Assembly: GCA_021323605.1 (NCBI GenBank) | Contig: JAJPKS010000302.1 | Location: 1-34,690 of the forward strand | Direction: 5' to 3' | DNA length: 34,690 bases | Source: Bacillota bacterium | GTDB taxonomy: Bacteria; Chloroflexota; Dormibacteria; Dormibacterales; Dormibacteraceae | In this document: piece by piece, positions 1-34,690 of the stretch | Layout: every line of letters starts with the position of its first letter | Position numbering within the stretch: the stretch's first letter is position 1 | Program-made: the position numbers and the translations under genes | Notes under the pieces: generated by a model | Seen by the model: the letters and a program-made list of their open reading frames with translations, nothing else | Told to the model about the DNA's origin: nothing | Databases searched by the model: none

Positions 1-534
1 GAAGCCGTACTGCTGGACGAGATCGGTGCGGACGATGGGCATGATGGCGATGTAGAAGTCGACCCAGCCCAGCCAGCGGCCGTTGACGTAGGCGACCTTC
101 TTGGCGACCGGCTCGACCGGCCCGAGCTTCTTCTCCGCGTACTCGACCACGTCGCTCATGTCGACCAGATCCTTCTCGTACAGATAGGTCAGGATCTGGG
201 CGTTCATCTCGATCATGTCGTGGCCGGCCTGGGCCGCCGCCTCGGAGGCGATCCGGGTGGGCAGATCGTAGGTGTTGATGTGGTCGATGGAGGCGGCGAC
301 TTTGTTCCGCTGGCCCCAGTCCTTGACGAAGCCGTCGATCCAGGTGTCGTAGGCGGGGATGAAGTGGCTCCACTGAAGGATGCGGAGCGACTTGTTGGCG
401 TTGCCACCGCCGGTGGCTCCCTGCTGCGAGACCCCGGTCGGGGCACACGCCGCGGCGGCCGCCCCCAGGCCGACGGTCGCGGCGCCCTTGAGCAGGTCGC
501 GCCGCGATATCGTCCGACTCCACAGTGGCATCAT
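1..534 (-). CDS. ABC transporter solute-binding protein, family 1 type (3' part off window)
   Basis: The protein reads off the left edge, so only its first 178 residues are visible, and the ORF track misses it. It begins MMPLWSRTISRRDLLKGAA, a twin-arginine signal (SRRDLL). A lipobox-like AAAAC at about residues 26-30 follows, so it should be exported by Tat and lipid-anchored outside the membrane. After a Gly/Asn-rich linker comes a family-1 solute-binding fold: a first strand (LRILQWSHFIPAYDTW), then IASEAAAQAGHDMIEMN, typical of sugar, polyol or polyamine binding proteins. Start choice: the ATG at 534 has a strong AGGAGGA about 7 nt upstream; an in-frame ATG follows at 531. The substrate cannot be named. 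The permease and ATPase genes would lie to the left, outside the window. Confidence 0.85.
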   Translation of the reverse strand, partial: MMPLWSRTISRRDLLKGAATVGLGAAAAACAPTGVSQQGATGGGNANKSLRILQWSHFIPAYDTWIDGFVKDWGQRNKVAASIDHINTYDLPTRIASEAAAQAGHDMIEMNAQILTYLYEKDLVDMSDVVEYAEKKLGPVEPVAKKVAYVNGRWLGWVDFYIAIMPIVRTDLVQQYGF

Positions 535-730
535 CGGTCTTCCTCCTCTTTCTCTCTCGCCCACCCGAGGCTCATGGCCCACGGTAATCATCGGCGGTCT
601 GCCGGCGAAGGGCAAGAGGCCACGGCCCGTCGACGGCGGCGCGCCGCCGGCCACCCCACAGCCCTCGGCGCCGTCGCGAGCCGCGCCGGCGGCCTCCGGC
701 CGCGGGCCTCCTCGGCCGGCCTGGAAGCGA

Positions 731-937
731 CTAACGGGCTCGGAGCCAGAGGTTGAGGAGCAGCGTCAGCAGGAGGGAGAGCCCCAGGGAGAGCCCGAGC
801 GGGACGACCACCGTCACCCCGCCCAGCCGAAAGACGCCGGCCAGCGGCCCCGGCCCGAGCCAGGCGACCAGGAGCACGAGCCCGCCCATGGCCAGGAGTC
901 CGAGCCCGGCGACGAAGAGCAGGTCCCGCTCACCCAT
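731..937 (-). CDS. small two-helix membrane protein, DUF2905-like
   Basis: This 68-residue protein has one hydrophobic segment near residues 6-26 (LLFVAGLGLLAMGGLVLLVAW), a short loop, and a second segment near 44-64 ending NLWLRAR. The layout of helix, glycine/leucine turn, then VPLGLSLGLSLLLTLLLNL resembles the DUF2905 family, whose second helix begins with a similar '(F)PLxxSLLLSLLLSLLL' stretch. An AAGGA lies 7 nt before the ATG. It is transcribed in the same direction as the solute-binding protein, about 200 nt downstream of it, and diverges from the MFS gene. The function of DUF2905 proteins is unknown. The family match is from memory of the pattern and is only moderately certain. Confidence 0.6.
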   Translation of the reverse strand: MGERDLLFVAGLGLLAMGGLVLLVAWLGPGPLAGVFRLGGVTVVVPLGLSLGLSLLLTLLLNLWLRAR

Positions 938-1202
938 GACACGTCCTTCTTACCCCGTTCGCGCCCTTCCGTGATCCTCTCCTCAGGCTCGAGAACTCCG
1001 CTCGGCTCGGCGAGGGCGCTCGCCCCGGCGAGGGCGGGCCGCGGCCGACAGTTATCAAAAATTCGTCGACCGACCATGAACTTGCTATCTTGATCTCGAG
1101 TCGGAGGAGGTGGCCGTCGCTCGGGTCGGCGCCGGTGCGGAGGAGGCGGTCCCGGTCCGGCGCCGGCCGGCCACGGTCGCAGGACAGACGGGAGAGGAGA
1201 GG

Positions 1203-2552
1203 ATGGCGACGGGCGTGGTGATCGACGTTCGGCAGGAGCTCGATCGGTCCCCGATACGGCCCTTCCACTGGCTGCTGGTGATCCTGGTGGGGGTGGCCAC
1301 CCTCTTCGACGGCTACGACACCGTGAACCCGGCCTACGTGATCCACTACGTGGCCCGGCCCTGGCACCTGACGCCGGCCAACGCCGGCTTCCTGGTCTCC
1401 GCCGGGTTGATCGGGTTCGCGATCGGGTCGGTCGTCCACGGCGTGGTCGCCGACCGGGTGGGCAGGCGCCCGACCATGATCGCCGGCCTCCTCATCGGCG
1501 GCGTCTTCAGCGTCCTGACCGCCGCCCTGGCCGGCTCGTTCGCCTCCTTCGTCGCCCTCCGCATCCTCACCGGCCTCGGCCTGGGTGTGATCCTGCCCCT
1601 GGGCGTGGCCTACCTGAACGAGTACCTCAATGCCTCCTGGCGAAACCTGGTGATCTCGGTCGGCAGCCCCGGGTTCATGGTCGGCGCAGTGCTGGCCTCG
1701 ATCCTGGGGATCTTCCTCACCCCGACCTGGGGCTGGCAGGCCCTGTACTGGGCGGGGGCGGCGGGCATCGTGATCGCCGGGATCTTCCTCTTCGTGTTCC
1801 CGGAGTCGGCCGAGTACCTGGTGCGGCGCGGACGCTCGGCCGAGATCGCCCGGCTGCTGACCCGGCTCCACCCCTCCCGGCGGGAGCGGTACGCCGCCGC
1901 CACCTTCACCACCTCGGGTCGCATCGCCGGCCGAAGGGCCTGGAGGGAGTGGATCGAGACCCTGAGCCCTCGCTACCTGCGCACCACCATCGCCCTCTGG
2001 GTGACGGCCTTCTTCGTCCTCTTCTGCATCTACGGGCTGCAGGGATGGACGCCGACGGTGATGATCGAACGGCGGGCGAGCTTCGCCACCGGGTTCGCGT
2101 TCGGAGCCATCCTCCAGGGCTTCGGCATCCTGGGCGGCTGGGCGGCGGGCTACATCGCCGACCGCCTGATCGGCCAGCGGCCGACCATCGCCCTGTTCAG
2201 CGGGCTGGGGGCCCTGGCCGCCGTGCTGGTCGGCCTGGTCCACCTGATCGCCGTCGATGTGGCCGGCGTGGCCGCACTCGGCTTCTTCATCATCGGCGCG
2301 CAGGGCATCCTCAACAACTTCTGCGCCATGAGCTACCCGGTCCAGGTGCGCGCCGCCGGCGAGGGCTTCATGCTCGGGCTGGGCCGGATCGGGGGTCTGC
2401 TCGGCCCCTACGTCGGCGGCGTGGCGCTCGGAGCCTTCCGGACCACCGACGCCCTGTTCGTCACGGTGGCGATCGCGGCCGTGCTGGCGGTGGTCGCGAT
2501 CGCGGCGACCGGAGCCACGAGGACGGCCGCCTACGTGCCGGCGGAGGCGTAG
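1203..2552 (+). CDS. MFS transporter, aromatic acid:H+ symporter (AAHS) type
   Basis: About 449 residues and roughly twelve hydrophobic segments. The first helix carries LFDGYDT, matching the D-G-(Y/F)-D motif of the AAHS family (PcaK, BenK, MhpT). The loop between helices 2 and 3 has GVVADRVGRRPTM, the MFS signature GxxxDRxGRR. A second copy-like loop, GYIADRLIGQRPT, starts the C-terminal half. The ORF track starts at 1110, but the ATG at 1203 is preferred: GGAGAGGAGAGG sits immediately before it, and the extra upstream residues are low-complexity and not hydrophobic. Family members import benzoate, 4-hydroxybenzoate or hydroxyphenylpropionate by proton symport. The downstream FAD hydroxylase supports an aromatic-acid role, but the actual substrate is inferred. 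Confidence 0.88.
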   Translation: MATGVVIDVRQELDRSPIRPFHWLLVILVGVATLFDGYDTVNPAYVIHYVARPWHLTPANAGFLVSAGLIGFAIGSVVHGVVADRVGRRPTMIAGLLIGGVFSVLTAALAGSFASFVALRILTGLGLGVILPLGVAYLNEYLNASWRNLVISVGSPGFMVGAVLASILGIFLTPTWGWQALYWAGAAGIVIAGIFLFVFPESAEYLVRRGRSAEIARLLTRLHPSRRERYAAATFTTSGRIAGRRAWREWIETLSPRYLRTTIALWVTAFFVLFCIYGLQGWTPTVMIERRASFATGFAFGAILQGFGILGGWAAGYIADRLIGQRPTIALFSGLGALAAVLVGLVHLIAVDVAGVAALGFFIIGAQGILNNFCAMSYPVQVRAAGEGFMLGLGRIGGLLGPYVGGVALGAFRTTDALFVTVAIAAVLAVVAIAATGATRTAAYVPAEA

Positions 2553-2582
2553 CCGACGGGCGAGGCGGAGCGCCACCAGGTC

Positions 2583-4145
2583 GTGATCGTGGGCAGCGGC
2601 CCGGTCGGCCTGGCGCTGGCCGTCGACCTCGGCCAGCGCGGCATCGACTGCGCCCTGGTCGAGCGGCGCCGTGACGTCGGCCGGATCCCCAAGGGCCAGA
2701 ACCTCAGCCAGCGCAGCCTCGAGCACTTCTACTTCTGGGGCTGCGTCGACGAGCTGCGGGCGGCCCGCCTGCTCCCGCGCGGCTACCCGATCGGCGGCCT
2801 CACCGCCTACGACAACCTGATGGGCCGGTACTGGTACGCCCCGCCCGGACGCGAGCTCGTCCGGCGCTACTACTTCCAGGAGAACGAGCGGCTGCCCCAG
2901 TACCTCACCGAGGCCGTCCTCCGCAACCGCGTCCGCGAGCTCCGCGACGTCACCGCGCTCTTCGGGTGGACCGCCGTGGCCCTGGAACAGGACGACTACG
3001 GGGTGCGCACGACCCTGGTCCGGGACGGCGATCGCGCCCGGCGGGTGCTGATCGCCGACTATCTCGTGGGCTGCGACGGGGCGCGGTCGCCGGTCAGGAC
3101 GCAGGTGGGCATCACCCTCCGAGGCCGCGACCTCCGTCGGCGGATGGTGCTGGCCGTCTTCCGCTCGCGCCGGCTCCACGACGCCCTGAAGCGCTTCCCG
3201 GCGCGCACCACCTATCGGGTCCTGCGGCCCGAGCTGGAGGGGTACTGGGAGTTCTTCGGGCGGGTCGACCTGGGAGAGGGCTGGTTCTTCCATGCCCCGG
3301 TGCCGGACGGCGCCGGGCCGGCGAGCCTCGACGTCCACCGCCTGCTCGAGCGCGCGGCCGGCATCTCCTTTCCCTGCGCCCTCGAGCACGTCGGGTTCTG
3401 GGACCTGCGGATCGCGGTCGCCGACCGCTACCGGCGCGGTCGCGTCCTCATCGCCGGCGACGCCTGCCACAGCCACCCTCCGTACGGAGGCTTCGGCCTG
3501 AACACCGGCCTCGAGGACGCGGCCAACCTGGGCTGGAAGCTGGCCGCCGTCCTCCGGGGATGGGGGGGCGAGAGCCTGCTGGACTCCTACGAGGTGGAGC
3601 GCCGGCCGGTCGCGCTCGAGACCACGGAGGAGATCGTGGCCGACATCGACCGGGACCGGGCCTTCCTGGAGCGCTACCGGCCCGACCTCGACCGGCGGGA
3701 GTTCGAGCGAGCCTGGAGCACGCTGGCGGCGAGGTCCCGGAACCGGGTCGAGTCGTACGAGCCGCACTACGAGGGGTCGCCGGTGGTGGTCGGGGCGTGC
3801 GGCCCCACCCCTGGCGTCCGCGGCCGCCACTCGCCGAGGGCACGCCCCGGGCACCACCTGACGCCCCAACCTCTGTCCTCGGGCAGGAACGTGTACGAGG
3901 AGCTGGGCGGCGACTTCACCCTGCTCGCCTTCGGCGCGGAAGAGCGGGCGGTCCACCCCTTCCAGACGGCGGCGGACGCCCTCCGGGTCCCGCTCCGGGT
4001 GGTGCGGGACACGTACCAGGCCGGACGCCGATCGTACGAGTGTCGCCTGATCCTGATCCGCCCCGACCAGTACGTCGCCTGGGCCGGCGACCGACCGCCG
4101 CCCGAACCGGAGGAGGTGATGCGAACGGCGGCCGGGCTCGGCTGA
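2583..4145 (+). CDS. FAD-dependent aromatic monooxygenase, PheA/TfdB (MhpA-like) family
   Basis: A single-component flavoprotein hydroxylase of about 520 aa. The N-terminal dinucleotide motif is IVGSGPVGLALA; the mid-protein DG motif is LVGCDGARSPVRTQVG (about residues 162-177); and the FAD-ribityl GD motif is VLIAGDACHSHPPYGGFGLNTGLEDAANLGWKL (about 288-320). The C-terminal end (LILIRPDQYVAWAGDRPP) is the thioredoxin-like tail common to this family. It should hydroxylate a phenolic or related ring using NAD(P)H and O2. It lies 30 nt after the AAHS transporter, so co-transcription is likely. Oddity: no ATG is available. The track's GTG at 2583 cuts into the first beta strand, and in-frame codons reading ERHQVV precede it directly back to the transporter's TAG. 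The exact substrate is unknown. Confidence 0.85.
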   Translation: MIVGSGPVGLALAVDLGQRGIDCALVERRRDVGRIPKGQNLSQRSLEHFYFWGCVDELRAARLLPRGYPIGGLTAYDNLMGRYWYAPPGRELVRRYYFQENERLPQYLTEAVLRNRVRELRDVTALFGWTAVALEQDDYGVRTTLVRDGDRARRVLIADYLVGCDGARSPVRTQVGITLRGRDLRRRMVLAVFRSRRLHDALKRFPARTTYRVLRPELEGYWEFFGRVDLGEGWFFHAPVPDGAGPASLDVHRLLERAAGISFPCALEHVGFWDLRIAVADRYRRGRVLIAGDACHSHPPYGGFGLNTGLEDAANLGWKLAAVLRGWGGESLLDSYEVERRPVALETTEEIVADIDRDRAFLERYRPDLDRREFERAWSTLAARSRNRVESYEPHYEGSPVVVGACGPTPGVRGRHSPRARPGHHLTPQPLSSGRNVYEELGGDFTLLAFGAEERAVHPFQTAADALRVPLRVVRDTYQAGRRSYECRLILIRPDQYVAWAGDRPPPEPEEVMRTAAGLG

Positions 4146-4198
4146 GACCTCCGGCCGCCGCCGGGGCCGGCGCCCCGGACGGGGCAGCCCGGGGCGAG

Positions 4199-4220
4199 AC
4201 CGGACCCGACGCCGGTCCGG
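4199..4220. terminator. GC-rich hairpin between convergent genes
   Basis: CCGGACC (4200-4206) pairs with GGTCCGG (4214-4220) across a 7-nt loop, 54 nt after the monooxygenase stop and before the stop of the convergent 88-aa gene. No T-run follows, so it is a candidate terminator only. Confidence 0.35.
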
Positions 4221-4289
4221 GCACGCCATCCGGACCGCGTGCCCGGTTCACCGGTGCCTCGACCGCCGGCGGGCGCGAGCCGGTCGCGC

Positions 4290-4556
4290 TCAGGCCCTGC
4301 GCACGACCTGGTACAGGCCCGCCTCGACCGTCACCGTCTCCCCCGCGCCCTCGATCCGTCCCGGGCCGCCGAGGCGGAGGTAGGTCCCACAGTCGGGGGT
4401 CTCGATCAGCTCGGCGTCGTCGGCGGCGACCCAGCACCGTCCCCCGCCCGGCCCCTCGTCGATCAGGACCAGGCGTCCGGCCTCCGCGGCCACGCGGCGT
4501 CCGGCCAGGCCCTGGTCGCCGGCCGGGATCAACAGCAACCGTTCCAGTCTGATCAC
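4290..4556 (-). CDS. hypothetical 88-aa beta-rich protein
   Basis: Not recognised. The start is GTG at 4556, with AGGAG about 12 nt upstream, a little far. The sequence begins MIRLERLLLIPAGDQGL and continues with alternating hydrophobic positions (RLVLIDEG, CWVAADDAELIETPDCGTYLRLGG, TVTVEAGLYQVVRRA). This reads as a small all-beta protein with two cysteines (near residues 41 and 56), not as a shadow frame. It sits between two oxygenase genes, convergent with the FAD monooxygenase and divergent from the HpaB-type oxygenase. Its position suggests a link to oxygenase chemistry or regulation, but nothing in the sequence shows a function. The amino-acid composition supports coding on this strand; the opposite long ORF (4553..5956) is a shadow of the HpaB gene. 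Confidence 0.5.
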   Translation of the reverse strand: MIRLERLLLIPAGDQGLAGRRVAAEAGRLVLIDEGPGGGRCWVAADDAELIETPDCGTYLRLGGPGRIEGAGETVTVEAGLYQVVRRA

Positions 4557-4682
4557 GCGATCGGATCGCTCCTCTCATCCAGTGTGACCGACCCGGCCGG
4601 CGCGACGCCGGGGATGGCCTGCCCTATCGTGGGAGGCGTGGGACCCCGCCGGCGACGGGCCGGCGGTCGGATCCGGATCGCC

Positions 4683-4715
4683 GCACGTTCCAGGCAGTGC
4701 ACGTTCTCAGGCAGT
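4683..4715 (+). repeat. tandem direct repeat in the HpaB-gene leader
   Basis: GCACGTTCCAGGCAGT (4683-4698) is followed at once by GCACGTTCTCAGGCAGT (4699-4715), differing by a single inserted T. The pair ends 10 nt before the GGGAGGGACGGAG ribosome-binding region of the HpaB-type gene. It may be an operator for a regulator of that gene, or a small tandem duplication. No protein can be assigned. Confidence 0.5.
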
Positions 4716-4738
4716 GATGGACGACGGGAGGGACGGAG

Positions 4739-6301
4739 ATGACGATCGAGACGCCGATGGGCACCGGCTCCCGGCCGATGACGGGCGCGGAGTACCTGGA
4801 GAGCCTGCGCGACGGCCGTGAGATCTGGGCCTACGGGGAACGGGTCAGGGACGTGACCACGCATCCTGCCTACCGGAACACGGCGCGCATGATCGCGCGC
4901 CTCTACGACGCCCTCCACGACCCCGAGCGACAGCCGCGCCTGGTGGCCGAGACCGACACCGGCAGCGGGGGCTTCACCCATCGTTTCTTCCGCACTTCCC
5001 GCAGCGCCCAGGAGCTGGTCGAGGCGCGGGACGCGATCGCCGAGTGGGCCCGCATGACCTACGGCTGGCTGGGGCGGAGCCCGGACTACAAGGCCGCCTT
5101 CCTGGGCACGCTGGGAGCCAACTCGGCCTTCTACGCCCCCTACGAGGAGAACGCCCGGCGCTGGTACCGGCAGGCGCAGGAGCAGGTCCAGTTCTGGAAC
5201 CACGCCATCATCAACCCCCCGGTCGACCGGCAGCGCGGCCCGGACGAGGTCCGCGACGTCTACGTCCACGTGGAGGAGGAGACCGACGCCGGGCTGGTGG
5301 TCAGCGGGGCGAAGGTGGTGGCAACCGGGTCCGCGCTCACCCACGTCAACTTCATCGCCCACTACGGGCCCCTGCCCATCAGGACCCGGGAGTTCGCGCT
5401 CTGCTTCGCCCTGCCGGTCAACGCCCGGGGGGTCAAGCTGATCTGCCGTCCCTCCTACGAGCTGACGGCCGAGGTCGTGGGCAGTCCCTTCGACTACCCC
5501 CTCTCCAGCCGGCTGGACGAGAACGACGCCATCTTCATCCTCGACCGGGTGCTGGTGCCCTGGGAGAACGTCTTCATCTACGGGGACGTGGACAAGATCA
5601 ACGGCTTCTTCCCGGCCTCGGGCTTCATCCCCCGCTTCACCTTCCACGGCTGCACCCGCCTGGCGGTCAAGCTGGACTTCATCGCCGGGCTGCTGCTCAA
5701 GGCGGTGGAGGCCACCGGGGCCAGGGACTTCCGGGGCGTGCAGGCGCGCCTCGGCGAGGTGCTGGCCTGGCGCAACCTGTTCTGGGCTCTGACCGACGCC
5801 ATGGCCAGGACCCCCGAGCCCTGGGTCGGCGAGGCGGTGCTCCCCAACACCGACTACGGGCTCGTCTACCGGCTCTTCTCGACCATCGCCTACCCCCGGA
5901 TCAAGGAGATCGTGCAGCTCGACCTGGGCAGCGCCCTGATCTACCTCAACTCCCACGCCCGGGACTTCGCCAACCCCGAGCTGCGGCCCTACCTGGAGCG
6001 GTACGTGCGCGGCTCCAACGGCTACGGAGCGGTGGACCGGATCAAGCTCATGAAGCTACTCTGGGACGCCATCGGGACGGAGTTCGGAGGGCGCCACGAG
6101 CTCTACGAGCGCAACTACTCCGGCAACCACGAGAACATCCGCCTCGAGGTCCTGCTTCAGGCCGTGGCCACCGGCGACGCCGACCGGTTCAAGGGCTTCG
6201 CCGAGCAGTGCATGGCCGAGTACGACCTCGACGGGTGGACGGTGCCCGACCTCGTCAACCCCGAGGACGTGAACGTGATCAAAAAGGGCCTCCAGGGCTG
6301 A
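4739..6301 (+). CDS. HpaB-family FADH2-dependent monooxygenase (4-hydroxyphenylacetate 3-hydroxylase type)
   Basis: A 520-residue acyl-CoA-dehydrogenase-fold oxygenase. Visible family blocks are [23 protein letters not shown] at the N-terminus, [17 protein letters not shown] in the middle, [24 protein letters not shown] (the flavin-contacting DEND/D-x-VLVPWE region), and [17 protein letters not shown] plus YNSGNHE-like [13 protein letters not shown] near the C-terminus. Length matches E. coli HpaB (about 520 aa). The cysteine/histidine cluster ligands of the related 4-hydroxybutyryl-CoA dehydratase are not evident (no paired Cys near residue 100), which favours an oxygenase. These enzymes need a separate flavin reductase (HpaC), and none is encoded in the window. 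The ATG is preceded by GGGAGGGACGGAG. Substrates in the family range from 4-hydroxyphenylacetate to chlorophenols and pyoverdine chromophores, so the substrate is open. Confidence 0.85.
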
Positions 6302-6305
6302 CCGT

Positions 6306-6322
6306 CGCCCCGGGCCGGGGCG
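6306..6322. terminator. hairpin between convergent HpaB-type and DHDPS-type genes
   Basis: CGCCCC (6306-6311), loop GGGCC, then GGGGCG (6317-6322). It lies 4 nt after the HpaB-type stop and 14 nt before the convergent gene's stop. It is a compact bidirectional terminator candidate without a T-run. Confidence 0.45.
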
Positions 6323-6335
6323 GTGGCCAGCGGCC

Positions 6336-7286
6336 TCAGGCCACGGCCGTCACCCCCGTCGGCTGGGGCAACCGGGCCAGTCGGTGGCGCAGCTCCTCGA
6401 CCTCGGCCGGGTCGAGGCGGCGCAGGGGCCGGGTCAGGGTGGCGTGATCGATCACCCCCCAGAGGCGGAGCACGTGCTTCATCGTCCCCAGCGAGGCGGC
6501 GTTGCCCGAGCCGCCGCGGGCCACCTGCTTCAGATCCTCGAACCTGATTGCCAGCTCCTGGGCAGCGGTGGCGGCGGCCAGGTCGCCCCGTGCCATCGCC
6601 TCGTACACGGCCACACAGGCGGCCGGGGCGACGTTGGAGACGGCGGGCACGGCCCCCACCGCGCCGATGGCCAGGCCGGCGTCGATCAGGACCCGGGAGC
6701 CGAGGAAACACCGAAAGCGCTCCGTCAGCCCCTCACCGCGCAGGGCCAGGACCAGGGACCTGAACCACTCGAGGTCGTTCTGGCTGTCCTTGATCCCGGC
6801 GCAGACGCCCTCCCGGGCCAGGGTCAGGGTGGCCTCCAGGGTCATCCGCACCTTGACCGTCTGCGGGATGTTGTAGACCAACAAGGGCAGCTCGGGATGG
6901 GCCTCCTTCAACGTCCGGAAGTGGGCGACGGTCTCGTCCATGGTGTGGGGGAAGTAGTGGGGCGGGGTCGAGGCCAGTCCGTCCACGCCGGCCTCGGCGG
7001 CGTGCCGCGCGTGCCGGAGCGCCAGCGCGGTCGAGCTGTCGCCCACGCTCGCCACCACCGGGACTCGGCCCGCCGCCTGCTCGACCGCGATCGCCACCGC
7101 CCGCGCCCGCTCCGTCTCGGGAAGGCAGGGAAACTCGCCGGTGGTGCCCATGACCCAGAGGCCGTGGACCCCGGCCCCGATCAGGAAGTCCACCAGGCGC
7201 CGCAGCGAGCGCTCGTCGACGGCTTCGTCCGGGGTCAACGGCGTCAGCATGGGGGTGAAGATTCCGCGCAGTCGGCTCAGCTCCAT
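6336..7286 (-). CDS. dihydrodipicolinate synthase family (DapA/NAL) aldolase or hydratase
   Basis: 316 residues, a (beta/alpha)8 class I aldolase. Motifs: GTTGEFP (the GTTGE carboxylate-binding loop, about residues 48-54), LLVYNIPQ with the catalytic-relay tyrosine (about 133-140), and GIKDSQND with the Schiff-base lysine (about 163-170). The family includes DapA, N-acetylneuraminate lyase, 2-keto-3-deoxy-sugar-acid aldolases, and hydratase-aldolases of aromatic breakdown that release pyruvate. Its position beside two aromatic-type monooxygenases and an AAHS transporter favours a catabolic lyase over lysine synthesis. This is inference. The start is ATG at 7286 with no Shine-Dalgarno; TAGATT lies exactly 6 nt upstream, suggesting a leaderless transcript. 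Confidence 0.82.
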   Translation of the reverse strand: MELSRLRGIFTPMLTPLTPDEAVDERSLRRLVDFLIGAGVHGLWVMGTTGEFPCLPETERARAVAIAVEQAAGRVPVVASVGDSSTALALRHARHAAEAGVDGLASTPPHYFPHTMDETVAHFRTLKEAHPELPLLVYNIPQTVKVRMTLEATLTLAREGVCAGIKDSQNDLEWFRSLVLALRGEGLTERFRCFLGSRVLIDAGLAIGAVGAVPAVSNVAPAACVAVYEAMARGDLAAATAAQELAIRFEDLKQVARGGSGNAASLGTMKHVLRLWGVIDHATLTRPLRRLDPAEVEELRHRLARLPQPTGVTAVA

Positions 7287-7292
7287 GTCCGC

Positions 7293-7298
7293 AATCTA
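7293..7298 (-). promoter_or_regulatory. -10 element TAGATT for a leaderless start
   Basis: Reading the minus strand, TAGATT is followed by GCGGAC and then the ATG of the DHDPS-family gene. The spacing places the transcription start at or next to the A of the ATG. No clear -35 is visible. Confidence 0.45.
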
Positions 7299-7480
7299 GC
7301 CTTCTGGGCGCGGCGCGGCACGGGCGGTCGGGCGGCGACGCCGGCCGCCGGCCATCGCTCCGGCCCCATCCGCGACCCGGGATCTCTACCATGGCGAGGG
7401 TGAGCGGCCGATGAAGCACCGGGTTCGACCGGCGCCTCCGCGGCCCGCCACGACTTCAAACAGGAGGCTGCGGATCGGCA

Positions 7481-8059
7481 GTGGACTACCAGCTCGAGCA
7501 GCTCATCAACGGGCCGGCGGGCACCCACCCGCTGTGGGACCGGGTCATGACCACGGTCGCGGTCGGGGCCGAGCCGGCGTTCATCGCTCTGATCGTGCTC
7601 TGGTTCCTGGTCGGTCTCTGGCGCCGCTCCCCCCGGGACCGGACCGGGGCCGTGCTGGCCACGCTCGCGGCCGGGATCGGGCTGGTCGCCAACCTGGTGA
7701 TCGGCCACCTCTGGTTCCGGGCCCGGCCCTTCGTGGCCCACCCGGACACGGTCCACCTGCTGGTGCGTCACACCAACGACGCCTCCTTCCCCAGCGACCA
7801 CGCGGTGGGGGCCTTTGCCATCGCCGGCGTCCTGCTCGCCGTGCACCGCAAGCTGGGCGCCCTGGCCATCCTCGCCGCGCTGTTGATCGCCTATGCCCGG
7901 GTCTACGTCGGAGACCACTACCCGGGCGATGTGGCCGCCGGGGCGCTCGTCGGCCTGGCCGCGGCCTGGTTCTGCGCCGGCCCCGTCCGTCCCTACCTGG
8001 CCGCCCTCGACGACTGGCTCAGTGAGTGGCTGGGCGCTCGATGGCTCCAGCACGGCTGA
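7481..8059 (+). CDS. PAP2-family phosphatase (undecaprenyl-diphosphatase BcrC-like)
   Basis: 192 residues with about five membrane segments. PAP2 motifs are visible: HLWFRARPF (motif 1 core RP), DASFPSDHA (motif 2 PSDH, about residues 104-112), and ARVYVGDHYPGDVAAG (motif 3 R-x5-H-x3-D, about 141-156). Family members remove phosphate from lipid pyrophosphates, typically recycling undecaprenyl pyrophosphate in cell-wall synthesis, with the active site on the outer face. The start is GTG at 7481 with AGGAGG 13 nt upstream, slightly long spacing; no better in-frame start precedes the first helix. It stands alone, ended by a strong hairpin, and shows no functional tie to its neighbours. Confidence 0.85.
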   Translation: MDYQLEQLINGPAGTHPLWDRVMTTVAVGAEPAFIALIVLWFLVGLWRRSPRDRTGAVLATLAAGIGLVANLVIGHLWFRARPFVAHPDTVHLLVRHTNDASFPSDHAVGAFAIAGVLLAVHRKLGALAILAALLIAYARVYVGDHYPGDVAAGALVGLAAAWFCAGPVRPYLAALDDWLSEWLGARWLQHG

Positions 8060-8066
8060 GCGCCCG

Positions 8067-8098
8067 GGCGCGGGGCCCGCTCGAGCGGGCCCCGCGCC
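8067..8098. terminator. 14-bp perfect-stem bidirectional terminator
   Basis: GGCGCGGGGCCCGC at 8067-8080, loop TCGA, then the exact complement GCGGGCCCCGCGCC at 8085-8098. It sits between the convergent PAP2 and sulfocyanin-like genes, 8 nt after the PAP2 stop. There is no T-run, as is common for hairpins in high-GC genomes. Confidence 0.75.
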
Positions 8099-8122
8099 GC
8101 CCGGACGGCCCGACCACGACGC

Positions 8123-8707
8123 TCAGGAGGTCGAGATCGAGGGCGTGCCCGAGGCCGTCACCTGGAAGGTGTCCCACATGCCGGCGTCCTCGTGTCCCGG
8201 CACCAGACAGGCGATCCGGAAGGTCCCGGTCCGGTCAGGGGTGAAGGAGAAGGTCTGGGTGCCCCCCGGAGGGACCCCGCTGGTGGGGTTGGGCGAGGTG
8301 GCGCCGGGGAAGACCGGCGTGGTGGAGTTGGCTCCGGACACGATCGAGCAGGAGTGCGGGATCGAGCCCTGGTTGCGGCAGTTCACGGTCACCTTCCACC
8401 CCACCGGTACGCTGACGGTCATCTTGCCGTCGGTGTAGCCGTTGAAGTTGAACGTGTTGCCGGCGCCGCTCTTGCTGGCGATGAGGTCGATGGTGACCGA
8501 CCGGGCGGCCGCGTCCGTGGAGAGGTACTGGGACGTCCCGGAGGCGCCTGGGGAGGCGGCGGCGCTCGGCCGGGCGCCGGGCGCCGGCGTCGCCGTGTAG
8601 TAGCCGCCGGGGGTGCTGCTCGACGACCCGCCGCAGGCGGCGAGGCCGAGGGCGGCCGTCGCCAGGCCCGCGGTCAGGGCGATGCGACCACGTGAGAATG
8701 CCGACAC
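8123..8707 (-). CDS. sulfocyanin-like blue-copper lipoprotein
   Basis: About 194 residues. A signal peptide ends in LAACG (a lipobox), so the protein is anchored outside the membrane. A Ser/Pro/Ala linker (about residues 30-60) leads to a cupredoxin domain. Copper ligands are visible: His in SIPHSCSIV, then Cys, His and Met in RIACLVPGHEDAGMWDTFQV (C-x4-H-x4-M followed by W). This spacing is typical of sulfocyanin (SoxE) of archaeal terminal oxidase complexes and its bacterial relatives. The Rieske gene diverges immediately upstream. The ORF track starts at ATG 8716, inside an 18-bp palindrome. The in-frame GTG at 8707 is preferred because TACCAT lies 7 nt before it (leaderless); neither start has a Shine-Dalgarno. 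Confidence 0.82.
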   Translation of the reverse strand: MSAFSRGRIALTAGLATAALGLAACGGSSSSTPGGYYTATPAPGARPSAAASPGASGTSQYLSTDAAARSVTIDLIASKSGAGNTFNFNGYTDGKMTVSVPVGWKVTVNCRNQGSIPHSCSIVSGANSTTPVFPGATSPNPTSGVPPGGTQTFSFTPDRTGTFRIACLVPGHEDAGMWDTFQVTASGTPSISTS

Positions 8708-8724
8708 GCCTACCATGGTAGGCG
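8707..8724. promoter_or_regulatory. 18-bp perfect palindrome, symmetric divergent promoter or operator
   Basis: CGCCTACCATGGTAGGCG equals its own reverse complement. It places a TACCAT -10-like hexamer on both strands: 8711-8716 on plus, and 8720-8715 on minus. The divergent starts (GTG 8707 minus, ATG 8731 plus) lie 7 and 14 nt downstream of those hexamers. It may act as a symmetric bidirectional -10, as a dimeric repressor site, or both. Confidence 0.6.
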
Positions 8725-8730
8725 CGTGAC

Positions 8731-9288
8731 ATGAGTAGCACCCAGGACACGACCTCTCACGACCGTCCCACCGAGCGCCGCATGACCCGGCGCAACTTCA
8801 TCGTCTGGTACCTCGCCGGGCTGCTGACCGCGCTCGTGGTCGCGATCATCGCCCCCATCCTCGTCTACGTCTACCCGCCGCCCGGCCAGACCAAGCGGCA
8901 GGGGATCAAGGTCCAGCTGCCCACGCCGCTGGACCAGATCGAGCCGGGGACGGCGGTGGAGTTCCAGTCGCCGCCTCAGACCGGCTTCCTGATGGTGGAT
9001 GGCGGCGGCGACAACTACGCCGGGAAGATCGGGTTCAAGGGCTACGTGGTCAACGTGGGCAGCGAGCTGGTCGTGCTCAGCGCCACCTGCTCGCACCTCG
9101 GCTGCCAGATCAACCCGCCCTCGGGCTCGCAGAAGATCTTCCTCTGCCCCTGCCATGGCTCCGAGTTCGACCTGCACGGCAAGGTGACCCACGGCCCGGC
9201 CATCGCCCCCCTCTCCCACTATGCCTGGCACGCCAGCGGGCCGGGTGAGATCACGGTGCTGGGGGTGCCGCTGCCCGGCGTCGGGTAG
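8731..9288 (+). CDS. Rieske [2Fe-2S] protein (quinol oxidoreductase subunit type)
   Basis: 185 residues. The N-terminal MTRRNFIVWYLAG (second in-frame ATG, 8782) is a Tat-type signal and anchor, followed by one membrane helix (TALVVAIIAPILVYV). The C-terminal Rieske domain has both cluster loops: CSHLGCQI (CxHxxC) and CPCHGSEFD (CxxH). It resembles the Rieske subunits of cytochrome bc complexes and SoxF of sulfocyanin-linked oxidases, and should pass electrons from quinol to an outer carrier. No cytochrome b gene lies nearby. The divergent blue-copper protein is the likely electron acceptor; that is inference. No Shine-Dalgarno precedes ATG 8731. A start at 8782 would give a shorter, more typical Tat leader. 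Confidence 0.9.
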   Translation: MSSTQDTTSHDRPTERRMTRRNFIVWYLAGLLTALVVAIIAPILVYVYPPPGQTKRQGIKVQLPTPLDQIEPGTAVEFQSPPQTGFLMVDGGGDNYAGKIGFKGYVVNVGSELVVLSATCSHLGCQINPPSGSQKIFLCPCHGSEFDLHGKVTHGPAIAPLSHYAWHASGPGEITVLGVPLPGVG

Positions 9289-9294
9289 GGTGGC

Positions 9295-10413
9295 TCAGGA
9301 CCGCCGCATCTGGTCGACGTATGCGGCGGTGGCGCTCAAGTAGGCGTCCACCACCCCGGGGCGGGCCGCCTCGCCCATGGTGCCGACGCGAAAGATGCGG
9401 CCCGCCAGCTCGCCCAGGCCTCCGCCCAGGCGCAGCCGCCGCTCGCGCCGCAACCAGGCCAGGTAGTCGTCCACGTCCATGCCGGGCAGGGCCCAGACCG
9501 CGGTCGTGACCGGGGAGGCGTCGCCGTCGGCCACCACCAGCTCGAAGCCCAGCTCCCGGAGCCCGTCCCGGATGCGGGCGGTGGCGGCCGCCAGCCGGGC
9601 CTGGTGGGCCTCCAGCCCTCGCGCCACGATCGCCTCCAGGGCCACCGCCAGGGCGTCGATGGCCTGGGTGGGCATGGTGGTCGGGTGGGGATGCCAGGCG
9701 CCCCACTGGTCCGCGTACCGCCGCCAGGTGGCGAGGTTCAGGTACCATCCCGCGGCCTTGGGCCTTCCGTCCTCGATCACCTCCCGGGCGTGTGCCCCGA
9801 CCGCCACCGGGGCCAGGCCGACCGGCCCCCCGAGGCACTTGTTGCTCACGCCCACGCAGAGGTCGACGTCCCAGGCATCCATCTCCAGCGGGACGCCGCC
9901 CAGCGACGAGACGGCGTCCACGACCGTCAGCAAACCGTGCTCCCGGGCGAGCGGGCACAGGTCGGCGATGGGGTTCAGCAGCCCCAGGCTGGTCTCGTGG
10001 TGCACCACCGCCAGCGCCCGGGCGCGCGGATGCCGGCGGACGGCGTCCTCCACCGCCTCCGGCGACAGCGGACGGCGGTCACCGGCGGTCACCAGGTGGA
10101 CCCGCAGACCCAGGGCCCGGGCGATCGCCGCCAACCGCTCGCCGAAGAGACCGTTGACGCCCACCAGGACCTCGTCACCGGGCGCCAGGGCGCTGGCCAG
10201 GCAGGCCTCCAGCCCGGCCGTGCCCGGCCCGAAGAGGCAGAACACCTCGCCCCGGGTGCGGAAGATGGTCGCCAAGGTGGCGGTCAGGCGACGGTAGCGC
10301 TCGGTCCAGTCGCCCCCGTAGTGGGCCCTGGCCGGGCCGCCCATCTCCGTCCGCACCTCGGGGCTGAGCGACACCGGGCCGGGGATCAGCAGCAACTCCT
10401 CCGGCACCCGCAC
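9295..10413 (-). CDS. class V aminotransferase (alanine/serine/ureidoglycine-glyoxylate aminotransferase type)
   Basis: A PLP fold-type I enzyme of about 372 aa. Visible: LLLIPGPVSLSPEV (N-terminal GP block), FGPGTAGLEA (phosphate loop), VVHHETSLGLLNP (HxETSxG, substrate carboxylate side), VVDAVSSLGG (Asp that binds PLP N1), and GVSNKCLGGPVGLAPV with the PLP-binding lysine. The family includes alanine- and serine-glyoxylate aminotransferases and PucG, which converts ureidoglycine plus glyoxylate to oxalurate plus glycine. The nearby oxamate carbamoyltransferase genes make a PucG-like role attractive, but the sequence alone does not separate the activities. The ORF track starts at GTG 10419; the GTG at 10413 lies 7 nt after TACACT, consistent with leaderless initiation. 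The gene converges with the Rieske gene with 6 nt between stops. Confidence 0.85.
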   Translation of the reverse strand: MRVPEELLLIPGPVSLSPEVRTEMGGPARAHYGGDWTERYRRLTATLATIFRTRGEVFCLFGPGTAGLEACLASALAPGDEVLVGVNGLFGERLAAIARALGLRVHLVTAGDRRPLSPEAVEDAVRRHPRARALAVVHHETSLGLLNPIADLCPLAREHGLLTVVDAVSSLGGVPLEMDAWDVDLCVGVSNKCLGGPVGLAPVAVGAHAREVIEDGRPKAAGWYLNLATWRRYADQWGAWHPHPTTMPTQAIDALAVALEAIVARGLEAHQARLAAATARIRDGLRELGFELVVADGDASPVTTAVWALPGMDVDDYLAWLRRERRLRLGGGLGELAGRIFRVGTMGEAARPGVVDAYLSATAAYVDQMRRS

Positions 10414-10449
10414 CGCCACCAGTGTAGGGGTTGCGAAGGTGCGTAGCGC

Positions 10450-10990
10450 CCGCGACCGGCAAGACGACCGCCACCCGGGCGAGCGGTGGCCGCTGTTCGA
10501 GGAGCTCGGTTTCGACGGCGTCTGGTCTGTGCGGCCATCTCATCCAGCCCAGCCGGCCGGACGGTCCCTGCTTCGAGGGCCCGGACCTCCTGGCGGTGCT
10601 CGCCACTCGAACCCGTCGCATCCGGATCGGCGTCCTGGCCGGCTCCAACACCTTCCGCCACCCGGCCCTCCTGGCCCGAGGTGATCACCGATCACGTGTC
10701 CGGCGTCCGGCTGGAGCTGGGCCTGGGGCCGGTACCGGCGATAGGCGGTCCTGGGATGGACGCCCTGAGTCCTCGCCCACCCCTTCGGGTTGACGAAACG
10801 GCCGCGATCGTCCCTGACCAAGCAACGGTTCCCGACCCTCCCAGGACGATCCCTGGTCGTCGGTCGGCGCCTTGGTCCAGTTGATCGATCGCTGCCGCGA
10901 GGCGGGGATCACGGGGTTCATCCTCGACCATCCCCGGGACGACCAGCTCGACGTGCTGGAGCGGGTGGCGGCCGGGATCATACCCGGCTG
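10450..10990 (+). pseudogene. luciferase-like (F420-type) monooxygenase, multiply frameshifted
   Basis: No ORF spans this 800-nt stretch, but family fragments run in order through three frames: HPGERWPLFEELGFDGVWS (from about 10450), FEGPDLLAVLATRTRRIRIGVLAGSNTFRHPALLAR (about 10570-10678), VITDHVSGVRLELGLG (about 10681-10728), and DDPWSSVGALVQLIDRCREAGITGFILDHPRDDQLDVLERVAAGIIPG (about 10848-10990). These match the N-terminal barrel strands, the 'TxRIRLGxxVxxxxxRHPAxLAK' block, the 'D.xSGGRxELGLG' block and the C-terminal end of LLM-class flavin enzymes. About 100 residues between the third and fourth pieces are missing or unrecognisable. At least three frame changes make this a decayed gene unless the assembly is poor here. 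The ORF-track entries at 10431, 10439, 10486 and 10872 are its pieces. Confidence 0.8.
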
Positions 10991-11250
10991 CGGGCCGACC
11001 CTCGCCGTGTCCCGGAGCCGGGCCAGGCGGACCGGCCGGCACTATGCTAGGGCCCGGCGGCCCCTCGCCGGGGACGCATCGAAGGGGATCGGGTGAGCGG
11101 AGACCGCGATCGACGTCTCGCGACCGTGGCCGGCGCCGCCGGCGGGGCGGGGTCGGGTGAGATCACAGGTCGGGTGTCCGGCGCACGGCCCGACCCCGGG
11201 CATCGGGAGGAGGTTCGCCCGCCCGAACTCGAACAGGGAGGTGCAAGTCA

Positions 11251-11706
11251 GTGACCACCGTCAGCGGGATCGACGGCTTGAAGGCGCTCGTGGGCAGGGA
11301 GTGGGGGCCGGGGGAGTGGCTCGAGGTCACCCAGGAGCGGATCGACGCCTTCGCCGACGCCACCGACGACCACCAGTGGATCCACGTCGACGTCGAGCGG
11401 GCGAGGAGCGGGCCCTTCAAGACCACCATCGCCCACGGCTTTTTGACCCTCTCCCTGGTGCCCCGCCTGCGGCGGGGACTCGGGCCGCAGGTCGAGGGGG
11501 TGAGGATGGCGATCAACTACGGGCTGAACCGCGTCCGTTTTCCCTCCCCGGTTCCGGCCGGGTCCCGCGTCCGGGCCAGGGCGAAGAACCTCTCGGTCGA
11601 GGAGGTGCCCGGGGGGGCGCAGCTGGTGGACCAGATCACAGTCGAGGTGGAAGGGCAGGAGAAGCCGGCCTGCGTGGCCGAGCTGGTCACCCGCCTGTAC
11701 TTCTGA
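11251..11706 (+). CDS. MaoC-like (R)-specific enoyl-CoA hydratase
   Basis: 151 residues, a hot-dog fold. The family's catalytic region is clear: TQERIDAFADATDDHQWIHVDVERA, with the hydratase Asp/His pair in DDHQWIH (about residues 35-41), followed by GPFKTTIAHGFLTLSLVP. These enzymes hydrate trans-2-enoyl-CoA thioesters. The start is GTG at 11251 with GGGAGG about 9 nt upstream. It follows the decayed luciferase-like gene and precedes the convergent DUF1116 gene, so no metabolic partner is obvious nearby; an acyl-CoA ligase is 19 kb away. Substrate not assignable. Confidence 0.88.
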   Translation: MTTVSGIDGLKALVGREWGPGEWLEVTQERIDAFADATDDHQWIHVDVERARSGPFKTTIAHGFLTLSLVPRLRRGLGPQVEGVRMAINYGLNRVRFPSPVPAGSRVRARAKNLSVEEVPGGAQLVDQITVEVEGQEKPACVAELVTRLYF

Positions 11707-11806
11707 GGCAGGGGATCGGACCCCCGGCCGGGGAAGCCGACGGCGGCCGGTGCCGGCGAAGCGCCCCGCCCCGCCCCCATCACTCCCTCACCCGCCCGGT
11801 CCGGGC

Positions 11807-13264
11807 TCATGGGCCGGGGGGCCGGTCCCGTCCCTCGCCGGCCGCCAGCCGCCGGTCGAGCGCCAGCACGGCCTGGCGGAAGCAGTCCAGCGGCGCCCGG
11901 GCAACGCCGGCCCCGATCTGACCCTGGGGCTCGGCGGCGTGCAGGATGCCGGTGTCGATCATCGGGGCCACCTCCAACTCCACCACCCGGCGCGCGTCCA
12001 CGCCGACGGGCGAGCCCTGGAAGTCGAGGAAGGGCAGCTTGAAGCGGCCGCTGCGCGCGACGCAGATCGAGCCGAAGGTCGCGGTCGCCTCGAAGGCCCC
12101 GGCGATCCCGCCCAGGAAGCTGGCCACGGCCGGCGAGGCCGCGGCCGCCGCTCCGCCCAGCCCCACCAGCTCCAGCACCGCGCTGTCGCCGATGTCGGGA
12201 GCACCGTCCTCGGGGCCGTAGCCGGGCTGGTACAGGGCGTTGCCGACCGGAGGCGCCGGAGCCGTGAACCAGCCTTCGAACCCGCCCAGGCGGACGCCGA
12301 AGGTGGTGCCGTTGCGGGCCATGCCCACCACCACGCTCGACCCCTCGACCTGCGCCGCCCAGTCGACGGTGGCCTTGGCGGCGGCCATGGCCAGGTTGAG
12401 GAAGAACAGGTGGTTCCAGGAGAGGAAGCGGGCCAGCTCCGGCATCCCCGGGTGCCGGCCGGTGACCAGGTGGGGCAAGAGCGCACGCAGCAGCAGGTTG
12501 GTGGTCGCCTGGGAGCGGATGTGCACGTCGTCGCCCATCTGCAGCCCCTGGGCGACGAGGGCGAAGAGATCGATCGGTCCGGCGCTTCGGATCGCCTCGG
12601 CCAGCGCCGGCCCGGCCACCTCCCGCAGCCAGATCAGCCGGCGGATCGCCTCCGGCGAGTCGACGCCGAGCCAGGGCGCCTCGCCCGGCCCCTGGTTCAG
12701 GGGGGCGCAGCTGCGGTTGCCGCCGGGGCGGTTCTCGACCACGAAGACGGGGTCCAGCGGGCCGACCACGGTCGCCATCGGGACCACGGTGGCGTGGTGG
12801 TTGGCCGGCTCGAGGCGCACCGCTCCCCGCCCGATCAGGGCCTCGGCCTCCTCCGGCGAGCCGGCCCAGCCCTGGGCCACGGCCGCGGCCCGGGCCGAGC
12901 GCCGCAGCGGGGCACAGACGTCGGCCCAGGCCAGTGGCGGCCCGGGATGCAAGAGCACCCTGCCGTCGGCCTCGGGGACCGCCTCGGCCAGCCTGGAGAC
13001 GCCGACCAGTACGGGCACGCTCTCCTCGAGCCGCCGGACCACCTCGCGATTGGCCTGCTCCACCTGGGATCCCCAGCGACCGTGGAGCCGGGTGAGGGCG
13101 GCGACCAGGTCCGCCCGGCCTCCGGCCGGGATCCGCCAGTCGAGGTCGACGGCGGGGGCGCCCTGGGCCCGCACCGACTCCCCCAGCACCCCCAGGCCGA
13201 CGTTGACCACCCCCACCTCCGAGGGCAGCGCGACCGGCGTCGGCTTCCCTTCGCCCTGCGGCAT
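11807..13264 (-). CDS. allG: DUF1116 protein, oxamate carbamoyltransferase subunit AllG (YlbE)
   Basis: About 485 residues. Family blocks: VPVLVGVSRLAEAVPEADGRVLLHPGPPLAWADVCAPLRRSA (about 85-130), VVGPLDPVFVVENRPGGNRSCAPLNQG (about 165-195), FALVAQGLQMGDDVHIRSQATTNLLLRALLP (about 240-270) and WNHLFFLNLAMAAAKAT. This is the DUF1116/YlbE family. In E. coli the three proteins FdrA, YlbE and YlbF (renamed AllF, AllG, AllH) together form oxamate carbamoyltransferase, which phosphorolyses oxalurate to oxamate and carbamoyl phosphate. DUF2877 diverges from it here, and FdrA and carbamate kinase lie 4-8 kb away. The ATG at 13264 is preferred over the track's TTG at 13267; AGGTGA lies 9 nt upstream. 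Confidence 0.88.
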   Translation of the reverse strand: MPQGEGKPTPVALPSEVGVVNVGLGVLGESVRAQGAPAVDLDWRIPAGGRADLVAALTRLHGRWGSQVEQANREVVRRLEESVPVLVGVSRLAEAVPEADGRVLLHPGPPLAWADVCAPLRRSARAAAVAQGWAGSPEEAEALIGRGAVRLEPANHHATVVPMATVVGPLDPVFVVENRPGGNRSCAPLNQGPGEAPWLGVDSPEAIRRLIWLREVAGPALAEAIRSAGPIDLFALVAQGLQMGDDVHIRSQATTNLLLRALLPHLVTGRHPGMPELARFLSWNHLFFLNLAMAAAKATVDWAAQVEGSSVVVGMARNGTTFGVRLGGFEGWFTAPAPPVGNALYQPGYGPEDGAPDIGDSAVLELVGLGGAAAAASPAVASFLGGIAGAFEATATFGSICVARSGRFKLPFLDFQGSPVGVDARRVVELEVAPMIDTGILHAAEPQGQIGAGVARAPLDCFRQAVLALDRRLAAGEGRDRPPGP

Positions 13265-13375
13265 CAAGGCATCACCTCACCTGCTCACGGACGGGCTGCC
13301 GGCACCGCCCGAGCCCACTCGGCGGTTCGGCGCCGGCTGTTGCGGCGACCCCTGGGATCGCCGAGGATGAAAACA

Positions 13376-13408
13376 CTATAATGCAAGAAATTTTGCCTAT
13401 GGTGAAAC
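13376..13408. promoter_or_regulatory. paired CTAT boxes overlapping a divergent -10 (allG/allH promoter)
   Basis: CTATAATGCAAG (13376-13387) and CTATGGTGAAAC (13397-13408) are similar direct repeats 21 bp apart. The first holds a perfect TATAAT (13377-13382) for the allH direction and, on the other strand, TATAGT for allG. Between them GCAAgaaattTTGC forms an imperfect palindrome. A similar pair with the same spacing lies at 20328-20360. Confidence 0.5.
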
Positions 13409-14109
13409 AAACCCCGACGCTGCGCCCCCGCCCGGCCGGGACCACGACCCCGGCGGCGCTCCGGGCACGCTCCCTGAGCGCCGCCGTCCTCCCCCTCCTC
13501 GCCGGTCCGCCCCGGGAGGGCGTCGGGCTGGGGCTCGGCTACGTCGACTTCGGCGGGTACGTCCTCGCCCTGACCCGGCCGGGCCGGCCACGGATGCCGA
13601 ACGGGGTGGAATGCGAGCTGGAGGTCCGGACCGGCGAACGCTGCCGCATCGGCCACGGCCGACTGGCCACCGACGGCGTCGAGGTGCTCCCCGGGCCGGT
13701 CTGGGATCCGGTGCCGGGGGTCGTCTTCCGGCCCCGGCTCGAGATCGAGGAACGGTTTCAGCCCGACGTGGAGCGCCTGGCCGGTCGCGGGGAGGGCCTG
13801 ACCCCCTCCGGGGACGACCTCCTGTGCGGTTACGTCGCCGGGCTCACGCTCTTCCACGGCCGCGCCGAGGAGGCCACGGCCCTGGCCGAGGCCGCCGCCG
13901 CGCGCACCACCCACCTGTCGGCGACGCTGCTCCGGCACGCCGCCCGCGGCGAGCTGCCCGAACCCGCCCACGCTCTGCTCGAGCGCGGCGACCCCGGCCC
14001 GCTCCGCCGCTTCGGGCACTCCTCCGGGCGCTGCCTGTTGATCGGCCTCGCCGCGGCGGCGGCCGGGCCGGCGGCCACCGTCACGGCCGGGGGCGAGGCC
14101 GCGAGATGA
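13399..14109 (+). CDS. allH: DUF2877 protein, oxamate carbamoyltransferase subunit AllH (YlbF)
   Basis: About 236 residues. The DUF2877 hallmark GRGEGLTPSGDDLLCGYVAGL (about residues 133-153) is clear, preceded by a beta-rich N-terminal half and followed by a helical end with SSGRCLLIGL. DUF2877 (YlbF/AllH) is the third subunit of oxamate carbamoyltransferase with DUF1116 and FdrA. The ORF track starts at ATG 13381, but that ATG overlaps the TATAAT -10 box (13377-13382), so a transcript would begin after it. The next in-frame ATG, 13399, sits about 10 nt into the predicted transcript with no Shine-Dalgarno. The TGA overlaps the ATG of the lyase gene (ATGA), so the two are translationally coupled. 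Confidence 0.82.
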   Translation: MVKQTPTLRPRPAGTTTPAALRARSLSAAVLPLLAGPPREGVGLGLGYVDFGGYVLALTRPGRPRMPNGVECELEVRTGERCRIGHGRLATDGVEVLPGPVWDPVPGVVFRPRLEIEERFQPDVERLAGRGEGLTPSGDDLLCGYVAGLTLFHGRAEEATALAEAAAARTTHLSATLLRHAARGELPEPAHALLERGDPGPLRRFGHSSGRCLLIGLAAAAAGPAATVTAGGEAAR

Positions 14110-15608
14110 CGGAGCCGGAGGACGCCGGCGCCGTCGGCCCGCCCCGGGAACGGCCCGCCCCCGAGCTGGTGGAGGCTGGCTTCGCGCTCGAGATCGCGGA
14201 CGCCCCCCTTCTGCACGCCGGCCTGAACCTGGCCGACATGGCCCATGTCCTCGCCCTGCGCCGCCGGCAGGTGATCCCCGCCGAGCCGGCCCGACGTCTG
14301 CTGCGCCTGCTCCTGGAGGTCCACCGGCTTCCGGCCCACGACTTCCCCTACGACGCCACCCTCGGCGACGCCTACAACTCCCGCGAGCGCTACTTCATCG
14401 AGCGGCTGGGCACCGACGCCGGCTGGCTCCACGCCGGCCGGCCCCGGCGGGAGGCGGGCCGGGTGGCCCTGCGGCTCCATCTGCGCCGCCTGATCGTCGG
14501 CCTGACGGCCGACCTGGCCGGCTTCGTGGAGGCGCTCTCGGACTTGGCCGCCGCCCACGCCGAGACGGTCATGCCCGACCAGACCTACCTGCAGCAGGCC
14601 CAGCCCTCGACCTTCGGCCACTACGCCCTGACCTTCGCCTACCCGGCGCTTCGGGACTGCGAGCGGCTGCTCCGTGACCTGGACTGGGTGAACCGCAGCC
14701 CGGGCGGGGCCGGTTGCGTGAACGGAAGCCGGCTGCCCCTGGACCGAGAGCTGGTGGCCGATGCGCTCGGCTTCGACGGGGTCATCGAGCACACCCGCGA
14801 CGCCATGTGGCAGACGGACGGCCTGATCGACCTCCTGGCCACCGCCACCAGCGTGGCCAGCAACCTGAGCAAGCTGGCGGAGGATCTGGAGATCTGGGAC
14901 AGCCAGGAGTTCGATTTCGTCGAGCTGGCGGGGCCCTACACCCGGGCCAGCGTGCTCATGCCCCAGAAGCGCAACCCCTACGCGCTCGCCATCGTCCGGG
15001 GCGCCACCGGCGTCCTGATCGGCCGACTCTCCGGCTTCCTGGCCGTGGTCAAGACGCCCTCGGCTCGCTCCGACAACCTGATCTTCGCCTACGGCGAGGT
15101 ACCGCGGTCGCTGGAGATGGCGGGCAAGGTGACCCGGCTGATGCAGGGCGTGGTGGCCACGCTCAAGGTCAACCGGGAGCGGATGTGGGAGGCCCTGCTG
15201 CAGGGGTTCTCCCAGGCCACCGACCTGGCCGAGTACGTCATGCAGGCCTGCGACGTGGACTACCGGAGCGCCTACCTGCTGGTCGGGGCGGCGATCCGCG
15301 AGGCCAGCCGCCGGGGGCTGCGCGGGGTCGACGTGACCGGCGAGATGCTGGATGGGGCGGCCCGCGAACAGCTCGGAAGGACGCTCGGGCTGGCCGGACG
15401 CGACCTCTCCCAGGTGCTCGATCCGCGGGCCATCGTGCTCACCCGGCGGCTCCCGGGCGGAGCCGCGCCCGAGGTCGTGCGGGAGATGGCGGGCCGCTGC
15501 CGTGCCGACGCCCGGGCCGTGCGGGAGCGGGCGGCGAGTCAGGCCAGCCGCTTCGACCGCGCCGAGCGGGAGCTGATCGAGACGGTCGAGGCGCAGGTCA
15601 CGGATTGA
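14106..15608 (+). CDS. argininosuccinate-lyase-like enzyme (aspartase/fumarase superfamily)
   Basis: 500 residues. ASL-family blocks: DAYNSRERYFIE near residue 95, MPDQTYLQQAQPSTFGHYALTFAYPALRD (the TxxQxAQP block, about 158-186), GCVNGSRLPLDRE, EFDFVELAGPYTRASVLMPQKRNPYAL (signature loop with catalytic Ser and MPQKRNP, about 278-304), and KTPSARSDNLIFAYGEVP. The usual ASL form of the signature is GSSxMPQKKNPD; here it reads ASVLMPQKRNPYA, and the canonical GAGALAG-type substrate loop is GGAGCVNG. Translational coupling to allH suggests a lyase acting on a ureido or carbamoyl-derived nitrogen compound rather than housekeeping arginine synthesis (no argG nearby). It converges with OsmC, overlapping by 11 nt. 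Confidence 0.82.
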   Translation: MTEPEDAGAVGPPRERPAPELVEAGFALEIADAPLLHAGLNLADMAHVLALRRRQVIPAEPARRLLRLLLEVHRLPAHDFPYDATLGDAYNSRERYFIERLGTDAGWLHAGRPRREAGRVALRLHLRRLIVGLTADLAGFVEALSDLAAAHAETVMPDQTYLQQAQPSTFGHYALTFAYPALRDCERLLRDLDWVNRSPGGAGCVNGSRLPLDRELVADALGFDGVIEHTRDAMWQTDGLIDLLATATSVASNLSKLAEDLEIWDSQEFDFVELAGPYTRASVLMPQKRNPYALAIVRGATGVLIGRLSGFLAVVKTPSARSDNLIFAYGEVPRSLEMAGKVTRLMQGVVATLKVNRERMWEALLQGFSQATDLAEYVMQACDVDYRSAYLLVGAAIREASRRGLRGVDVTGEMLDGAAREQLGRTLGLAGRDLSQVLDPRAIVLTRRLPGGAAPEVVREMAGRCRADARAVRERAASQASRFDRAERELIETVEAQVTD

Positions 15609-16020
15609 GCGGCGCCGGCGCCTCGTCGCCGAGGCCGAAGCTCAGCTGGGGGCCCGTCATCAGCGTGTTGGAGACGTAGCAGTAGCGCACCGCCCGCTCC
15701 ACCAGCCGGCGCAGGCGCTCGCGGTCGGACAGCCCGGCGTCGACCTCGACCCGGATGCGGGCGAACCGCATCCCCTCGTACTCTCCCCGCACTCTGACCG
15801 CGAGGTCGGGAAGGGCCACACCCTCCTTGCGGGCCACGTGGGCCATCGCCATGGTGAAGCAACTGGCCAGGGAGGCCAGCAGGAGCTCGGTCGGCATCGG
15901 CCCCCGGTCGCCGCCGCCGGCGGCGGGCGGCTCGTCGGCCGTGAGCACGAACTGACGGATGGGAATGGTGCAGCGGTAGCCCTCCTCCAGGAAGGCCGCG
16001 ACCTCCAGGTGGCCGGCCAT
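15598..16020 (-). CDS. OsmC-family peroxide-reducing or stress protein
   Basis: 140 residues. The two conserved OsmC cysteines are visible in LLLASLASCFTMAMAHVARKEG (about residue 57) and VERAVRYCYVSNTL (about residue 118), with an Asn/Thr pair after the second as usual. OsmC/Ohr proteins reduce organic hydroperoxides, or act as thiol-dependent hydrolases, in the cytoplasm. The ATG overlaps the stop of the glycosyltransferase gene (TGATG), so it is the last gene of the XRE-kinase-FdrA-glycosyltransferase operon. The ORF track buries it inside 15598..17445. The real start is ATG 16020 (MAGHLEVAAFLEEGYRC). Confidence 0.86.
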   Translation of the reverse strand: MAGHLEVAAFLEEGYRCTIPIRQFVLTADEPPAAGGGDRGPMPTELLLASLASCFTMAMAHVARKEGVALPDLAVRVRGEYEGMRFARIRVEVDAGLSDRERLRRLVERAVRYCYVSNTLMTGPQLSFGLGDEAPAPLNP

Positions 16021-17204
16021 CAGTCGCCCGGATCCCCCAGCAGGCGCCGGTAGAAGGCGATGTGCTGTCGCCCGCAGCGCTCCCAGCTGTACGCCGCCGC
16101 CACCGCCGGGCCCTGACCACCCAGCTTGGCACGCAGCCCGGGGTCGGTGACCAGGTCGGCCATGGCCGAGGCCAGCGCCTCGCGATCTTCGGGTGGGACC
16201 AGCAGCACCCCCCGGCCGTGCTCCAGGTACTCCCGGAAGACCGGGATGTCGGAGGCGATCACGGGCAGGCTCGAGGCCATCGCCTCCAGGATGGCGAGAC
16301 CCCACCCCTCCCTGGTGGAGGGGAAGACGAAGGCGTCGGCGGCGTGGTACCAGGCCGGGAGCTGCGCATCCGGGACGGTGCCGGGCAGAACCACGTCGCC
16401 GCCTGCGCCGTCCACCCGCAACCCCAGCCCCCGGGCGCGATCCAGCACCATCTCCCGATAGGCGGCGTGGTCCTGGAAGGAGTGGCCGCCCACCACGGCG
16501 AGGCGGAGGGGGAGGTCGAGCCGGGCCCGGACCATGGCCAGGGCCTCGATCAGGGTGAGCGAGTTCTTGCGCGGCTCGATCCCACCCACGGTCAGGAAGA
16601 GGAACCCGCCGTCGAGGCCCAGCCCCCGGCGCAGCCGGGGCCGGGAGCGGTCGCCCTCGCGTGCGAAGCGCCGGGCGTCCACGCCGTTGGTGACCACCTC
16701 GGCCTCGACCCCGTACTCGTGGCGCAGAAGCCGCCGCCAGTACCGGCTCACCACCAGCACCCGGTCCGGATCGACGATCGAGCGACGCTGGCACTCGACC
16801 AGGGCCGGGGTGGTGAAGTCGTCCACGTGGTGGACGGTGCGCACCACTCTCACCGGCAGCCCCGCCTCCCGGACCCGGGTCGCCGCCCGCGCCGCGATGC
16901 AGTCCTGGACGTGCAGCAGATCGAAGCCGGCCGCCGCCCCCATCAACGCCTCGGCCAGGGTGTCCACGTTCCTCCACACCCGCTCCTCGAGCGTCGGCGC
17001 CCATGGCGGCGCCGGGACGATGGTGTGGGGCACATCGAGCGCACGGTAGAAGCCCTGGCCGGGCTCGCCCAGGGCGAAGACGTGGACGGGCTGGCCCAGC
17101 GCCTGCAGCGCCTCGGCCAGGTGGAGCGTGTGCACCACGCCCCCCCGGGGCTTGGTCGAATACGTCACCAGGGCCACCCGGGGGCGCTCTCGCGACGTGC
17201 TCAC
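16020..17204 (-). CDS. glycosyltransferase, MSMEG_0565 family (GT4 type)
   Basis: 394 residues, GT-B fold. The N-terminal region RVALVTYSTKPRGGVVHTLHLAEALQALG, then FDLLHVQDCIAARAA and VRTVHHVDDFTTPALVECQRRSI, follow the distinctive pattern of the MSMEG_0565 family, part of the MSMEG_0565-0572 / Nit1C gene set. The C-terminal half has LTVGGIEPRKNSLTLIEA and the EX7E motif in STREGWGLAILEAM. It should transfer a sugar from a nucleotide donor; the acceptor is unknown. The start is GTG 17204, overlapping the FdrA stop (GTGA), while its Nit1C partners lie 5-10 kb away on the other strand. The ORF track merges it into a long shadow, 16020..18851. Confidence 0.87.
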   Translation of the reverse strand: MSTSRERPRVALVTYSTKPRGGVVHTLHLAEALQALGQPVHVFALGEPGQGFYRALDVPHTIVPAPPWAPTLEERVWRNVDTLAEALMGAAAGFDLLHVQDCIAARAATRVREAGLPVRVVRTVHHVDDFTTPALVECQRRSIVDPDRVLVVSRYWRRLLRHEYGVEAEVVTNGVDARRFAREGDRSRPRLRRGLGLDGGFLFLTVGGIEPRKNSLTLIEALAMVRARLDLPLRLAVVGGHSFQDHAAYREMVLDRARGLGLRVDGAGGDVVLPGTVPDAQLPAWYHAADAFVFPSTREGWGLAILEAMASSLPVIASDIPVFREYLEHGRGVLLVPPEDREALASAMADLVTDPGLRAKLGGQGPAVAAAYSWERCGRQHIAFYRRLLGDPGD

Positions 17205-18748
17205 GCCGGCTCCTCGGCGAAGGCGGGACGGCGCGCGGCCAGCGCCGCCGCCAGCAGCGCCGCCCGGGCGCTGGTCGGAGGGACCAGGCAGCCGGCCTCC
17301 TCCAGCCGGCGACGCTGCCGCTCGTACCCCTGGGGGTCGAGGTCGGTGCCGAGCACGTAGGCCACGATCGCCGGCCCGTCCCCCCGGCGGCCGACCTCGG
17401 CGCAGACCGGGGCCAGCAGGCCGGCCGGATCGGGGTGGGCGCCATGCCCGAGCACGACGTCGAGCAGGATCACCGCCGTGGCGGGATCGTCGGCCTCGGC
17501 CCGGATCCGCTCCAGCCGGGCCTCGGGGTCGAGCATGGGGTGGGGCCGACCCCGGGTGAACTCCTCCTCGCCCAGGTCCAGGCAGACGTGCCCGCCGGCG
17601 GGGGCGGGCAGCCCCCATCCCTCCCGCAACGGGGTGTTGGAGTGGATCGGCCCCAGGCGCGCGGAGAGCAGCACCATGGCTTCGTAACAGAGCGTTCCCC
17701 CGGAGAAGAGGCCGCGGACCGCCCGCCTGGAGGGAGCCAGCCGCCCCATACGCTCCTCGGCGACCGCGGCCAGGCCACGGGCGGGGTCGGGGACGGGCCG
17801 GCCCAGCTGGCGCAGCGCCGCCAGCACCGCCGCCTCGAGGCTCCCGGTCACCCGTACGCCCTCGGGGGCGGACGGCGGTCGCTCCAGGCCGATGAAGGCC
17901 GCCACCGCCGGCTTCGCGCCCAGCTGCGCCAGCAACCGCTCCGCCACCGCCGGCGCCGGGGGTTTGGAGACCAGGAGCAGGAGCCGGGTCTGCGGGTCCG
18001 CCTCGAGCGCACGCAGGGCGGCCGTCGCCATGGGCGCCCCCAGCTCGGCCGAGACGTCCCGGCCGCCCACGCCCACCACGTGGCTGAGGCCGAGTCCACC
18101 CCGGTGCAGCTGTGCCATCACCTCCTGGGCGCCGGTGCCGGCGGCGGCCACCACGCCCACCTCGCCCCGACGCACGACGTTGGCGAAGCCGAGGCCGACG
18201 CCTCCCAGGACCGCGGTCCCGGCCCCCGGCCCCATGACCAGCAGCCCGCGCCGGAGCGCCCTGGACTTGAGCTCGATCTCCGCCTCCAGGGGCACGTTGT
18301 CGCTGAACAGGAGCACGTGAAGGCCATGGTTGAGGGCCTTCTCCGCCTCGAGGGCGGCGAACGCCCCGGGCACCGAGATCAGGGCCAGGTTGGCGTCGGG
18401 CAGGAGCGCGAGCGCCTCGTCGAGGGTGCGCGGTCGGCGCTCGGCCGCCCCGGTCGAGGGAGGCTCGACCGTCGCCGCCAGCAGCGTCCCCTCCCCGGCC
18501 GCCAGTGCCCGCTCGGCGTCGGCCTCGGAGGCGGCCCGGACGGCCAGGACGAGGTCGTTGGCCCCGGCCTCGGCGAGCTCCGGGTGGCGAAACCCCTCCT
18601 CGGCCAGCCGCTCCCGGTTCTGGGGGGTCGCCATCAGGGCCGCCGCCCACTCGACCCCGTCGCTCCCCTGCATGGCCCGGGCGGCGGCGAGGAGCAGGGT
18701 GGAGTCGACGTAGGTGTTGGGGCGAAGGCGAACGCGGCCGGTGCTCAT
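17201..18748 (-). CDS. fdrA: FdrA family protein, oxamate carbamoyltransferase subunit AllF
   Basis: 515 residues, related to succinyl-CoA synthetase alpha. Family blocks: RLRPNTYVDSTLLLAAARAMQ at the N-terminus, LHVLLFSDNVPLEAEIELKSRALRRGLLVMGPGAGTAVLGGVGLGFANVV (about 142-192), VVAAAGTGAQEVMAQLHRGGLGLSHVVGVGGRDVS (about 197-231), and GLFSGGTLCYEAM. FdrA was long annotated as an acyl-CoA synthetase. In E. coli it is now known as AllF, acting with AllG and AllH to cleave oxalurate to oxamate and carbamoyl phosphate. The ATG overlaps the carbamate kinase stop by 4 nt and its stop overlaps the glycosyltransferase start, so it is translationally coupled on both sides. Confidence 0.9.
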   Translation of the reverse strand: MSTGRVRLRPNTYVDSTLLLAAARAMQGSDGVEWAAALMATPQNRERLAEEGFRHPELAEAGANDLVLAVRAASEADAERALAAGEGTLLAATVEPPSTGAAERRPRTLDEALALLPDANLALISVPGAFAALEAEKALNHGLHVLLFSDNVPLEAEIELKSRALRRGLLVMGPGAGTAVLGGVGLGFANVVRRGEVGVVAAAGTGAQEVMAQLHRGGLGLSHVVGVGGRDVSAELGAPMATAALRALEADPQTRLLLLVSKPPAPAVAERLLAQLGAKPAVAAFIGLERPPSAPEGVRVTGSLEAAVLAALRQLGRPVPDPARGLAAVAEERMGRLAPSRRAVRGLFSGGTLCYEAMVLLSARLGPIHSNTPLREGWGLPAPAGGHVCLDLGEEEFTRGRPHPMLDPEARLERIRAEADDPATAVILLDVVLGHGAHPDPAGLLAPVCAEVGRRGDGPAIVAYVLGTDLDPQGYERQRRRLEEAGCLVPPTSARAALLAAALAARRPAFAEEPA

Positions 18749-19725
18749 CGCCGGCGTGCCGGCCGCGCCCCGGCGGAGACGATCCTGGTCCCGTGCTCTC
18801 CCCGCAGCGCCTCCAGGATGTGGTCCGGCGAGGTGATGACCGCCAGCTCACCGCCCCCGGCCAGGAAGCGAACGGCCGCGCTGACCTTCGGGCCCATGCT
18901 CCCGGCCGGGAACTGACCGGCGGTCAGGTAGCTCTGCGCCTCCTCGGCGCTGATCTCCCGCAGAGGCCGGGCCCGAGGCGTCCCGTAGTCCACCTGGACC
19001 TGATCGACGGCCGTGATCATGATCAGCACCCGGGCGCCGACGGACGAGGCCAGCCGCTGGGCGGCGAGGTCCTTGTCGATCACCGCCTCGGCCCCGACCA
19101 GCCGGTCGTCCCGGCGCACGACCGGGACGCCACCCCCGCCGGCCGCGATCACCACGAAACCGGCCTCGAGCAGGGCCCCGATGGCGTCCGCCTCCACCAG
19201 GGCCAGCGGCTCCGGCGAGGGCACCACCCGGCGATACCCCCGGCCGGCGTCCTCGGCCACCTGCCAGCCCTGCCGCGCCGCCAGCCGTTGCGCCTCGGCC
19301 AGGTCGAAGAACGGGCCCACGGGCTTGGTGGGCCGGCGGAAGGCCGGGTCCCCGGCGTCGACCACGACGTGGCTCACGACCGCGACCACCGGTGGCGGCT
19401 GGGCGGGCCGCAGGTTGCGCAAGGCGATGGCCACGAGGCTGCCGATCTGGCCCTGGGTCATGGCTCCCAGGACGAAGAGGGGCTGCGGCGGCGCCAGCTG
19501 CGCCGCCTCCTGCTGCTGGAGGGCCAGGATCCCGACCTGGGGGCCGTTGCCGTGGGTGAGCACCACCCGATAGCCGGCGTCGATGAGACCCAGGACGGCC
19601 CGCGCCATCCGGGTCGCCCGGGCCTCCTGCCGCTCGAAGCTGGGCGGCTCGCCCTCGGGGGCGAGGGCGTTGCCCCCCAGCGCCACCACGGCGGTCGGGG
19701 TCACCGTGCCCTGAGCGCCAGCCAT
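18745..19725 (-). CDS. arcC: carbamate kinase
   Basis: 326 residues. Motifs: VVALGGNAL (N-terminal phosphate loop, about 13-21), LTHGNGPQVG (about 56-65), RRPTKPVGPFF, VIAAGGGGVPVV, AVIDKDLAA (carbamoyl-phosphate and ATP site), and AGSMGPKVSAA near the C-terminus. It makes ATP from carbamoyl phosphate and ADP, releasing NH3 and CO2. In this operon it would take the carbamoyl phosphate released from oxalurate by AllFGH, as AllK (YbcF) does in E. coli. The start ATG 19725 lies 25 nt inside the upstream regulator gene, with GGAGGTG about 12 nt before it. No arginine deiminase genes are nearby. Confidence 0.93.
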   Translation of the reverse strand: MAGAQGTVTPTAVVALGGNALAPEGEPPSFERQEARATRMARAVLGLIDAGYRVVLTHGNGPQVGILALQQQEAAQLAPPQPLFVLGAMTQGQIGSLVAIALRNLRPAQPPPVVAVVSHVVVDAGDPAFRRPTKPVGPFFDLAEAQRLAARQGWQVAEDAGRGYRRVVPSPEPLALVEADAIGALLEAGFVVIAAGGGGVPVVRRDDRLVGAEAVIDKDLAAQRLASSVGARVLIMITAVDQVQVDYGTPRARPLREISAEEAQSYLTAGQFPAGSMGPKVSAAVRFLAGGGELAVITSPDHILEALRGEHGTRIVSAGARPARRR

Positions 19726-20315
19726 ATCGCCCGGGCCACCTCCGAGGACGGGTTGGACCAGTGGTGCGGGCGGTCGGTGCGGAAGTGGAAGGCGTCACCC
19801 GGGGCGAGGTGGAACTCCTCGCCGTCGACCACGAGCTGGAGCGTGCCCTCCAGGAGGTAGATCAACTCCTCGCCCCAGTGCTCCATCGGCCTGGGACCGC
19901 TGCTGGCCCCCGGCTGGACGGTGGCGAAGGCGCCGGCGATGAAGAAGGGACCGTAGGGCCCGCTGATGCTTCGCAGCTCGATGCCTTCCTTGGAGGTGTA
20001 GAGCGGCCGGCGATCCTCGGGGTGGACCAGCACCGCCGGCCCCGCCGCCTCCTCCTCCACGAAGTAGCTCACCGACCGGTTCAGGGCGCCGGCCAGCTTG
20101 AGCAGCGTGGCCACGGTCGGCACCATGCCGTTGCGTTCGATCTTGTGGATCGCCGCCGCCGACACCCCGGAGCGCTCTGCGAGCTGCTGCAGGGACAGCT
20201 GTCGCTCCCGCCGGAGCTGCCTGACCTTCTGGCCGATGCCGTCGACGGTCTGGGCGATGGACAGCGCCCTCCGATCCACACCCGACTCCCTGAGCTTGCG
20301 AGACTCCCTTTCCAT
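19701..20315 (-). CDS. XRE-cupin transcriptional regulator
   Basis: 204 residues. The N-terminal helix-turn-helix spans about 27-82: IGQKVRQLRRERQLSLQQLAERSGVSAAAIHKIERNGMVPTVATLLKLAGAL. The C-terminal cupin barrel (about 125-200) has PMEHWGEELIYLLEGTLQLVVDGEEFHLAPGDAFHFRTDRPHHWSN, with the usual E, G and PGD turns and a His-rich face that may bind a metal or small ligand. Proteins of this layout usually sense a metabolite and control adjacent catabolic genes. It is first in the operon with carbamate kinase and FdrA, and divergent from the flavoprotein gene. The start is ATG 20315; TATGAT (20333-20338) lies upstream within one of two CTAT boxes. Confidence 0.9.
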   Translation of the reverse strand: MERESRKLRESGVDRRALSIAQTVDGIGQKVRQLRRERQLSLQQLAERSGVSAAAIHKIERNGMVPTVATLLKLAGALNRSVSYFVEEEAAGPAVLVHPEDRRPLYTSKEGIELRSISGPYGPFFIAGAFATVQPGASSGPRPMEHWGEELIYLLEGTLQLVVDGEEFHLAPGDAFHFRTDRPHHWSNPSSEVARAIWLALRAR

Positions 20316-20327
20316 TCCGCGCTGTTG

Positions 20328-20360
20328 CGTTTATCATAGAGCATAATTGGTTCACGATAG
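20328..20360. promoter_or_regulatory. paired CTAT boxes in the XRE-operon / flavoprotein divergent promoter
   Basis: On the minus strand, CTATCGTGAACC (20360-20349) and CTATGATAAACG (20339-20328) repeat at 21-bp spacing. TATGAT in the second box is a plausible -10 for the XRE operon. The same box type and spacing occur at 13376-13408. The surroundings are AT-rich, so some similarity could be chance. Confidence 0.5.
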
Positions 20361-20395
20361 TTTATGACGTTGGGATCGTCCTGGAGGCTGGAGCG

Positions 20396-21727
20396 CTGAA
20401 TCGCATCGTCATCGTCGGAGGAGGAGCGGCGGGGATCGGGGCCGCCGGCGCCGCCCGACAGACCGACCCGGAGGCGGACGTGCGCGTCTACACCGAGTTC
20501 GAGGACGTCGGCTACAGCCCGTGCGGTATCCCCTACGTGCACGGCCGGGAGATCCCCGCCTTCGAGAACCTGATCCTGCAGGACAAGGACTTCTACGCCC
20601 AGCAACGGATCGACGTCCACTACACGACCCGGGTGACGAGGCTCGACCTGAGGCAGGGGGCGGTCGAGGTGGAGGGCGAAGGCCGGGTGGACTTCGACCG
20701 CCTGGTGGTCGCCACCGGTTTCGACTACGAGCCGCCCGGGGTGCCCGGTGACGCCCTGACGGGGCTCTACTACGTGAAGAACATCCGGCGGGCGATGGAG
20801 TTCGACGAGCTGATCGAGGAGGCCCGTCACGTGGTGGTCGTGGACGCCACCCCGCTGGGGCTGGAGATGGCGACGGCGCTGGCCCACCGCGGCAAGGAGA
20901 CCCACCTCGTCGACCCCCATCCCTGGTTGCTGTCCGAGGTCGCGGACCCGGAGATCATGAAGCCGGTCGAGGACTCCCTGGTGGAGATGGGGGTGCAGAT
21001 GCACCTGACCACCCGGCTGGAGGGCTTCCTGGGCGACGGGAAGGTCCGCGCCGTGAGCACCTCGGCGGGCGAGATCCCAGCCGACCTGGTGGTGGTGTGC
21101 ACGCCCAAGCAGCCGAACAACCGGCTGGCCCGGGAGGCGGGGCTGCAAATCGGCTCCACGGGCGGGATCGTGGTCGACGAGCGCATGGCCACCTCGGTGG
21201 AGGGGGTCTACGCGGCGGGGGACGTGGTCGAGCTGCCGCACGCCGTGACCAGGGTGCCGGTGCAGGGGCTGACGGGTAGCCACGCCTACGCCCAGGGCAA
21301 GGTGGCGGGCACCAACGCGGCCGGGGGCCGGCGCATCTACCAGCCGGTCTACGTGCCCTGGGGAATGGTGGCGGGCAAGTGGATGGTCGGGGGCGTCTCC
21401 TTCGGAGAAACCCTGGCCACGGCGCTCGGGGTGCCCTTCGTGGTGGGACAGGCCGAGGGCATCTCGCGGGCCCGGTACTACCCGGGCACCACCAGGATCC
21501 GGGTCAAGCTGCTGGCCGAGCCCAAGAGCCTGCGCCTGATCGGGGCCCAGCTGGTGGGCGGTGAGGGGATCAAGGAGCGCTGTGACTTCCTGGGGGTGGC
21601 GGTCTGGAAGGGCATCACGATCGAGGACCTGGCCTACATGGAGAACGTGTACTCCCCGGCCATCGGCGCGCTGAGCGAGCCGATCGCGCTGGCGGCTCAG
21701 AACTGCCTGGCCCGACTCCAGCGATGA
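20396..21727 (+). CDS. CoA-disulfide-reductase/NADH-oxidase-like flavoprotein, CTG start
   Basis: 443 residues if translation begins at CTG 20396; the track's GTG 20480 would delete the FAD-binding strand. With CTG, the protein begins MNRIVIVGGGAAGIGAAGAARQ (FAD GxGxxG), GGAGG lies 8 nt upstream, and the redox cysteine in GYSPCGIPY falls at residue 43, the position of the active-site Cys in CoA-disulfide reductases. The second FAD block is VEGVYAAGDVVELPH, and the C-terminal dimerisation domain is present. Oddity: the NAD(P)H-binding loop, normally GxGxxG, reads VVVVDATPLGLEMATAL, so two glycines are replaced. It may be a disulfide or persulfide reductase, or an oxidase with altered electron-donor use. 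It heads the plus-strand Nit1C-like gene series. Confidence 0.85.
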   Translation: MNRIVIVGGGAAGIGAAGAARQTDPEADVRVYTEFEDVGYSPCGIPYVHGREIPAFENLILQDKDFYAQQRIDVHYTTRVTRLDLRQGAVEVEGEGRVDFDRLVVATGFDYEPPGVPGDALTGLYYVKNIRRAMEFDELIEEARHVVVVDATPLGLEMATALAHRGKETHLVDPHPWLLSEVADPEIMKPVEDSLVEMGVQMHLTTRLEGFLGDGKVRAVSTSAGEIPADLVVVCTPKQPNNRLAREAGLQIGSTGGIVVDERMATSVEGVYAAGDVVELPHAVTRVPVQGLTGSHAYAQGKVAGTNAAGGRRIYQPVYVPWGMVAGKWMVGGVSFGETLATALGVPFVVGQAEGISRARYYPGTTRIRVKLLAEPKSLRLIGAQLVGGEGIKERCDFLGVAVWKGITIEDLAYMENVYSPAIGALSEPIALAAQNCLARLQR

Positions 21728-21767
21728 GGCCGGCGCGGGCGCGAACGGAGGCCGAGGGGCGGAGATC

Positions 21768-22028
21768 ATGAGCCGCTTCAGCGAGTGGCTGCGGCGGAAC
21801 TCGGAGCGCTATCTGCTGGAGGCGGCCCAGGAGCAGCTGGCGCGCCGGTACCTTGGACGCCCGGGGCCGGCGCACCGGCCCGGCCCGGGCGATCTCTTCT
21901 GGCGCCGGCTGTTCGTCCCCGTGTATCGCCGCCTGCCCTGGAGGCTCCGGCAGGCGGTCATCCTGGCCCTCCCGGGGAGCCACCGGCGCCGCTGGCAGGG
22001 AAGGTCGCCATCGCGACCATCGGTGTGA
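21768..22028 (+). CDS. hypothetical basic 86-aa protein
   Basis: Not recognised. It begins MSRFSEWLRRNSERYLLEAAQEQLARRYLG, an amphipathic helical start, and has a second helical stretch (RRLFVPVYRRLPWRLRQAVILALPGSHRRRW) rich in Arg and Trp. It has no signal peptide and no cysteines. The overall charge is strongly positive, which would suit nucleic-acid, membrane-surface or acidic-protein binding. The ATG has GGGGCGGAG about 3 nt upstream. It sits 40 nt after the flavoprotein and 33 nt before the MSMEG_0572-type gene, all on one strand, so it is likely co-transcribed. Coding is supported by position and ribosome-binding site rather than by homology. Confidence 0.55.
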   Translation: MSRFSEWLRRNSERYLLEAAQEQLARRYLGRPGPAHRPGPGDLFWRRLFVPVYRRLPWRLRQAVILALPGSHRRRWQGRSPSRPSV

Positions 22029-22061
22029 CATCACCGTACGAGAGAAGAGGAGGCTTGCACG

Positions 22062-22550
22062 ATGCCGAAGACGGTCGAGACCCCGAAGCCCGAGGCCGGA
22101 CAGTTTCTCTACGACCCCGAGGAGAAGGTCTTCGAGGACATCAAGGCGAAGCCCGGGGAGAAGGCCTACGTCTTCATCCACACCGTGCCCTACGAGGGGT
22201 CGGTGGCCCTGGTCAACCTGCTCACGGCCACGCGCCTGGTGCGGAAGGGCTTCGACGTCCACATCGTCCTCTACGGGCCGGGGGTGCTGCTGGCCTCCGG
22301 CACCCGCGGCTACCCGGCGGTCGGCCAGGAGGCCTTCCCTGGCCATCTCGCCATCAACAACCAGATCAAGACCCTCCTGAAGGAGGGCGCCCACATCTAC
22401 GCCTGCCGCTTCGCCATGGGCGCGCTGTACGGGTTCCGGGAGGACGACCTGATCGAGGGGGTCAAGCCCTTCAACCCGCTGGACGTGCTGGACGCGGCCC
22501 TGACCGCCTGGCGGGAGGGGGCTTTCCAGCTCAACACCTGGACGGTCTAG
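22062..22550 (+). CDS. MSMEG_0572/Sll0783 family nitrogen-starvation protein (Nit1C cluster)
   Basis: 162 residues with a DsrE/YchN-like layout: an alternating strand-helix start (KAYVFIHTVPYEGSVALVNLLTATRLVRKGFDVHIVLYGPGVLLASGTRGYPAVGQEAFPGH), then NQIKTLLKEGAHIYACRFAMGALYGFREDDLIEGVKPFNPLDVLDAALTAWREGAFQLNTWTV. This matches the MSMEG_0572/Sll0783 family, found almost only in Nit1C-type operons with a nitrilase, a radical SAM protein, a GNAT and an AIR-synthase-like protein. A cysteine (Cys in IYACRFAMG) sits where DsrE-fold proteins often carry a reactive thiol. The molecular role is unknown; Nit1C clusters have been linked to cyanide assimilation and nitrogen limitation. AGAGGAGG precedes the ATG, and a strong hairpin follows the stop. 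Confidence 0.85.
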   Translation: MPKTVETPKPEAGQFLYDPEEKVFEDIKAKPGEKAYVFIHTVPYEGSVALVNLLTATRLVRKGFDVHIVLYGPGVLLASGTRGYPAVGQEAFPGHLAINNQIKTLLKEGAHIYACRFAMGALYGFREDDLIEGVKPFNPLDVLDAALTAWREGAFQLNTWTV

Positions 22551-22572
22551 GACGAGCCCTGGCGTCCGGCCT

Positions 22573-22603
22573 GGGCCCCGGGCCGGCAATCGGCCCGGGG
22601 CCC
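22573..22603 (+). terminator. 13-bp perfect-stem terminator
   Basis: GGGCCCCGGGCCG (22573-22585), loop GCAAT, then CGGCCCGGGGCCC (22591-22603). It starts 22 nt after the MSMEG_0572-type stop and likely ends or attenuates the flavoprotein-led operon. There is no T-run. Confidence 0.65.
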
Positions 22604-22640
22604 GGACCGTGATGGGGAGCCTCCCGCCCCGTAAACCGAG

Positions 22641-23258
22641 ATGAAAGTGGAGGAGGTCGTCCGTCGCTGGCGCTCGGCCGAGCAGCGGCTGTACACCATC
22701 GTGATGGTGCGGCCGGACCTCTACATGCGCAGCGTGGAGCTGGTCCGGGCCATCGCCGACCGGCTCCGGTCGGAGTCCACCGAGGAGGGCCTGGTGGAGG
22801 CGTACGAGCGGGCCTCGGAGCTGGTGGCCGAGGTGGTGAGGACTTCCGGGCTTCCCTCCGAGGAGCTCGACCTGGGGCTGGTGGCGGGGGCGGCCTTCAG
22901 CCTCCGCCACCGCGAGGTCGTGTCCGAATCGCACCGGGCCGAGGCCATCCGGCGCATCCGCGAGGGGCGGGAGCGGGGAGAGCGCTGGATCGTGCTCTAC
23001 GAGACCGGCTCCGGCTATCCGCCCATGCCCTACCGGCGCCTGGAGATGCACCTCCCCACCGGGGTCGGGCTCCATGCCTGCATCGAGGCGGACCCGGCGA
23101 CCCTCGCCCCCCGGTACAGCGTCGAGGCCATCCAGCTGGACCTCGCCACCGGCGACTGGCTGGCGAGGACGGAGCCGGTGAGCGAACGCCAGACCTTTGC
23201 CACCGCCGGCGAGTGGAGGGAGGCGGTGGAGGCCCTGCGGACCCGGCTGGACCGCTGA
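22641..23258 (+). CDS. hypothetical 205-aa protein of the Nit1C-like cluster
   Basis: Not recognised. Residues 1-75 are helical and charged (MKVEEVVRRWRSAEQRLYTIVMVRPDLYMRSVELVRAIADRLRSES). Residues 105-205 look like an alpha/beta domain: RWIVLYETGSGYPPMPYRRLEMHLPTGVGLHACIEADPATLAPRYSVEAIQLDLATGDWL. There are no signal peptide, membrane segments or obvious cofactor motifs. It lies between two terminator-like hairpins and between the MSMEG_0572-type and amidohydrolase genes on the same strand. The start ATG 22641 lacks a clear Shine-Dalgarno. Its place inside the cluster makes it a candidate new member of the pathway, but function is unknown. It is not the small MSMEG_0570 protein (about 90 aa). 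Confidence 0.75.
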   Translation: MKVEEVVRRWRSAEQRLYTIVMVRPDLYMRSVELVRAIADRLRSESTEEGLVEAYERASELVAEVVRTSGLPSEELDLGLVAGAAFSLRHREVVSESHRAEAIRRIREGRERGERWIVLYETGSGYPPMPYRRLEMHLPTGVGLHACIEADPATLAPRYSVEAIQLDLATGDWLARTEPVSERQTFATAGEWREAVEALRTRLDR

Positions 23259-23266
23259 CGTGCCCG

Positions 23267-23286
23267 CCGGCCCCGCCCCGGGCCGG
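23267..23286 (+). terminator. hairpin after the 205-aa gene
   Basis: CCGGCCC (23267-23273), loop CGCCCC, then GGGCCGG (23280-23286), beginning 9 nt past the stop. It separates the 205-aa gene from the promoter at 23337. Confidence 0.5.
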
Positions 23287-23336
23287 TGACGACCCGCTCG
23301 CGCCCTGGACCTCGGGAGGCACCGGCGAGCGCAACG

Positions 23337-23366
23337 TTGACAGCTTCCTTTCCTTTGGTAGATGAT
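23337..23366 (+). promoter_or_regulatory. promoter for amidohydrolase / radical SAM / GNAT operon
   Basis: A perfect -35 TTGACA at 23337-23342 is followed by an unusually AT/pyrimidine-rich spacer and a -10 region (TAGATG after 16 nt, within TAGATGATATTTT). It lies about 50 nt upstream of the AAGGAG ribosome-binding site and ATG 23411. The AT-rich island stands out against about 70% GC surroundings. The exact -10 is uncertain. Confidence 0.55.
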
Positions 23367-23410
23367 ATTTTCCGATTGTGATCGTCGCTTAGTTCAAGGA
23401 GCCTGCCCGG

Positions 23411-24277
23411 ATGGCACAGGAGCGGGTACCCAGGCGCGTGATCGACGCCCACAGCCACATCGGCGAGATGGCCGCCTGGAAGTTCTACGACCTCAAGGAG
23501 CCGGTCAAGCCCACCGTCTACGAGTTCCCCACGGCGAAGGACTACCTCGCGCACATGGACGAGCACCGGCTCGAGCGGGCGCTGATCCTCCCCAACTACG
23601 GCATCCCGGTGCAGGAGCAGCCCTTCTCCCTCAACCCGCTCGTCATCGAGAGCGTCCAGGCCAGCGACCGGCTGGTGGGCGGGCTCTGGGTCTCCTTCCT
23701 GCCCCAGAACCGGGAGCGGACGCTGGAGGCCCTGACGCACGCCGGCGAGCGCGGGATCGTGGCCCTCAAGACCACGTTCCTGCTCGGCGGCAATCCCAAC
23801 CCGGAGACCTGGGACGAGGCCACGGCCGAGATCGCCGACGCCTGCTTCCGGGCGGCCGAGGAGCACGACCTGGTCTTCCACTTCCACACCAGCCCCGGGG
23901 GTACCTCCGACATCAGCAACTACATCCCGCTGGTCGAGAAGTACGGGAAGCGGGTGAAGATGTACCTGGTCCACTTCGGCGGCGGGGTGAGTGGCCACAT
24001 CCGACTGGTGCCGCGCTTCCTGGACTGGGTCGAGCAGGGCTACCGGGTGTACACCGACATCACCTGGTCGGTCGGCTTCGGGGCCCGCTGGTTGCTGGCC
24101 GAGATCGAGCGCCGGGGGGTCGGGGGTGACCGGGTGCTCTTCGCCTCTGACGAGCCCTGGAGCGACTTCTACAGCGAGTTCTGGAAGATCAACGGCGCCC
24201 GGGTGAGCGAGGAGCTGAAGGAGCGGGTCTTCTGGCAGAACTTCGAGGACCTCTATGTCCGCAACCGCAAGCGATAG
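23411..24277 (+). CDS. amidohydrolase-2 family metal-dependent hydrolase
   Basis: 288 residues, TIM-barrel amidohydrolase (PF04909 type). Metal-site features: VIDAHSHIGEM (HxH, about residues 13-19), DLVFHFHTSPGG (His about 161), MYLVHFGGG (His after a strand, about 186) and VLFASDEPWSDF (Asp about 240). Family members hydrolyse or decarboxylate small acids and lactones. In standard Nit1C clusters this slot beside the radical SAM gene holds a nitrilase; here there is no nitrilase in the window, and this hydrolase takes the position. The ATG has AGGAG 9 nt upstream. Its end overlaps the radical SAM gene by 23 nt. Substrate unknown. Confidence 0.85.
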   Translation: MAQERVPRRVIDAHSHIGEMAAWKFYDLKEPVKPTVYEFPTAKDYLAHMDEHRLERALILPNYGIPVQEQPFSLNPLVIESVQASDRLVGGLWVSFLPQNRERTLEALTHAGERGIVALKTTFLLGGNPNPETWDEATAEIADACFRAAEEHDLVFHFHTSPGGTSDISNYIPLVEKYGKRVKMYLVHFGGGVSGHIRLVPRFLDWVEQGYRVYTDITWSVGFGARWLLAEIERRGVGGDRVLFASDEPWSDFYSEFWKINGARVSEELKERVFWQNFEDLYVRNRKR

Positions 24278-25418
24278 GTTCGGCCGGGATCGCCGGGAGC
24301 TGGCGCTGGGAAGGCTGCTGACCGAGCTCCAGCGCTTCGGTGTGCAGGTCGAAGAGCCCGCCGTGGAGGGCAGGAAGGGAGGGGCGGGTCCCTCCGACGC
24401 CGGCATGATCTGGCTGGAGGGCGTGCCCGTCACCTTCCCGTTCGCGGCCGACTACGTCACCCGCTCGCCCTTCACGCTGCGGCGGGACGGGGAAGGATGG
24501 GCCCTCTACCGGGGCCGGGAACGCCTGGGCAAGGCCGTGGTGCCGCCGCGTCCCAGGTACTACGACCTGACCACCGCCGACGGCATCCCCTACTGGAAGA
24601 TCGCGCTCCTGCACCTGGACTCGCTGGCCAGCACCGTGATCCAGACCTGCGCCTACTGGGCGACGCCGGACCAGTGCCGCTTCTGCGGCATCCAGCTCTC
24701 CCTGGAGGCGGAGCGGACGATCGCGGTCAAGCGGCCGGGGCAGCTGGCGGAGGTGGCGCGGGCGGCAAAGGAACTCGACGGGGCCGTGGACGTGACGCTC
24801 ACCACCGGCAGCACCCGGGGCCGTGACCGCGGCGCCCTCTACGTGGGGCGCTGCGCTCGGGCGATCAAGGAGGCGACCGACTTGCCCGTGCAGGCCCAGT
24901 TCGAGCCGCCCGAGGACCTCGGCGTGCTGGAGACGGTCAAGGCGCTCGGCGTCGACTCGGTCGGCATCCACATCGAGACCTTCGACCCCGAGGTGCTCGC
25001 CCGGGTGGCCCCGGCCAAGGCCCGAACCGGGGTCGAGGGATACTTCCGGGCCTGGGAGCGAGCGGTGGAGGTGTTCGGCCGGGGCCAGGTGTCGACCTAC
25101 GTGATCCTGGGTATGGGCGAGGACCCGGGACTGACGCTGGAGGGCTGCCGGCGGGCGATCGACATGGGGGTGTATCCCTTCGTGGTGCCGCTGCGGCCGA
25201 TCCCGGGGAGCCTGATGGGCGACCTGCTTCCGCCGCCTCCCGACTACGTCGAATCGATGTACCGGAAGGTCGCGCCCTACCTGGTGGCGCGGGGGCTGAC
25301 GTCGGGCGCGGTGCGGGCCGGCTGCGCCCGCTGCAACGCCTGCTCGGCTCTGGGTGCGTTCGAACGGAGCTTTCGAGATGCCCCTGGCCGCCGTCTCACC
25401 GTTCTCGACCAGGGCTGA
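24255..25418 (+). CDS. radical SAM protein, MSMEG_0568 family (Nit1C cluster)
   Basis: 387 residues. The iron-sulfur motif is CAYWATPDQCRFCGI, a C-x8-C-x2-C form rather than the usual C-x3-C-x2-C; this spacing is characteristic of the MSMEG_0568 family. Further blocks: TTGSTRGRDRG, QAQFEPPEDLGVLETVKALGVDSVGIHIETFDPEVLARVAPAKA, STYVILGMGEDPGLTLEGC, and a C-terminal Cys group AGCARCNACSALG (three Cys within ten residues) that could hold a second cluster. The product and substrate of this family are unknown. The start ATG 24255 overlaps the amidohydrolase gene with GAGGA 5 nt upstream, and the end overlaps the GNAT gene, giving tight translational coupling. Confidence 0.9.
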   Translation: MSATASDRFGRDRRELALGRLLTELQRFGVQVEEPAVEGRKGGAGPSDAGMIWLEGVPVTFPFAADYVTRSPFTLRRDGEGWALYRGRERLGKAVVPPRPRYYDLTTADGIPYWKIALLHLDSLASTVIQTCAYWATPDQCRFCGIQLSLEAERTIAVKRPGQLAEVARAAKELDGAVDVTLTTGSTRGRDRGALYVGRCARAIKEATDLPVQAQFEPPEDLGVLETVKALGVDSVGIHIETFDPEVLARVAPAKARTGVEGYFRAWERAVEVFGRGQVSTYVILGMGEDPGLTLEGCRRAIDMGVYPFVVPLRPIPGSLMGDLLPPPPDYVESMYRKVAPYLVARGLTSGAVRAGCARCNACSALGAFERSFRDAPGRRLTVLDQG

Positions 25419-25911
25419 CCTGGCCGCGCTCGCCGGCCGTTCCCTGCCCCTCAGGTGCCGGCCGGTGTCGGGGGCCGAGGAGCTCCTGATCCACTTCCAG
25501 ATCCGGGAGGCGATCTTCGTCCACGAGCAGGGGCTGTTCCGGGTCAGCGATCGGGACGCCCGCGACGACGCCTCCGCCACCGTCCACGTGCTCGGCCTGA
25601 AGGGGCCGGTCGCCGGGGGCACGGTCAGGCTCTACCCCCTGGAGGAGCGAGGGCTGTGGAAGGGCGACCGGCTGGCCGTTCTGCCCGAGTTCCGGGCCTC
25701 CGGGCTGGGGGCCGAGCTGGTGCGTTTCGCCGTGAGAACCGCGGCCCGGCACGGCGGCCGGACCATGATCGCCCACGTCCAGATCCCCAACGTGCGCTTC
25801 TTCCAGCTCCTGGGCTGGGAACGGGTCGGGGAACCGGTGGAGTACGTGGGCCGGCCCCATCAGGAGATGGCCATCGACCTCCGCCCCCGGCGGAGCCGGG
25901 AGAACGGCTGA
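25378..25911 (+). CDS. GNAT acetyltransferase, MSMEG_0567/Sll0786 family (Nit1C cluster)
   Basis: 177 residues, GNAT fold. Visible: HFQIREAIFVHEQGLFRVSDRDARDDASATVHVLG (the 'xxIRxxVFVxEQ' start of N-acetyltransferases, about residues 36-70), AGGTVRLYPL, RLAVLPEFRASGLGAELVRFAVRTAARHGGRTMIAHVQ (acetyl-CoA pyrophosphate loop region) and VRFFQLLGWERVG. It matches the MSMEG_0567/Sll0786 nitrogen-starvation acetyltransferases of Nit1C clusters; acceptor unknown. The track starts at 25354, but ATG 25378 has GGAG 8 nt upstream. The gene overlaps the radical SAM end by 41 nt, so the two are coupled. Confidence 0.86.
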   Translation: MPLAAVSPFSTRADLAALAGRSLPLRCRPVSGAEELLIHFQIREAIFVHEQGLFRVSDRDARDDASATVHVLGLKGPVAGGTVRLYPLEERGLWKGDRLAVLPEFRASGLGAELVRFAVRTAARHGGRTMIAHVQIPNVRFFQLLGWERVGEPVEYVGRPHQEMAIDLRPRRSRENG

Positions 25912-25916
25912 GCCCC

Positions 25917-25936
25917 GCCGGCGCTCAGGCGCCGGC
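25917..25936. terminator. hairpin between convergent GNAT and AIR-synthase-like genes
   Basis: GCCGGCGC (25917-25924), loop TCAG, then GCGCCGGC (25929-25936). The loop contains the stop codon of the minus-strand gene. It is a compact 8-bp bidirectional terminator candidate. Confidence 0.5.
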
Positions 25937-26914
25937 ACCCCCGTCCAGCCCGGTCACCGACTCGGCGGCGAAGTCGATCAGGACCGCCTCGGCCCCGCCC
26001 AGGAAGATCCGCAGGCGGCCCGAGCCGTCCAGCCTCCCCACCGGCTCGCAGGTGAGGTCCCGGGATCGGAAGAGCGCGCAACAGGCGTCGACCCGGTCCT
26101 CGGGGGCGCACAGGAGGAAGGCGAAGGAGGGAAAGGCCGCCAGCCAGCGGGAGAGAGGAACCCCGGCCGGCCCCGGGAGACGATCGAGGTCGACCCAGGC
26201 CCCGAGCCGGTTCGCCTCCAGCAGCATGGCCAGCGAGCCGAGAAGCCCGGCCATGCTCACGTCCCGGGCGGCGGCGCAGAGATCCCGCTCCGCGACCTCG
26301 GCCAGCAGCCGGACGTCGTCCGCGGCCCGCCGGCCCCTCGCCTCCAGCGAGGAGAAGAAGGGGAAGTCGTCCCGCATCCGCCCCTCCAGGCAGCAGGCCA
26401 GGAGCAGGGTCTGGCCGGGCGCGGCCTGGCGGATGGAGAGCAGCCGGGAGGCCCGGCCCACGATGAAGGCGGAGAGGGCCGGAGCTGCGTCACGCACGGT
26501 CAGATGGCCGCCGACGATGGGAACACCGTAGACCTCGGAGGCGCGTCGAACGCCCTCGAGCGCCTCCCGGGCCACTGGCTCGGGACCGACCAGGGTGTCG
26601 ACGACGGCCAGCGGCCGCCCGCCCATCGCCGCCACGTCGTTGACGTTGGCGAGGACGGCGGCGATGCCGGCGCCCAGGGGATCGCTCTCCACGAAGGGCG
26701 GATAGATGGCCTCGCCGGCGACCAGCAGGTAGCCGTCATCGAGCGGCAGGGCGGCGGTGTCGTCGCCCGGACCATGGAGCCAGTCGCCGCGCCCCAGCAC
26801 GCCGGCGACCAGGCGCAGCGCACCTTTGGCCCGGAGCGCGGGGGCCTCACGCACCTGGCCCACGATCCGGTCGATCTCGAGGCGGACGTCCCGGGCCTCG
26901 CTCATCCCGGGCAT
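25925..26914 (-). CDS. AIR-synthase-like protein, Sll0787 family (Nit1C cluster)
   Basis: 329 residues, PurM/SelD fold. The ATP/Mg-binding start GPGDDTAALPLDDGYLLVAGEAI (about 48-70) and the VLANVNDVAAMGGRPLAVVDTL block (about 88-109) identify the family; VGGHLTVRDAAPALSAFIVG and ARDVSMAGLLGSLAMLLEAN (substrate-loop equivalents) follow. The Sll0787 group is a Nit1C component of unknown reaction. PurM-fold enzymes use ATP to activate amide or carboxylate oxygens. It is on the opposite strand to its partners, converging with the GNAT gene. Start ATG 26914 has no Shine-Dalgarno; TAGTTT lies 5 nt upstream, suggesting leaderless translation, with ATG 26905 an alternative. Confidence 0.85.
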   Translation of the reverse strand: MPGMSEARDVRLEIDRIVGQVREAPALRAKGALRLVAGVLGRGDWLHGPGDDTAALPLDDGYLLVAGEAIYPPFVESDPLGAGIAAVLANVNDVAAMGGRPLAVVDTLVGPEPVAREALEGVRRASEVYGVPIVGGHLTVRDAAPALSAFIVGRASRLLSIRQAAPGQTLLLACCLEGRMRDDFPFFSSLEARGRRAADDVRLLAEVAERDLCAAARDVSMAGLLGSLAMLLEANRLGAWVDLDRLPGPAGVPLSRWLAAFPSFAFLLCAPEDRVDACCALFRSRDLTCEPVGRLDGSGRLRIFLGGAEAVLIDFAAESVTGLDGGAGA

Positions 26915-26985
26915 AGCTTAAACTACGCGACAGATACATTCACTATGGTGCTCAGACGTCGGCCGGTCGAGAACCCGAGGCGAGC
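26915..26985. promoter_or_regulatory. divergent AT-rich promoter region with a 14-codon leader ORF
   Basis: The minus strand has TAGTTT (26920-26925) for the AIR-synthase-like gene. The plus strand has TACATT (26935-26940) followed 4 nt later by ATG 26945, opening MVLRRRPVENPRRA and stopping at 26987-26989, where TGA overlaps the GTG of the DUF7714-like gene (GTGA). A single CTATGGTG (26943-26950) resembles the boxes at 13397 and 20360. This could be a coupled leader peptide or coincidence. Confidence 0.4.
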
Positions 26986-27879
26986 GTGAAGAACGTCATG
27001 CCCGGCCAGTACCGGAGCGTCTCGGTGGCGAGCATCGACGCTCCGCTGGACGAGGCGGCGGTGCGCGCCCACTTCATCGGCCGCGACGCCTACCGCCGGA
27101 CCCGGTTCATCGTGGTCCGCAGCGCGGAGGCGACGGCGGTGATCAGGGTGGTCAAGGCATCCGAGGAGCCCCTCTTCTCCCCCATCATCGACCTCGAGAT
27201 CCTCGCCGGCCCCGAGCACTGCGCGCTGGTCTCGGCCCCGGAGGTGGACACGGCGGTGCCCACGCAGATGGCCCGGGCGGCGCGCGAGCTGGCGCCCGGG
27301 ACACGCTCCGTCGTCGTCCAGGGCCGGTACCAGCACGTGAACTTCATCCTCGACCCGAGCCCGCTCCCGATCCGGGTGGTGGAGGTGGTGCCGCCGGAAC
27401 CGCCCAAGCTGCTCGATCAGGCCCGGCGGGTGCTGGAGGTGGCGGAGGACCTGCCCCCGATCGAGCTCCACCCCGAGCTGTTCGACCTGCGCATCCTGGC
27501 CCGTACGGCGCCGGCGGCTGCGTATCTCTTCCCGTGCCGGGGCTCGGGCGTGCTGGCCGAGGGCGCGGAGGTGGCCTACCTGGACGAGCACCCCTCGCCA
27601 CGGGACTGGACCCTGGTGGGCTGCGCCCGCTCCCGTCAGATCCACGCCTGGTTCTACGGCCGGGAGCCGGACACCGTCGACATGTGCCCCCGTCACCTGG
27701 CCGCGGCCGCCGGCCCCTCGGGCGCGGCCGACACCCTGACCAAGTGCTGCCTGCTGGAGGATCGCATCGCCTGCGACGGTCCCGTCGTCACCGTCCCCTG
27801 GGGCTCCAGCCTGGCCGAGGTGCGGGAGGGCCTGCGACGCCTGGCGAGGAGGATCGACCCCGGGTGGCAACCCGCCTGA
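26986..27879 (+). CDS. DUF7714-like protein with clustered cysteines
   Basis: 297 residues. The family assignment is from memory of actinobacterial proteins of this kind and is tentative. The N-terminal half is alpha/beta (RTRFIVVRSAEATAVIRVVKA, LVSAPEVDTAVPTQMARAARELAPGTRSVVVQGRYQHVNFILDPSPLPIRVVEVVPPEPPKLLDQ). The C-terminal third has several Cys and His: FPCRGSG, VGCARSRQIHAWFYG, DMCPRHLAAAAG, TKCCLLEDRIACDG. These could bind a metal or Fe-S cluster. The function of the family is unknown. Start GTG 26986 follows GAGGCGA; ATG 26998 is the alternative. It overlaps the lyase gene by 16 nt and leads to ComA, so it belongs to that operon. Confidence 0.72.
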   Translation: MKNVMPGQYRSVSVASIDAPLDEAAVRAHFIGRDAYRRTRFIVVRSAEATAVIRVVKASEEPLFSPIIDLEILAGPEHCALVSAPEVDTAVPTQMARAARELAPGTRSVVVQGRYQHVNFILDPSPLPIRVVEVVPPEPPKLLDQARRVLEVAEDLPPIELHPELFDLRILARTAPAAAYLFPCRGSGVLAEGAEVAYLDEHPSPRDWTLVGCARSRQIHAWFYGREPDTVDMCPRHLAAAAGPSGAADTLTKCCLLEDRIACDGPVVTVPWGSSLAEVREGLRRLARRIDPGWQPA

Positions 27880-29237
27880 CCGAGTCGCCGCTCTACCGCC
27901 ACCTCTGGAGCACGCCCGAGCTCGACGCCGTGTTCGAGGAGCGGGCGCGCCTGCAGTCCTGGCTGGATGTCCTGGCCGCCCTGGCCGCGGCCCAGGCGGA
28001 ACTCGGCATCATCCCCGAGGAGGCGGCCCGGGCGATCGCCCGGGGCGCCCGGGTGGAGACGCTGGACCTCGACCTCATAGCCCGGGAGACGCAGCGCAGC
28101 GGCCACTCCACGCTGGGCCTGATCCAGGGCCTGCGCCGGACGCTGCCGCCGCCGGCACGGGAGTACGTCTACTACGGAGCCACCGTGCAGGACCTGACCG
28201 ACACCTGGATGGGGCTGGCCATCAAGCGGGTCGGGGCCTTCGCCTGGTCGCGCCTGCGGGGCATCGAGGCGACCCTGCTGGAGCTGGCCCTGCGCCATCG
28301 TTCGACGCCCATGGCGGGTCGGACCCACGGACAGCCGGGCTCACCCATCACCTTCGGCCTCAAAGCGGCCTCCTGGGCGGACGAGGTCCGTCGGCACCTG
28401 GAGCGCCTCGACCAGGGCCGGCGCCGCTGGCCGGTGGGCCAGCTGGCCGGCGCCGTGGGCACCCTGGCCTTCTTCGGTCCTCGCGGCCCGGAGCTGCGCC
28501 GTCGTTTCTGTCAGCGGCTGGGCCTGGTCGACCCGGGCGTCGCCTGGACCACCGCCCGCGATCGCCCGGCCGAGTTCCTGCACCTGCTGGCGATGATCAC
28601 CGCCACCCTGGCGCGCGTCGGCCGTGAGATCTACGAGCTACAGCGGCCCGAGATCGGGGAGCTGCGCGAGCCCTCTCGCCCGGAGGCCGTCGGCAGCATC
28701 ACCATGCCCCACAAGCGGAATCCGGAGGTGTCCGAGCACCTGGTGACGCTGAGTCGCCTGGTGCGGGCGCAGGCTGCGGTGGTGCTGGAGGGCATGGTGC
28801 AGGAGCACGAGCGCGACGGGGCCGGCTGGAAGGCGGAATGGGCGGCCTTCCCCGACGCCTGCCTCTACGCCGGCGCGGCGCTGAACCTCGCCGGGACGGT
28901 GCTGGAGGGACTGGAGGTGGACGAGGCGCGGATGGGGGAGAACCTGGCCCGGAACCAGGGGTATCTGGCCTCGGAGCGCGTGCTCGCCGTCCTGGCGCCG
29001 CGGCTGGGCAAGCACCGGGCGCAGGAGCTGCTCCAGGACGCGCTGGGGCAGGGCCGCCGGCGCGGGCTCCCGCTGGAGGCGGCGCTCCGCGAGGCCGACG
29101 CCCTCCGCCCCTACCTGGACCGGGAGGTGGAGGGGCTGGTCGCCGGGGTCGACGTGGGGGCCGCCGCCCAGATGGTGGACGAGGTGGTGGGGAGGGCCCG
29201 CCGGGCCCGGGCCGCCGAAGCGGAGGAATGGCCGTGA
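27864..29237 (+). CDS. aspartase/fumarase-superfamily lyase (PurB/CMLE-like)
   Basis: 457 residues. The ORF track starts at 27534, but residues before GTG 27864 are the shadow of the upstream gene; AGGAGG lies 11 nt before this GTG. Blocks: YVYYGATVQDLTDTWMGLAIK (about 91-111), GRTHGQPGSPITFGLKAASWADEV (about 150-173), and the signature loop EAVGSITMPHKRNPEVSEHL (about 274-293). It is nearest in feel to adenylosuccinate lyase and 3-carboxymuconate cycloisomerase. Immediately downstream is phosphosulfolactate synthase. In Xanthobacter, coenzyme M synthesis pairs that synthase (XcbB1) with superfamily lyases (XcbC1, XcbD1) that eliminate phosphate and then decarboxylate. The context suggests the same here; housekeeping PurB is the alternative but lacks pur neighbours. 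Confidence 0.85.
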   Translation: MATRLTESPLYRHLWSTPELDAVFEERARLQSWLDVLAALAAAQAELGIIPEEAARAIARGARVETLDLDLIARETQRSGHSTLGLIQGLRRTLPPPAREYVYYGATVQDLTDTWMGLAIKRVGAFAWSRLRGIEATLLELALRHRSTPMAGRTHGQPGSPITFGLKAASWADEVRRHLERLDQGRRRWPVGQLAGAVGTLAFFGPRGPELRRRFCQRLGLVDPGVAWTTARDRPAEFLHLLAMITATLARVGREIYELQRPEIGELREPSRPEAVGSITMPHKRNPEVSEHLVTLSRLVRAQAAVVLEGMVQEHERDGAGWKAEWAAFPDACLYAGAALNLAGTVLEGLEVDEARMGENLARNQGYLASERVLAVLAPRLGKHRAQELLQDALGQGRRRGLPLEAALREADALRPYLDREVEGLVAGVDVGAAAQMVDEVVGRARRARAAEAEEWP

Positions 29238-29283
29238 GGTCGGCCGGCTCCCGGCCAGGGACGCGCGCCCCCGGGGGTGGGGC

Positions 29284-30153
29284 GTGAGCCCACCCCCGGA
29301 AGGGACGTCCGGGCCGCCGTCGGCCGGTCGGTTCCGCCCGCTCCCGGACCGGGACGGGCGGACGGCGGGGGACGAGGCGGGATTCCTCGGTCTGCCCGCC
29401 CGCGCTCCCAAGCCGCGCCCGGTCGGTCTGACCCACGTCCTGGACCGGGGTGTGCCGCTGGCGAACTTCGAACCCCTGGTGGCCTCCATCGCCCGCTTTG
29501 CCGACATCTGGAAGTTCGGCTGGGGCACCTCGTACCTGGACCGGGACCTGGGCGACAAGCTGGCCATCCTGGCCCGCCACCAGGTGCTCGCCTGTCCGGG
29601 CGGCACCCTGGCGGAGATCGCCTGGCTTCGAGGCAGAATCGGAGACTTCCTGGCCTGGGCGGAGGCGATGGGCTTCGCCGCGGTTGAGATCTCCAACGGG
29701 GCCACCGCCATGACGGCGACGGAGAAGCGGAGGCTGATCGCTCTGGCCGCCGGCCGCTTCGTGGTGCTGTCAGAGGTGGGCTCGAAGGACCCCCGGGTCA
29801 CCTGCTCGCCGGCCGACCTCGCCCGGCAGGCGCGGGCCGACCTGGAGGCGGGGGCGCGCTGGATCGTGCTCGAGGGAAGGGAGCACGGCAACGTCGGGCT
29901 GTACCGCGAGGACGGCAGCGTGCGCGAGGAGGTGGTGGAGGCGGTGATCTCGGCATCGGGTCCGGGCCCGGTGGTGTTCGAGGCCCCACGGAAGGAACAG
30001 CAGGTCTGGCTCATCCGCCGCCTCGGCCGCGACGTCAACCTGGGGAACGTCGCCCCGGCCGACGTCCTTGGCCTGGAGACCCTGCGCCTCGGCCTGAGGG
30101 CCGACACGCTCTTCCTGCTCTCGGCCGACCCCGAGCGACCGGCCGACGCCTGA
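29284..30153 (+). CDS. comA: phosphosulfolactate synthase (ComA family)
   Basis: 289 residues, TIM barrel. After a Pro/Gly-rich N-terminal extension of about 45 residues, the ComA core runs PVGLTHVLDRGVPLANFEPLVASIARFADIWKFGWGTSYLDRDLGDKLAILARHQVLACPGGTLAEIAWL, then AVEISNGATAMTATEKRRLI, VVLSEVGSKDP, ARWIVLEGREHGNVGLY, VVFEAPRKEQQVWLIRRLGRDVNLGNVAPADVLGLETLRLGLRADTL. KFGWGTS, EISNG and LEGRE are the family's substrate positions. The enzyme adds sulfite to phosphoenolpyruvate, giving (2R)-phosphosulfolactate, for coenzyme M or sulfolactate. It follows the lyase by 46 nt. Start GTG 29284 is the track's; a later start within the extension is possible because its composition is low-complexity. 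Confidence 0.87.
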   Translation: MSPPPEGTSGPPSAGRFRPLPDRDGRTAGDEAGFLGLPARAPKPRPVGLTHVLDRGVPLANFEPLVASIARFADIWKFGWGTSYLDRDLGDKLAILARHQVLACPGGTLAEIAWLRGRIGDFLAWAEAMGFAAVEISNGATAMTATEKRRLIALAAGRFVVLSEVGSKDPRVTCSPADLARQARADLEAGARWIVLEGREHGNVGLYREDGSVREEVVEAVISASGPGPVVFEAPRKEQQVWLIRRLGRDVNLGNVAPADVLGLETLRLGLRADTLFLLSADPERPADA

Positions 30154-30171
30154 CCCGTCCCGGAGCGGCGC

Positions 30172-31713
30172 TCAGATGGCCCGCCCCCGCCCCGCCCAGT
30201 AGGGATCGCGCAGCTTTCGCCGGTAGAGCTTGCCGTTCGGGTCGCGGGGCATCGCCTCCACGAAGTCGATCGAGCGAGGGACTTTGTAGCCGGCGAGCCG
30301 CCCCCGGCAGTACTGGAGGATCTCCTCGGCCAGGCGGTGGTCGGGGACGACCCCATCCGCCGGCTCGATCGCAGCCTTCACCTCCTCCCCCCACTCGTCG
30401 TTCGGGATCCCGAAGACCGCCGCGTCCCGCACCCCGGGATGGGTGAGCAGGACCGCTTCCACCTCGGCCGGGTAGATGTTGACCCCGCCGGAGATGATCA
30501 TCTCCGACCGGCGGTCGCAGAGGAACAGGTAGCCGTCCCGGTCGAGGTAGCCGACGTCGCCGACCGTGGCGTAGGCGCCCCGGCGGGCGGCGGCGGTCTT
30601 CTCCGGGTCCTTGAAGTACTCGAATCCCTCGCCCGAGACGCGGAAGTAGACCACCCCGACCTCCCCGGGCGGCAGCCGGTTGCCGTCGTCATCCATGATC
30701 ACGATCTCGGCGTCGGGGAAGGGCCTGCCCACCGTCCCCGGCTTGCGGAGCCACTCCTCGGCGAAGACGACGGTGCCCCCGCCCTCGGTGGACGCGTAGT
30801 ACTCGGTGATCACCGGCCCCCACCACTCGATCATCCTCCGCTTCACCTCGGGGGGACAGGGGGCCGCCCCATGGACGGCGCGGGTGAGGGAGGAGAGATC
30901 GTACCGGCGCCGAGTCGCCTCGGGCAGGGCCAGGAGGCGGACGAACTGGGTCGGGACCATCAGGGTATGGGTGACCCGGTACCGCTCGATCAGCTCCAGC
31001 ATGCGCTCGGGTGAGAACCCGTCCATGAGCACGACCGCGTGGCCGGCGTGGAGGGAGCCGGCCACGAACACCAGGGGGGCGGTGTGGTACCAGGGTGTGC
31101 AGCAGAGGTGGACGTGGTCGAGGCGGGGGTCGAGCCGGTACGTCTCCACCAGGCGGCTCCACTCGAACGCCTCCGGCGCCACCCCCGGCAGGGGCCGGCG
31201 TACCCCCTTGGGCCGGCCGGTGGTTCCCGACGTGTAGTGCATGACCCGCCCGGCAGTGGCGCCCTCGGGGGCCGAGTCCGGCTGCCCCCGGCTCAGCTCG
31301 GAGTAGGGGGTGAAGCCGGGGATGTCGCCCACCGCGAAGCACCGATCGGGAGTCCAGCCCAGCTCGGCGATCGCGGCCGCGCAGCGCTCGGCGAAACGTT
31401 CGTGGGCCACCAGCACCCGGGCCTCGGAGTCGGTCAGGACGTGGGCGATCTCCGGGCCGACGAAGTGGAAGTTGATCGGGACCAGGTAGTAACCGGCCGC
31501 GGCCGTGGCCAGGTAGAGCTCGATCGCCTCCTCCGCGTTGGGCAGCACCGCGGCCACGGCGTCCCCCGGGCGCAGCCCGCGGGCGTAGAGGCCGTGGGCG
31601 AGCCGCCGGGAACGGGTCAGCAGGTCGGCCCTGGTGAACCGGCGTCCCGAGTCGTCCACCAGCGCCAGTCGAGACGGTTCGCGCTCGGCGAACGACCAGA
31701 AGCTCTGCCCCAT
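30172..31713 (-). CDS. AMP-forming acyl-CoA synthetase (fatty-acyl/aryl-CoA ligase)
   Basis: 513 residues, ANL superfamily. Motifs: MHYTSGTTGRPKGVRRP (P-loop-like A3, about 162-178), TEYYASTEGGGTV (A5), YATVGDVGYLDRDGYLFLCDRRSEMIISGGVNIYPAEVEAVLL (A7-A8 hinge, about 388-430), and RDPNGKLYRRKLRD with the catalytic C-terminal lysine. It activates a carboxylic acid with ATP and loads it on CoA; the acid is unknown. It converges with ComA, with 18 nt between stops, so it is a separate unit. The ATG has GAGGAGGGGAGAGG about 6 nt upstream, one of the strongest ribosome-binding sites in the window. Confidence 0.92.
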   Translation of the reverse strand: MGQSFWSFAEREPSRLALVDDSGRRFTRADLLTRSRRLAHGLYARGLRPGDAVAAVLPNAEEAIELYLATAAAGYYLVPINFHFVGPEIAHVLTDSEARVLVAHERFAERCAAAIAELGWTPDRCFAVGDIPGFTPYSELSRGQPDSAPEGATAGRVMHYTSGTTGRPKGVRRPLPGVAPEAFEWSRLVETYRLDPRLDHVHLCCTPWYHTAPLVFVAGSLHAGHAVVLMDGFSPERMLELIERYRVTHTLMVPTQFVRLLALPEATRRRYDLSSLTRAVHGAAPCPPEVKRRMIEWWGPVITEYYASTEGGGTVVFAEEWLRKPGTVGRPFPDAEIVIMDDDGNRLPPGEVGVVYFRVSGEGFEYFKDPEKTAAARRGAYATVGDVGYLDRDGYLFLCDRRSEMIISGGVNIYPAEVEAVLLTHPGVRDAAVFGIPNDEWGEEVKAAIEPADGVVPDHRLAEEILQYCRGRLAGYKVPRSIDFVEAMPRDPNGKLYRRKLRDPYWAGRGRAI

Positions 31714-31907
31714 GACGCCTCTCCCCTCCTCGATCCTCGAACCTTCCGGAGATGCCGCCGGCGGCCGGCTCCCTTCATGATGCCCCGTCCCGGGAGCAGG
31801 CGCACCGGCGTGAAGGCCGGGTCGAGGAGGCCCGCGTCACCGCCGCGGCCGCCGGCACGGACCGGAGGAGGTCTCCGGGCGGCGCCCGGCCCCCTCTTCC
31901 GGCCCGG

Positions 31908-32909
31908 TCAGCCCCGGAAGCGAGGCCGTGCCCGCTCCGCCAGCTCCTCGGGAGTGGTGTCCACCATGGCCTGCCAGTGCATCCGCTCGAAGTAGGCGAC
32001 GTCCGAGCGGTAGAGCGGCTGCAGGTTGGAGCGGCAGACCAGGCGGACGCTCATCGCATAGCCGTCCGTGCCCGGCGGAGCGCCGTACACGGCCAGGTTG
32101 AAGCTCTGGAACCCGAGCTCGGCGTACACGGCGAGGGCCCGGGCGATGCCCTCGGCGAGGTCCCCGACCTGGTCCTCGCTCAGCTCCACCGGCGAGGCCA
32201 CCCCGGGCACGAGGGCGCGGAGCTCGTTGAACCCGAAGGGCGCGAAGCTGGCCAGCCACTCCCCGCAGCCAACACGGCCCAGGTAGCGCTCCCCCAGTCG
32301 CCGCTCCGTCTCCAGGTAGTCACGGAAGCGCTCACCGGAGACGCGGGCCAGGAGCTCCTGCACGGTGGTCGGGTGGCGGTCGACCGCCGCCTGGAGGTGA
32401 GGATGGAAGAGCGAGCTGCCCGAGGGAAGCATGTGGTTGGCGTTGATCGAGACCCAGCGGGCCCCGGGATCGTGCCTCGCCACCGCCTTCACGAACTCCA
32501 CCTGGGCGCCCAGGCTGTCGCGCAGGAGGGGGGCGGTCATGCCTTCCAGGGGGAGGTAGTGTCGGGCCGGGGAGTACACCGACACCGAGCTGTAGAGGGC
32601 GTAGGCCTGGATGTTGGGGAAGAGCAGCGCCTCGCCCCGCCGGATGCGTCCCTCGGGCACGATGGCGGGCGGAAACTTCGGCGTCGCCGACTCGACCCGG
32701 GGCGCACAGAAGAAGCATCCCTCCCGGGTCTGCTCGGCGAGGGACTCGAGGTCGAAGTCCGAGGGAGGGAGGAAGCGCGCCCCGGCGACGATGCGGGCGC
32801 TGTACTCGAGCAGCGGGTCCCAGCGGACCTCGACCGGCACCGGCGTGGGCCGGAAGTCGTGCATGGGGTGCAGGATCTCGGCGGTCATGACCTGGCGCTT
32901 CAGCTCCAT
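31908..32909 (-). CDS. GalT-like HIT-superfamily protein
   Basis: 333 residues. EGCFFCAPRVESATPKFP near residue 65 holds a CxxC like the zinc site of galactose-1-phosphate uridylyltransferase. INANHMLPSGSSLFHPHLQAAVDRHP (about 152-177) holds HPHxQ, the catalytic histidine triad form of GalT (HPHGQ). LLFPNIQAYALYSSVSVYSP resembles GalT's substrate strand. So it likely transfers or hydrolyses a nucleotidyl group, but the sequence is too divergent from GalT to name the substrate. No galactose genes are nearby; the acyl-CoA ligase is 195 nt downstream on the same strand. Start ATG 32909 has no Shine-Dalgarno; GATAAT lies 9 nt upstream, fitting a near-leaderless start. ATG 32888 is the alternative. 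Confidence 0.72.
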   Translation of the reverse strand: MELKRQVMTAEILHPMHDFRPTPVPVEVRWDPLLEYSARIVAGARFLPPSDFDLESLAEQTREGCFFCAPRVESATPKFPPAIVPEGRIRRGEALLFPNIQAYALYSSVSVYSPARHYLPLEGMTAPLLRDSLGAQVEFVKAVARHDPGARWVSINANHMLPSGSSLFHPHLQAAVDRHPTTVQELLARVSGERFRDYLETERRLGERYLGRVGCGEWLASFAPFGFNELRALVPGVASPVELSEDQVGDLAEGIARALAVYAELGFQSFNLAVYGAPPGTDGYAMSVRLVCRSNLQPLYRSDVAYFERMHWQAMVDTTPEELAERARPRFRG

Positions 32910-33032
32910 GGCGGAGGCATTATCGCGCCCCCGGCCGACCCGGCCGCAGGGACGGGCACGATTCGGGCGCAGGCACGGCGAGACCCCTTCGCAAGAACCG
33001 CGTCCCGAGGCGTGGTCGATCGCCGCCCCCTC

Positions 33033-33695
33033 TCACGGCAGCGGCCCGCGCTCACGGTCCCCGGGGCCCACGGCCCGGCGGACGGCCCCCGTCCCCGGCG
33101 CGCACCATCCGGCGAGCCTGAGCACCGCCCGGCCGTCGCGATCGCCGTCCTCCACCTCCACCACCAGGTCGGTGCCGCCTCCCTCGTCCGGCACCCAGCG
33201 CACCGAGACGATGCGGTCCCCCACGCCGGCCGAGATGCCCACCGGCCGGTCGGGCGCCGGGGACGGGGGCGCCGACGGGCTCTCGCCGCCGTCCGGGACG
33301 CCGCCGCGGGGGAGGCCGGGGTCGATGGTCTCGGGCTCGCGCGGGCTGTAGTCGCGCCCGAAGCCGAGCCGGTCGGGCCGGGTGCGGTAGAGCCGGGTCA
33401 GGTACTGCTGGCGCTCGGCGTTGGGCTGGTGACGACCGTGCTCCCAGCGGCAGATCTCGCTCACGCTCACCTGGGGCGGCATGAGGCCGTCGAGTTCATA
33501 GAGCGCGTCCAACGCCCGGGACAGTTGCTGGCGTGTCCACCCGGCCGCGAAGCGGTGGGCCTCCAAGGGCGAGATCCCCGGCACCCGGGCCAGGATCTCG
33601 TCCACCACCCGGTCGCGCGGCCAGCCTTCGAGCTGGCCCTGGAGGCGGAGCTGCTTGGCGCGTTCCTCCTGGGCGCGGCGCAGAGCCCGATCCAT
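33033..33695 (-). CDS. XRE-type DNA-binding protein
   Basis: About 220 residues. Residues 1-45 are basic and helical (MDRALRRAQEERAKQLRLQGQLEGWPRDRVVDEILAR). A helix-turn-helix follows: HRFAAGWTRQQLSRALDALYELDGLMPPQVSVSEICRWEHGRHQPNAERQQYLTRLYRTRP, with the XRE-like 'S..xI.RWE.G...P' turn. The 'RTRPDRLGFGRDYSP' tail and Pro-rich linker are common in actinobacterial and chloroflexal single-domain regulators. The C-terminal part (VGDRIVSVRWVPDEGGGTDLVVEVEDGDRDGRAVLRLAGW) is a beta domain of unknown role. The track starts at 33764, but ATG 33695 has AGGGGG 7 nt upstream. Target genes unknown. Confidence 0.75.
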   Translation of the reverse strand: MDRALRRAQEERAKQLRLQGQLEGWPRDRVVDEILARVPGISPLEAHRFAAGWTRQQLSRALDALYELDGLMPPQVSVSEICRWEHGRHQPNAERQQYLTRLYRTRPDRLGFGRDYSPREPETIDPGLPRGGVPDGGESPSAPPSPAPDRPVGISAGVGDRIVSVRWVPDEGGGTDLVVEVEDGDRDGRAVLRLAGWCAPGTGAVRRAVGPGDRERGPLP

Positions 33696-33927
33696 GGCGG
33701 TGCCCCCTGCCGCTACACGACGCCCGAGGGGCGGTTGCCATGCCGCCCGGGGATTCCCCGACAACGTCCCGGCTCCCCGGGCACGGCCGGCATGGAGATG
33801 AAGCCCACCGCGTGCGTCACGACGATGGTTGCAGGGCGATGCGAAACGTCCTCGAAGCTCACGGCAGCAGCGCTTTCAAACCGGTTCCTCGACCGATGGG
33901 TGGGTACAGTTCGCCATCAGTATCCCC

Positions 33928-33992
33928 GATCGAAGGCGACCTTTGTGTTGCAGCAATGTTGCTGACGATCGTCCTCTTCGCGACCTTCGATC
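33928..33992. repeat. 65-nt inverted repeat with nested hairpin
   Basis: GATCGAAGG (33928-33936) and CCTTCGATC (33984-33992) are exact complements. CAGCAATGTTGCTG (33951-33964), itself a 6-bp stem with a TG loop, lies between them. A folded RNA would give a cruciform-like structure. It could be an RNA element, an attenuator or a protein-binding site. Confidence 0.5.
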
Positions 33993-34019
33993 AATTGAGA
34001 CAAGACGTGCATATGTGGC

Positions 34020-34047
34020 TTGACAACCTTTGTCCTGCACGTATACC
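34020..34047 (+). promoter_or_regulatory. sigma-70-like promoter
   Basis: TTGACA (34020-34025), 16-nt spacer, TATACC (34042-34047). It is the best consensus match near the right end. It lies 300 nt upstream of the MBL-fold start, so it would imply a long leader or an unannotated RNA. Confidence 0.5.
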
Positions 34048-34342
34048 AGCGCATCGATACGAGGGCTGGCGTGGGCGAACGCATCACAGGAGATGTGCGC
34101 GCAGACGATCATCCGTGCAAAACCCCGAGGGCACCGTGGACGCCCGCGCCGGCCCGAACCACCTCCCCGCGGCCGGCCCGGCCTCCTGCCCGCGGGCGAA
34201 CTCGGGGAGGCTCGGCGCCGACCGGCCGCCGGTGGCCCCTCGTTCCCGGGCCGAACCCCCGGTCCGAAGGGCCGCCCCGACCGCCGCCACCGGGTCGCCA
34301 ACCCGCTCACGGGAGGACGCCTGGACGATACTGAGCGCAACC

Positions 34343-34690
34343 ATGGATCGGGTTCGATACGAGAAGCGGCTGGTGGACCTGGGCAACCGTACCTACGCCT
34401 ATCTCCAGCACGACGGCTCGTGGGGATGGAGTAACTCCGGCCTCGTGGTTGGGGACGGGCGGGCACTGGTCGTCGACACCCTGTTCGACCTCCACCTCAC
34501 CCGGGAGATGCTGCGCGCCTACGAGGACGTCATGCCGCCCACATGCCGCATCGAGACGGTGGTCAACTCCCACGTCAACGGCGACCACCACCTCGGTGGC
34601 CAGCTCCTTGCGCCCCTCGCGCTCGTACCACTCCGAGGAGAGCCGGCCCTCCACCGCCACCAGCGAGCCCTTGCCCGCGTACTGGCTGCA
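34343..34690 (+). CDS. MBL-fold metallo-hydrolase (5' part; true homology ends near 34603)
   Basis: The visible protein begins MDRVRYEKRLVDLGNRTYAYLQHDGSWGWSNSGLVVGDGRALVVDTLFDLHLTREMLRAYEDV and reaches IETVVNSHVNGDHHLGGQ, the metal-binding HxxxDH-type motif of metallo-beta-lactamase-fold hydrolases of the SoxH/PQQ-linked kind. From about 34603 the frame stays open to the edge, but the residues (LLAPLALVPLRGEPALHRHQRALARVLAA) no longer look like an MBL protein. The reverse strand there encodes an SSB fragment. So the genuine gene is cut at about 34586-34603. The start has no Shine-Dalgarno; GATACT lies about 10 nt upstream. Confidence 0.7.
   Translation, partial: MDRVRYEKRLVDLGNRTYAYLQHDGSWGWSNSGLVVGDGRALVVDTLFDLHLTREMLRAYEDVMPPTCRIETVVNSHVNGDHHLGGQLLAPLALVPLRGEPALHRHQRALARVLAA
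34586..34690 (-). CDS. single-stranded DNA-binding protein (SSB) fragment
   Basis: Reading inward from the right edge, the minus strand gives CSQYAGKGSLVAVEGRLSSEWYEREGRKELATEVV. This is the SSB OB-fold core ('A.Y..KGSLVAVEGRL....WE..DGRK...TEVVA'). Its 5' end is off the window. The similarity stops after TEVV, exactly where the plus-strand MBL motif ends, so the gene is truncated by the junction. SSB coats single-stranded DNA in replication and repair. Confidence 0.75.

Follow-up and report, generated by a model that had tools for sequence, protein, structure and literature searches.

xcb genes and their neighbors in the window

The window, a stretch of 34,690 nucleotides, holds four of the five bacterial genes for the synthesis of coenzyme M (CoM), xcbA, xcbB, xcbD and, by its best family match, xcbC, in the midst of genes linked to nitrogen metabolism (Table 1). 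Among bacteria, this small sulfur cofactor is known solely from those that grow on ethylene and similar gases. From sequence comparisons we assign these xcb identities, and those of the nitrogen-locus members, with high confidence. The genes xcbA, xcbD and xcbB form the plus-strand group described in an earlier, sequence-only reading. Their frames proved to be real: all three start with GTG (that of xcbD at about 27864), xcbA and xcbD overlap by 16 bases, 46 bases separate xcbD from xcbB, and third-position GC is 0.91–0.95 in each, a strong value typical for coding DNA. The Pfam-level matches (DUF7714, 308.6 bits; Lyase_1, 119 bits; ComA, 252.6 bits) are far beyond chance.

XcbA is 45.5% identical to Xaut_5051 of Xanthobacter Py2, and comparison of 36 homologues uncovered the invariant residues H117, C184, C213, H220, C234, C254 and C255. 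Its structure was predicted with confidence (pLDDT 93.8), and a comparison of the model with the PDB and viral models returned no fold match at E≤0.001. XcbD belongs to a family that NCBIfam names "3-sulfopropionylcysteine synthase" and is 43.6% identical to Py2 XcbD1. XcbB, 41.6% identical to its Py2 counterpart, matched the structures 1u83 and 1qwg in the PDB, with the EVGSKD motif retained in the 1u83 alignment; the archaeal ComA equivalog model gave 236 bits, below its cut-off of 280. The xcbC gene lies about 11 kb upstream of the other three, and its ATG overlaps the stop codon of the AllH-like gene (ATGA). NF052535 was the best family match of XcbC, which is 39.8% identical to Py2 XcbC1, fell into the XcbC clade apart from ArgH in the tree, and has in common with Py2 XcbC1 the changes from ASL in TYLQxAQP and RAS..xPQKRNPYALA.

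Table 1. Predicted genes of the window and the family matches on which their names are based.
Feature	Position	Strand	Match
AllG-like (DUF1116)	11807..13267	-	PF06545, 232 bits
AllH-like, oxamate carbamoyltransferase subunit	13381..14109	+	PF11392, 65.8 bits
XcbC-type lyase	14106..15608	+	NF052535, 441.8 bits, below cut-off (575)
OsmC-like protein	15598..16020	-	NF041052, 59.6 bits, below cut-off
MSMEG_0565 family glycosyltransferase	16020..17204	-	TIGR04047, 399 bits, over cut-off
AllF/FdrA-like, succinyl-CoA ligase alpha type	17201..18748	-	NF004760, 428 bits (cut-off 433)
Carbamate kinase	18745..19725	-	TIGR00746, 361.6 bits, over cut-off
XRE-cupin regulator, PuuR-like	19701..20315	-	HTH_3 and Cupin_2; PuuR model 90.5 bits, below cut-off
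CoA-disulfide-reductase-like flavoprotein	20396..21727	+	TIGR03385, 253 bits, below cut-off
MSMEG_0572/Sll0783 (Nit1C ORF1-type, DsrE-like)	22062..22550	+	TIGR04044, 211.6 bits, over cut-off
Uncharacterized 205-aa protein	22641..23258	+	no Pfam or NCBIfam match
Amidohydro_2 enzyme, ACMSD/2-pyrone-4,6-dicarboxylate hydrolase fold	23411..24277	+	PF04909
MSMEG_0568 family radical SAM protein	24255..25418	+	TIGR04043, 399.8 bits (cut-off 303.7)
MSMEG_0567 GNAT domain protein	25354..25911	+	TIGR04045, 105 bits (cut-off 68)
sll0787-type AIR-synthase-like protein	25925..26914	-	TIGR04049, 290 bits (cut-off 321)
XcbA (DUF7714), CoM-pathway protein	26986..27879	+	NF052538, 358.8 bits (cut-off 150)
XcbD, aspartase/fumarase-superfamily lyase	27864..29237	+	NF052536, 624.4 bits (cut-off 600)
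XcbB/ComA, phosphosulfolactate synthase	29284..30153	+	PF02679, 252.6 bits, over cut-off

In Xanthobacter, CoM synthesis is said to begin with the addition of sulfite to PEP by XcbB1, a ComA homologue, followed by the lyases XcbC1 and XcbD1 and then a PLP enzyme. The sequence-only reading had placed the three genes in this CoM (sulfonate) pathway, and the family models and the identities of 39.8–45.5% to the Py2 proteins agree with it. It had taken the ComA homologue and the lyase for the first two steps; the ComA homologue is indeed XcbB, but the lyase is XcbD rather than the phosphate-eliminating XcbC, and the second lyase thought to be missing, of XcbC type, is encoded within the window. 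The same reading proposed a superfamily tree to check whether the lyase could be a housekeeping PurB; in the tree, the protein grouped with XcbD, in a clade distinct from PurB and from PcaB-like sequences. The PurB identity is ruled out by this tree and by a separate PurB (480 bits, over the cut-off) on another contig (C459) of the window's genome, G000; the purB equivalog model gave the window lyase 272 bits against a cut-off of 326. Likewise, the cysteine-rich DUF7714 protein is not the novel component suggested: it matches the NCBIfam XcbA model, and its homologue is encoded by the gene that opens the operon in Py2. The PLP enzyme, XcbE, is missing as had been stated: a search of all of G000, a draft genome that is 88.8% complete, gave a best match of 40.9 bits against a cut-off of 450.

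Several of the neighboring proteins could be characterized further. The AllF/FdrA-like protein matched FdrA (PDB 3dmy) with 264 bits. The flavoprotein, whose start is uncertain (CTG at 20396 is likely), has a single Cys (SPCGIPY), and its best PDB matches were NoxA-3 and CoA-disulfide reductases. The amidohydrolase matched the fold of 4i6k (E 3e-10), and its model (mean pLDDT 79.5) indicates the general ACMSD/PDC-hydrolase/LigJ-hydratase fold only and points to no substrate. The 205-aa protein recurs in several of the loci described below (tblastn), and the AIR-synthase-like gene is divergent from xcbA, with a gap of 71 bases between them. The XcbC, FdrA, AIR and CoA-disulfide-reductase-like proteins all score under curated cut-offs. 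Composition was used to ask whether the contig might be foreign to the G000 bin: the window resembles the rest of this genome (tetranucleotide r 0.92 with its other contigs, GC the same), but the genome G059 is equally close (0.93).

Two types of xcb loci

The sequence-only reading had also proposed a search for other genomes in which the DUF7714, ComA and lyase genes occur together; it had missed the nitrogen/nitrile surroundings of the genes, which are not those of an alkene locus. About 20 loci with xcb in nitrogen surroundings were found in Chloroflexota, Actinomycetota, Dormibacterota and Marinimicrobia. We refer to xcb loci with nitrogen genes and no epoxyalkane:CoM transferase (EaCoMT) as type II (n=20), and to alkene-type loci as type I (n=14). 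The type II superlocus combines xcb with genes for the Nit1C-type MSMEG_0572, radical SAM, GNAT, AIR-synthase and glycosyltransferase proteins, AllFGH-like genes, usually carbamate kinase, the CoA-disulfide-reductase-like flavoprotein, and either a cobalt nitrile hydratase or an amidohydrolase. The nitrogen genes were absent from all 14 type I loci. The six plasmid matches to XcbA all belong to the known alkene oxidizers Xanthobacter Py2, M. chubuense NBB4 and Nocardioides JS614 or to Methylocystis iwaonis. In a set of 400 genomes of Chloroflexota, exactly three have a radical SAM gene scoring over its cut-off, all of which carry a type II XcbA, and XcbA was detected in four (Fisher 3.8e-7, a value that ignores the relatedness of the genomes).

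In several genomes the locus includes the alpha, beta and accessory genes of cobalt nitrile hydratase. Thiocyanate hydrolase was considered for this enzyme and rejected, since the alpha protein scored 304.6 bits with the nitrile hydratase model (over the cut-off) and 190 bits with that of thiocyanate hydrolase gamma. The Amidohydro_2 gene is present where the locus lacks nitrile hydratase; the exclusion is clean in 15 loci, corresponds to one to three independent changes on the tree, and is only suggestive.

Comparison with known systems

The Py2 operon xcbABCDE (pXAUT01, Xaut_5051-5055) encodes homologues of the window's XcbA, B, C and D that are 40–46% identical and share the family signatures. 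Unlike that operon, the window lacks xcbE and EaCoMT, has xcbC split from xcbA-D-B, and carries nitrogen genes instead. Nit1C clusters (nitBCDEFGH), which are required for cyanide assimilation in Pseudomonas (PMC11049912), comprise ORF1, radical SAM, GNAT and AIR-synthase genes, with a glycosyltransferase in some (PMC1199592, PMC11049912). The window likewise encodes MSMEG_0572-type ORF1, radical SAM and GNAT proteins, all over cut-off, an AIR-synthase-like protein and the glycosyltransferase; unlike Nit1C with its subfamily 1 nitrilase, the window gave no nitrilase family match among the genes scanned, and the superlocus has xcb, AllFGH and carbamate kinase genes in addition, along with nitrile hydratase or amidohydrolase. 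In Actinomycetospora succinea, a further Nit1C-like cluster lies apart; xcb, AllFG and nitrile hydratase genes are all absent from it. Homologues of all four E. coli AllFGHK proteins (oxamic transcarbamylase and carbamate kinase) are encoded in the window, but here the linkage is with genes of CoM synthesis and of the Nit1C type. Carbamoyl phosphate is a product or a substrate of AllFGH (PMC11326118).

A possible role for CoM in nitrogen metabolism

The setting of the xcb genes suggests an unrecognized second job for CoM in bacteria, and we think it probable, though by no means certain, that the nitrogen locus, which would lead from nitrile or cyanide to carbamoyl phosphate, is served by CoM or a closely related compound. 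Taking the step assignments from NCBIfam names and secondary papers, XcbB would combine sulfite with PEP, XcbC, by homology, would eliminate phosphate from phosphosulfolactate to give sulfoacrylate, XcbD would add cysteine, and the last steps to CoM, or to a sulfonate thiol much like it, would fall to XcbA and XcbE, with a stand-in for XcbE in this genome. One could speculate that this thiol is the carrier of a C-N unit: an S-cyano thiol might form from cyanide, or from a nitrile that the Nit1C-type proteins help to make or take up, and the cobalt nitrile hydratase, or the amidohydrolase in the window, might hydrate it to an S-carbamoyl thiol. The carbamoyl group might then be moved onto phosphate by the AllFGH-like proteins, carbamate kinase might convert the resulting carbamoyl phosphate to ATP, ammonia and CO2, and the flavoprotein might keep the thiol in redox balance, the net effect being nitrogen salvage. 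The S-cyano/S-carbamoyl-CoM chemistry is a conjecture that we consider unlikely to be right as drawn, and no enzyme acting on S-carbamoyl-CoM is known to us. Equally doubtful is the broader proposal that CoM as C-N unit carrier in an energy-yielding assimilation of cyanide or nitrile to carbamoyl phosphate is older than bacterial alkene use, which would have arisen from it at least twice. Several points count against a CoM-dependent nitrogen locus: XcbE is missing, four of the proteins score under curated cut-offs, AllFGH could act on oxalurate alone, and the window has no nitrile hydratase (that of G000 lies on another contig among unrelated neighbors) and, among its genes scanned, no match to a nitrilase family.

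One could instead envisage that xcb serves alkene or epoxide metabolism here, as in Xanthobacter, Mycolicibacterium and Nocardioides, with the nitrogen genes as mere neighbors. All characterized bacterial xcb clusters that we know of work with EaCoMT, and type I loci fit this role; however, EaCoMT, its label checked against Py2, was found in none of the 20 type II loci, and no orthologue was detected in the whole genomes G000 (where the best EaCoMT-like protein, at 34% identity, is MetE-like), G059, G218 and G434. The one exception among the type II genomes examined in full is G419, where EaCoMT belongs to a second xcb locus, separate from the type II one, and the nitrogen genes recur with xcb in four phyla. 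We regard an alkene role as very improbable.

Somewhat less improbable is that AllFGHK, the Nit1C-type genes and xcb have separate functions within one nitrogen island, AllFGHK degrading oxalurate and xcb being a passenger. To our knowledge, no step directly joins CoM to the AllFGHK or Nit1C-type enzymes, and E. coli AllFGH is an oxamic transcarbamylase (PMC11326118). Against this stand the AllH-xcbC overlap, the proximity of xcbB, xcbA and xcbD to the AIR, GNAT and radical SAM genes in many loci, and the distances between XcbA proteins, which track those of CoA-disulfide reductase, AllG, FdrA, AIR, radical SAM and other non-xcb proteins (r 0.67–0.91); moreover, no upstream allantoin or oxalurate genes were recognized in the window. 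A last explanation, unlikely but more plausible than either of these, is that the sulfonate made by the locus is not CoM: without XcbE, biosynthesis would stop at the XcbD cysteine thioether, or the thioether would be processed to a different sulfonate with which the nitrogen pathway works. Because XcbE, a defining step, is absent, CoM is only a candidate end product in G000, and the genomes G417 and G436 (a Solirubrobacter soli isolate) also lack XcbE genome-wide while retaining XcbA to XcbD. In contrast, XcbE is part of the operon in the majority of the remaining type II loci, including the near relatives G059, L036 and Actinomycetospora, the incompleteness of the G000 draft bears on the absence there, and an unrelated PLP C-S lyase could replace the enzyme.

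According to a 2024 paper (PMC11507031), CoM synthesis genes were known from no organisms other than methanogenic archaea and aerobic bacteria that use alkenes, and the open-access literature that we searched yielded no description of the xcb-nitrogen superlocus. The genes are now seen in a nitrile/carbamoyl nitrogen setting, which lends a context to the unexplained Nit1C proteins and would justify a fresh look at how CoM arose in bacteria. Several type II loci belong to strains of Actinomycetospora, Pseudonocardia and Solirubrobacter that can be cultured, hosts that offer a direct route to the role of CoM at these loci.

The xcb genes of the window

The tight packing of three genes on one strand, reported in the sequence-only reading, was borne out by the coordinates, with an overlap of 16 bases between xcbA and xcbD and a gap of 46 bases between xcbD and xcbB. 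The second lyase, which had been listed as missing from this operon, is present elsewhere in the window as an XcbC-type enzyme, and the ATG of xcbC overlaps the stop codon of the AllH gene. The DUF7714 protein had been put forward as a candidate new component; it is instead a member of the XcbA family, 45.5% identical to Xaut_5051 of Xanthobacter autotrophicus Py2, and the identities with the other Py2 proteins are 41.6% (XcbB), 39.8% (XcbC) and 43.6% (XcbD). The order on the Py2 plasmid pXAUT01 (Xaut_5051 to 5055) is conserved hypothetical, ComA, lyase, lyase and ACC-deaminase-like. Several family scores of the locus proteins fall under the curated cut-offs.

Positions and family matches of genes in the window
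Gene	Position	Strand	Family match
xcbC	14106-15608	+	
AIR-synthase-like (sll0787-type)	25925-26914	-	
xcbA (DUF7714)	26986-27879	+	XcbA family NCBIfam, 358.8 bits (cut-off 150)
xcbD (lyase)	about 27864-29237	+	XcbD NCBIfam, 624.4 bits (cut-off 600)
xcbB (ComA)	29284-30153	+	PF02679, 252.6 bits

XcbA has five invariant cysteines and a confidently predicted structure (pLDDT 93.8, pTM 0.90). A fold search of this model against the PDB returned no match at E<=0.001, and the protein may possibly represent a new fold.

In the lyase tree, the XcbC and XcbD of the window each fell in a well-supported clade with the corresponding Py2 enzyme, separate from ArgH, PurB and the PcaB-like lyase of G000, the genome that carries the window. 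The tree suggested earlier groups the lyase of the module with Py2 XcbD, and this placement, together with a separate PurB in G000, rules out a housekeeping PurB. The PLP enzyme was rightly called missing: XcbE was not found in G000, a 4.35-Mb draft that is 88.8% complete, nor in two other genomes (G417 and G436), and G000 therefore falls short of the CoM pathway as fully defined. The window is one entire contig (C228) of this draft, and its composition supports, but does not prove, membership in the bin.

Nitrogen genes and the contexts of xcb

The stretch from 11.8 to 26.9 kb encodes AllG, AllH, AllF/FdrA, carbamate kinase, a PuuR-like regulator, an OsmC-like protein, a glycosyltransferase of the MSMEG_0565 type, a CoA-disulfide-reductase-like flavoprotein, MSMEG_0572, an unknown 205-aa protein, an Amidohydro_2 enzyme, the MSMEG_0568 radical SAM protein, a GNAT protein and an AIR-synthase-like protein. 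The second-best match of the last was methanogenesis marker 2 (TIGR03267, 185.6 bits), a family of CoM-using methanogens. Nit1C clusters contain a 160-163 aa hypothetical protein, a radical SAM protein, an acetyltransferase and an AIR synthase, and those of some species include a glycosyltransferase as well (PMC1199592); the Nit1C nitrilase supports the assimilation of cyanide by Pseudomonas (PMC11049912). E. coli AllFGH is oxamic transcarbamylase (PMC11326118). Genes at 1110-6301 (MFS transporter, FAD-binding monooxygenase, HpaB-type hydroxylase) probably serve aromatic catabolism unrelated to xcb.

An XcbA scan of GTDB contigs gave 43 loci, sorted into three contexts. Type I (14 loci in the matrix) has xcb with epoxyalkane:CoM transferase (EaCoMT; label verified against Py2), itself present in 12, and/or its companions. 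Type II, with nitrogen genes, comprises 20 loci from Actinomycetota, Chloroflexota, Dormibacterota and Marinimicrobia, including the window and the G059 locus, some being short contigs that show part of the gene set. Among the loci of the matrix, EaCoMT was absent from type II and nitrogen genes from type I; since the labels were drawn from the same gene matches, this split, though clean, is descriptive and no independent test. As an independent check, 400 Chloroflexota genomes were examined: XcbA occurred in four and the radical SAM gene, over cut-off, in three, all among those four (Fisher 3.8e-7, kinship of genomes ignored); the fourth is type I. Two separate xcb loci occur in genome G419, one with EaCoMT and an xcbE of its own, the other of type II. 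We found no earlier description of the type II locus in the open-access papers searched; one may exist elsewhere.

The four type III loci combine xcb with MtaA/CmuA-like methyltransferases (the methylcobamide:CoM methyltransferase family) and a corrinoid activator. In L042, L051, L052 and L053 (Chloroflexi/Anaerolineales MAGs; for example L053:10001-20852), xcb adjoins two MtaA/CmuA-like genes and a RACo-type activator, which raises the possibility that CoM accepts methyl groups in bacteria. Two Anaerolineales loci (L046, L069) have XcbA with an incomplete set of xcb genes around it and without the partner genes of any of the three contexts. Actinomycetospora succinea has a second, separate Nit1C-like cluster (L108, G421:C4:262000-280000) with MSMEG_0572, radical SAM, GNAT, AIR synthase and glycosyltransferase, lacking xcb, AllFG and nitrile hydratase.

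Evolution of the contexts

In the XcbA tree, the deepest split left type II rows in both of its halves, next to type I rows in each case, and keeping type II as one group, a group defined after the loci had been seen, was rejected (p-AU 0.0001). In the XcbC subtree of the lyases, rooted by ArgH, type II rows likewise took basal or near-basal positions in each half. On a simple reading of this small sample, the nitrogen setting came first and alkene use arose on two later occasions; the nitrogen locus could also have captured xcb repeatedly. Between pairs of loci, XcbA distance correlated with the distances of the nitrogen genes (r 0.67-0.91), with a contribution from common species history.

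Nitrile hydratase and a proposed mechanism

Actinomycetospora, Pseudonocardia, L028 and G059 have cobalt nitrile hydratase within their type II loci, and its genes are complete (alpha 304.6, beta 154.8 and accessory 70.9 bits, each above its cut-off). Well-covered loci without it, the window included, have the Amidohydro_2 enzyme in its place, a split of 6 against 9 loci that reflects only one to three independent events.

By homology, CoM would be made from PEP, sulfite and cysteine. The complete nitrile hydratase genes suggest a nitrile step; carbamoyl phosphate would be an exit, to judge from the AllFGH-like proteins and carbamate kinase. We propose, on the model of HypE chemistry, that an S-cyano and then an S-carbamoyl thiol might connect CoM with the nitrogen steps.
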